From Lepidurus packardi (taxonomy: Eukaryota; Arthropoda; Branchiopoda; Notostraca; Triopsidae): 64,000 bases of DNA. Of the stretch, positions 1-64,000 are shown one piece after another (position 1 is the first letter of the stretch; the number at the start of each line of letters is the position of its first letter). Below the pieces are notes generated by a model. The model was not told the origin of the DNA and ran no database searches. It worked only from the letters and a program-made list of their open reading frames with translations. Where the stretch lies: positions 231,870-295,869 of the forward strand of contig JAKZAN010000057.1 of assembly GCA_023053545.1 (NCBI GenBank), read 5' to 3'. The position numbers and the translations under genes were made by a program.

Positions 1-3000
1 TGGCACAAGCCGATTCTTTTCCAATAGGTTCAGACGTTAAAGTTAGATTAAAAGCCTCCTTTTGAGGGCTGGTGTGGATATTGTAACGGAGTGTAGCTTG
101 TAAGACGGCGCAACCGGCGCCTTCCGCTTCAACTTCTAATTTGGTAGGCAACACTGGCAAAAATACCTGCTTTTGGACCAGTTTGTCCTTTTCTTGGACC
201 GTAATGGATTCCTTGAGTTTGTCTGCTTCAATCTTCACACTTAAGTTGATGTTAGTTACTCCCACAGCAGTGGCGTAGGCAGCTAAAGCTTGTAGTCCCA
301 TTACGGTATCCTGTTTCACCAAAAGAGCAAACACTGAGTTATTTTTCCCATGCGAATAGCCTAATTTACCTGAGTGGATGGGAAACCACCTTGGCTATTG
401 CGTTGCTGGGTTAACCAACGGACAATATTGCTGGCTTTGGCCATGTCTGACTTTGTCTGGTACTTTAATAATGCAAGTAATGCATAAGACGTGGTCTCGA
501 TGTTAATAGAAATACCTTTATCTATAAAAAAAAATCACTTTGTAATCTACGCATGAAAAGAAGTTTCGCATAAGATCAGTCTTACCACTTTCTTCCCACC
601 ACATATTCGAATTTTTTTGTTGAGCTTTCTCGAGTAGCCTGTCAAGGTAGCCGCGAGCTTCTTTATCGTTGCTCAAGGCTAACGCGTAAGTGATCAAAGC
701 TTGGGTGTAAAGGCTCATTTCTTTTTGGCTTTTCATGCACTTTTTCGCACTTTCAATAACTGAGCTTTGGATTTCCCACTTGGATTCCAGAAGAGAAACG
801 ATCGTAAAGGCTGTCAATCCTCCTAGCGCTTCTCCATCGCTAGCCAATCCACCCTTGGTAATGCAAAATTCTAAATAATTTCTTTTGAATCCGTGTAAAG
901 TCTTATTTACTTTGAGGTCTTTATGTAAGACAGTGCCAACGACGGGAAAGCAGCCATTTTCCTGTTGTTTGCTCAGAATCCAGCTCACAGACTTTGTAAT
1001 GTCGTCACTATCCACGAAAATGAATTTTCGTGCCCCAGCAAATGACTTGACAACAAAGGCCGTCAACCATAGTGATCCGGTACTGTCGCGAGGTCCAAAG
1101 GCTGAATACGAGCCATCTTCGTGCCTATACGTCAGTTCCCTTTGGTAACCTTGCATGTGATAAAGTATAGCATTATACAGTTTTCGTAGAAAATAGGATC
1201 TGCTTACCACTTTGCATAAAACTGATTGCCTTTTTCTCCAATTTGTCGTCTAATTGCTTCGATGCTTCCAAGTACTCGCTGACAAAAATCAAAGGCGTGA
1301 ACGTCACCATGTTTTGTTCACCACAGCCTGTGGGTAGTCGTACCAAGTTGGTCAATCCCTAGAGGTTATGGTATGCAACTTTATAAAAATCGACCAGGAA
1401 AGAGAACGTTTACATCTAAGGCTGGTCCCATTAGATCTCCAACGAGGGATACCCAAGCGCGGGCAGAACCATTCACAACATCGGTAGGGAGTTTCAAATC
1501 CCATGTCAGCTTCTTGTCTTCCGTGAAATCTATAGTAAAAGAAATGGTATAACTATTGAAAATGTGTGGCTTCACGTTTACCAACCTTGTGGGCAAACTA
1601 GCTGAGCGAAAGTAGTTTCGACCGGGAATCCTTCCGGTTCAACCAACAGTGGTTTCACTAGTGCATCTCTGAAATTTTATAAACTTGTGTCAGACTTTTT
1701 CGTTAGGAAAAGAAGTCAGCGTTTAATCAAAGTAGATTGAACTGTGACAATTCTTACTTGGCTGAAGGGAGTTCTCCGGTACCGCAAGGTTGTGGGAAAG
1801 CCGGATCAACTTGACCCTGGACAGTGATGTTTAGGCGACCTAACATGGTTGGACGAATTACGAACTCGACAATATTCGAATCCCGCGCATCCACACAAGA
1901 ACTTTGAGCGTCAGATACCGAAACAAGCTCGAATTCATCACTTGGGTTAATCGTCACTTTCACCTGTACAAAAACATTCAGACTATGTGGAATTCGGGTA
2001 AAAAATATCTTTCGTTACGGGTAGTGCGGAGGCCAGGTAATTGTAAACCGAAACCTTAAGAGTCAGTTTCTCGCCTCGTTTCATCGAATAGGGCATGTGC
2101 AGCTCGAGGAAGAACGGCTGAAAAGCTTCGATTTTGGCTTCCGAGGACATTCCGAAACCGGTGGTGTTGGACACACACAAGGCCCGACCGACCCAGGAAG
2201 TTATCGTATGCGGCAACTCTTGCGTAATTTTCGCATCGCCGTTAGAGCTGCATTGCAAATTTTCAAAAATAATAATAAGAGACCTTGTCGTACGTTAATT
2301 TGACAAAAGAAGTACTCAGTTGTGTATAAATCCCAAAGCCAGGTTTCAGGGAAATAAGCTCGTAAATCTACAACAGGAGCGTCGGCTACTCCATTGGCTT
2401 CAGCAATTGGTCTGTTTGTAGTAGCAGATTCAGATATTGGCACTGGGCTTTCCTGTGGTCTCATCTGAACTCCTACGTCTGGGCTTGCTACTTAAAACAA
2501 TTCCTCATTCCAGTCATTCCAACTTTGTGATATTTTACCTCCCGCGAAGGCCACATATAAAGGTCGGATTTCCGAGTAAAACTTTTCGCAAGGTCGTGAT
2601 TGCATTTCCCAGTTCGACATCACCAGCAAGCCCGCTCCCTACCAGAAATAGATAATACTTTACATCAATGAAATGAAACAAAAACTGAGAACTTACGTCG
2701 AATGCTTCTATGGCGTCCTCGTAATAGGAGGAATAGCTCCAGTGTCCAAAAACTCTAAAATTTTGCGTTGAGAGCTCAGGTTGAGCTTCAGAGGTTTGGC
2801 CTTCCGTTGTAGTTTCATCAATCAATTCTAAAGTACAAATTTTCGGGAAGGTTTAATTAGCGCATAGTAACAAATTAAGACTAAAAAGAATGACTGAATA
2901 CGAACTTTCTCTGCAGAAATCGTAATCCGATAGTGCTTGTCGAGGGTACGAGTATGGTTCGATGGTAAAAGTACCCATTTGCCCAAGAATGGTTTGTTCC

Positions 3001-5557
3001 GTTAACTGTGCTTCAGGTTTGGTAAGTACCACACTCTGGTCCACTACACTCAAGCCGCATAGCGACCCAGGAGTACTATGAAGATTCAGATCGGCGGTCG
3101 CTCCGGGGTATTTTGTCTTGGCGTTCCATTGCAACGTCACCGGGTTTGGAAAACAAGACGCCACCGTGAACTCGATTTGAGCCGTAACCACCTCGCCGTC
3201 TTCGCGAACATAATAAACCAATACGGCGGCTTTAGGGTAGAAGGAAGGCGTCACCTTGATTTCCAGGTCAACGGCGGACACTTGGACTGGGGAACTGTCG
3301 CAGGTGCGTTAGAAATTATGTGACTTAAGCTTGAAAGTATAAACTTCTTATTTTTATACCTTGTCCCGTCCAAAACCCCAGGTAAGTCAGTGTCAACTGT
3401 CTTTACAAGAACGTCATTCTTGGTTCCGTGAGCTAGAACGTCACCGCGTCCCGTGGCGAAGTAATGTAATGTTAACCTCTTCCCATTTTCTACCTTATTA
3501 AGCCAAACTTTCAAAGCTAAGATGCTGTTACAAGCCAAAGGTTGGGTTGATACGACGGGGATAAGGGCGAAGCTGCCAGAAGGAGAATGCGACGGTTTCA
3601 GATTCGCGAACCCAACGGTTGGGAAGTTTTGGTTGCCATCCAGGTATTTAGCCTAAATTTTTTTGTTCTGTTTTAACGAAATTCTAGAAACAAAATAAAG
3701 AATTAAAGAGTTTACCTCAATGCTTAGGCGTACGGCTTTCGGATTTATTGGAAGTAAGGAATAAGAGAAATCACCCACTTCGTTGGTCGTGAAGTTGGCA
3801 CATTGCTTTACTTCTGAGTTCTCAACTTTGTCCCATGACGTGCTGTTGGTATCTTTGTAACCTTCGGTGGCACAGACGCGTACCAGAGCGCTGACAATAG
3901 GTTTATTTCCATTATTGTCACGTAGGTTTCCCTATTTAGCATCATAATAACTCAAAAATGCTGTTTTTTCTTAGCATTGATAGATTACTTTGCCTATGTA
4001 TGGTAACCCAAGCTTAAAAGTCATCGAATTGTAACTAGTCATGTCGATCATAGCATTCAGTTCACTTTTTGCCTCTATCTGGACCGTAAGAGTCGCATTT
4101 CTTTTAATTTCAGTTCCCTTTTCCGTCACTTCACCGGTGATCTATTCAATCGCGTGAAAAAGTGCGATTTAAAAGTGAATCTTACATTTGTTTAATTCTG
4201 TAATGTTTACCTCGATGTTGTTATATCTAGTGAATTTGTCGGGGACGAGTCCCAAACGTGACAAAGGAAAAACAACCTGGTGACAACCGGTATCTTTGTC
4301 TATTTTCCCAATCAGTTTTACCGGCTCTACGGTTGAGTCATTCTCACTGCCAATGGGTCTATACCAAACAAACCTGCGTTGGAGTTTCACAACCACGTCA
4401 ACCTGGCCTAGAACCGGTTGGCCAAACGTGTATCTGTTAATGAAAAGCACGATTAAAATGTTGTTTTAGAAGACCTCTCTATAGCGAGCGCTGCCGTGAA
4501 AAACTTACTTGGCGCAGACGCTAAAGTTGAACGTTTCAGCATTTTGGAAAGCTTTTTCAAGAGCCACTACCGTCACCTCGAAACGAGGCAGTACAAATTC
4601 TTTCACTTCAAATTCCTTAATTTCTGTGGAAATCCCATTGTCCACGTGGATTTTCCAAATCCCCTAATAACAACAAAGAAAGTCGTATGAAAAGACGTCA
4701 ATGGATAACAGGAAACGAAAAACTCACCTGAACTGGTTCCGCTGACAACTGCAATTCGAGTTGGACTAAACCCAAATCGGAAGTGACATTAGTCCATTCC
4801 GAGACGACAATATTGCTGGGATCCATACACCAGACTCGTTTGAGCTAGTGGAAAAAAAGTTTCAGAGAGCAAATACGACGTGACCACACATACGAATTTA
4901 CCGTTGTGACAATTGGCTGTAAGAGATGACTCAACGTTAAGGTCCGAAAGCGAACGAGTTGCCCGGGGGTGTACCAGGCTTTGTCGGTCTGAATGAGCTG
5001 AATTCGCTGGATCCCATAACTTACGCTAATTTCTTTTGTCGTGTCAATAACTAGATCGGTATTGGCATCATCCCAGTCCACTTTCAACTTCAACTGAAGT
5101 GTACCACTTTCTGTTTCAGTGTAGACTGATAGAATGAGAGGAATACATCCTCCATAATCGTCTTTTTCTATTAGGGGTAAATCACCAATGGTCATTACAT
5201 CGTCATAAACTAGGAATCTACCCATTTACTTGGATCTATTCGTTGCCGAACCGGAGATCCAACGGTTTGGTTGTCAGGCGAAGTTAGAAGCTCTAGAGTC
5301 ACTTGACCCGCACTTTGAACTCCATCCAAATGTAAACAAAACCGTTCGTCGGTACCCCGTAAAATCTGTTTGGGACCCGTTAACAAGAAACCCCTACAAT
5401 TGTTAAAAACAAGGCAAATGATCATGATGACTATTGGTAGAGATGTATTATTGGAAAATCAATCTTACTTCTTATCACGTTTGGCGGAAATAACATTTAG
5501 TGTTAGAAATAAAGAGACGCACAACGCGCCCCAAACTCTTCGGTTAGTCAACATCAT
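1..5557 (-). CDS. Alpha-2-macroglobulin-like thioester protein, copy 1 (3' end outside the window)
   Basis: This is a secreted thioester protein of the A2M family, which traps proteases after cleavage of a bait region. The start is the first of two adjacent ATGs at 5557, giving a signal peptide (MMLTNRRVWG, then a leucine-rich core). Exons follow those of copy 2. The macroglobulin domains lie between about 5400 and 2830, including an exon at 3281-2905 that matches copy 2 residue for residue. The bait region is at about 2640-2440 and the thioester motif GCGEQ near 1320. The thioester domain exon is at about 1150-590, and the MG8 receptor-binding domain is cut at base 1. No stop or frameshift was seen, so it looks functional. 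Bait residues differ strongly from copy 2. CD109 or insect TEP are alternative names, but the C-terminal part visible in copy 2 lacks a GPI signal and resembles true A2M. Confidence 0.93.
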
Positions 5558-6425
5558 CGTCACTTGTGACTATTCTTACTGAGGCTTCCAGTCAGTGGTA
5601 GCCTTTATATAATTGTGAGGGGAGCTCTCGAGAGCGAACAGGAAACACCCAGGAAAGTCACGTAGCAACAAGTTCCCAGGATTGCTTAAGACAGAGGATG
5701 CCTGTTTTTCTTCTTTTTTTTAAAAAAAAAAGGTTTGGTAATTCCAGAACTGGGGACGTTCGTAGTAAGAAGAAAAAAGCCAGACACATTCGTGCTTCTT
5801 GAGCACTTTTTCGAGGAGTACTTTTGAAATCCAGTTGGGACTTCCCAACTGATACGATATTTTTCGAAGTCATGGAAATAAAACGGTAAACAATCCACTA
5901 CCGTTTTAAAACTATTTTTGCAGATCAAGGTTTTTGAGTGTGATGAATAATGTCGTAAATTTTCCGAGTGTTAAGAAAATCACGCTGCTGCGTCCGTTGA
6001 ACTTTTGCTAAATGAAAACCGAAATATCTGTTCATAACTAACCGAATATTCAAGGATTATTTTTCTTTATTGTTTGGGTGCTGGCCTTGAAGGAAGACCA
6101 GAACAGGTATATAATTTTCACTTTTTATTTTTATAACTTTCTGAAGTTTCCCTTTGTTATTTAGATAAGAAGATGTGTATTTTACTTTACATTCTTTTGT
6201 GAGACTTGATCCACAATGTATTCCTTACTGTGTGACTTGTGCTAACAAAATTGAAGTCACCCGTTTTCAAGGAAGTATCACAAAAGGGAATCTGAAGATA
6301 AATCTACAATCTGAATAGGGGAAATTAAAGTGCAGAAATAAGATTTTTTTAATTTCGTTACATTTATTGAACGAACGACAACTAGAAATACATAGTTACA
6401 ATATGCTGTAATTTGGAATTTGTGG

Positions 6426-6475
6426 AATTTGAGCAAAGACACGGTCACATATGTGACCGTGTCTTTGCTCAAATT
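6426..6475. repeat. Perfect 50-bp palindrome
   Basis: The 25 bases 6426-6450 are followed directly by their exact reverse complement at 6451-6475, with no spacer; the centre reads ACATATGT. The corresponding place in copy B (near 16310-16345) has the inner part (GGTCACATATGTGACC) but not the outer arms. The palindrome was therefore extended in copy A or shortened in copy B. Confidence 0.95.
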
Positions 6476-6480
6476 GCTCA

Positions 6481-6594
6481 AAGACAAAATCTGCACTCCC
6501 AGCCTTTAAGGATGTAAGCAGGGAATGGTTGCTATATATATAGCAACCATTCCCTGCTTACATCCTTAAAGGCTGGGAGTGCAGATTTTGTCTT
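6481..6594. repeat. Perfect 114-bp palindrome
   Basis: Bases 6481-6537 are followed by their exact reverse complement at 6538-6594, centred on GCTATATATATAGC. It lies five bases after the 50-bp palindrome. Copy B carries only one arm of this sequence, at about 16347-16402 (including ATCCTTAAAGGCTGGGAGTG). Perfect arms of 57 bp would extrude as a cruciform or fold as a hairpin. They may reflect template switching during replication, or an assembly artefact. Confidence 0.95.
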
Positions 6595-7783
6595 GTTTGC
6601 TTACAAAGGATTTTTCGTAGAAGCACGACGAAGCCCAAGAGGTATTTTTTAACTGATTTTTTTTTTTATTTTTTGTATTCCTCTGGAGAAGAATAATAAA
6701 AAGCCCGTGACCTCTATACAAACAAAATATGCAGGTCCAAGATTTGGACGAATACATGTGGTGTTTGGAATAATAGGCCTACATGTGGTGAACTTTTCCA
6801 TGGATACAAAAAATAAATGCGTACACTTACCTCTTGTTAATCGAATATCCGAACACATATGGCTTGAATTTTCAAGTATTAATTTTTCTAACATTTAATG
6901 TTCAATTCTTTAATTTTTCATTCTTACTATATTTTCTGCCTGCCTTGAAAGAAGATCATGGCATGTAAAACGTAAAACTAGTCAGAACTATTGCTGCTAC
7001 GATGTGTGTTTGTATATTCGAACCATCTCTTATAATACGCTTTCAGGCTTGAAATTCCTCGGATATTAATAAATTTGAATATATTTAAATGACACATGGT
7101 TCCTAAGACTTTAGTCGTTGGAACTTCTTAATTCAGTAATGGCTGCGATCACGTGTCCAGCTTGATCACACAGGTTATTTTTATTATCTATTGTTTTCGG
7201 ACAGGTAAGCAATAGTCTTACTGGCGTTGTCTGTTAATTTGATAGAATACTAAATGGATGTAAGTGAACGGTTGAACGGGTAAAATACATGTATATTAAT
7301 ACTTCTAGTTTTGGTTTGTAGTTTGCCATATGCATTTAAAAAAAGTTTCATTAGAACTGGTATTTCCTTTTCGGAGAATTTGACAGGCTAGCGTGATAAA
7401 AACAAGCAAATAAAGCAAAAAGCAAACAGCAAACAAGCAAATAGCAGAAATGAACAAAGCAAGAAACCGAGGCAACCACGAGAGTTAATAGTTGCGTGCA
7501 TTATTTTTAAGGTGAAAGAAACGACTGCAGTAAAATCCGAATGGAAATCTTAGTTTATAAGACAAAATAATGTATTTAATCCTAATCCCACGTAACAGTA
7601 CAGATTATGTACCTGAAGGTGTGCATAACATTGCGCAACACTTTTAAAACCGGTTTTATCATGCACCTTCTGACTTGTATAACCCCATCTTCTTACAAAA
7701 AGAGTAGATCAGAGACGTTGTTTTATGAAATTGTTAGACGCCCATAACTTTGTACTACCTGTTCAGGTTCGCAAGGTTCAGAT

Positions 7784-7984
7784 TCATAGAAACGATGTCA
7801 GCTTTGTAATTGTTGGACAGTGTTTTCTTGCTAGTTGGGCGTAGGGCTGCTCAGATGAGACTCAACGGCAGTACTTTGACTATGCTTATTCCAAACATGA
7901 ATAGCTGTACTTTGAATCACATCCTGGAGAGTTTCAGCAGCATAAGTAGCATTAAAGTATCTATGCCAAGTCTGTCAGCTGACA
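7784..7984 (-). pseudogene. 3' fragment of the A4GALT-like glycosyltransferase gene
   Basis: These 201 bp match the last coding part of the glycosyltransferase gene (17557-17758), including the stop codon at 7784-7786. The fragment has no start and no upstream exon. An indel near 7862 (GACTCAAC here, GACGTCAAC in the parent) shifts the frame. It marks the left side of the junction with NURF301 sequence and shows how far the duplicated block reached into the neighbouring gene. It cannot encode the enzyme. Confidence 0.9.
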
Positions 7985-9158
7985 GACTACCAAACTTCGC
8001 ACAACTTCTGCTATATGCTCATAGTCTTTCTCGGCCAGTAAACGCAAATTTGCGTTATTAAGTGTGGAATCAGGCTGGCAGTAGTTTGGGCAAATATATT
8101 CGTCAATCATATCGGCCTCGGCTTGTACAATCCCAACACAATGAGCGTGAAACCAGTTTTGACATCGGTCGCAACAAATATATAACCTAAAAGTCCACAT
8201 GAAAGGAAACACTCAAAACACAGAAAAAGTTTCTTGCTTATATTACTGTGATTCATTGTACGGTTGGCGACAGAGACAGAAAATTTCCTTCGTCTCCTTA
8301 GATTTGGTGCAACCCACACAAACGTACTCGGTCATGGTACGGCTCATAGCTTCTGAAATACCAATGCACTCGCCATGGAACCAGTTTAAGCATATGTCGC
8401 AGCCGACATAAAACCTAAACGAATGATTTAGAGCCAAAGTTTCATACGAAAACTAAACTGTGGTACTTGGAACTGTCATAAGGAGTCTTGCAAATGCAAT
8501 GCAAATTCTTCCGATTGGTCAAATCTTTATCCTTCGCACTCGTTCGCCTTCTCTTGGTTTAGTTTTTGGAAAGTTGCGGGCTACTCACACGGTCATCCGG
8601 ACTAAGCCGTTTCTGTGTTACGCTATCACGAGTTTCGAGCGTGGGAGAGGACACGGGTGACATAGCATAATGTTCTGAGGTGACTCGAAGCTCAGCTTGT
8701 GTTTGCGCTTGTAAAGTTCTGTCGAGATTGTCACGGTAAATACAATACAATAAAATTGTAAGGTGATTCAAGTCCCATAATCTGACACAAATTTGTCAAG
8801 ACGCTTTTGGTTTTTAAATTTTACCTGGTAGCCAAACAATGATGTTCGATTCACGGTAACTGTAGAAGGCTGCTTCGTTACAATTTTGGTGGTCGTGACT
8901 TAATGGAAATAAAAAATCATACAAAATTCAATAGTATAATACGGTTGAAGACATTTGAGTATAGGTAGAACACGAAGTGAAAAAGAAATTTAATTATACG
9001 GACATTAGGACGCGGAGTTTTGCCATCAGCAACTGGTGTTTTGTGAACCGTGGGAGTGCCCACAAGCTGAAACCTGCCATCAGATAACTGGACCAACCTT
9101 CGACCGGGTAACAGACCACGGACTAAGAATTTCCCATCTAACGCGCGCGACACGCGAC
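7985..9158 (-). pseudogene. Rearranged NURF301/BPTF fragment (PHD fingers)
   Basis: The fragment derives from exons 22, 21, part of 20, 17 and part of 16 of the NURF301 gene (23471-26017), in the same strand and order. About 1.4 kb of the parent (roughly 24222-25625) is missing at 8738-8748. The parent codon TCA for serine is TAA here (near 8562), a 3-bp insertion interrupts the cysteine pattern of the last PHD finger (near 8082), and both ends are abrupt. It lacks a start, the N-terminal domains and the bromodomain. The right junction near 9158 passes into the 3' flank of A2M copy 2. It is a pseudogene, but it could still be transcribed in the sense of its parent. Confidence 0.93.
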
Positions 9159-9393
9159 ACGTAATTCGTAATTCCTTTATTACTGCTGGTGTTGAGTGAA
9201 TATAAGTGATATGTAAAAGAAAAGTCATGTAAAAAATACTTTAACGGTGATTTTGTATTGACAGCACTCGCTGTATATAGTACAACCATTTTAAGTGAAT
9301 AAGTAGGGGGACCTAATTCTGTTGTAAATAAAAAAAAATTCAAGTTGTATGTGTTCACTTTTACAAAGTATATTCAGGATTGTTTAGATTTCG

Positions 9394-12300
9394 TCAGTTG
9401 GTGGCGTCGCTGAACTGCACCCGGTGGGAAGAGTATAAATCTGTTTATGCAGAGTGTAAGGTGGTGGTATTAACATTTTCAAAAGCAATGCATATTACCT
9501 GACTAACGAACTTCTCTTGTTCATAATAATCACTGATTTTGACGTTAGCTGGAAGGGCATCGTTAACTTCAAAGGCAGGCCAAACAGATAAACTGGCGCA
9601 TTCTCCATCTCCGTCAATCGAGTCGAAGTACAGGACAACCTTGTTGTCCTTCTCTTCAGCCCGTTTGACTTCTGCAAAAAGATAATTTTTAATAAGCCCT
9701 GAACTAAACTAAAGAAAATTATAATTTACTGGGATTCAGTGCCGGCAGCTTTTGCAAGCCCTTCTTGTCGACGGCAAAACCTGAAATCATGTCAAGTTCC
9801 ACAATCGCCATGTTCGATGAACCAGGCAGTAAATACTTGGCGCAAATTTTAAGTCGGCGAGTGGCACAAGCCGATTCTTTTCCAATAGGTTCAGACGTTA
9901 AAGTTAGATTAAAAGCCTCCTTTTGAGGGCTGGTGTGGATATTGTAACGAAGTGTAGCTTGTAAGACGGCGCAACCGGCGCCTTCCGCTTCAACTTCTAA
10001 TTTGGTAGGCAACACTGGCAAAAATACCTGCTTTTGGACCAGTTTGTCCTTTTCTTGGACCGTAATGGATTCTTTGAGTTTGTCTGCTTCAATCTTCACA
10101 CTTAAGTTGATGTTAGTTACTCCCACAGCAGTGGCGTAGGCAGCTAAAGCTTGTAGTCCCATTACGGTATCCTATTTCACCAAAAGAGCAAAAAACTGAG
10201 TTATTTTTCCCATGCGAATAGCTCTAATTTACCTGAGTGGATGGGAAACCACCTTGGCTATTGCGTTGCTGGGTTAACCAACGAACAATATTGCTGGCTT
10301 TGGCCATGTCTGACTTCGTCTGGTACTTTAATAATGCAAGTAATGCATAAGACGTGGTCTCGATGTTAATAGAAATACCTTTATCTATAAAAAAATAAAC
10401 ACTTTGTAATCTATGCATGAAAAGAAGTTTCGCATAAGATCAGTCTTACCACTTTCTTCCCACCACATATTCGAATTTTTTTGTTGAGCTTTCTCGAGTA
10501 GCCTGTCAAGGTAGCCGCGAGCTTCTTTATCGTTGCTCAAGGCTAACGCGTAAGTGATCAAAGCTTGGGTGTAAAGGCTCATTTCTTTTTGGCTTTTCAT
10601 ACACTTTTTCGCACTTTCAATAACTGAGCCTTGGATTTCCCACTTGGATTCCAGAAGAGAAACGATCGTAAAGGCTGTCAATCCTCCTAGCGCTTCTCCA
10701 TCGCTAGCCAATCCACCCTTGGTAATGCAAAATTCTAAATAATTTCTATTGAATCCGTGTAAAGTCTTATTTACTTTGAGGTCTTTATGTAAGACAGTGC
10801 CAACGACGGGAAAGCAGCCATTTTCCTGTTGTTTGCTCAGAATCCAGCTCACAGACTTTGTAATGTCGTCACTATCCACGAAAATGAATTTTCGTGCCCC
10901 AGCAAATGACTTGACAACAAAGGCCGTCAACCATAGTGATCCGGTACTGTCGCGAGGTCCAAAGGCTGAATACGAGCCATCTTCGTGCCTATACGTCAGT
11001 TCCCTTTGGTAACCTTGCATGTGATAATGTATAGCATTATACAGTTTTCGTAGAAAATAGGGTCTGCTTACCACTTTGCATGAAACTGATTGCCTTTTTC
11101 TCCAATTTGTCGTCTAATTGCTTCGATGCTTCCAAGTACTCGCTGACAAAAATCAAAGGCGTGAACGTGACCATGTTTTGTTCACCACAGCCTGTGGGTA
11201 GTCGTACCAATTCGGTCAATCCCTAGAGGTTGTGGTATGCAACTTTATAAAAATCGACCAGGAAAGAGAACGTTTACATCTAAGGCTGGTCCCATTAGAT
11301 CTCCAACGAGGGATACCCAAGCGCGGGCAGAACCATTCACAAGATCGGTAGGGAGTTTCAAATCCCATGTCAGTTTCTTGTCTTCCGTGAAATCTATAGT
11401 AAAAGAAATGGTATAACTATTGAAAATGTGTGGCTTCTCGTTTACCAACCTTGTGGGCAAACAAGCTGGGCGAAAGTAGTTTCGACCGGGAATCCTTCCG
11501 GTTCAACCAACAGTGGTTTCACTAGTGCATCTCTGAAATTTTATAAACTTGTGTCAGACTTTTTCGTTAGGAAAAGAAGTCAGCGTTTAATCAAAGTAGA
11601 CTGAACTGTGACAATTCTTACTTGGCTGAAGGGAGTTCTCCGGTACCGCAAGTTTGTGGGAAAGCCGGATCAACTTGACCCTGGACAGTGATGTTTAGGC
11701 GACCTAACATGGTTGGCCGAATTACGAACTCGACAATATTCGAATCCCGCGCATCCACACAAGAACTTTGCGCGTTAGACACCGAAACAAGCTCGAATTC
11801 ATCACTTGGGTTAATCGTCACTTTTACCTGTACAAAAACATTCAGACTATGTGGAATTCGGGTAAAAAATATCTTTCGTTACGGGTAGTGCGGAGGCCAG
11901 GTAATTGTAAACTGAAACCTTAAGAGTCAGTTTCTCGCCTCGTTTCATCGAATAGGGCATGTGCAGCTCGAGGAAGAACGGCTGGAAAGCTTCGATTTTG
12001 GCTTCCGAGGACATTCCGAAACCGGTGGTGTTGGACACACACAAGGCCCGTCCGACCCAGGAAGTTATCGTATGCGGCAACTCTTGCGTAATTTTCGCAT
12101 CGCCGTTAGAGCTGCATTGCAAATTTTCAAAAATAATAATAAGAGACCTTGTCGTACGTTAATTTGACAAAAGAAGTACTCAGTTGTGTATAAATCCCAA
12201 AGCCAGGTTTCAGGGAAATAAGCTCGTAAATCTACAACAGGAGCGTCGGCTACTCCATTGGCTTCAGCAATTGGTCTGTTTGCAGTAACAGATTCAGATA

Positions 12301-15300
12301 TTGGCAATGGGCTTTCCTGTGGTCCCACCTCAAGTGTTGAATCTGGGATTGCTACTAAAAACAATTCCTCATTCGAGTCATTCCAATTTTGTGATATTTT
12401 ACCTCCCAAGAAGCCCGCATACAACTCCGAAACCGAGTAAAACCTTTCGCAAGGTCGTGATTGCATTTCCCAGTTCGACATCACCAGCAAGCCCGCTCCC
12501 TACCAGAAATAGATAATACTTTACATCAATGAAATGGAACAAAAACTGAGGACTTACGTCGAATGCTTCTATGGCGTCCTCGTAATAGGAGGAATAGCTC
12601 CAGTATCCGAAATCTCTGAACTTCTGCGTTGAGAGCTCAGGTTGAACTTCAGTGGTTTGGCCTTCCGTTGTAGTTTCATCAATCAATTCTAAAGTACAAA
12701 TTTTCGGAAAGGTTTAATTAGCGCATAGTAACAAATTAAGACTAAAAAGAATGACTGAATACGAACTTTCTCTGCAGAAATCGTAATCCGATAGTGCTTG
12801 TCGAGGGTACGAGTATGGTTCGATGGTAAAAGTACCCATTTGCCCAAGAATGGTTTGTTCCGTTAACTGTGCTTCAGGTTTGGTAAGTACCACACTCTGG
12901 TCCACTACACTCAAGCCGCATAGCGACCCAGGAGTACTATGAAGATTCAGATCGGCGGTCGCTCCGGGGTATTTTGTCTTGGCGTTCCATTGCAACGTCA
13001 CCGGGTTTGGAAAACAAGACGCCACCGTGAACTCGATTTGAGCCGTAACCACCTCGCCGTCTTCGCGAACATAATAAACCAATACGGCGGCTTTAGGGTA
13101 GAAGGAAGGCGTCACCTTGATTTCCAGGTCAACGGCGGACACTTGGACTGGGGAACTGTCGCAGGTGCGTTTGAAATTATGTGACTTAAACTTGAAAGTA
13201 TAAACTTCTTATATTTGTACCTTGTCCCGTCCAAAACCCCAGGTAAGTCAGTGTCAACTGTCTTTACAAGAACGTCATTCTTGGTTCCGTGAGCTAGAAT
13301 GTCACCGCGTCCCGTGGCGAAGTAATGTAACGTTAACTTCTTCCCATTTTCTACCTTATTAAGCCAAACTTTCAAAGCTAAGATGCTGTTACAAGCCAAA
13401 GGTTGGGTTGATACGACGGGGATAAGGGCGAAGCTGCCAGAAGGAGAATGTGACGGTTTCAGATTCGCGAACCCAACGGTTGGGAAGTTTTGGTTGCTAT
13501 CCATGTATTTCGCCTAAATTATTTTTTTTCTGTTTTAAAGAAATTCTAGAAACAAAATAAAGAATTAAAGAGTTTACCTCAATGCTTAGGCGTACGGCTT
13601 TCGGATTCATTGGAAGTAAGGAATAAGAGAAATCACCCACTTCGTTGGTGGTGAAGTTGGCACATTGCTTTACTTCTGAGGTCTCAACGTTGTCCCATGA
13701 CGTGCTGTTGGTATCTTTGTAACCTTCGGTGGCACAGACGCGTACCAGAGCGCTGGCAATAGGTTTATTTCCACTATTGTCACGTAGGTTTCCCTATTTA
13801 GCATCATAATAACTCAAAAATGCTGCTTTTTCTTAGCATTGATAGATTACTTTGCCTATGTATGGTAACCCAAGTTTAAAAGTCATCGAATTGTAACTAG
13901 TCATGTCGATCATCGCATTCAGTTCACTTTTTGCCTCTATTTGGACCGTAAGAGTCGCATTTCGTTTAATTTCAGTTCCCTTTTCCGTCACTTCACCGGT
14001 GATCTATTCAATCGCGTGAAAAAGTACGATTTAAAAAGTGAATCTTACATTTGTTTAATTCTGTAATGTTTACCTCGATGTTGTTATATCTAGTGAATTT
14101 GTCGGGGACGAGTCCCAAACGTGACAAAGGAAAAACAACCTGGTGACAACCGGTATCTTTGTCTATTTTCCCAATCAGTTTTACCGGCTCTACGGTTGAG
14201 TCATTCTCACTGCCAATGGGTCTATACCAAACAAACCTGCGTTGGAGTTTCACAACCACGTCAACCTGGCCTAGAACCGGTTGGCCAAACGTGTATCTGT
14301 TAATGAAAAGCACGATTAAAATGTTGTTTTAGAAGACCTCTCTATAGCGAGCGCTGCCGTGAAAAACTTACTTGGCGCAGACGCTAAAGTTGAACGTTTC
14401 AGCATTTTGGAAAGCTTTTTCAAGAGCCACTACCGTCACCTCGAAACGAGGCAGTACAAATTCTTTCACTTCAAATTCCTTAATTTCTGTGGAAATCCCA
14501 TTGTCCACGTGGATTTTCCAAATCCCCTAATAACAACAAAGAAAGTCGTATGAAAAGACGTCAATGGATAACAGGAAACGAAAAACTCACCTGAACTGGT
14601 TCCGCTGACAACTGCAATTCGAGTTGGACTAAACCCAAATCGGAAGTGACATTAGTCCATTCCGAGACGACAATATTGCTGGGATCCATACACCAGACTC
14701 GTTTGAGCTAGTGGAAAAAAAGTTTGAGAGAGCAAATACGACGTGACCACACATACGAATTTACCGTTGTGACAATTGGCTGTAAGAGATGACTCAACGT
14801 TAAGGTCCGAAAGCGAACGAGTTGCCCGGGGGTGTACCAGGCCTTGTCGGTCTGAATGAGCTGAATTCGCTGGATCCCATAACTTACGCTAATTTCTTTT
14901 GTCGTGTCAATAACTAAATCGGTATTGGCATCATCCCAGTCCACTTTCAACTTCAACTGAAGTGTACCACTTTCTGTTTCAGTGGAGACTGATAGAATGA
15001 GAGGAATACATCCTCCGTAATCGTCTTTTTCTATTAGTGGTAAATCACCAATGGTCATTACATCGTCATAAACTAGGAATCTAGCCATTTACTTGGATCT
15101 ATTCGTTGCCGAACCGGAGATCCAACGGTTTGGTTGTCAGGCGAAGTTAGGAGCTCTAGAGTCACTTGACCCGCACTTTGAACTCCATCCAAATGTAAAC
15201 AAAACCGTTCGTCGGTACCCCGTAAAATCTGTTTGGGACCCGTTAACAAGAAACCCCTACAATTGTTAAAAAAAAGGCAAATGATCATTATGACTATTGG

Positions 15301-15420
15301 TAGAGATGTTTTATTGGAAAATAAGTCTTACTTCTTATCACGTTTGGCGGAAATAACATTTAGTGTTAGAAATAAAGAGACGCACAACGCGCCCCAAACT
15401 CTTCGGTTAGTCAACATCAT
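9394..15420 (-). CDS. Alpha-2-macroglobulin-like thioester protein, copy 2 (complete)
   Basis: I traced 23 exons with consistent phases from ATG 15420 to TGA 9394, giving 1,531 residues, usual for the family. The first exon (15420-15332) encodes a signal peptide. Macroglobulin domains follow. The exon pair 12499-12403 and 12354-12180 encodes the bait region and the conserved FPETWLWD stretch. GCGEQ lies in the exon 11222-11072, the thioester domain is mainly 11013-10450, and the MG8 receptor-binding end is 10171-9499, ending ISDYYEQEKFVSQ. A last 21-bp exon (9414-9394) is inferred; reading through the preceding donor would instead give a slightly longer tail. There is no membrane anchor, so it is secreted, probably into haemolymph, and is expected to trap proteases covalently or tag targets. 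It is a near-identical tandem paralogue of copy 1. Confidence 0.95.
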
Positions 15421-17758
15421 CGTCACTTGTGACTATTCTTACTGAGGCTTCCAGTCAGTGGTAGCCTTTATATAATTGTGAGGGGAGCTCTCGAGAGCTA
15501 ACAGGAAACACCCAGGAAAGTCCCGTAGAAACAAGTTCCCCGAATTGCTTAAGACAGAGGATGCCTGATTTTCTTCTTTTTTTTAAAAAAAATTGGTAAT
15601 TCCAGAACTGGGGACGTCCGTAGTGAGAAGAAAAAAGCCAGGCACATTCGTGCTTCTTGAACACATTTTCGAGGAATACTTTTGAAATACAGTTGGGACT
15701 TCCCCGCTGGTACGATATTTTTCGAGGTCAAGGAAATAAAACGGTAAACAATCCACTACCGCTTTAAAACTATTTCTGCAGATCAAGATCAAGGCCAAAA
15801 GTCCTCCAGGCATGTTCAATCCGAGATGAGATTTACACGACGTTGAGTAAAGGAGCAAGAGAACAACTGGGAAATACTTTACTGTATGCAACAAAGTAGG
15901 AGTACTTTTGCATTGGGGATATTTTTATAACTGCTAAACGACGTAAACAACAATGGTTAGGTTTGCGTGTTCTAGTATAGAGCATTCAATACTTTCAACT
16001 CAGTAGGGCGGATATTTGGTAATGTGCGTGACTCGTAAGCCATCAAAAGTTGGGATCTCCTAAGTTCAGGAACCATGAAATTATATTTGTTTGTATGTTT
16101 GTTATATGACAGTGTTATGCTCAGTCATGCGTCAAATACTTTCGAATGCTTTACAAGGAAGTATCACAAAAGGAAATCTGAAGCTAAATCTACAATCTGA
16201 TGGGGAAATTAAAGTGCAGAAATAAGACTTTTTTAATTTCGTTACATTTATTGAACGAACGACAACTAGAAATACATAGTTGCAATATGCTGTAATTTGG
16301 AATTTTTGAATTTGAGCAAAGATGCGGTCACATATGTGACCGCTATATAGCAACCATTCCCTATACTTACATCCTTAAAGGCTGGGAGTGCAGATTTTGT
16401 CTTGTTTGCTTAGAAATTATTTTTCGTATAAGCACGACAAAGGCCAAGAGGGATTTTTTAACTGATTTTATTTATTTTTTATTCCTCTGGAGAAGAATAA
16501 TAAAAAGTCCGTGACCTCTATACAAACAAAATATGCAGGTCCAGGATTTGGACGAATACATGTGGTGTTTGAAATAATACATGTGGTGAACTTTTCCATG
16601 GATACAAAAAATAAATGCGTACACTTACCTCTTGCTAATCGAATATCCGAACACATGGCTTGAATTTTCAAGTATTAATTTTTCTAACATTTAATGTTCA
16701 ATTCTTACAATTTTCTGCCTGCGTTGAAATAAGATCATGGCATGTAAAACGTAAAACTCTAGTCAGAACTATTGCTGTTACGATGTGAGTTTGTATATTC
16801 GAACCAACTCTTATAATACGTTTTCAGGCTTGAAATTCCTCCGATATTAATAAATTTTAATATATTTAAATGACACAGGGTTCCTTAGACTTTAGTTGTT
16901 GGAACTTCTTAATTCAGTAATGGCTGCGATCACGTGTCCAGCTTGATCACACAGGTTATTTTTATTATCTATTGTTTTCGGACAGGTAAGCAATAGTCTT
17001 ACTGGCGTTGTCTGTTAATTTGATAGAATACTAAATGGATGTAAGTGAACGGTTGAACGGGTAAAATACATGTATAATACTTCTAGTTTTGGTTTGTAGT
17101 TTGCCATATGCATTTAAAAAAAGTTTCATTAGAACTGGTATTTTCTTTTCGGGGAATTTGACAGGCTAGCGTGACAAAAACAAGCAAATAAAGCAAACAG
17201 CAAACAAGCAAATAGCAGACATGAACAAAGCAAGAAACCGAGGCAACCACGAGAGTTAATAGTTGCGTGCATTATTTCTAAGGTGAAAGAAACGACAGCA
17301 GTAAAATCCGAATGGAAATCTTAGTTTTATAAGACAAAATAATGTATTTAATCCTAAACCCACGCAACAGAACAGATTATGTACCTGAAGGTGTGCATAA
17401 CATTGCGCAACACTTTTAAAACCGGTTTTATCATGCACCTTCTGACTTGTATAACCCCATCTTCTTACAAAAAAAAGTGGTTCAGAGACGTTGCTTTATG
17501 AGATCGTTAGAACCCCATAACCTTGTACTACCTGCTCAGGTTCGCAAGGTTCAGATTCATAGAAAGGGTGTCAGCTTTGTAATTGTTGGACAGTGTTTTC
17601 TTGCTAGTTGGGCGTAGGGCTGCTCAGATGAGACGTCAACGGCAGTACTTCGACTATGCTTATTCCAAACATGAATAGCTGTACTTTGATTCACGTCCTG
17701 GAGAGTTTCAGCAGCATAAGTAGCATCAAAGTATCTATGCCAATTCTGCCAGCTGACA
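9862..17758. repeat. Tandem segmental duplication, copy B
   Basis: This is the partner of 1-7984. At its right end similarity passes into the intact glycosyltransferase gene, so this copy keeps the original neighbour. The piece 15789-16154 has no counterpart in copy A. Substitutions elsewhere are sparse, in introns as well as exons, apart from the bait-region exons. Confidence 0.95.
15421..17556. other. 5' flank of A2M copy 2, no gene seen
   Basis: This interval separates the A2M start from the glycosyltransferase stop. It contains the copy-specific segment 15789-16154 directly upstream of the gene and a shorter version of the region that forms long palindromes in copy A. The AAGCAAA-rich tract recurs at about 17180-17240. 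No coding signal was recognised. Confidence 0.7.
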
Positions 17759-18662
17759 GGGTAAAACACCTTGATTGGTAGTACCCGGAACCCAAAACAG
17801 TTGTCGATTTCATTAAGCTGCTTTTTACACAGCTTTTGCAAGACTCGGGTGAAGAGTTCAGGTCCGTTATATCCCCATTTGTATTTTCTAAAAAATTGTA
17901 ACACTGCTATAACTTAATGTTTAATTTATTAACAATCTTCTACTTGTAATGAGCTGCAAACTCATGAATAATTTCTTCAATTATAGGATGTTTATGACGA
18001 ATGTGAATTGCACCAGCACCAACCCAGTCAGAACTCTCTAGCCCAATAAAATCTCTTGAAGTTTCAACAGATCTATGAAACAATACGTCCAAGTCGAAGT
18101 AGTAGCCTCCGAACTTCCACAACGTTAAATAACGCAAAGCATCACTTAAATGAGAAATGGCAAATGGACCAGACCACCACTGGCTGCAATAAAGCCATCC
18201 TTGCAATGGTGAACCGTCAAAATGTTTCGCCAAGTCTAAAGTCTTTATGTCAATGTTCCTATACTCTAATAATGCTTTTAAGGGAAGTGACGTGAAGTTG
18301 ATAGAGGTGCTGACCATGTATAGTTGTACGTTTAAATTTGGGTTGTGATAAGCAGCTGATTCGACAGAGCATGCTTGGCGCCAAGTTAAAGATGGCGCAC
18401 CTGATGTCTCGTGGAAGTAAATTTTAGTTTCGGGTTCGATATATTCGAATGTTTCCAGGTGAAGTTTTAAGGTAGATGGACACTGGAGGCAATTATGACA
18501 ACTACACCAATCAAAGTAATCACTTACACAACATGGTGTTTGATATTGCAGTTTGTCGACGATTGGTTGAAGCGAAGGTAAAACAGATTCGTTAAAGAAA
18601 CGCTGGTGAATTGTGAAGAAAAGCAATACACTTAGGAAACACGTCAGAACCTTATTCTTCAT
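17557..18662 (-). CDS. Alpha-1,4-galactosyltransferase-like glycosyltransferase (Gb3 synthase family)
   Basis: Two exons (18662-17944 and 17887-17557, intron 56 bp) give 349 residues, close to vertebrate A4GALT. The start is the ATG at 18662; an upstream in-frame GTG is not needed. A short cytosolic end is followed by a hydrophobic anchor (about residues 5-18), so it is a type II Golgi protein. Residues 80-240 carry the sugar-binding fold with LSDALRYLTLWKFGGYYFDLDV, where D190-L-D192 is the DXD metal/UDP-sugar site. The second exon holds the alpha-1,4-glycosyltransferase C-terminal region (KWGYNGPELFTR, HVWNKHS). It should add galactose or N-acetylgalactosamine in alpha-1,4 linkage to glycolipids. 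The acceptor in arthropods cannot be read from sequence. A broken copy of its 3' end lies at 7784-7984. Confidence 0.92.
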
Positions 18663-18819
18663 TTTTATGTCCACCTTAGCCTAAGCGACAACTAAGATTG
18701 CCTTAACTCGGACATCGGTCTTATCTTTCAAGATAAGACTACCTTAAAGATCTAATCTTCAAATTGCCCCCAAAAAAGGGAAGATAAGGAATTCTAGCGG
18801 GATGTGACCTAAGCATAGA

Positions 18820-18925
18820 TTCTGGCAACGCGACACAGGGACGGCTCGACAAAAGGACTACAAACCCCGACTTAAAGGACTACGAACCCCGACTTAAGGA
18901 CTAGGTTAGGGGCACAGTATATATA
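18820..18925 (+). repeat. Dispersed repeat with ACGAACCCCGACTTAAGG units
   Basis: The segment starts with GGCAACGCGACACAGGGACG, continues through three related GGACTA-containing units and ends in CTAGGTTAGG. A reverse-complement relative lies at about 34905-35010 and shorter relatives at about 34836 and 22600. It has no coding capacity and is probably a non-autonomous element whose end contains telomere-like TTAGG units. Confidence 0.7.
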
Positions 18926-20973
18926 GGTTTCTCATTAGAATAACAAGGGTGTCTTCCAATGTAAGGGTTTTGGACCGACTTTCTCAGTCGTAAAAGTAGA
19001 TTCAGGTAAAAGGACAGAAAATTGTCACTCCCAAATCTTGAAGGGGCATCAAGTCTGTCAAGAATTAGGAATGATGTTCGGCGAAAGGTGGGTTTAATTA
19101 ACTCTATTTGTGTAAAGAACAGTGGTCAAGTTAATGGGGACTACATTTACAGTGACCAAAGGGACTACAACATAACTAACGGACCAACAACGACTCTACT
19201 CTTGGATTCTTTCAGCTTGACTCTCTAAGACCGACTGTTCGAACTGCCATAATGTTCATACCGACCATTAGCAAAGTTGGGTATTAGCAAAGTTCTCTGT
19301 GACGATATCCACATTACTACCACGCCTCCCTCCCCGAGAACCAAAATTATGGGTACGGCCATGAACACCATGTATGTAATCAAGTACATGGGGTCCGGGA
19401 TTACCTGAGCACTGTGCTAAGCTTCAAGGATTAGTATATCAAATATTCGTGACAATATCAAAGGGTATATTCTCAAACCTCCCAGTACAGCTTCAAAAAG
19501 GTCACAATGGTTTACAAGACAGATCTAACGTCAGTCCAGAGCTCCCTAGAAAACCCGAGAAAAAGGTTGCCAAGTCCCCCGTTTTGTGAATGTCTTTTTC
19601 TAGTTGATTAGGAATGCCTACTTGTGGGGGCGTGGGTCTGTGCATCTATCCCTCGTATGTTCCGTCGCCCAAACCGAACCTACTGAGACCGAGAAAGCAG
19701 GCTCATACGTTTAACTCTAATTTATCTGTATTATGGTGACTAATTTTTATAGACCTTTTTCTGTAAGGTAAAACTTAAATATTGTAGTGAGAGGCCTCGC
19801 TACAGCCCGAGGTTTTGTACCGTTTGTCGATGTTGACATTCGTTTTTGGGAGATCAAGTGTATTGTCGAAGGTAGCAAAAAAAAAGGAATACAGTCAGTC
19901 GGGGTGCTGCGCTAAAACAGGCAATTCGCTCCTTCACACACGCGTTTGTATTACATTTTTTAAGTTGACGTGACAATACAGAGATTCTATTTGAGCGCTC
20001 TATAGGATTTGAATAGCGCGCGTCACTGAAAGAGGCAAGGGGCGCTTTGCCCAGCTTGCTGCATTAGCTCAGTCGCTCTTGCACAGCCGAACGTATTGGA
20101 TGTAGAGTCACGAGCTGTTGTCTTGACTGACTTTTGGGACTGTTCTCTTTTTAAGGTAAGTTCATTTTACTCTGTTTGTAGTTATACCAAAAAATCCTTT
20201 TGACCCATACGCAATAGTTTTAGCGTCGTCTGTGAAGTGTGTGTGTGGTTGGAGTGCGGTGTCCCAAGCGTTCAGGCCACAGTATAAAAGTTTACCTTTG
20301 TATATGTAAACCTACGCACTGTGGTTTGTTCGCGTAGACATTTTATTACTTTTGAAACGGACAATTTTCTTACATTTAGGCTAGGCAAGTCCAAACAAGA
20401 TGCCGCTGATATTATTCTTTGTTATAGTTGTTTGCTCCAGTTCGCAATGTTTTTTTTTTTTAGGAGAGACATCCTTAATTCTTTGTCTAGTCTTGCGTTT
20501 GCCTGTTATGCAAATGAAGCTGAGTGAAAGCATGGCGTACCCCGTGGGAGAGTTATGGATTTAGGTAAGATTGTTAAAATATATCTAATAGTGTTATAGA
20601 ATAGAATAGATCCGTAATAATAAAAGGACTATAGTAGGAGGTCCACCTAACGTCGCGGTTCCTCGTCCTTATTATTTAGTTATTAATACGTCTTACAAAT
20701 TTAAATCTCTGTGTGGCTAGATAATGAGCAGAAATTTCTTCCACTTGATATGCTACTGGCTCCTGACAGGGCTAGATACATGTCGTTCAGTCGAATTGTC
20801 CTCGTGTCTACGGCCGAGGTTGTACCTTGTTCAAGATTATAGTTATTGGACTGTGCAGTTTTAACGCTGAAAGAACCTCCTTAACTGCACCGATCTCTTG
20901 GTAATATACCATCTTCCAAATGTTTATATGATTTCAGACCTAATTTATTTACCTTAGGTGTTGTTTACCGTTA

Positions 20974-21141
20974 ATGGCTTTCTGGTTTGGATACACAGAA
21001 AGGGGAGAAGACTATTTAACGACCCTAAATAATATTCCATGCTTCGTTCACGTACAAATGGATCCTCTGGCTGTAAATCTGGTGGTTATATGCAGTTTTA
21101 TGTCAATCGTGTTTCAAGTGAGACTTCAATCAATTATTTAA
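20974..21141 (+). other. Possible small coding exon (55 codons), product unknown
   Basis: An ATG-initiated frame of 55 codons begins MAFWFGYTERGEDYLTTLNN and has a hydrophobic stretch near its end (LAVNLVVICSFMSIVF). It is preceded by an acceptor-like TTTACCTTAG (ending 20957) and contains a donor-like GTGAGA near 21118. A second hydrophobic, cysteine-containing frame lies downstream after TTTGTAG near 21333. No family was recognised, and chance is a fair explanation. Confidence 0.25.
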
Positions 21142-21966
21142 GAAATTTAAAAATTGATTTTTTAATTTTTTGTTAACATTCCAATTATGAACCCTACCAA
21201 ATGCGGCTGTTGTACTTTAAGGCAAGATTCACAGATTGGAAGGGTCGCGATGTTCAGCATAACAGGTTTGGAGTTCGACGTTGTGTTACTGTTCAATGTT
21301 TGAGAATTGTATTGTTTGTTTTCTCAATTTGTAGCTTTCTTGTAAAAATGTATCCCTCCCAACCATTCCTTTGGTGCACCATTTTCCAAATCTGTTATAA
21401 TGTTTGTTCTGTGACTTCTCTTAGCTCAAAAAATTGGATCTTAAAATTATGCAAATGAGATGTTTTGCTTTCTCCCGGAATTCCATATTTAGTTATTGTT
21501 GTACCCAAACGTTCCTCATACGATTTTTGGCTTCCAAAAGGGTAATTTTTGTTGTAAGATTTATAATTTTCTGAAATAAAAAAGCGAAAATTTGGAACAT
21601 TTTTGCGAGATTTTTCAAAACATCCGCTGAAAAGGGGTGTGGCCTACCAAAAATGGACGAATCCTATTGGTGGATCAAGCCAAAAAGGGGCGTGGCTCCT
21701 TTTCGAGCTGGGAAAGCGTTTTCAGGGCTTTTCTCCATAAGGAATAATGCTGTATCAAGGGGGTCCCCTTCAAAAATCGTGAAAAATTGAGAGCCTCGCC
21801 CCTTCCCCAGTTCCCAACTCTCCTGCTCGGTTCCCTGTCCCCGGTATTCGAACTCATGTTGCCGAAGCTACACAATTTCGAATATAGGAATAAGACCAAT
21901 GCCGGGAAAGCCTAATGTACAGAGATAGGGAGCCATTTCATATTTCGTTTTTTGGTCGAAATAAAT

Positions 21967-22045
21967 TGCTTCGACTGGGTTTTGAACCCACGACCTTCCC
22001 ATCACAACGCTTGCGTCTTATCCGCTCGGCCATACGCTTATATCT
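21967..22045 (-). repeat. tRNA-derived SINE-like head or tRNA relic
   Basis: On the minus strand the A-box-like TGGCCGAGCGGATA is followed by the B-box-like GGTTCAAAACC at the spacing of a tRNA gene. The acceptor and anticodon stems do not pair well, so it is unlikely to be a working tRNA gene. A second B-box-like sequence on the same strand (GAGTTCGAATACC, near 21842-21855) may be another degenerate unit. Confidence 0.6.
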
Positions 22046-23071
22046 GTATAGCGTTGAAACTTCTATTGAACAAAATATGTACTAAGCCTGTATACAGTGT
22101 ATGAAGGTAGCATACATCTTTTGTTCGATTTATAGAAATTTGACGGTTCGTTCATAGCCATGTCTTGTATTCTTTAAAAGTTTGTATATATCCTATTTAT
22201 TTGTAATTATATTGAAAAAGGGAATAAAAAATTCTTCCTTGATATGGTTTGCGTGTCAAAATCATTGAAAATGGCTACAAGGCCATTTGTTTGTTTTGTA
22301 TTCTTATTAAAGGCTCACAAATACAATACTATTTTTCAACGACAATCTATGGTCGCTTTGGATCTCAAACTTAACTGTCAGTCACGTCAATAGTTACGTC
22401 TTGAAGCCAACGCAAACAGTCTGGATGGCGACAAATTCAAACGGCAAAGACAGTTATCAGATAGTTTTGCAAATCAGACTTTCAAATCTTTCATCAATTT
22501 TCATTAATAAAATTCTTTAACCTCAAAAAATGTTTTATTTCGAATAACAAACAGATTTACACAATAAATGTGTCGGGTCGAGTGCACCAGTCCTTTTGTC
22601 GAGTCGTCCTTGTGTCTACGTTCCTAGATTCTGATGAATTCGATTCAAGGTATGCCACAAAAACAAGAATATGAATATATACCAGTGATCCTGTGAGATA
22701 ATACTTCAAAATTGACTACTGTAAAAAAAAATATTAGTAATAAAAAATACTGAATACAGCTAAGTTGCGCGCAATTATATCATATTACTTCCAAGTACAA
22801 TAAGGCCCATTACACAACGCACGACAATTTCTGGTGCTTCTATGCAAAACCTTCCGTGACTTGCGTACCCCTAACCAATCCAACAATTGATCTGTCACTT
22901 TTCATAGAAAATGAGCTAGGGAAATAAACATCCAACCAAGAAATATCAAAGCCGCGTGACAGCACGATTCCGAATAAGCCCGGTCTAGGTTGCAAAACTG
23001 GTTAGTAGGGGGCATTTTTGTCTTGCAGTCATATTTTTTTTTAATGAAACAAGCACGCGTGCACCTTCTTC

Positions 23072-26000
23072 CTATGAGTCCGTTAAAATCTTCCTAATGT
23101 TATGTAACCGTGGGACAAAGTAAGATTCTAGTGCTTCAGCACACTTATAAATGGAAGAGTCGTTGCTATTAAAATAACGACAGTTTTCAAACATTTTAGT
23201 AATATCGCCAACAACTTCAGCTAAGCGACGGTACTGTCGCGTAGATAGACGGCGAAGAATTTTCGCCAGATCTACGAAAACAAATATTAATTTAACTCAA
23301 ACGATCCCAACTATGACGCATTATTCTTACCCACAGGATCTTTGATCACTTCATAATAATTAGGTACAGTGTGTGGGTTGACAGCTTCACGAAAGGGCCA
23401 TGAATTCCGGTTTTTCTATAAAAACGCAAACAAAAATTCAAACCAAACATATCTTTTCGATTACAATTTTACCAATAAACTTCGCACAACTTCTGCTATA
23501 TGCTCATAGTCTTTCTCGGCCAGTAAACGCAAATTTGCGTTATTAAGTGTGGAATCAGGCTGGCAGTTTGGGCAAACATATTCGTCAATCATATCGGCCT
23601 CAGCTTGTACAATCCCAACACAATGACCGTGAAACCAGTCTTGACATCGGTCGCAACAAATATAAAACCTAAAAGTCCACATGAAAGGAAACACTCAAAA
23701 CACAGAAAAGTTTTTTGCTTATATTACTGTGATTCATTGTACGGTTGGCGACAGAGACAGAAAATTTCCTTCGTCTCTTTAGATTTGGTGCAATCCACAC
23801 AAACGTACTCGGTCATGGTACGGCTCATAGCTTCTGAAATACCAATGCACTCGCCATGGAACCAGTTTAAGCATATGTCGCAGCCGACATAAAACCTAAA
23901 CGAATGATTTAGAGCCAAAGTTTCATACGAAAACTAAACTGTGGTACTTGGAACTGTCATAAGGAGTCTTGCAAATGCAATGCAAATTCTTCCGATTGGT
24001 CAAATCTTTATCCTTCGCACTCGTTCGCCTTCTCTTGGTTGAGTTTTTGGAAAGTTGTGGGCTACTCACACGGTCATCCGGACTAAGCCGTTCCTGTGCT
24101 ACGCTATCACGAGTTTCGAGCTTGGGAGGGGACACGGGTGACATGGCATAATGTTCTGAGGTGGCCACTTGAAGCTCAGCTTGTGTTTGCGCTTGTAAGG
24201 TTCTATCGAGATTGTCACGGTACTTCAACATAGCCCGCCGCAGATTGTCTGCGTGGCGCATCATAAGTGAGATCAGTTTTTCTCCCATCACTTGCTTCCG
24301 ATCAATCGCTTTGGCCACAGTTCGCTGTACTCGAACAGGTTCTTCCATCACCGGTTTACCCGTAGCCGAACTGTCATGTAATGGGACACGAGATCCGCCA
24401 CGAGGCGTGCTAGCTACTGATTCAGAGTCTGTGCTTTCTTCCACACGCTTTTTCTTATGATTAAAGGGAACTACGTTACTCCCGGTAGTTGCCTTTTGCT
24501 TCTCTTGGTAACGCTGAAGTTGTAACAACTTATGTTCCACATCTGGGTTTAAGTTTTCTTGCTTCAATGCTTTACGGATAGCTAAATGACCAGGAATTAA
24601 AGGATTACTGGACCCAAGCGCCATAATTGACATACTTTGTTGGATGAAATCACGAGTAACTACAAACTCATTTTCAGAGCTGTTTGTCCCACAGGTTTCA
24701 GACGCTTCTGGTGCTACGTTGCTCTTTTCAGGAGCAATAGGAGACGGACGCTGGGCAGGAATTCCGATCTTAATCTGCAACGGAGTATCGGGTAGTTTGG
24801 CACCCTTGTCTGCTTGCTGCTTCAATTGTTGCGCTTCATAAAAGGACAATTCATACATTTGAAATTAACGCCGTAAATACATAACTTAATTTCATTCTAC
24901 ATTAATCCAAATGGCATACTCTGCTGAAGCTAGTTATTCAGTTTACAACTCGCTTAAATCTTGCTTACAATAATGTAGTAAATATATTTAAAAAAAACTA
25001 AAAAAGAAATCGTAGTATACATACCTTTTAGGAGCTGCGATTTGACCTGTTCTTGAATAGCTTGGACCTCTTGTGCAGAAAGACTATTCCCTTGAAGTCC
25101 CTGAAGAATAATCCGTGGTCCTTGCGTCGTCTGGACAAGCAGAGCAGTAGGCTTTTCGCTAACCGCAGGAATCGAAGCTTCGCCAGTCTGAAAAGACAAG
25201 AATCAGCACATTAAAATCACACATTTCATGACACTTTCCGAAATACTGAATCTAGTTTCAGGTGATACATGTTCTAAAGAATTGCGAATTATCTATGCTA
25301 TGAACTTACATCCGATACGATTTTTACTTCCATCTTGCCAGTGGAAACCGCTCCTTTCGTTTCCTCCACGGAAGACGTGCTTAATTCTCCAGCGGCTGCA
25401 CTAGAGTCATTTGCAACCTGCGCTGGTTTGGTAATCTGACCGTCGGTGTTGGGTACCACCTATGTAAAAGAGTCACATAAATACTAAAAATTAATACAGA
25501 AAAATACATAATTACTATAGAATAAAAACATAAATAATATACAAATACTACATAAGTAATACATTAAATAAATACTAAACATTATAAGAAAACATCGAAA
25601 CTGATCGTCAAGCAATAAATAAAATTCAATAAAATTGTAAGGTGATTGAAGTCCCATAATCTGACACAAAATTGTCAAGACGCTTTTGGTTTTTAAATTT
25701 TACCTGGTTGCCGGACAACGATGTTCGATTCACGGTAACTGTAGAAGGCTGCTTCGTTACAATTTTGTTGGTCGTGACCTAATGGAAATAAAAAATCATA
25801 CAAAATACGGTTGAAGATAATTGATTATAGGTAGAACACGAAGTGAAAAAGAAATTTAATTACACGAACATTAGGACTCGCAGTTTTGCCATCAGTAACT
25901 GGTGTTTTATGAACCGTGGGAGTGCCCACAAGCTGAAACTTGCCATCAGATAACTGGACCAACCTTTGACCGGGTAACAGACCACGCACTAAGAATTTTC

Positions 26001-29000
26001 CATCTAACGCGCGCGACACGTGTAACTTTTGTTGCACCCCTGTGGTATCTATTAGGGACAAAAAGGAGATTAATCCTAATTCTCTAAAATTTTTGCAGTT
26101 TGCATTAGAAACATACTTGCGCCCGGCATGCGAATAACCGTGACTTGATTTGGCTTCACTGGAGTGCCTTGTTGTGGTTTCTTTTGAATTTCGGCTTGAG
26201 CTAAACGATTTTTTTGTGTAAATATGAGAATATTATTTTTTTTAAAAATTGGTTACGTTTCGATATTGCCAGCTGTTTTAAGCCTCCAGTTGCAGCCCCT
26301 CCTGCTTTCTGCGTGGAGGCGAGTAAAGTAGCCAAAGTATTCTTAGTTACCGGCAAACCACCAGACGCCGCTTGTAACGCCACTTTTCCACCTTACATTA
26401 AAACTATTAGCGGCAATTTATTAGAGATATTTTTTGCACACCTGGAATAGTAAACCGAAGGTAAGTTTTGCCACTTATTTCAACACGAGAGCTGTTTGGC
26501 AGTTGGCTTATTTTCGAACGGTCTACTTTCACAGTTGAACCTTGCTTCACTCCAAGTTTTGACAACTGTTCAGCATTGCCCTTCCCACCAGCAAATAGGT
26601 TCGTCATGGCGTTTGTCTTCTTCATGGCTGCATTCGCGACAGCTTTTTCATTCCTAAACAGCGGAAAAGAAATAAAAATCTTACAGATAAATAAACCACA
26701 AATAAATAAATAATACATAATACAAATAATACATTAATCACGACAATAGGCGAAAGCCTTCTTAAAGAATTTAAAGACCTAAAAATCTCATAAATAATAT
26801 AAATAAATAAATAATAAACTAATTGAAGTTATAAAAGAAGTTACACGAAATGGCATGATTATTGTAAAAATAATTAACTGCAATAGAAAAAATCAAGTAC
26901 CTTTCGTAATATTGTTTGATATCCCACAGTTCCAACTTATTCTCTTCCACCCAATCTTCGCTTACAAGAGGTTCACTTAAACGAGGAGACTCAACTCGTT
27001 TTCTCTTCCTCAAACCAAAACGTGACGGTGTTACCTCTGAAGAAACCAACCTAAGTAGAATCAAACGCTTCCACTTGAAATTTAAGTAGCTTACCTCTAA
27101 CTGTCTTTGGCAGTTCTAGCGGAATAACGACACGTCGACAAAAATACTGCGTCTTGTCCAAAAACCGACCAGTGGTACGGTGTTTCAAAATTTCTGTAGT
27201 AGTTATCTCGGTGTCGGTTGTAACCTGATTTTTGCCGTCTACTGTTGGGGGTTTCGCCTATTGCAAATGGACTGTAATGGAAAACCAGCTCAAGATATAA
27301 GTCTCTTACCTGCATATCATCCCACCGTAAACACGCCCAGAAAATACGGAGCTGTAATGCTAGATCAGTCAATGAACGTGCCGACGATGTACGGTACAGC
27401 CAACACGTACGGAATGCTGGACGACAGCAAGGGTACGGCCACGCACTGGGATTGGCCTATATAGAAATTACATCTTAATCGAATACATATTCAGGCAATA
27501 ACTATCACTTGAAATACTGCCATTAAAATTTCACAAAAATGTTGAAAAATGTTTTTTTTTTTTTTTTGCAATTTTGAAAAATCTTTGCAATTTTTGAATT
27601 TTTTTGTTGAAATTTTGAATTTTTTTAAGTTTTGTAAAAATTTTATTAATTTTCAAGAATTTTTTTTTTTTACTTCAATAGTAGTCAACTTGAATTAAAG
27701 AAGACCTTTGCCGTGGAAATGAAGCCAGATTTTTTTTTTTTTTTTACTTAAATAGTAGTCAACTTGAATTAAAGAAGCTAAATACCAACCTTTGCCGTGG
27801 AAATGAAGCCAGAAACACTAATTTGCCCCCGTTTTCGCGCCAAACGACGTAATTCGTTGGCTTCGAGCACAAAGAGTCCCCTCTTCGCACTTCGAGTCAC
27901 GAAGCTGGACGTACGGGGGTATGCTACCGGGACACGTACTGCAGTCTTTCCCTTGACAGTTGGTAACTTCTGCAGGGCATATTTCTCGGAAGTTTCTGTT
28001 GCAGGATCGACTCCTGTCGCTTTGGAATCTTTCACGTCTTCCAGCTTTCCGTTCACTTTTAAAGAACGTTGCATTCGCCGTTGGGAACAGAGGGGTGAAT
28101 AGCACCCAGTCCCACACTCGAAAACGTAGCAGGGATTTGAAAATCCATACAAATCTTTTGGTTTTTCGTCTGAAAGTTCAGGAGGCTCAATTTTCACGTC
28201 TGGAACCTTTTTCTCCATCTCTCCCTGACGGAGTCTCCAAGCAAGGAGAGCATCCAACTTTCTAGTCTTTGCCACTTTGGCATAGACCTTCCTTGACGGG
28301 TCGTTGAACGCTTGGGACACGTCTACTACGTCACGAAATGGATCCTGATCCGTCGAAACGTCCATATCATCGCTTTCGATTTCAGAAGTAGCGTCTACGC
28401 CGTTTCAAAATACAAAATTGAAGTAAATTAATAAGCTACAAGCGCTTTTATGCTTTTTATTACCGGTTTCTCCCTTCAAGACTTTAGCCAGTCTTAGTAA
28501 TCCCATATTATCAACATTTATTCGCTTAATGGGACGAGTTGCTGATACCCACAACCAGCCCCATTGGCCATGATTCCGGAATTCCTCCCCTTTCATTTTC
28601 CACAGCTATAAGATGATACATTAAATTCGGAATATGATATCCAAGATCAATTAGCAATCCCAATTTACCTGGTGCTTAACGCCTAGCGTATAATGCACAG
28701 TATGCACCCGGAACATTTCTTCTTCCATATCTTTTTCCTTTTTTTCTTTCTTGTCGAGTTTTTTCTTGTTCTCTCTTTCTTGTGCAGTTTGTCGATGGAA
28801 ACGAACGTGACCAAGAGAGTCAAACCAGAGAGCGTTACAAGCTACTGGTCTTATACACATGGCCAGAACGGCTAGCGTTCGACTGAAATCACGGGGGGTA
28901 GAAGCGTTGTTCACTGCGACTGTCCATGCCTTGCGGACCACGTGCCAATTCGTGTGCATAAAAGCGGAATGTAAGGAGTCGCGCAGGGCTAATAAACTGG

Positions 29001-30737
29001 TACGAAGTGCTTGAAGGAAAGAACTTTTAGGACCTGCAACGACACAAATTTATACTATTATGTTTTCCTGATGCTAAGTTCTTAACAAACTAATTTATTC
29101 ACGGAATTTCGAGTCTATCGTGAAAACATAACTTCGTATTTCTTACTTAAATTCTTAAACTTTTTTGAAGGACTATTAGAAGAACATTAGAAGGATTATT
29201 ATTCACTGAATTCGAGTCTTTTGTGAAAACATGTACGTTTCCTTACTTAAATTCTTAAAATTGTAAGGATTACTAGAAGAATATTAGAAGGATTATTGGA
29301 ATTTTAAAGTTCTTCAAAAAGTAGGAAACCCTCAGTTGGATTTGATTTCGATTCGAATTCATGTTCGGTTCAAATTTACCGTAGAGCGGGGTTGTCCATT
29401 TGAATTCAGCCGCGGGCGTCAAGGAGAATTTATGGCTTAAATATCGTTTCCTATCCCGTTCTTCTGCGTGCTGGAACTTGTTCAGGGCCAAAGTATTGGT
29501 GGTGTAAACGTTCGTGTAGCTTTTGTAAGTCCCTTCTTCTCCTAGTCGGAACAAGGACTCGTCTAAACCACGAAAAACAACAAAAACGCTCTTAAATTTC
29601 AGGAAATACGCCACTTGTTGACGACAATCTTTCAAACCAACAGAGAACAAGATGGTTAACGAAGTTGCTATCACTTGGAGTAACCGTTTAACGAACGAAT
29701 GATTCTAACTAAGGTCAAAGCTACGTAATTGATGCAAATTAACAAAACTGTATACCTTCAAGAATGTTAGCCTGTGCAGTACCATTTGCTGAGACATGGT
29801 TATTTTGCAAAACTTTGGCTTCAGTCGCTACAACAATAGCTTCGGCTAGATCCATGGTGTCAACTTGTTCTTCTTGACAAGCCTTTGTATCCACAATGGC
29901 ACTCTTTTGACTTACCAATTCGGCTATCCTAGCTGTAAAAACAAAGTTAATTATAACGTTTAACTTAAACCAACTAACTAAACAGTCTACCATCATATTT
30001 TTCCAGATAGGATGTTTTATCTCCTTTTAATTCCGCAGTTAAACTTTCTGTAATGTCCATTTGCTCTAGAATATCTTCGCGATGCAAAAAAATTTCCCGG
30101 CAGAGCGACGCTTCAAGCTCCTCGGGATCCAACGCCGCTAACAATTCCTCAAATGCCGCACGGGTGCTGTAGTACCGCACACTTCCATCTTCCGCCTCGC
30201 TGAAATCGAACAAATAAAGCAAAACGACAATTATAGAACTTCGGACGTAAAATGTTCCCATTGCCTCTGAATTTCCTACAAAAATGACCTCAGCCAAAAC
30301 AGTTTGCTAATAACTTTTCGCTAACATGAACAATTTTGGACACACAAGGTTATTCCGTTTATTTTTATTGTTTATTCCTTTCGTCTCACAAGCTTATTCC
30401 TATTAACTTTATTCCTTCTTATGTAATATCAACTAGTAAACACAAAATAACGTCCTTACGCTAAGCGAAGCAGGAAATGCTAATTCCTAGCCATCTCAAA
30501 TAGCTTAAACCGTTTTCCTATGTCTTCATTTCATGAACAGCTATGGTCTCTTGACGTTTTGTCCCTTTGCAAGTCTATTTGGAGCAGATTTGTTCATTGC
30601 TGTGCTCTATTTTGCTAACTGCTCAATTCTTGATCGTTCACACAATGTCATAACGAAAAAGCAAATTGAATTCTGAAGGAAATTCGACTGGAGAGAACTA
30701 AACGCCCTAAACTTCTGCCAGCTTAAAATAATTTATG

Positions 30738-30773
<36 letters not shown>

Positions 30774-32254
30774 AGGGAAACAAATACTTACACAAAAATC
30801 CTTCTGCAAACAAACCAGTACTTGTGTCCATTCCTATCGAATCCCAAACATTCCAATCGGTTGGCTAGCCCCGACTTTTCCAAGTCGTTAACGCAGTCAG
30901 TAACTCCTTTAACCTAAGAAAGGACTCTTAAATGTACACATTCTTTTTTTTTAATATTATATCAGCGTGAGCAAAGCTCTTGTACGAATTGTACACATTC
31001 TTCGACAAAAGGAGATCAAAAAAAGCAAAAAAAAAAAGGGGAATAATGAAGTTGAAATCACAAACCTGCTGCAAGGTACATGTAGGGCACAGCCAATCTC
31101 CATTGGGTACATCAGTCAAGGCAGGTTCTACGCATTCCAAATGGTAGACCGCCGGACACGTCTCGCAACAAAGTAGGTCTCCCATGCGGTGACAAGTGCG
31201 GCAATGATCCTCGTAACGAGTTTGTCCTTCTCGAACCAGATCTTCTCGGATCGGTGTGGTTAACAAGACCATATCGATCAAGAATTTCAGGAGGGACAGC
31301 TTGTTTTCAATGGATGTGAAGGGGTATTCGCAAGATTCTAAGATTTGAAGGGGCGCATTGAAATTGGGATCGCTCTGCAAATATGCTTTTAAAACAGCGG
31401 GCCAAGTGAAATAATCTGAAAACTGCAAAACAGAGTTGACGGAATCTTTCAAATCAAGTGGACCGAACGACGTTTGTTGCACATCTTCTTCTCTCAGCAA
31501 AGACTTTAGCAAAACGAGGTGAACTTCGCCAAGCAGAAAGGAATACTCTTCGGAACGTAATGCCGCCAAGAAATCTTCGTACCGGAATGGGGATAAACGA
31601 AGCAAGTTGGAGAACCTTCTCAGCACCTCGTAAATACCACACGCGTCCAGAAGGTGCTGCGCAGGGAGCAGCAGATCTTGAGACGATTCTGGTAAAGTTA
31701 AAGGAGGAAGGGATCTTTCTTCAAGCCACACAGGCAAAGGGGTAGGTCCCTTTGTCGTTAGTTCAGCAGCCACGTCTTGGGACCAACTATCGCCGTCTTG
31801 GAGACTGGAGTTTTCAAAGTCAACATCTGTCTCCACATCGCTAGAGCGTTTGTCGTCCAAATTGGAATCAGAATCGCTCCCAGAGAGGAAATCTGACCCG
31901 TAATGGTACTCGGAATCACGTTCCTTTGAAAGACAAACATTAAACGAAGTTAAGCTTCTTCTCAGTAGCAAATAATGCATTCATTTCTCCGGGGATAATT
32001 ACCTGTAAACGTGCCGAAATTGGAGGCTTTATTTTACGAGGGCGTCCTCTTGGGCGAGGTGTGAAAGCAGTAGGACGGTATTTACTTTGCGGCGTGTCCG
32101 TTGCTGATGTAGTTGACTGATTTTCAGGCTTGCACCGGCCATGCAGCCACTTGGGCTTTTCGATGGTGTTGAATTTTGCATTTAAAAACCTTGGTGCCGC
32201 ATGGGGTGTCTTGGGCGGTCTGCCTCTCCGTTTATAGCCACGCATTGCCATCAT
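23072..32254 (-). CDS. E(bx): Nucleosome-remodelling factor subunit NURF301/BPTF
   Basis: I traced 24 phase-consistent exons (first 32254-32003, last 23271-23072), giving 1,965 residues. This is the large scaffold and histone-reading subunit of the ISWI complex NURF and acts in the nucleus. Two AT-hooks (KRRGRPPK near residue 8, PRGRPRK near 69) are followed by an acidic stretch, the DDT/WHIM region (about 150-300) and PHD finger 1 ([21 protein letters not shown]). The conserved middle includes NEERD/LSHKFSL-type blocks and [18 protein letters not shown]. The C-terminus has two PHD fingers ([28 protein letters not shown]) and a bromodomain ([30 protein letters not shown]). The finger beside the bromodomain binds H3K4me3 in known orthologues. 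It is shorter than fly or vertebrate proteins and lacks long glutamine tracts. Exon 9 and its donor are partly duplicated in the next intron. Confidence 0.96.
27650..27812. repeat. Duplicated exon 9 end and donor site in NURF301
   Basis: Bases 27672-27728 repeat 27746-27812 with small changes. Each copy follows a poly-T run and contains the last coding bases of exon 9 (CTTTGCCGTGGAAATGAAGC on the plus strand) plus the first intronic bases. Both copies keep a GT donor on the minus strand (GCAAAG|GTTGG used, GCAAAG|GTCTT spare). Reading past the first donor meets a stop within four codons, so the spare donor would give a truncated product if used. Confidence 0.85.
30738..30771. repeat. Run of 34 A within NURF301 intron 3
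   Basis: An uninterrupted A34 tract lies in the 592-bp intron between exons 3 and 4. It could be the tail of a retrotransposed sequence inserted on the plus strand (30310-30737 would be the body), but no family or target-site duplication was recognised. Confidence 0.7.
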
Positions 32255-33913
32255 GATTCACTAACCAAAATATAGTTTCATCATTGTGTAGAAACGTAAA
32301 GTACAGGAACGCAAATAATGTATTTCTAAACGGGACCGACTATGAAACCTAGTAACGATAACTATGGGACTGAAACGCTGTGCATTTTAGGAGTAAATCT
32401 TAAAGATATCTAAGATTTGCCAAGTAAGTTCAGTTTATTTAGTGAAGCTTGAACTTCGGAAGCTTCAGGAACTGAGACGACACCCCCGTGCCTACAAACT
32501 AGTGTAAATGTGTCAACTTATGTGCTTAAAAAGATGCTTGAAATGCGCTGAAATAAATAAATTTTGAGGGAATTCTACTATCAAAACTTTTAGCCCTGGA
32601 ACATGTACGACTATTTTTCATACTGCTTAGGCGCTACAAGTACTTGTCAAGGTAGTTGGACCTTTAGCAAATAGCAAAGTATAAATAATACAAAGCAGAA
32701 TGAAAGTACTTAAGGACATCTTTCTTGGGTCTGGTTCATGCAGGTAAACCAATGGCAATATCGTTGTTACTTAAAGTTCAGGAATTAATTTAGTAACTCT
32801 TTAACCATATATTTTTCCCCGCCATTCGGCGTTGGTACCAACAAAGCTTTTATATTATTGCCAACGCGTCATGCGTGGATACTCCTTGATAAGTAGGTCC
32901 AGGCTTCCCGTTTAAGACATAAAGTAGAAAAGTGATCATTAATGTATCGTGATTGTAATTCTTACTTTATCAACAACAAGTAAACGATTCTGACAACTTT
33001 TTAAACTAACGTACTCACAAACAACTCCAGAAACTTGGTTGTGTAGAGGGTGTAATCAGTTAGCAGTTGACAGTAGAAGATTAGGGTCCGTGCCGCAGTC
33101 GATAGTAAAGCCATCTGTGCAAGAATGAAAAAGCTACTGGACAACTTGATTGGCAGGCCGTAAACGATTTTGCTCAAATTGAGATGAGTGGAATAGTTGT
33201 TAAAAATCTGAGAAATCTAATACAGTTCATGTTAAATGTTTGTAAGAAAACACGTTTCTCGGACAGAAGATTGTATTGTTCTGTAGGAATTTTTAAACCA
33301 TGGTAAAATGTTACGTACTCCAAAATATTTCGAGCATTCTACTGACATCGGCTTGAATTTACCAGTCACTTAATGGTGTAGATTGCGGCAGGTTAAATCA
33401 CTGCACATTTTCACCGCCTGTTATACCAGTCCAAATATGCCTGTTCACAAAACCATTCGAACACCGACACATTTATTCAGAAAAATTAGAATTACAACGC
33501 AAAATGGAAGGGAATTTTGTTAGCTGCCGAGATTACCAAAATAAAACAGCCTTCTGGAAAAGCATTCACTGTTAACGGGTGAAATTTAGAATGACGTTAA
33601 GTCCACAATATATCATAATACGAAAGGATTCTTTACCATACAGACGTACGCTTGGAACACAAAAGCAAAAGCTACGTGCTAAAGGTAACTGTAAGGGAAA
33701 AAAGCTTAAACTGTTATTCCGCAGAGTATTACTTTAACTAACCTATAGCGCAAAAATTAAATGATAGGACAAAGTTGCACAACTTACGAAGCTAGTCTTC
33801 TTATAAGCATGCATGCTATCGCTATTTTTGGGAAAATGCTGACGGACGGCTTACGAAGTTACTAAAACGGTTATATGATAGTATGTAAAACATTCCACAG
33901 AACCACAATAAAC
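32255..33913. other. Intergenic DNA, NURF301 promoter side
   Basis: This 1.66 kb lies between the NURF301 start and the APP-like stop, both on the minus strand. It should contain the NURF301 promoter and the APP-like 3' untranslated region. I see no repeat, RNA gene or coding frame that I can support. Confidence 0.6.
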
Positions 33914-36900
33914 CTACTCTTTAGTTTCAAAATATTTGTAAGTAGGATTTTCATAGCCATTTATCTGCATGTTAGCCACGTGTCTTTCCTCCGGAGTTGG
34001 TGTCTGATCAACTTCGAGAAATCCCTAAAAAACGGAGAAAAATTATCAAACTGTCTTTTAACTACGTAAATTAACCAACCTGTTGCTGCGGTGTTCGAGC
34101 GTGCCTTCTCCTCAAAACCACCAAGGCTACGACAAAGGCGGCAAAAAGGGCAAATCCAGCAAAACCCAGAGTTACATATACGGAACGCTGTTCACCACGG
34201 ATCTCACGATGTACAAAGTATGACTAAAGACCGAGGGTTAGCACATACATGAAAACGTCCCTTTTCAACTTACTGGCTCATTGTGAAACAAGTCATGAGT
34301 TTGAACATGAACAACCCGCGCTTTTTCAGCAACCGACCTTTGCAATGGGCTGTTATTGCTGATCTGCGTAGTTGCTTCGACAAGCGCCTCTGTTAAAACT
34401 TCTTGGTGAGGGTGTACCGATGTTCCAGACGGTGAGATTGCCTAATAATTTAAGAAATTTCGAATCAATTAAAGTTGCTACGTTAAAAAAGTAATAGCAT
34501 CGGAACATATGTCCATACAAAATGACAGGTAAATTTTCCCGAATGGTATGGCATTATCCGTGTCATTTTCAAGCTTGCGAAGAGTTAAATCAACTCCACC
34601 ATTCATTGTTATAAGGAGGATGTTGGATGTCGCTTTCGCAAAATTTAAGACGAGTTAGGTTAGGCTGGCGAACTTTTAGGAGTGACAATGCAAAATGCAA
34701 TTGTTAACTGGGACGAATGCTTAAAAAGGGAAGCAAACACACATGATTATGATCTGCACTAGCGCCTAGGTAGTAACTTGGTGTCTGTTACTACGATACC
34801 TACAGAGATATACGTAAACACATGTAGGAAAGGGGCATAGACACAAGAACGACTCGACAATAGGACTACGGTGTATCCGAATTATGGACTGGAATCACCT
34901 AACCTAACCTAGTCTTGAGTCGGGGTTCGTAGTCCATACGTTGGGGTTCGTGGTTCGTAAGTCGGGTACATCTTTGTCCTATTTCCGAGTCGTCCTTGTG
35001 TCGCGTTGCTGTCGGAAATAACGGCCAAGGCCCCGCCATCTCCATTCATACAGATGGCATTTTCAATTGTTGTGCTACTGACGAAAACACCGGAAAATGT
35101 GGATGTCTCTCTCCGGTGTCGTCTTATCATATCACGAAGACCCATAATTGAAATGCAAATAGTATTTGCTTCCCTTTGAAGCCCTGAACTCATACTTTGT
35201 GAAGCTTGGCTGACTTTTAAATGATTTACGAGGCATCAGGATTATACTGTCGCCTGGCAACGCGGCGTATGGATAGACTCAAGAAATTACTGGCATGTTT
35301 TTGACAGCCTCTAATTCATTTTCTAACAATTCGATCGCAACATGCAGAGAAAAGTAATAGAAAAAAGTAATGGAGGTAACTTTTAGCCTATAATTTTTAG
35401 TACAATGCTTTTCTTATGGGGATAATATGGCTTCAGATCTGAACTTCGGTCGGTATTGTCGTATTGATTCATTCTTACCAAAAATTAGAAGTATCACAAC
35501 AGTTACCCTTCCTGTTACCAATTCACTCACTAGGGACTAGTGCTCAACTTATTAATGATCTAAGTGTTTAATTCCTTTTTAAGTGAAAAGTCCATCAACC
35601 CGTCCAATGGCCTGATTTGTTGCAAAGTATTATAAAAACTTATAGAAACCTTGGAGCTTTAACTAACTACATCTATGACAATGTTTTAACCACCTAAATA
35701 CTGTAAAGAAAGTTCTAAGGCTTACCGGAATGGCAGATGATACAGCTTCCTGATTTCCCACGCTAGTTACAGGAATACGTTCGTTTTCATCAGTCTCTGG
35801 GTCAAATGCTTTTCCGAATGCGGGCTTCCTTTTGCCAGAGTTCGTTCCAATGCTCTTATCTATGAAGGTAGCTAAATTAAAATTAATTTCACTCTAAATT
35901 GAATGAAACCCACCGTCGGCTTTCGCCTGCACATCCGTATGAAGCTCGTTTAGTACCATTTCTTCAGCACCTTTTGAATAACCAAGCAAGGGGACTGGTG
36001 TGTCATCCTTTGTGCTCAGTGCAGCAATGTAGTCTTTCATCAAGGGAAGAACTTTCAGCTTCAGATCCGGATGCCTTTCAATCATTTGCAGACTTTGATT
36101 GGTTAGGCGGTCAATATCGGCCAAGTGGTCAAGCGTTACATCTTTCTCTCGAACGGCTTGGCTTGGAGAATTGCGCAGCAAGTGCTTATAGTGAGTTAGA
36201 GTGTGGTGGCGATCTTTATGCAACGAGCGGAGCAGTTTCTCCAAACATTTCTGAACACGCTGCGTACTAATGGGGTGCGAATTCAATGCCACAGTATAAC
36301 AAGTCATGGCTTCCCGCTTATTCTTGTTGATGTTGGCCAAAACGCGTTGTTGGTGGACAGCAACTAACTGATGTTTCTCGGCGACGTCTTCCTCCTCAAG
36401 TGCTTTCACCAATTTCTGGAACCTAAACCCACGATTCAAGGAAAACATAGAAGAGAATGTAAAGAATGATGAGAAGCAATGTAATAACTCCTAAAACCAC
36501 ATGGAATCATACCTTAAGGTCATCTTCCTTTTGAAATCTTCAGCCGACTTCGGATCAGACTCCGTCATTTGCTGATACTTATCCTCCAATTCCGACCAAT
36601 CTTTCATAACCTAAAAACGCGTTCCGTTACAAGCTTCCATCAATAGAAAAATCCGTACTTTCGAAATCCTGTCTTTATGACTGCTTTCCAGACGCTGTTC
36701 AGCTTGCAGAAACTGATACCGCTCCTTCTTGGGGTCGTAATGCGTCAAGTATGGATCAGGAGTAGGAGCCGGTTTGGTTGTAGGTTTGGGCGTCGTGGTT
36801 GTAGACGTCGTAGTTGTGCTAGTGCTTGCTGTATCGTAGGAGTCATCTTCGTCGTCTTCATCATACCCTTCCTCAAAATCCGTTCCCTCATCGTCATTTT

Positions 36901-39900
36901 GATCATCATCCTCATATTCGTCATCCGTGTCTGAGCCATCAAGCAATTTTCTGTTATCGCCCGACACGTCGTTCTTAAGCTGAATCGAAGCATCCGTTAA
37001 AGGCTCTACTGGAAAACGGCTTTCCTTCCCATGAGTTTTGGAATCTTCGAAATAGGATAGCTTGAGAAACACGCCCCAAGCCCGAAAATCTGTAACCTAA
37101 TACCTTTGTTTCCTTGCGGGCAGCACACAAACTCTACTCCAGAGAAAAGATCCACCCCACAGGGTAGGAGAATTGCGAAAGAACGCAACTCGAGATTTTT
37201 CAAGTGGCAGGCAGTACGAGCAGTGGCATTCCAGGCGTCGAAACTCCAACAACGACTTGCGTTGTGGACGTGATCAAACAAGCATTGCTCGGGCACTAAT
37301 AGGGCATCACTTTGAAAGGGTCCATCTAAATAAAAAGAAATGAAAAGTCTTAGAAATAATCACAGAAATACACTGCGTAAATCTGTAGTTTACCAAGACA
37401 GCGGTATGGCTTGACCGACAAAGCGTTGTTACACTTCTGATGACCTTCCTTGCACCAGTTATTGATGCGCATGGTGCGACTACTTTCAACTATGTTGCTG
37501 ATATTTCTCGAGCGGTATACCTATTGTGTAGAACATGTGCAGATAAGCACAACAGACAGTCTTAGTTGGTATAATGATTATGGGGAAATGCTACTAAAGG
37601 CTAAACCTCAACAGCTTACTTTTCTGCACAGTTCCAATATTTGAGACTTATCCTTAAAGCAAGCAGCTGGAGCCTCTAAGTCCGACACCCAAGTTCCAGA
37701 CTCGTCATAATATTGAGGATGGTAATTGGCAGTAGGTTCGCCACGGGCACATGCAATGGCAACTTGCGGTTCGAAGTGTGAATCATTCTCAGCTGGAGAT
37801 ACCTGTGATGAATCATGAGATATTTGAATATGCTAAACTATGTAAAGACTATGTAAACTATGTAAAGCCTGCGAAACCTTGCTAAAAACCTTGTCTTTTT
37901 AAAGCCGAGCTTTTTTTATAGAAGACCTTGAATCGAAGAAGTGATTGTCAGCTTGCGATACAAACGGTATTTTTAATTGCTTTGTTCCAAAAACTACCTT
38001 GACTTTACTTTAACTCTCCTTCCTTAAAAGGATGTCAGCAACATATATCTATTTCTTAGTTATTGTTACGTGTATCTATAGTTGAATACAAATAGAATTT
38101 TCTTTACAATCCAACAAGTATACAATTTCCATTAAAAACGAGCAAGTAAGCACTTTTCGGAATTTAATCATCAAAACATTTTCCTTCAGAGCTTTGAAAC
38201 ATAGAAGCATGGAGTAACAACCTGGAAGGTTGAACACTGCAGGCAACGCGAAATTGTCTGACCCGGTTTTTGGAGAACAAGAAACGTCTCGAGACGCATG
38301 CGCGAACATTTTCAATGCGCCTATCGCAGTTCGACCAGTGTGCCTTGTCTCAGACATGCTAAGAAACTTAGGGCAATGGCAACAAGAAATTAGCTTACGT
38401 CATGGATACTACAAAGAATGTCGGAAGGTGTTCCTAGCCATAATACTTCGTTTCACCTTTTCCGTTTTGTATTATTTACAAAAAGACCACGATCAAGAGT
38501 CATATCGATCCGCCAAACCGTCCTACATCTTGGCCAATTTGCTTTAGTACGAGAATTGTTCCTGGGGATGCCAAACTGGAGAGGTCGCGGATTGATACCG
38601 GAATGGATTCCATATTGTACCCTTAATACATGCAAAGCACACATAACAGCTCGAAATATAACTTGTTATAAAGTTAGTTCCGACTTTCATGGGGATGTCA
38701 ACTATCTTTATCTTCAATTCGTGTCTACCCATTTTAGCTGAGAATAAGCTTTTCGTTCGTATTTACAAAAAATCCTTAGTATCCGTCTTGAATGCCTACC
38801 TAAGTTCTTAAATTTCCAGTTCTGAAGTTGTTTGATTCCTAAACTGAATCCTTATACTACTGCATAAAACGATCGCAGTACATAATGTATGGCATTAAAC
38901 AGTTAGCCTTACGGAAATGATAAAAACTGGTTTATTTACTGTCACGATCTCTTTGTTGCCTGTCAACTTAGCACGTGGTCTTTCAAGCTAGTCAACGAAA
39001 AGGAACTTGCGTAACCGTATAAAAAAGAAAGGCATCCTGTTTATCCACCCAATACCGCTTTTCTTGCCTTAAAAATTTCTCAACTAATGGGCGTTTTGAT
39101 TGCAGATAATAATGCAAGTAAGTAATAAAACGTTTTCGGTAATTACTACTCCCCGGGTCCACTATTTGTTTGGTGCTAGAAACCGAGAAAATGAATGATT
39201 TTCTACCCAGAAAGCAATACATTCCGGTTGACTAAGGACGTGGTTATTCCATTAAATTTAATTTGTAGTTAACAGTTTCATTCTCGTCGGTTTGGGGACT
39301 CAAAGAACACCTTTTCGAAGCCCAATGCTAGGCAAATAATACTGAAGCCATGCCTGGGTGAATGCGAACTATAAAATTGCTTTTCTCTACAATTTCGATT
39401 AACTCATCTGTTCAATAAATCCAAGCACTTACTAAAATACTAAAGCACAAAACCGTACTAAAAAATGGTATACAGTACTCCAATAAAAGGACGAAGAAAT
39501 TTTAAAGTAAATGTAGGAAGGTCCATCCTATTGGTCATAAACTCACCTTGACTATAATTGACTTAATAGTGGAAGAAGCAGCTAGTATATCTGATAGGTG
39601 TTGAAAATTAAAACTTTTTGGAACAAGAAAGCACTGCAGTACCACGAGGACTTCTTTCTTTCATTAATACATAACTGTTTTCGTAAGTTATAGTCAACTT
39701 CAGTATGGCTAGAATGTACTATAATGATTAACACCAGTTTGTATGACCTATATAGCAATAATTTGCACCGTGAAATACAAATGAATTTACATTGTGACAT
39801 ACGAACAAGCTTAGAATTAGGAAGTTGTAATTCAACGCTAGGATACTTTACTAATTCCACTTCCCTTTGCTGAACCCTAACTCTTGACTTGTTTCCTAAG

Positions 39901-40097
39901 CCTTTTTGACATACATTACATCTGACTTCTGACAGCAAACTTAATTAACAATGGGAAGTCATACTAACTAATAAAGTCCTTTAAGTAGAAACGATGTTAG
40001 ATTATTTATAAAGATTGAATTCTACATGAACGCAACATACCTTCAAGGATAAGGCTGCGGACAGGCACAAAACAACCATGCACAATCCAGCCCACAT
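33914..40097 (-). CDS. Appl: Amyloid precursor-like protein
   Basis: Eleven phase-consistent exons give 712 residues. Exon 1 (40097-40041) encodes a signal peptide ([19 protein letters not shown]). E1 (about 20-195) has the growth-factor-like and copper-binding halves, ending [16 protein letters not shown]. An acidic, Thr/Pro-rich linker follows (about 215-300). E2 (about 326-500) begins [15 protein letters not shown] and contains [19 protein letters not shown]. There is no Kunitz domain. A juxtamembrane part and one membrane span (about 645-665) precede a 47-residue tail with [11 protein letters not shown], the endocytosis and adaptor (PTB) motif. Domain order and tail match fly Appl. The protein is a neuronal adhesion/receptor protein processed by secretases. 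Intron 1 is 2.2 kb and intron 8 is 1.3 kb, both long for this locus. Confidence 0.97.
34836..35010. repeat. Foldback (MITE-like) repeat in an Appl intron
   Basis: The left arm begins near AGACACAAGAACGACTCGAC and the right arm ends near GAGTCGTCCTTGTGTC, which is its inverted relative. Both halves are related to the element at 18820-18925, and the centre contains CCTAACCTAACC. It lies in Appl intron 8 and explains part of the open frame at 34909-35193, which I do not regard as a gene. Confidence 0.7.
37803..40040. other. Long first intron of the Appl gene
   Basis: The signal-peptide exon is separated from the E1 domain by 2,238 bp, far longer than most introns here. A short ACTATGTAAA-type repeat lies near 37836-37865. 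Open frames at 38230-38740 on both strands have no recognisable family. In other animals such introns often hold enhancers, but nothing here proves that. Confidence 0.6.
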
Positions 40098-42297
40098 TTT
40101 GTATCCAGATAATGCAGCTGCACGAGTTCAAAGAAGTTAACTTCTAACTTCGTGCCTTCTGATGAAACAGTAAATAGCACTTAGCAAGACAAGTTGGATA
40201 AGAAACTATGTGCTATTATGCAGTAATTAACGTTGAAAATGACCAAAATTGGCAACTAAATAGCGTCATACACAATTGGGACGGGCACCTAAAACAGACT
40301 GCCCTACCTTTTTCGAAACGTCAATAAAGAGTGGTCAATACTCCCAACCAAGCCTGACGAAGACGGAACAAGGAGGGATACGAACACAAAACGTTTCAAA
40401 ACGTATAGGGCCGCACTCTAGTAGGTGTATACGAAAGCAATTTCACACAAATTTTAGTGTAAAAGTCGAATAATTTTTTACGCAATATTAGGCAGCTATC
40501 TAATGTTGTATTTGAAGAAAAGCCAGGAGTTCAAAAATATGAAAAGTTTATTAAGGTTATTTAGCCAAACGCCAATCAGATAAGAAGTCTTCAGTTCCGG
40601 CCCAAAATATCCCAACTTGAAACTATAAAAAGGAAAGTGAAGAGACCACATGCCAACATGTTTTTTAAGAGTCTGCGATTGTATTTTATTCTCACTTTTT
40701 AATCAATTTACTTGTATAAAATAAGCTACTACCTTCGAGAATGCTAGTACTAGGCCTCCGTAACATGACCTATAAGTCTGGTCGTAGATGCATGATGTCA
40801 CTCGTTTCTCACAATTTTGACCTCTCGCAAATCGAATTCCTACCGCAGCGACGGAAGTCCTCGAGATAATTACTGTTATGCCTTTGCCTTTTGACTAGTA
40901 CTCTACCTTTTTTTTTTAAAAAAAATGCAATAATACAATAACAAAACATGTCTCACGGACGTCTCCCTCTACGGTTCAGATTTCATCCATGAATAAAGTG
41001 AAAGTTGCCCAAAATTGTAAAACAACACGTTTTTCCTGCTTGTACTAAATTGGTAGTTTTTCGTCCACATGGATACTATAAAGCCTATAACATAGTCAGA
41101 GTTGCCGGAACACTGTACCATCAAATGGAATAAGAGACTGGTCGATGAAAGATGTTACGTTTTTAGTACTCACTACATGACGGAACAGTAATATGGGGAG
41201 AAAACCCTTGAGGTCCCTATCGGGGCCAATGATAGTTCGCTAAGTTGACCGGAGAACGGAGTCGCTTCTAGCTAATAATGTTTGTCCGTAAGTGAAACTT
41301 GTGCAAATATAATAAACAAACTATGTAGAGCCTAGTGACAAATGTTTTCTTTTTTCTTAACAACATCGAATTACGAAATATTCCGGTTTTCCAAACTTTA
41401 CAGCAATTCAAGCAACTCAAAACTCATGCCAAATAGAATTAGAAGCCTATATACGCTTGTTTTGTCATACAGGACTGTCGTACTGCATGAAACTGCGTGC
41501 ACGCACGTCTTCAAAAAATGCTGACATCTGCACGGCACGAAATTAACACCTCGGAATTTTTTACACTCGATTAACTTGCTAAGTTGCCATCCATTAAAAT
41601 ACCATGAGATTCGATAAGTTATGAAATAATCCACACATACTTCAGGAACTAACAACTAAACAGTTAAAAAAGTTAGACCAGCACCAAACGTGCTGGAATT
41701 TTCGAGAGCGTGTCTACATTAATAAAAGTCCGATGACTCCAAAGTCTTACACGATTTGGAAAGGGTTGGATATTGTCCATTATTCGGACCCAACAGTGTC
41801 GCACCGCCAGTCGGGCTATTTCGGGTCCATGTCGCATCTTTAGGATCGCGACGAGCTTTGTCTTCCAAATTGCCGCGATTGTTCCTTCAAAACAAACAGA
41901 TGGTTTTTATACGTTCCATTTACGTAGTTAACGTAGGCAAAAGTGGTATTACCACGTAACTTGGCACCAAAAGTAGTACTTAGTAATATTTTGGAGTAAT
42001 ATCAAACAAGTTATATTGAACTCTCGATAGATTTGTGTAATGCGTAAGCAACTGAAGATAAAAGCGTTTTCCAATTACAACTCCAACTTGTCTTGGAGCG
42101 AATCTGGTTCAATGCCGAATCCAAAATTCAATAAGAAAAAAAGATCAGCGCAATGAAGAATTCAGATATCCATCCGCTGATATTAGCATCGAGATGCCAT
42201 ATATGCGTCGAGATGCCAAGTTACTTACTAGGATCTCCACTTCTGCACTATGTCAACACAGAATATTCGGAATTAAGCCCCATTTGGGAACTCTTAC
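40098..42297. other. Intergenic DNA between Appl start and Tweety stop
   Basis: This 2.2 kb should hold the Appl promoter and the 3' untranslated region of the Tweety gene. Frames at 40276-40473, 41342-41524, 41756-41959 and 42153-42392 look non-coding. A T9A9-like tract occurs at about 40911-40925. Nothing else was recognised. Confidence 0.6.
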
Positions 42298-44864
42298 TTA
42301 CAGCGTTCCAGGAAACGGCGGCGTCTGCGGAGGAGTATGAGAATGTCTCGCACCCCTCTTATCCAAGGACGTTGTTATATGAGGCGCACTAGGAAGTACA
42401 TGTTCCTTACTGCGGCTACTGGCACGATCTTGACGAACGGATAGCGAGAGAAATGGATCTTGCGCCGTGACTTGCAAGTATCCTTGCCTGAACAAAAGTT
42501 TACATATAAATTTTGTGTTCGCTAATACTATTGATTTCCAAGTGTCATCAATGTTAAGATTTAAAGGATGTAAGTACACATAGGCGCCGTGACTAGCAAG
42601 TATCGTTACCTGAACCAAAAGTTTGCAAATCAAGTCTGTGTTCTCTAATACTCATCATTTCCAAGGTTTGGTCAATGTTAAGATTTACGGGATGTAACTA
42701 AACAAATGAATTAATAAACCTACGACATAACTTACCGTTTCCTCAAGTAAATCCACAGGTGGAAGTCAACCCATACAAGGAGTGTAAACAACAAAGCCGC
42801 AAACATGGCTGACGCTAGCATGAAAGTCAACGCCAGCCTAGGAAAAGAACTTGTTTTGAAACAAGAAGCCAAAATGTTTGAATTACTGACATTCCAGAGT
42901 CGCAAATTATCTCCACTATCGTCACATGATCCTCACGGATGTCTTGGCAGTTCAGTAAACTGAACAACACGTTTACCGTGTCTGTTGCTTGTCCAAAAGA
43001 TCGGAGCACATTGTCTGCCGTAGGTTGAAGCTAAACATAGGAACGTAAGCACAGTATTTTTTTTTAAGACGAGTTCAACCCAAAACACAGAATTATATCT
43101 AAATATAAACACTATAAATCTAATGTAATCAACTCTAATGTAAATCAACTATAATGTAAATCAACTATAATGTAAATCAACTATAATGTAAATCAACTGT
43201 AATGTAAATCAACTATAATGTAAATCAACACTATTAAGCTATTACGCTCAGGAATTAGCCGAAGCCAAAAACTTAGTTCTATGTCATGCATATAAAGCGT
43301 AAGATTACGTAACCATATGCCACAGTACCATTAGATCATTTACTTCGTAGTCAAATATTTTTCAGAATGTTTTTTGGAATACTCTAAAGACATGCATCGC
43401 AATCTTGATACTCGAGTACGAAAAGTATTGTAGACTTCTCTATTTATAGGAGATAATTTCCGCGTTTGTGGTTGGACTTACAGTATATAACTATTCGTTC
43501 TATAAATAACCCTAACTTACATCTCTTCTTGAATAGAAATCCGCCGACATCGTAACAAACTCAAACGTAGAACTGTTAGCACGATTCAAGTGCTGACGAA
43601 TACGAGCTACCCCCTCTTGGGAGAGCGAAGCCATGCTCGAATTTCCCAATGATAAGCAATTCGTATACATTGCTGCATAGTTTTTCCCAATTACACCTTT
43701 AAGCACGCTACGAGCGTGCACATTTGGATCAACACATACGTCTCCCAGTGCCTAGTCAAAGTACGGTTAAGGACTACAAATTCTTTAAGGCTTTTTACCA
43801 TGGAGGTCATCAAATACAATGAGGCCAATCCATAATTGAAGACAATTCCAATAAGGCCGAAAACAGAAAACCTGCACAACAAATTAAAATTAACCAAATT
43901 AAAATTATTTTCCGAAGTTTAGCTTACAGTATAAGGAGGCACCGCGACTTTCTTACAACGGCAAATACGAGGACTAGACATAATAGAATTAGAGCGCTCA
44001 GAAGTGACATATTTAGCGCCCATCTATCACAGTAATACGAATTATTAGTACTAATAAGTAAGTAAGCAAAACAAATAAGGTAAAAGCTAGTTACCGCACT
44101 CTTTCCCAATAGTCAACACTCTGTGTATCAAACGTGTGGAGCCCTAGCCCACGACTCGAAATAATGGTCACTTGTTGAGCCACATAACTTAAGTTGCCAT
44201 CAATTGCCTTCATGTACGCCGTCAAGGAATCATGCACACTTTGATTAAAAATAGGTCTTCCAAGCAAAAGTTTGAGCTCTTGGACTAAACGGACAGTACT
44301 GTCTTCAAGTGTCGTGTTTAACGCCGTTAGCTATAAATGAAATGATATCCACCGTTCCAAATTTGCGAAACTTGAATTACCTGCGTATCGACGGATTTGA
44401 ACTTCTTTTTCAAACGATTTACGTGAGAAATTGTGCGTGTCATTGCATTGTGACTATCATCATTTCCATATAGACCAAGTGCGAGCACTCCGCTATAAAA
44501 CAAAGTATAAAACTTTGCGTAAATAGGTTAGGTTAGTTGTTACCAAGTAATGGTAGCTGCTACAATCAACACCAGTCTTTGACATTCCAGAGTTTTGTAC
44601 GCACTTAAGGGTCGTACACAACATCTTGAAGACAAGTAGATCAACAATACTATCAACGTTAGCAGTAAGCACGTAATAGGGACGCCTCCAGCAATGATCA
44701 AAGCCTTAACAATGTACAAGAAATAACAGGCTCGCGTCTTTCTACTATGAATACCGTACCTCCCGATAAATGTGAGATGATGGATCAAAGCTACTGTTGA
44801 TGGCTTGAAAACTGGCGTCCACGTGCGGTAACGCACTATAAAACCGTGACAATGATGATGACAT
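42298..44864 (-). CDS. tty: Tweety-family anion channel
   Basis: Ten phase-consistent exons (first 44864-44760, last 42487-42298) give 481 residues. Tweety proteins are plasma-membrane proteins linked to swelling- or calcium-activated chloride currents. Exon 1 has the family N-terminus (ALPHVDASFQAINSSFDP). Hydrophobic spans follow: IIAGGVPITCLLLTLIVLL, a span around GVLALGLYGND, SLLSALILLCLVLVF, FSVFGLIGIVFNYGLASLYL and a last one, LTFMLASAMFAALLFTLLV. The extracellular loop has the family cysteines in ALGDVCVDPN, MYTNCLSLG and SLLNCQDI...EIICDSG. The tail is Ser/Thr-rich. The stop codon overlaps a good donor (CTGTAAGTAAG), so a further 3' exon is possible. The last exon has a decayed duplicate just upstream. 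Confidence 0.93.
42472..42697. repeat. Duplicated terminal-exon border in the Tweety gene
   Basis: The 112-bp unit 42472-42583 is followed directly by a diverged copy at 42584-42697. Each contains, on the minus strand, a TTTTG..TTCAG acceptor and the first bases of the last Tweety exon. Splicing to the outer copy joins G to TAA and stops at once after LRKR, whereas the inner copy reads on as RQGYLQVTAQDP. The outer copy is therefore a decayed or truncating alternative exon. Confidence 0.8.
43121..43229. repeat. 16-bp minisatellite in a Tweety intron
   Basis: About seven near-identical head-to-tail copies of a 16-bp unit (TAATGTAAATCAACTA) lie in the intron between exons 7 and 8. The first unit is shortened to TAATGTAATCAACTC. 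Confidence 0.9.
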
Positions 44865-47691
44865 GGTTATGATTCACGAAAGAATGTGCTTCCAAGTTCT
44901 GCCCACTTAACCACGAACAGTATATAATTAAGTATAAATGGAAACGGTTGAAAAAATAATGTATACCTGAGTATTCGGAGACCAATTTGATATAATAGTA
45001 ATGATATTGGAAGGCTCTTAGCGGCTAACGCAAAAGCGTATACTACATAAACAATTTAGAAACATGAGCTCCTTGATGGTTTGCCGCGCGCCATATATCA
45101 AATGCCTAAAAACAAAAACAAAAACAAAATCGTATTATCGCAAGATACGAAATCTACATCCCGCTCCATTTCCAACTGAACTACGCAAACAAAATCAAAA
45201 GAACCTTTTATTTTGGGACCAGACATTGTAAAATTTTTAAAATAAAATCTGAACTTTAAAATTAACACGAGTATCGCCTTTCATACTGAATGAAAATCCA
45301 CTACGTTTCTCATTGTTCAAACTTTGGTTAGCTTTAATATCAATGTTTTATCTTCACAGGAGATACAGACTAATATGTTAGGAACCGCTAAGAGAAGATA
45401 CAAAAACTACCGACCATAGGACTCATGCGACTAAAACGTAATTATTTTTATTATTCTCCTGGTCGTTAAATATATTTGTCACTTTAAAAACCCGATACTC
45501 TTTCGCTAACAGAACTTGCCTTTTTCTGTTTCAAAGGCTGGCCGGCTTTAGCATTCGTATTTTTAACTCTGCTATTTGGGTGCAGGTGAAAACGTCCCAG
45601 TCCCAAAATGTCCCAGCTTAAAACGTCCCAGTTTTGGTTTGCACCAAAACTTAGCCTAACCTAACTTAACCTAAACCTTCCATTTAACATGCGTCTTCAA
45701 GCAGTAGTAATTTCAAACTTTAGGTAGTTTTGGCCCACCCGCAAAACCAAAACTGGGACGTTTTGGGACTGGGACGTTTTTATCTTCACCCGCTCATTTA
45801 CAGACCACACGTAATACAAAGCCTTAATTAACCTAGTCAGCTTTTCTGGCCCATGCCACGGCTCCAAAAAACGAACCCACGTTCTTTAAGGCATGCATAA
45901 CAGATAAAACGTAATTTTATCACGTAAGCTCACTTAGTATAGAGAACACGGAAGTATGTATTTTTCGGCAATGGGCCTTTATGAGGCTCTTTGCCGAAAA
46001 GTACACTAACCTTTTTTACCACCTCACAATACACCAAAAAATTCTTCATACGCCAGTAAGTTAAGAACATGCTGAGAGAGAGGAATCTGCATAATTACAA
46101 TATCTGAACAATACAACGTCCTTTGTGGGGAACGGTTTTCGAGACTACAAAAATATTATTTTATTCCTTTCCACAGTGTTCCGGCAGCTCCTACATGCCA
46201 AATGCAGCTATTTACGTAACTTAATCCTGCAGTAATTGCATTAGGTTAGTCCCATATATGTTCAACTTTAAGTTAAATAGTATACTGTAGCCAATTTACC
46301 TTCAAAATTTACCACTGAAATTAGGAAAACAGTGTTTTCCTCCCACAAATTTCCATTGTTTGTCTCCGCTTGATGCTTCACAAGGGCTGTAGATAGAAAC
46401 TTCAAGAACTATAACTCTTCATTCAAGTATGGAGAATCGATAAGCAGCGCTCCCAGCGAGCAAAAGCTGCCCCTTGTACTAGAGTTTGATTAACTTGAGC
46501 TTTTCAAAAGGTTTTTCCGTGCGGAAAAAGTTTACTAGAGTTGAAACAACTTAAGCTTTTGAGGAGGCTTTCCTTATGGAAAAATTTCAGTGCTACTTGC
46601 TTTTCAGTATTCTCTACATAAATTGTTGCGAAGACTAAGGTTGTCGGTGCTTAATGTCCCGAGTCCCGTAGTGTACGTACCACTGTGGTACGTACATTAA
46701 CTTTTCCAGGGATATTTTTCAGTGCAATCTCGTGGATATGAATTTATCAAAATCTATTCTAATAAGTCAGTCAAAAAATATACGTAATTTACAGAGACTT
46801 AAGACGAGAATTGGCTTTATATAGAATAATATTATATTTTCATGAAAAGACAAAATTTAAACTTCATATCGAAATTATTGTAGATTACGCTATCAATACG
46901 GTTAACATTTATTACTGCAAGAAAACTGCATTTTTCTTACATACTACTTATCGTTTTTGCTCGGCATCTACGAGAACGGCGAGTTTGCGCCGTTTGCACA
47001 ACTACATTTGGTTTTCTTTAGAGAACTGGGCTCTTGTAGAGTTGTAGTTTGTAGATTTGTGGAATTTATGTTGCGAATATGTTTTCATGTTTTCATGAAT
47101 ACCATACTGAACAGTAATAAAATTGGGGAATCATATTTTCTAAAAAATCGAACTTCCATCCTGATATGTTGGGAAGAAATAATTTATATCTGCATATTTC
47201 AGTGTCATAAAGGCAAAAGCCTTGTTATGTTTTCTGTTTTTTTTTTTCCTACTACCAGAAAGGATATACTCTTGGGAAAAGAGTGGGCCACAAAGTCACT
47301 TCGATCATTTGGTTGAGTTTAAGCCGTCGACATATGTGGTGAACCGGATGGATCCGCGAGACACTAACGGTGGACATTGTACTACGGCGGATCGGCTACG
47401 CCCTTTTGCATACAAAAGATTTCAGGGATATAAAATTCCGAGTAAAATTATGTGGTTAAGCGTCTTAGGGCATTTCGTAATGTATTCAATTTCGTTTAAC
47501 TATTTTTTTTATTGAAGTTTGTAAGTGATTATAACGAGCTCAAGCTTTTCTAGAATAAGCTTTCTAGAAGCTCTCCAGAATATTATACACATTACCCAAA
47601 TTAACCCGATGAAACGTAGCATAATAAGATAGTCCATTATGGTTTTGCCAAAATTTAATTCTTTTCTGTTAATAAGGTTGGTCTGAGACAT
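44865..47691. other. Intergenic DNA with mobile-element traces
   Basis: This 2.8 kb lies between the Tweety start and the selenium-binding protein stop. It holds a MITE-like element at 45578-45791 and hairpins at 45962-46000 (TTTTCGGCAA arms) and 46672-46696 (TGTACGTACCAC arms, 1-base loop). A TTTTTCCGTGCGGAAAAA stem-loop lies near 46517. Frames at 46811-47515 on the plus strand match nothing I know and are probably chance. Confidence 0.65.
45578..45791. mobile_element. 214-bp MITE-like element with inverted repeats
   Basis: The element begins GGGTGCAGGTGAAAACGTCC and ends with the near inverse (GGACGTTTTTATCTTCACCC). Roughly 65 bp at each end, rich in AACGTCCCAG units, are imperfect inverted repeats. 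The flanks GCTATTT and GCTCATTT could be a decayed 7-8 bp target duplication, as left by hAT-type transposases. The middle holds CCTAACCTAACTTAACCTAA. It has no coding capacity. Confidence 0.8.
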
Positions 47692-50011
47692 TTATTCCCA
47701 TTTGTAGCCCTCCGGTACCCAAATATCAGAGCTACAGTCTCCCCCAGGGTACCTTTAGGAAAAATATTTGAGCTGATTTTTTAATAAATTGTAGTGTATA
47801 CCGAATTTCATGCGCGAGTACAGGTCCGTTTGGTTCTTTCCCAAAATCTACCAAAAAGTTCGGATTGATTCGCAAGCCTCCTTTTTCAGTATCCACATCA
47901 ATTTGAAGCAATACTGAACCGTTTCTAGATAATTATATGGACGATCACTAAGTATTCCTGCAAAGAGCTAAAAGCTTACTTAACCATGTCTGGATAGAAG
48001 ACTTTATCCCAGGGACTGTAAAGCGATGTTGTTACGTACAACCGTTTGCCATCCAAGCTGAGCTGTAGCATTTGAGGTCCTCCGTGCACTCTAATGCCTT
48101 TGACATGCAAAACCTCAGGTTGCTATAAGGACATGAGAAAAGTAACAGATTTAAACAAAATTTTACTGAAGGGCAGCATTCATATTCTGGTAAGCCATTG
48201 TGCCTGTAATCATTACGTTTTAGGGCAATACTTTTGCGAAACTCTCGTAATCGTTTATATAAACTGAACTGTGACTTAAGCAAGGATACATTTAAAAACC
48301 TGGCCCTTTACCTATATCTACTCTTGCAAATGGGACCAAAACTTGACATTGAACAAAGCTATTTTACTGGAACGAAAGTATACCTGGAATTTCTCGCCTT
48401 TCTCCAAGCACACCGAACCGCCTCGGCACAGGGATCCACCAGCAAAGACTTGACCGACTAACTTGGGATGTGCAGGATCGCGGATATCGTATTGGCGAAT
48501 ATCTCCGTGTAACCAATTGGTCAAATACAAGAATCGATCATCCAAAGAAATGAGAATATCCGTAGTGACTCCGGACATTTCTGGCATAAGCCATCCTTTG
48601 ACTTTGACGGCAGGGATATCAATAACTTTGTCCACTGACCATTTCTGTCCATCTTTATAGAATCTGTTTTGTTTACCAAAAATTTATAATTTGTGTAATT
48701 TATGTATACATCTGACGCTTAGGTGTACTTACCTATAAACATTAGCGTTCATGGCAGCTCCAACAAAACCTTGTGTAGCGAGAGGATCATGCAAAAAACG
48801 AGTTTCTAATGGCATAAGCCCATCAGTTCCTAAATCAATGGTCTGGATCACTTTGCGAGCCTTCCAGTCCCACACATGTATACTTTGTCCGTATAAACCT
48901 ACAAAATTCCTAGTTGTTATTTCAAGCTAACAAGGAATTCAATGGTATCGAAACATACCGTTCTTGAAGTCTGGTAACTTAAATCCTTTGCTGTAAACTT
49001 TCGGGGCGCCCCATTCGCTAGAAACCATGACATTTTGTCCTGGCTGGTACCAGAAATCGTAGCCAAAAGCAGTTTTCTCCTTCGACCATAGTCCTGTTAA
49101 AATTATAAGTAGTATGTTATATACTAAATCGTGGTATAATACCTTTAAGACGAAAAGTTTGTTCGTCAATCAGTACAAACGCTCCTTGAGCGTTCTGGTC
49201 CGCAGTTCCCATTGTTGAAACCATGATCTCACCCGAGCCTAAGCAGTGCATTGTATGAGGAGCAGACACACCCAATTTGTGCATTTCTTCGGGTTCAATT
49301 ATCTGAAATAGGATGAGGTATATTAAATCTACAACTACGGAATGCTTATTAAGTTCTTACGTGACTGAGTTTGGGTTGCAACGGATTTTCCCCCACATCA
49401 ACAGCGTACATGCGATCGCTACTCAAGCCGTTTAAGATTAATTTGTTTCTCTTCTTTGTAGGGTTGTTGAAACAACTACTACAAGAATTCCAACCCGAAT
49501 GGTGAAGCTCATCCCCTACGTACGGCATTTCCAGACGATGGATGACCTTTACATAAAGAATTGAAACTTCATCGATGTTCTGAAGTAAGAGTTATTTCTG
49601 CTATTTTTGTATAATGAGTAGAAATACTAGGAAAAACGTATAATGAATTGTTACGGTTCTTTAATTTTTAAAATATACGCCTTAAAAAATAAACTAAAAT
49701 ATACTAGCAATAACCGAAATTATAATTACTGCGATTATTACCCTGTACCTATTTTTTCACGTACCTGAGAATAACTAGTGCTGTTCGGATCCACATCGAC
49801 TGTTACTAGGTAATCTGGCTTAGGCGGTTTGCAGTCCTTGGGGACAACAATACATGGAATGTAAACCAATTTCTCTCTTGGCCCGTTTCTCATTGCATCT
49901 AAAGGAGTTTTGAACCCCGGACCATTCTTCGATCCTTTACAGCAAGCTGGAGTGGAGTTTCAAATTTAACCGTAGCTTTGTTTTGTTTTTATTTATTAGT
50001 TTACCTGACAT
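47692..50011 (-). CDS. SELENBP1: Selenium-binding protein / methanethiol oxidase
   Basis: Ten phase-consistent exons give 480 residues, against 472 for human SELENBP1. The first coding exon is only 7 bases (50011-50005, ATGTCAG). The protein starts [20 protein letters not shown], then [16 protein letters not shown]. Typical blocks follow: [35 protein letters not shown], a [20 protein letters not shown] block, [27 protein letters not shown]. Conserved Cys and His residues of the beta-propeller active site are present. In animals the enzyme oxidises methanethiol to formaldehyde, hydrogen peroxide and hydrogen sulfide in the cytosol. It is transcribed divergently from RRP7A, 1.8 kb away. Confidence 0.96.
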
Positions 50012-50181
50012 AGTGTTATGTGTTGGCGTACAAAGGAATTTTAAAACCCGCACTATAAGAGGTGTACGTGTTCAGGAAAGTTTTGACCAGCGTTTATGTG
50101 ATCAGCCTTCCTCTAGGCCCTTTTATACTCTTCCATTTCCTTTTCGGCGCCGCGCAAAGTTTTACCGCAGATAATTTCTGC

Positions 50182-50229
50182 CGGTAACGAAATACAACGG
50201 AACTGAAGTTCCGTTGTATTTGGTTACCG
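50182..50229. repeat. Hairpin with 23-bp arms upstream of SELENBP1
   Basis: The arms 50182-50204 and 50207-50229 are inverse complements with one mismatch and a two-base loop. The hairpin lies about 170 bp upstream of the SELENBP1 ATG. Confidence 0.9.
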
Positions 50230-50515
50230 ACTGGTAAGCTTTTATGTCTTCATTTACGGTAGATTGTATTTTAAAGACTGGTTGAAGTGTACACAACACA
50301 AACATATATTAAACCTCGGTAATTAGGAACAAAATTTAAGAAATTGTTTAGCATATTGTTCTCGAAAATATGCTAACGAAAGCTTGTCGAAGGACTTTTA
50401 CCTCTTTTTAATTCAAACAATAAAGAACCAGTGACACTGTTTTAAGTCGAATTTTCACGGTATTGTAACAGGAGTTTTCCCGTGCATTTATTTACCATTT
50501 CTGGTACTTAAAACC

Positions 50516-50695
50516 ATGTCACATAACAAAGTTCAGAATCCGATGACCTGTTGGAGAGAAATTCCACAAGACAATCGCGTTTTTGTTGAATGTCTAGAAG
50601 TTATACCTGACAAAACGTTGACAAAAAATGTTCTACCTGACGGCTTCCTTTTTAAAAAAATAGTAACGGCTAACGAAATTTGGATTTGTATGTGA
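50516..50695 (+). other. Small open frame (59 codons), product unknown
   Basis: The frame starts with an ATG in a good context (AAAACCATGT), begins MSHNKVQNPMTCWREIPQDN and ends FKKIVTANEIWICM. It has no recognised family and no signal or membrane segment. It could be a small gene, an exon of an unknown transcript or chance. Confidence 0.2.
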
Positions 50696-50849
50696 TGCAT
50701 AGAGCATTATCATAATGACTTGCTTTATTGTGTATACTAAAATCTAAGTAAAGTATTGTTTATCATTGTGAAAATAAGGTGTTAAATGATATGTCCTTCT
50801 ACTTCCTGGGTTTACAGAATAAGTGGTTTTATGTGTTTCCGCTGCCCGT

Positions 50850-51039
50850 GATAATCTTTCAGAACCGCAACCTCATCCCGAGTCAAATGAGAATAAGTCA
50901 CTTCTTGACTGTTAAGTAATTGTTTGGGATTCCCGACTGCTAGCGATAATCTTTCAGAACCGCAACCTCATCCCGAGTCAAATGAGAATAAGTCACTTCT
51001 TGACTGTTAAGTAATAGTTTGGGATTCCCGACTGCTAGC
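50850..51039. repeat. 95-bp tandem duplication
   Basis: Units 50850-50944 and 50945-51039 are almost identical; TAATTG against TAATAG is the clear difference. The length is not a multiple of three. On the minus strand each unit reads SQEVTYSHLTRDEVAVLKDY, in different frames. It could be the relic of a coding 3' end or simple non-coding duplication. Confidence 0.9.
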
Positions 51040-51818
51040 TGCCAATAAATCGCGTTTCAAACAATAACCCAAACATCCTTCGTAACTGGATCTTATTATC
51101 CGAAGAAGTTCGGTCGGGAAAGCTTTCGACGAATTATTAAAATTGCAAAATACTCCACAATAGTATAGAAATGGTTGGTTATAGGTAGAGCTATGGGAAG
51201 ACCAAATTGATAATTTTTGTTACCGAACTTAGCAATAAGGGTTATTCTATCATAAGCGATTATTAGTCATTTTATACTTTTAAATTAACTTCGGCCTTCA
51301 AACCTATTTTATTATACTGTAGTACAAATGTCTATTTAAATAGAACTGCACGCCGACCGGTGGGTTAATTTAGTTACGAAACTAACTTAGTTACGAGCTC
51401 CAACTTTTGAAGCCGGCTTTCCAAACCAAACCAAATACAGAATTGGGCCCCGGTTTGCGGTTCCTTTTTTCTTAGAACAGCCGAGCCAAAACGTTGGGCT
51501 GACTTAGCTTGGTACGGCGCTTGAAAGCTACGTATAGGAACACTATATTGCGGTTGAAAGCTACGGATAGCGACACTACGTTACGTGCTATTGTTACTTT
51601 ACGGACCTCCGAATGGATGTCTTGTGTAAATATTTTCTTATTATTATGACTATTGGAAGTATACTACTTGACAGAATAGTTAAGATCATAGCAAATACTT
51701 AAAAAAATAAAACTTAATTCAAAACATTGTATACGTTATTTACCCAAAGTAACGAAGTTTTGTAAGCCCCACGTGTGCAGTGTTTTTGTTCACAGTTCAA
51801 TTTGAAAGTAACATTTTC

Positions 51819-53003
51819 ATGATTTTTCACTTTTCAGCTATACCTATCGCTTTCCTTTCAAAAGCAAAGCCGTCACATACAGTCTTTGTGAAGAAGTATG
51901 CCCCTAAAGAAGTCTCGTCTTCGAAACCAGTGGAGAGAACATTGCAACTTCTAAATGTTCCGCCATATTTTAGTGGAACTTGCTTAGAAGAGAACTTTTC
52001 GAGACAGGGAGACGGCGCGGATGTTCAATTCTTGGATGATTCACTTTCGAAGGAGCAATTTTCATATGATGAACCGGAACTGAATGAGGTACGACAAGGC
52101 CAACGTAGAACTTTCGTCAGTACTTATATATCTGTATATTTTCAGGGTTTTAAATCTGGATGTTTAGTTTTCAAAAAGAAGATCTTCTTAGAACGATCAC
52201 TAAAAAACACAAAAGTTTGCACACTTAAGGAAGAGGACGTAAAACGTTCCAGCGGAATATCAAGTAAGTCCTGCAACGTGTGTTTCATCGCAGTTGAAAA
52301 AGCTGGACAAGTTTAGGTTGTTTTAAAGTATTTTTCTATAGAATGGTGCGAAGACTATAGAAGCGTTTTTAAGCCCGAACATATACAAGCAGACATTGAC
52401 GCATTTATGGCGAAATACGATGAAACGAAAGCTGTCGAAAAGGCTGCACAGAAGCAAGAAAGCGCCAACGAAGATGGTTGGACTGTCGTTACACACAAGT
52501 ATGTTGTATTTTACTAAGTATATTATAGCAATCAAATTTATTAATTATTAAACTTAAAATTATGTATAGTCTATTATCACCAAAGCGTTATTTAATATAA
52601 ACCGAGTTCATTGTCTCCGCTTTGCCTTTGCTTTCAATATAAGTACATATAAATATGCATTTAATTATTATAGTTGGTGGCTGTATTAGCGGAAAGAGTT
52701 TGCAAATTTTTTTTAAGGAACTTTTCCATTTTAGGCGCCGTTTTCCCACACAGCTGAAGAAAGACAGTGAGATACCGCCAGAAAAACGCGCTAAAAACAG
52801 CCAGTGTCATTTTTACCCATTTCAGTTTCGTTTAAAGAGATTGAACGGTAAGTTTTTTTGTGTACAGCTTTTCGTAAATCGTTACTTCTAATATTACAAT
52901 TTTAGAAATCGATCAACTTCGTGAAAAGTATGCAAGGGATAAGCAACGGATAGAAGAGATGAAGAAATCCAGAAGATTTAGACCTTTCGATAATACTTTG
53001 TAA
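51819..53003 (+). CDS. RRP7A: Ribosomal RNA-processing protein 7 homologue
   Basis: Five phase-consistent exons (51819-52088, 52146-52263, 52342-52498, 52735-52847, 52906-53003) give 251 residues. RRP7A is a nucleolar factor of small-subunit ribosome assembly. The N-terminus AIPIAFLSKAKPSHTVFV precedes an RRM-like part with the motif RTLQLLNVPPYFS. Then come SGISKWCEDYRSVFKPEHIQ, DAFMAKYDE and NEDGWTVVTHK. The C-terminal RRP7 domain ends FYPFQFRLKRLNEIDQLREK and ERMKK-like basic helices to RRFRPFDNTL. The start is uncertain: ATG 51819 is in frame with the first conserved block, but TTTTCAG just after it could be an acceptor for an unseen first exon. AATAAA lies at 53067-53072. Confidence 0.93.
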
Positions 53004-53272
53004 TGACATGAACCAACGTGCTTCGATGTGTTCTGTTTCTTTACAAAAAAATCTATGCTCTACAACAATAAAATGATATGTTTGGAATATTAGGCATTGG
53101 AACCTGGACAACTGTCATTTTCTGTCTTTTACGTTTAAAGTGAATGCATTGGCTGTTGGCATAATGAAACAGAAACAGGTGGCGTTCCTGTAAAGAAACA
53201 GATGGCGTTCCTGTAAATCGGAACAACCAAATTAAGCATCCTCAACTTGAGGCAAATGAAGAACTTGAGCAC

Positions 53273-56022
53273 ATGTTCCAGAGCAAAAAACAACATACTT
53301 ATTTTGAAGGAAAACTTAAAGAATTCATTAGTTGTAAGAAATCAGGAAAAAATATGGTAAGTTGCGAATGATGTGCTTTACTTAGTAGTATAAATCAATT
53401 TAATTGGCATAATGCCCACTAAAGCTGATGGCTAAGTACACAAAATTATAAAAAAAGATTACTCTTTCGCTTCGGTAACCTTACTAACCGTAACCCTTAA
53501 CAGTAGAGTAGAAGTTAAAACTTGTGCTACATTAATGCGAATAGTAAAGAACATTTTCTTTGAAGCCGAAGGTGGCCCAAGTTGCTAAGAAGGAACGGTT
53601 GAATGAAGAAGATTATCGCGTGTTGAAGGAAAAATTGAAAGCGCGCAAGCAGATTTTGAAAGTAAGTACAACAACCAGTCTTATTCGTAAATTTTGTTAT
53701 TATGTTTGTCATAATACTGTTACTTATTTATTTTTCATAAAATTATCTGTCATGGCAATTTTAGAACCTTCCCATATTTACTTTGACGAATTTTGGCCTC
53801 AGTGCAAGTTTGTCATTGCCTCCTGAAGTAAGAACACCCATTGAGCCATCAGATGTCCAGACTTTATTGATGTACGGTATTGCTGGACACCAAGCGTCCA
53901 TTTATCCTTTCCAGTTAAGTTTCTGTCGATTTTTTTTATGCATATATATAATTTAAAATTTCGCAATTTAGGTGGTGTAAACCATCGAAATGGAGCAATC
54001 TTGCCCAGGTAGTGGTGGTAGTTATAGACGGAATAAGCGTTAAAGATTTTGAAGAAAATTCAGCAGTTTTTAGCGAAATTTCGTCCATATTTGAGAACGC
54101 CGTAGAAGTCCTTAACCCTCTGTCGGACGGGTTAACGTTTTCACAGGAGCTCGCTTATGTACCAGCAAGTGTGTCACTAAAGACTAGAATAATGAATGGT
54201 ATACGTTTTATTCAATTTCTTATACAAAGTAAGACCAATCTTTGATTAGAATACCCCTCGTTTGCGTTGGCCAGGCAAGCTGGAGTTCTGTTTGATGCTC
54301 CAAGCCTTTTCCCGTCAAAGGAGTCAGCTACGGCCTGTGGGTCTTCTGATAGAAAGAAAATAGAAATGAAACTAAGAAATGAGTCCTTTTCCCGTTTGAG
54401 TTTATTGTTGAATCATGAGCAGATGGTAGCTGAGCACTTCCCTGTTCCTGGTTTGCATTTTTGCAGATCTTTTAAACTCACGAAAAGCAAATATGAACCT
54501 GTAACTGATAGATCACCTATGTTTGGAGTCGATTGCGAGTGGGTACAATGCATCAGAGGTATATCACCATTACGGGACTTTGACAATGGTCCCATCAAAC
54601 GTTCGTAAAGACCGAAGTAGCCAAACCAAAGAATGAGTTTGACATTCGCTTTGAAAATTAGTTTAACTTCAGTTGTCAGTAGATGCTCAGAACGTTTGGT
54701 AGACCTGCTATTAGAGCAACTTTAATTTTGCAGCAATGTAGAAGAAACCTTATATTCTTAGGGCAATCCGGTTTGGCACGTGTGGCCATGGTGGACGAAC
54801 ATGGTCGCACAGTCTACCATACCTTAGTGAAGCCACACTTGCCTGTTGTTGACTATCTGACACAGTTTTCCGGTATAACACCACAATTGCTTAGAGGGTG
54901 TACCACAACGTTGCGAGACGTTCAAGTTGCGATGCAATCTATTCTACCCCCTGACGCCATACTTGTTGGACAGTCCCTAGGAGGTGACTTAATCGCGATG
55001 GAGGTAAAGCATCAATTTTTTTTATTTTTTTTAATGAGCGTTACTTATTGTTTAAATGTTTTTATCCAGTTGATGCATCCGTACGTTATAGACTCGTCCG
55101 TTATTTACAATTTGTCTGGTCACCGACGTCGGAAATCCAAATTGTCGTTGCTTTCTCAAACCTTCTTGGGGGAAGCAATTCAACAGTCTACTTCAGGACA
55201 CGACCCGACCGAAGACAGTTTAGCTGCTGTGAAACTAGTTAACCATAAGTTGACCAAAAGTAATGAAAGCATGAACGTTATCGGGTTCTACTAATTATGT
55301 TATTAGGCTACGAATATGGTGACGTGATTTTAGCTCCCATGGATGAAGAGCCGAAAAGACTGTTGAGGGCGGCAGTGCAACGCGAAGCGGAACTTACTAG
55401 TAAAAAGAACGTCGGCGGAAACCGAGAGTTCGGGCTATCGACGGAAGTCAGTCAAACAAGTGGTACCAGCGAAGCAAGTACACCTGAAGAAGACATGGTA
55501 GACAAATATTCTTCTTTATTTGTCAAGTTTTATACTTACGTTCGGGTGCACAGTAGAACAGGTCAGTGTCGTTATTTTTTACATAAATAATAATTAAGTT
55601 GATTTTTTTTAGCTTTCTGTGTGGCATCTGCTGACGTGCTTAAGGATTATAAACCTCCGGCGAAATGGGTTAGTAAAGCCAAAGCCAAACTTCCAGTTGA
55701 TTTCAGCACCAGTTCAGTACAGAATGCACAAATGTTAGAAGCTAATGATATGAACAAAGCAATGAGTGTGTTGCAATGGCGTATGGCAGACCATTATTTC
55801 AGCATGATGCATACCACTTGCGAAAGCCGAGACGAAGCCACCTGGAAGAATATTGATAAGAAAGTCGGTAGCATTTACAAATCGTTAAAGAATAACGGCG
55901 TTATGATTTGCGTGTTCGGAGGTTCATCGGTTCCAAAGTATTGCGACAGTAGACAGGTGTGGGAGAACGGTGTGGCTTTCGTAAACGTCAAAGTTGACAA
56001 ATCTAATATTCCAACGCTGTAA
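53273..56022 (+). CDS. REXO5: RNA exonuclease 5 (REXO5/NEF-sp family)
   Basis: Nine phase-consistent exons give 653 residues from ATG 53273; the true N-terminus may lie upstream. The N-terminal family region (LLMYGIAGHQASIYPFQWCK, then AQVVVVVIDGIS) precedes a DEDDh 3'-5' exonuclease domain at about 270-440. Catalytic acids are in MFGVDCEWV (D and E), VGQSLGGDL (D) and GHDPTEDS (H and D). DYLTQFSGITPQ and HPYVIDSSVIYNLSG are also family-typical. The usual VGHSL motif reads VGQSL. The C-terminal 200 residues include an RRM-like part (WKNIDKKVGSIYKSLKNNGV). Members trim structured RNAs in the nucleus. A 23-bp tandem duplication lies just upstream (53171-53216). It follows RRP7A head-to-tail by 270 bp. 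Confidence 0.93.
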
Positions 56023-57223
56023 AATTGTCTAAAAAGGGTACGACATAATGCAATCGTTCATGAGTTTTCAAAAAGATGTGCCGCATAAAGCGAGTTTTGT
56101 ACCCCGTTTACCCATGGATATCTGTGAATATATGTTCACGTTGTGTATTCATCGTGAATACCTAGTGTGTTCCGTTTTCTGTAGTTTTGAGTGACTTTAG
56201 GCCAACCTTATAGGAAATTAGCTCTAACATTTCTTTGTTCTCATTTTGGACCTTCTACTCGGTCGAATTACGCGGGTTGAGCGTACAGAGCCAATCTGAA
56301 GTAATAAATTCAACGGTTTGCGGATTGGTTCTACTAGGGGCGCGTGTCAATTTGCCAGTTGGCGACTTGAGTAAAGGGGTCATATTAGCTCTAGTACGGA
56401 TGAAAAAGGTTTATCTGATTGAAAAAACTCGGGTTTATACAATGGGTATTGACACTACGCAGTTATTTTAGGGTTCAAAAAGTACTTTTAGCCTCGTTAT
56501 AGACAGTAAAAAACGAAAAAATTGCAAGGTATTTTTAGGGTATTAGACGATTCTAACCAGATTTCGATTTATAAAAACTATCGACGGGCGTAATGCACAT
56601 GTTTGTTCCATTTTATTCTATCGTATAGGAATCGAGAAATGATAGGACTGCGACCAGGTGGGATGATTTCGCCAATGATTTTTAGATGGAGCAACGGTAG
56701 TTCATAAGCGAGCTACGGGAGACAAATGGAACTTTTCAGCTACGTTCTGCTTATATGTTTTCGAACTGTCAGGTTCACAATTTCTAGTGAATTTTTTGCT
56801 CTTACTACTTGTTATTGTTGCCTTCCCCAGCAATGAATCCCACCGAAGATAGCCTTGAAATACTAATGGGTAAGAAGTGTACCTGCCTTTCCGAATAAAA
56901 TAATAATAACCTGATCCTAGCAATAATAAAGAGTTTCAAAAGCATAACATTAACAATATATACCCGCCTCCGTTGTTACGATGTCTGGAATAACATAGGA
57001 AATAATGATGATGTTAACTGTCCTAACAAAAAAGAATATTGAAAAAATATTTTAAGTCTTTGAATATTTATCTCTGTAAAATGTTCTGAACTCGTATTAG
57101 GGTGTATCATAATACTTCAGAGATTCAGAAAAAAAACTAGAATTAAATTTGCCAATTTGTTACTAATTATAGAAAGTCAAAGAAGGACTACAGTAGCTTT
57201 AATTTTTTTAAAAGAATATATTC
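56023..57223. other. Intergenic DNA between REXO5 and GGA
   Basis: This 1.2 kb should include the REXO5 3' end and the GGA promoter. A plus-strand frame at 56235-56471 has no recognisable product. Nothing else was seen. Confidence 0.55.
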
Positions 57224-59744
57224 ATGAACGGTATCATACAGAACATCCTAATAAGTATTGCTGTTGTTTACCCTAAAAAAATATCTAGTGAAGGCAACGA
57301 GTCCCATCTCAGAAGATCAAAATGCTTGGGTCCGTCAGTTCTGCGAAAAAGCGAAAACCGAGTTTGAAGGTATTCAGCTGGCAGCCAGATTGCTAGCCTA
57401 CCGAATTCATTCGCCTTTGGAAATCGAAGCACTGAATGCCTTAAAAGTGAGTAAATTTTAAACGATAGTAATTATTAAGATTATGTGTATAAGTATTATC
57501 TATCAAACATGCCTACATATTTATATAATATCAATAATCTATCCTTTCCTTAGTTGTTGGAGGAATGCATGAAAAGCTGTGGACAACCTTTCCGGAATGA
57601 AATAGGAAAGTTTCGCTTCCTGAATGAAATGATCAAACTTGTTAGCCCAAAATATCTTGGAAACCGCACCCCTGTATCCATAAAAAAGAAAGTTGTCGAG
57701 TTATTATACACGTGGGCTCGCGAGCTACACGGCGAACCGAAAATTAAGGAAGCGTATGACATGTTGAAGAAGCAGAATATCGTTCTAAAAGACCCAGATT
57801 GCACACAGAACACGGATGCGCCGGTCAGTAGTTCGTCACGGACTGAAGTTACTACAAAACCCGTGCCGAGTACTTTCACGGATAGCGGAAAGAGCCAATT
57901 ATTGGAGCAGCTTTTAAAGAGCAAAAATCCCGAAGACCTCCAAGCCGCCAACCGACTGATTAAGTCTATGGTTAAGGAGGACGAGTTAAGAATGGAAAAA
58001 AACAGGCTACGACGAATGGAGTTGCAGACGGTGGAGAATAACATCAAGTTATTTGCCGAAATGATGGATAATATGGAAACTAGCGCGTCTAGTCAAGAAG
58101 ATTTCGAACTTGTCAAAGAAGTTAACAATAATTGCAGGAAGCTAAAGGCGCGTTTATTAAATTTAGCCTCAGAAACGGATGATGTGGACGAAGCACTTGG
58201 TATAATTTGACACATTTTAACAACGGAAAGATAGTAAGATTATTGTAGGGGAAATTTTGAAAGCCTGTGATGAGCTAGACTTGGTTTTGGCGCGGTATAC
58301 AACTATAGTTACGGACAACCAAGTCAGACAGAAGCGACAAGCCATGTCTTCTTGTGATTTGCTTTTGGATCAAAGTGTTAGCATCCCAGTTAATCGCGAG
58401 TCGCTTGTGGACCAACGGACACTAGACGAACCTCTCTTATTACTAGGTGTGCTCTTTTTGCAAGAGAAATTTCCTTAATCTTTTCAATGGTGTTTTGTAG
58501 AGTTTGAAGGAATCAACTTGAAACCACCTAGTAACCTCTTACCTCCGATTAAGGTGCAAACTCAGCCTGCGCCAGGAATGAAATCTGTTTCTGGTAAAGC
58601 TACAGTTAACCAAGTTTTGTATACTAACTTCGATATCAAACCTCATAATTTTCGTTAACCCTTAAGATCAATTTGGTATCTTTGATCCTAAACCGCATGA
58701 TCTTTTGTGACCTTAGGAATCTCTAATGACACTTTTACTAGGTAACGTGGGATTTAAAGGACCGTTGCATCACAAGTCGGCAGGTTTGCAAGAATTGAAC
58801 AGCTTAAGCGAGTCCATGCTTAGGGAATATTTACCCTCCTATGAAAGCGAACCAAAGTACGTATAAACTAAGTGACACCGTAAGAATCCGAATGTTTCTT
58901 TTGCAGCTAATTCGTATTTCTAGGGTGTACGATAAACTACCAATGAACCAGTGGAGCGCAAGGAAAGCATCTATCCCAGTATCTGATTCACCTTCGGCAT
59001 CCTACAAGCTTGTAGACTGCACCGTCGATGATCCCTCAACTTTGTTGGTCAGTATGTCGGCATCGAATGGTGCTGACGCTGAACTTATTCGCACGGAAGA
59101 AAACTTGGATTTCCTACAAGGAAGTATGGAAAATCTGGAACTCACAAGCGATGAAGCGTTGTTGAACGATATTTGCAATGGACAAAATTTGGGAGAACCT
59201 GCGCCTCTAGGAGATTTGTCACTTTCTATTGAGGATGTGACTCCAGATTCACGCCCAGCAGTTGTTTTGCTAGATAACCCAAATGGCTTATCCGTTACAC
59301 TGCACCTAGCGTGCGACCGGCCACGATCCGACGTAGCCACTATTGTAGTGTCTGCTGTTAGTCGCTATGAACATCCCCTTTCGAATCTCGCAATCCAAGT
59401 TCTAGTGCCTGACTTTTGTCGGTTCAAGTTTTTACCTATAACGTCCTCCAGTCTTCCTGCATTCAAGCCATTCCTCCCTCCGCCGGCTGTTACACAAATA
59501 CTACTAATCGCCTGTCCCTCTGAGGTAAGTACTGGAAATGTGATTTTTTTTTGCCAATTGTATCGGCTATTTTTAGCCCTTAAAAAAGCATTTTAGTATT
59601 GAAAAATTTGAGGTTTTGTCTGTTACCTATTTCTTTGTTTCTTCCTTGTAGAATCCTGTTTCTTTGCGGTTCCTGGTGAGCTTCGAAATTTCCGGCGAGA
59701 CCGTATCAAAGATGTGCGAAAGCCCTAATTTTCATCTAGTCTAA
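57224..59744 (+). CDS. Gga: ADP-ribosylation factor-binding protein GGA
   Basis: Eight exons give 644 residues, close to human GGA1 (639). GGA is a monomeric clathrin adaptor that sorts cargo from the trans-Golgi to endosomes. The VHS domain (about 10-145) reads FEGIQLAARLLAYRIHSP, CMKSCGQPFRNEIGKFRFLN and LVSPKYLGNRTP, and binds acidic dileucine tails. The GAT domain (about 175-320) binds ARF-GTP. The hinge holds acidic patches (LFGLEGINLKPP-like and SDEALLNDI). The C-terminal GAE ear is at about 520-644. Exon 1 (57224-57254) is tentative: it gives MNGIIQNILI before MKATSP but needs a 34-bp intron, unusually short. All other junctions (57446/57554, 58199/58249, 58446/58501, 58593/58742, 58856/58924, 59524/59652) are firm. 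Confidence 0.93.
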
Positions 59745-59882
59745 TAGGCTCTATCCTTTATATAATGTGTTACCATAAAGCTTGGAATTAAATTTTGGCG
59801 ATGTTATAAATCACGGACATTGAATAGTTTTATTGAGAACTAAATGAACTAATTCATTTTCACGACACTTATAAAAGGTATT

Positions 59883-60736
59883 TTACTTCCGTGGTGATGG
59901 GGCAAGACCAGGTAATCCTGGGACGCCTCCGCTAACAGCAGCTCCCGGACCCAATAATATCTACATACAAATAGTAAAATGAATCTAACTATTTGAAGCT
60001 GATTAACAATTCGTACTTGGCGTTGTTGTTGACGTTGAATCTCTTCCATTTGGGCTCTCTCAACTTCGAAAATAACCGGAGCTACCAGAATGGCAGAGGT
60101 GCTAAACACGATCCAAGCAACAGATCGTGCGTATTTGAAAATCGCTACAAAATATATTTTAATTTCAATTCCACACTTTTTCACTACATACTTTGCAGTG
60201 CTATACAGGAAGACGATACGATTTTCCCAGTACCTTCTCGAACTATGTCTGGGAACATCTCTGTTAAGCCGACAATCCTTTCGTACAGGCTTTCATCAAT
60301 GTCCTGATAAAAACATACATTTAGGTGGTTTATATTTGTTTCTAGTTATGCTTACGAGTTATGTTGCAAATACTCAATGTCAACGACCAAGCAATAATTA
60401 TATTAAAACTAATCTAACGTGAGTAACATTAAAATAAAATCTGCGTGGTGTGTTTCATAAATTACGCGGGTGATCAGTCTGAAGTGTAAAAGTAACGTCA
60501 ACGACTGACGTGACATTGAAAGTTTAAGGGGTTAATTAATCCAGCAACGCCAGCTTATTTAGAAACCAATTTCAATTTGACAACGTAATAGGCAGAACAC
60601 AACTTATTCTTCATACCTCAAGCTCGTCCTCAATTGAAGATGTGGGATCCGCAGTAGTTGTGGAAACTGTATTTCGGGTTTGCACATTTTCGTTAGGAAG
60701 TTCAGAGCTTTCGTTTTCTTCTTGCAAAGTAACCAT
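59883..60736 (-). CDS. TOMM22: Mitochondrial import receptor subunit TOM22
   Basis: Four exons (60736-60617, 60303-60192, 60144-60017, 59960-59883) give 145 residues, against 142 in human. TOM22 is the central receptor of the outer-membrane TOM complex. The acidic cytosolic head includes EDELEDIDESLYERIVGLTE, followed by MFPDIVREGTGK. A single membrane span (AWIVFSTSAILVAPVIF) follows. The intermembrane end (QRQQQRQILLGPGAAVSGG) matches the vertebrate pattern. The stop codons of TOM22 and GGA are 139 bp apart, tail to tail, so their 3' ends may overlap. Confidence 0.95.
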
Positions 60737-61334
60737 TTTCTTATGCAATGTCTTAATAAAAGCCGATAAGGTACAAGTTAATCAAATGACCAGACGTTAC
60801 AAAATTTGCTTTACATAAAAGCTGCTCACAAGCACATGGTCCTAAGGGTACGGCGACACTCAACTCTGATGGAAAACCATGGCAAACCGCCGCGTGACGT
60901 AGACGGATCCCCAACCCGCATCTAGCGTGCTTTCATTTAACCCGCCTTCATGTAATTTGTTGCATAGGGGGTGTAAGTTTGTAAAGTAAGAATTCAATGG
61001 AATTAACCTGTTAAATCACACCAATTTAGTACGAAGTGTAGCTTTAGCAGTGATTTAATTTGCACAGCTCAAAATTGGTACGATTCATTGTTGTCGCACA
61101 GATCAGAAGACATCTTGCTTATTTAACTACATGTGATCAAGAAAGCTTTTCGCGGAATTAGCATTACTGTCGATCTCTCAAGCAGATAGGCTATTACAGT
61201 ATGAAAACATTCGATATAGGTACGACAGGTGGAAGGGCTATCACAACCCCCGCTGCAACTCGCATAAAAGCGGGTTCAGCCATGTTAGGGGAGGGGCTAG
61301 CGATCCGCTGCGAGGGTTGCATGCCGCAGCACAC
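60737..61334. other. Flank of TOM22 and of the OTU/transposase gene
   Basis: This segment contains the TOM22 promoter and DNA upstream of the TATA box at 61335. If the downstream gene is a transposon, its left terminal repeat could lie here, but the other end is outside the window so it cannot be recognised. Confidence 0.5.
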
Positions 61335-61373
61335 TATATAAGGCCGTTGCATTGAACCATTCATCCTTCAGTC
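61335..61373 (+). promoter_or_regulatory. Core promoter: TATA box and arthropod initiator
   Basis: TATATAAG at 61335-61342 is followed at usual spacing by TCAGTC (61368-61373), the arthropod initiator pattern. The leader to the ATG at 61677 is about 300 bases and holds imperfect repeats of TTATAGTGTAGTTC and of AACCCGGATTA / AACCTTGGATTAGAT. Confidence 0.7.
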
Positions 61374-61676
61374 CTTCACTGTGTTTCGCATGTTAGCTAG
61401 TATTAAATTGTAGCGTAGTGCCTTATAGTGTAGTTCCTTATAGTGTAGTTCTTCTAACCCGGATTAATTATTTAATGTAGTTCCTCTTAACCTTGGATTA
61501 GATTTTTCAGTAAGGTTATTTTTTATTGCATTCTGTGTTTCCCTTTGACTTTTTTCTTGGATTGATTATTTAGTTCTGTTCTTCTTTAACCCGGATTATT
61601 TTTTTTCCTCTTAACCCTGGATTAGATTATTTGACTTTTTTCTTCTAACAGATTAACCCTTTCTCTCTTTACTAAT

Positions 61677-64000
61677 ATGAGTAAATCAAGGGCGCAGTTT
61701 TTTAAAAATTGTCTACGCGATCTTGAACGTAGAGCAAATTTGCCTGCGTCGGCCTACGATAGTTCTTCAAGAGCGCCCATACTGATTAGTAACGAACATT
61801 TTGAGAAGTTTAGGCAGGCGTGTTTTTCAAAGAAAACAGAGTTCGATGCTTACCCTCTCCCGAAGCGTATGGCAATATGGCAATCTCAGAGTTTTAATAT
61901 TGACCAAATTGACACAACTGCTTCCAGTACTTTGCCCGAGCGTTTGAGCGAATGTTTAGCTTTGTGCAGCAATGGAGATGGGAATTGTTTCTACAATTCC
62001 GCTTCTTTGTCTTTGTTCGGCAACCAAAGGCATGCCGTTGAGTTGCGCTGCCGAGTTGTGGTCGAATTAGCAACCAATTATGAGTTGTACTCCAGGGAGT
62101 CGGCAGGATACCTCTCGATGAAACAAATTGGAACCCTAGTCGAGTACTCAGGATTCACTTTCGACCGTGTTAAATTCACGGGCGTTGACTCAGTGTGCCC
62201 TACAGGTATTCCACCGGCGGAAGACTGTTTTAAGTACTATTCCATGGAACACGCCAGGGATCGGGAATATTCGAGCATTATTGCATTCCCAGCTTTGGCT
62301 AATGTTTGTAAGATAGCCGTGGAGTCAGTTTATCCGAAAGCGGATGGAATCAGAGCATCTCATCAAGCGAATTTTTTAAACGAGACGTTTTCACCAAGCG
62401 GTGCCGTTTCCTCTGAAACTATTCGAATTTTGTGGACTGGGCTTTTGGCAAACTTCACGAAGAAGGAAAATGGACGTTTAGTCCCTCCAACATACTGGAA
62501 TCCCAATCATTTTGTGCCTGTGATTGAGCGTGCTAGTCAGTCACCCCTCTTTTTGTCAGAGAACTGCACTCTTCCGGTTCTTGATGTGGTAGAAACTGCG
62601 TCAGTTATTCCCAGTCATCCAATTGAAACTGCAAATGTGATAACACCTGTTGCAGTTTCTTTTTGCAGCTCTATGCAAAATAGTAGTAGCGCTGTTAGTT
62701 CAGGGCTTCGCGAGTCGTTCTCGCATGAAAATTCAAGCTCAGATTTTGAATTGTCTGTCCCAAAAGCTTTTGCCGCAAATAATGGAGAGCACGAAGAAAA
62801 TGTCACTAAAGCCATTTCATCGAATGGTAAAACACCTGGTGTGAAGTCAGGCAGAGTAGTATCTCATACCAAACAAGGGCCTTCAAAATTTTCGTGCAAG
62901 GGATGTGAAACTACGTTCAAAACAAATCAAAATTTGAAGAATCACATTAAAAACAAGCGCTGCAAGTTTCAGCTAGGAAAACAAAGCTCTAGTCAGATTC
63001 TGCTTGCCGAGCAAGGATCTAAGGGCTTTATTTGCGAAGACTGTAAAACCGTTTTCACAAGGAAGAGCAATTTGAAGTTGCATATAGAAAAGAAAAGATG
63101 TAGCAAGTCTAGTTTTGAGTGCCCACAGTGTAGTTTGCAGTTTTCTAGAGCAGACATGCTCACCCGTCATGTAGAATTAGTTCATTCTCTTGAATTAGAA
63201 GAAACACGTACTTCTGAGGAGATCCCCTTAATTGGCCCGGTAGACAAGGAGCATTCCTTAAACTTGATTTCAGTTGACAAGCAGCAATTGCACATCTTAG
63301 TCGAGTTAGATCAGTCAGAGCCGACTTACGACCCAGTAATAAATTCTGCGTTTCAGAGCAGTGTTAGTGGTAGCGTGTCTGCTGATACCATTAATTGCAG
63401 TACTTTAGTCATCGATTCTGACGACGAATTCTGTAACGTTGCTAGAAAAAAGAGAAAGCTCGAACAGCTACCAAGAATAATTTGCTATCACCCTGGTTGT
63501 GAAGAGAAGCTGTCACGCCTGACGTCTTATGTTGAGCATGTTCACGATAAACATGGTTTGTCCTGCCAGCTAGAGGAATTCAGTTTTTGTAACGAGAACA
63601 GTTTCATGTCGTGGAAAACAGAGATAGAAAGAAATGCTTGTGTTAGTTTTCGTAATCGAAGGGGAGCTCGGAAGTGCACTAGTTACAGTACAACAACCTA
63701 CGTGTGCAATCGCTCTTTCTCGTATAAAAATCAGGGTACAGGCAAACGTGCCCTGAAGCGACTAAAGTCTTGTTGTACGGGTGTCCATTGTACCAGCTTT
63801 ATAATTGCGCAAGTATGGCACCTTACAAAAAGAATTGAGGTTACATGTTGCCTAACTCATGTTGGCCATGATCGTTTACCAGGTCGTTGTCGCCTTCATG
63901 AAGGAACAGAAGAATTACAACATAAGCTTTTGATCGGAATCCCTAAACCCAAAATTATTGAGAGTTGTATGGCAGAACCCATCATCAGTGATGTACTTTC
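61677..64000 (+). CDS. OTU protease - zinc finger - MULE-like transposase protein (3' end outside the window)
   Basis: The frame is open for 774 codons from ATG 61677 to the window edge with no intron, unlike every neighbour. Residues 95-285 form an OTU-type cysteine protease: GDGNCFYNSAS (D101, C104) and NPNHFVPV (H278) supply the triad. Three zinc fingers follow: CKGC...H...C (407-429), CEDC...H...C (453-475) and CPQC...H...H (482-503). A fourth (CYHPGC...H) is near 603-626. ARKKRKLE (589-596) is a probable nuclear signal. Residues 635-765 match the region before many animal MULE transposases (SWKTEIERNAC, YVCNRSF, GKRALKR, CTSFIIAQV, CCLTHVGHD, KLLIGIPKPKIIE). The transposase core should lie beyond the window. 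It is either an autonomous element or a domesticated gene, and looks intact. Confidence 0.85.
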   Translation, partial: MSKSRAQFFKNCLRDLERRANLPASAYDSSSRAPILISNEHFEKFRQACFSKKTEFDAYPLPKRMAIWQSQSFNIDQIDTTASSTLPERLSECLALCSNGDGNCFYNSASLSLFGNQRHAVELRCRVVVELATNYELYSRESAGYLSMKQIGTLVEYSGFTFDRVKFTGVDSVCPTGIPPAEDCFKYYSMEHARDREYSSIIAFPALANVCKIAVESVYPKADGIRASHQANFLNETFSPSGAVSSETIRILWTGLLANFTKKENGRLVPPTYWNPNHFVPVIERASQSPLFLSENCTLPVLDVVETASVIPSHPIETANVITPVAVSFCSSMQNSSSAVSSGLRESFSHENSSSDFELSVPKAFAANNGEHEENVTKAISSNGKTPGVKSGRVVSHTKQGPSKFSCKGCETTFKTNQNLKNHIKNKRCKFQLGKQSSSQILLAEQGSKGFICEDCKTVFTRKSNLKLHIEKKRCSKSSFECPQCSLQFSRADMLTRHVELVHSLELEETRTSEEIPLIGPVDKEHSLNLISVDKQQLHILVELDQSEPTYDPVINSAFQSSVSGSVSADTINCSTLVIDSDDEFCNVARKKRKLEQLPRIICYHPGCEEKLSRLTSYVEHVHDKHGLSCQLEEFSFCNENSFMSWKTEIERNACVSFRNRRGARKCTSYSTTTYVCNRSFSYKNQGTGKRALKRLKSCCTGVHCTSFIIAQVWHLTKRIEVTCCLTHVGHDRLPGRCRLHEGTEELQHKLLIGIPKPKIIESCMAEPIISDVL

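Follow-up and report, generated by a model that had tools for sequence, protein, structure and literature searches.

The window, by which is meant the whole 64-kb stretch of Lepidurus packardi DNA that was analyzed, contains a set of host genes and, at its right-hand end, a long open reading frame on the forward strand. Ten of the other frames in the window were scanned against Pfam; seven matched a family and three matched nothing. The matched frames encode an alpha-2-macroglobulin TED domain, a glycosyltransferase, a DDT-PHD protein that is presumably BPTF-like, the E2 domain of APP, an exonuclease, and, in two adjacent frames, the VHS-GAT and adaptin domains of a GGA protein. The window is animal DNA. 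The neighboring host genes are seen merely as short separate frames, which were taken for exons.

Several repeats were also recorded in other parts of the window. A large and apparently recent duplication relates positions 1–9154 to positions 9862–26020, and an assembly or haplotype artefact is also possible. Its segments are 1–5929 and 9862–15787 (97.6% identity), 6537–7985 and 16344–17759 (93.3%), 7992–8738 and 23477–24222 (96.7%), and 8737–9154 and 25616–26020 (91.4%). As a result, the alpha-2-macroglobulin exons and some of the sequence beyond them are present in two copies. The 114 bases from 6481 to 6594 form a perfect palindrome, equal to its own reverse complement. A 95-base unit is present in two tandem copies at 50850–51039 (98–99% identity), and a 16-base tandem repeat with 6.9 copies and 95% matches is found at 43121–43229.

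From position 61635 onward, the forward strand of the window has a frame without stop codons up to its last base. This corresponds to 788 codons in all and to an open reading frame of 774 codons from the ATG at 61677 (61677–63998), which continues beyond the window end. A chance origin of the frame was considered using 40 first-order Markov copies of the 64-kb window, each read in all six frames. The longest stop-free frame in these copies had a mean length of 155 codons and never exceeded 217 codons, and the frame of 774 codons is thus not ascribed to chance. The codon usage of the long frame correlates with that of seven pooled pieces of neighboring host frames, which were trimmed by eye, with a coefficient of 0.68. 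The corresponding values for the other five reading frames are 0.24–0.30 for four of them and 0.55 for the fifth. Since no stop codon interrupts the 774 codons, the coding part that is seen has no obvious intron. The earlier description of the gene, made from the sequence alone, as one uninterrupted frame without introns is borne out, the latter for this coding part.

A plausible TATA/initiator pair precedes the frame. The TATA box (TATATAAG) at 61335–61342 of the forward strand was located from the sequence and by a motif scan as a consensus match only, and the initiator-like TCAGTC at 61368–61373 starts 33 bases past the start of the TATA box. The arthropod initiator consensus is TCAGT. These two elements agree with the sequence-only reading, in which the gene was said to have its own TATA/initiator promoter, at the level of a consensus match. 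The leader that follows (61371–61676) has a G+C content of 32%. Its A+T-rich portion at 61408–61646 contains imperfect direct repeats (self-match E value of 1.9e-7), with copies of a 47-nt repeat at 61461, 61559, and 61585 and shorter repeat families around them. A possible intron in the leader was considered by eye from a polypyrimidine tract and CAG near 61651, which may be no more than a further copy of the leader repeat.

On the opposite strand, to the left of the frame, lies a TOM22-like (TOMM22-like) gene that was matched to PDB TOM22 with an E value of 7e-8. Its likely first exon was assigned by eye near 60620–60740. Because this neighbor adjoins the frame on the left and is divergent from it, the gene described here begins in the upstream region of the TOMM22-like gene. 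Within 60760–61680 there is a single pair of inverted repeats of at least 14 nt, at 61014 and 61072, and a few exact pairs of 8–9 nt also occur. No mark of the end of a mobile element was found in 60760–61680.

An OTU-like cysteine protease domain is predicted in the N-terminal part of the protein (61929–62540, forward strand, with approximate limits set by eye). OTU proteases carry an Asp-x-x-Cys catalytic motif at the start of the domain and a histidine late in it. This pattern is seen in D101 and C104 of a GDGNC motif, placed in the translation at 61977–61988, and in H278 (62508–62510), the candidate catalytic histidine within NHFVPVI. The three residues of the catalytic triad listed earlier are thus all at the positions given for them.

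The curated cut-off for the Pfam OTU family (PF02338) is 23.3 bits. The whole protein scores 14.2 bits (E value of 0.063). The score rises to 15.1 bits for a fragment of 374 residues (E value of 0.033), to 16.2 bits for one of 220 residues (0.015), and to 17.7 bits for a core of 73 residues (0.0052). The E value for OTU improves as the fragment becomes narrower, and none of these four stretches, all of which hold the GDGNC motif, exceeds the cut-off. The Otubain model also appears for the 73-residue core, more weakly, with an E value of 0.13, and the protease half matched no other Pfam family. In all four stretches the OTU alignment spans profile positions 1–39 of 128, around GDGNC, and for this reason the full OTU fold is not demonstrated. 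Three fragments that contain H278 and lack GDGNC matched no family. No match to the protease part was found in PHROGs. The single-sequence structure model for residues 1–374 has a mean pLDDT of 34.6, which is too poor for a fold search.

The 73-residue core was also compared with the sequences in the PDB, and 21 of these were matched at E values up to 10, with a best value of 0.12. Seventeen were counted as OTU proteases. They comprise two OTUD7B, one OTUD1, and five A20 sequences, one named ubiquitin thioesterase, and eight sequences labeled as viral or as RNA polymerase, which we take to be viral OTU domains. The other four matches are three RNase constructs and one methyltransferase. The likeness to OTUD7B, OTUD1, and A20 (PDB 5lrw, 4bop, and 2vfj) lies around the catalytic motif and is weak, with E values of 0.12 or worse, and these proteins are host enzymes. 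None of ten shuffles of the 73-residue core matched OTU. Three of the ten matched other families at E values of 0.065–0.18, so a value near 0.06 says little on its own. When residues 141–330 were shuffled 20,000 times, a histidine motif of the NHFVPVI type, a pattern that was picked post hoc, appeared in 52 of the shuffled sequences.

These results bear on one alternative, namely that the frame is an ordinary host C2H2 gene whose likeness to OTU is limited to the GDGNC motif, with neither a protease fold nor a transposon origin. Such a gene would be compatible with the sub-threshold alignment to the first 39 profile positions and with the fragments around H278 that matched no family. It is nevertheless unlikely, given that OTU proteases from several subfamilies make up most of the PDB matches, that the shuffled cores failed to match OTU, and that a fitting histidine motif follows. 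The domain around GDGNC is accordingly best described as a predicted OTU protease that falls below the Pfam cut-off, an assignment in which we place considerable confidence.

The zinc fingers that follow are secure. Pfam identifies finger 1 (62895–62963, residues 407–429) and finger 2 (63033–63101, residues 453–475), both of the C2HC form of C2H2, and finger 3 (63120–63185, residues 482–503) of the C2H2 form, all on the forward strand. The PF00096 model scores 45.3 bits over three stretches, against a cut-off of 25.2 bits, with an E value of 8e-12. Zinc-finger structures in the PDB match the fingers with E values down to 3e-16, and NCBIfam gives a single match to them with an E value of 3. A fourth C2H2-like sequence, C-x4-C-x12-H-x4-H at 63483–63554 of the same strand, is only a motif. 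Its putative ligands are C603, C608, H621, and H626, as counted by hand, and it has a sub-threshold match to FOXP-CC with E values of 0.0036–0.02. Between the third finger and this motif, the basic run RKKRK (63444–63458, residues 590–594, forward strand) is a plausible predicted nuclear signal. To our knowledge, OTUD7B, OTUD1, and A20 do not occur with such a C2H2 array.

The sequence-only reading had described an OTU/zinc-finger fusion in one frame with four zinc fingers and a nuclear signal. The intact frame and three of the fingers stand, and the fourth finger is reduced to a motif. The basic run is present and may act as a nuclear signal, and the OTU part is retained as a sub-threshold prediction in line with the PDB matches.

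The remainder of the protein is encoded by 63555–63998 of the forward strand, and the sequence-only reading had designated this stretch as the region that precedes a MULE transposase core. The motif CNRS...GTGKR is located at 63705–63758, and its pattern matches the window once. We take the arrangement Y-x-C-N-R-S ... G-x-G-K-R-x-x-K ... T-H-x-G-H to be common to many animal proteins that have a MULE-type DDE core further on. C677, C705, H728, and H731 are candidate zinc ligands and could belong to a WRKY/GCM1/FLYWCH-like zinc domain. Residues 627–774 gave no Pfam match at E values up to 10, WRKY, GCM, FLYWCH, and FAR1 included, and no match in NCBIfam or among PDB sequences. The only PHROGs match to the C-terminal part is at chance level (E value of 0.34), and the single-sequence structure model for residues 591–774 has a mean pLDDT of 31.9. 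No MULE-type DDE core was matched in the 774 residues present, and such a core would fall past base 64000. The MULE assignment is therefore a lead taken from the motif, and the searches neither support nor contradict it.

No credible second copy of anything in 60760–64000 was found elsewhere within the 64-kb window. Scans of viral contigs and tblastn searches of phages and plasmids gave no true relatives, although an animal transposon would hardly be expected in such sequences. The pattern of the OTU motif matches the window and no viral contig, and the pattern of the C-terminal motif also matched no viral contig. One phage contig (L001) was considered as a relative on the basis of a tblastn match of 34% over 65 N-terminal residues, with an E value of 3e-5 that is relative to the candidate stretches only. 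It was set aside as a chance match because its frame reads, by eye, as a terminase and shares the eight residues that the scan had picked. All 11 of the other loci (L002–L012) lacked a tblastn match to the protein at E values up to 1. Two of their matched frames, in L009 (1916 residues) and L011 (679 residues), look unrelated by eye, and none of the remaining frames is longer than 104 residues. A search for PF02338 found it neither in the genome of L002 nor in 14 control genomes, and the result is therefore uninformative.

Transposons with OTU proteases (Ginger1 and Helitrons) or Ulp1 proteases (Mutator) are already known, and the gene could belong to a class of this kind other than the MULEs, such as Ginger1, Helitron/Helentron, or an LTR or other element. 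An OTU domain is documented in Ginger1 transposases (PMC2836005) and in animal Helitrons (PMC2836005, PMC9741609). The Ginger1 protein (PMC2836005) resembles the one considered here in that an OTU cysteine protease domain and a zinc finger are combined in one DNA-transposon protein. In Ginger1, however, a Gypsy-integrase-like core with an H2C2 finger comes first and the OTU domain lies C-terminal to it, whereas the protein of the window has an N-terminal OTU domain, C2H2 fingers, and no integrase part in its 774 residues. Ginger1 proper was rejected for these reasons, with the OTU motif at residue 101 being at the wrong end. The OTU-bearing Helitrons and Helentrons are likewise animal transposons whose proteins have an OTU domain (PMC9741609, PMC6431247), but these are rolling-circle Rep-helicase proteins. 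Pfam models for integrase, Rep, helicase, or endonuclease do not match the 774 residues seen, and a Helitron was rejected for the part of the protein at hand. Membership in another transposon class is decidedly unlikely.

In the explanation that we favor, the window contains the 5′ portion of a DNA transposon that is autonomous, is probably of the MULE type, encodes an OTU deubiquitinase at the N-terminus of its protein, and is inserted in the upstream region of the divergent TOMM22-like gene. We regard the case for this explanation as evenly balanced. A transposon gene fits because a long intronless frame, zinc fingers, an additional zinc-binding stretch, an apparent promoter of its own, and a position close to a gene occur together. 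The MULE class is favored because of the C-terminal motif and the habit of insertion near genes. MULEs are generally marked by terminal inverted repeats and a target duplication of 8–11 bp. They tend to insert in or near genes, and some MULE families have no terminal inverted repeats (PMC6446971). Neither a DDE core nor a terminal repeat, a target duplication, or a second copy could be recognized in the window, and the far end of the proposed element lies outside it.

In the proposed protein, the N-terminal OTU deubiquitinase is followed by three or four C2H2 fingers, then by a nuclear signal and another zinc-binding stretch, and finally by a DDE core that would lie beyond the window. The fingers and the last zinc domain would bind the ends of the element, and the DDE core would catalyze cutting and joining. 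The OTU domain may deubiquitinate the transposase itself, or else repair or chromatin proteins in its vicinity, and this would leave a longer-lived transposase or a repaired break. Bao et al. (2010, PMC2836005) proposed that Ulp1 and OTU domains may activate repair factors while transposition is under way or once it is complete. The transposon nature of the gene, its MULE class, the target, and the role are our inferences.

If the gene is indeed from a MULE, two known systems are close to it. Some Mutator elements, from hydra, lancelet, and plants, have Ulp1 protease domains (cited in PMC2836005), and in both cases the transposon would carry a protease that acts on ubiquitin or on a modifier resembling it. 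The protease is Ulp1 in the Mutator elements and OTU here, and the MULE core is not within the window. The Spectre clade of arthropod MULEs combines a C2H2 finger with a MULE transposase, but the finger and the transposase are in two ORFs (PMC6446971). The words OTU and protease are absent from this MULE survey. Within the literature searched, no MULE with an OTU domain was found, and neither was the pairing of the terms "OTU domain" and "MULE transposase"; such elements may well be on record elsewhere, as in Repbase reports or subscription papers. The existence of an animal family of Mutator-like transposons whose transposase carries an N-terminal OTU deubiquitinase and a C2H2 array is put forward only tentatively, as somewhat doubtful.

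The main rival is a domesticated copy, that is, a host gene derived from such a transposon that would have kept the OTU, finger, and zinc domains and would now act as an immobile regulator that binds DNA and removes ubiquitin. A host gene, too, would be expected to look like one intact gene that has a promoter of its own and lies next to a housekeeping gene, and the conversion of transposon genes to transcription factors has been described across animals (PMC10027918). Against this, the 774 codons without an intron contrast with the short separate frames of the neighboring host genes. Domestication is rather unlikely on this evidence. Without a MULE core, the gene would be an unusual OTU–zinc-finger gene.

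Should the MULE-type transposon be correct, there would be a further class of transposon in which one protein unites the transposase and a deubiquitinase, and MULEs, like Ginger1 and Helitrons, would have acquired a ubiquitin-removing enzyme. The activity of the OTU domains of Helitrons and alloherpesviruses was still untested as of 2022, according to PMC9741609, and for this reason the intact frame could serve to test it. Proteases would then have been captured repeatedly, as OTU domains by Ginger1 and Helitrons, as Ulp1 domains by Mutator, and as tegument-like proteases by Helentrons, which would suggest that mobile DNA in general needs to have ubiquitin or SUMO removed.
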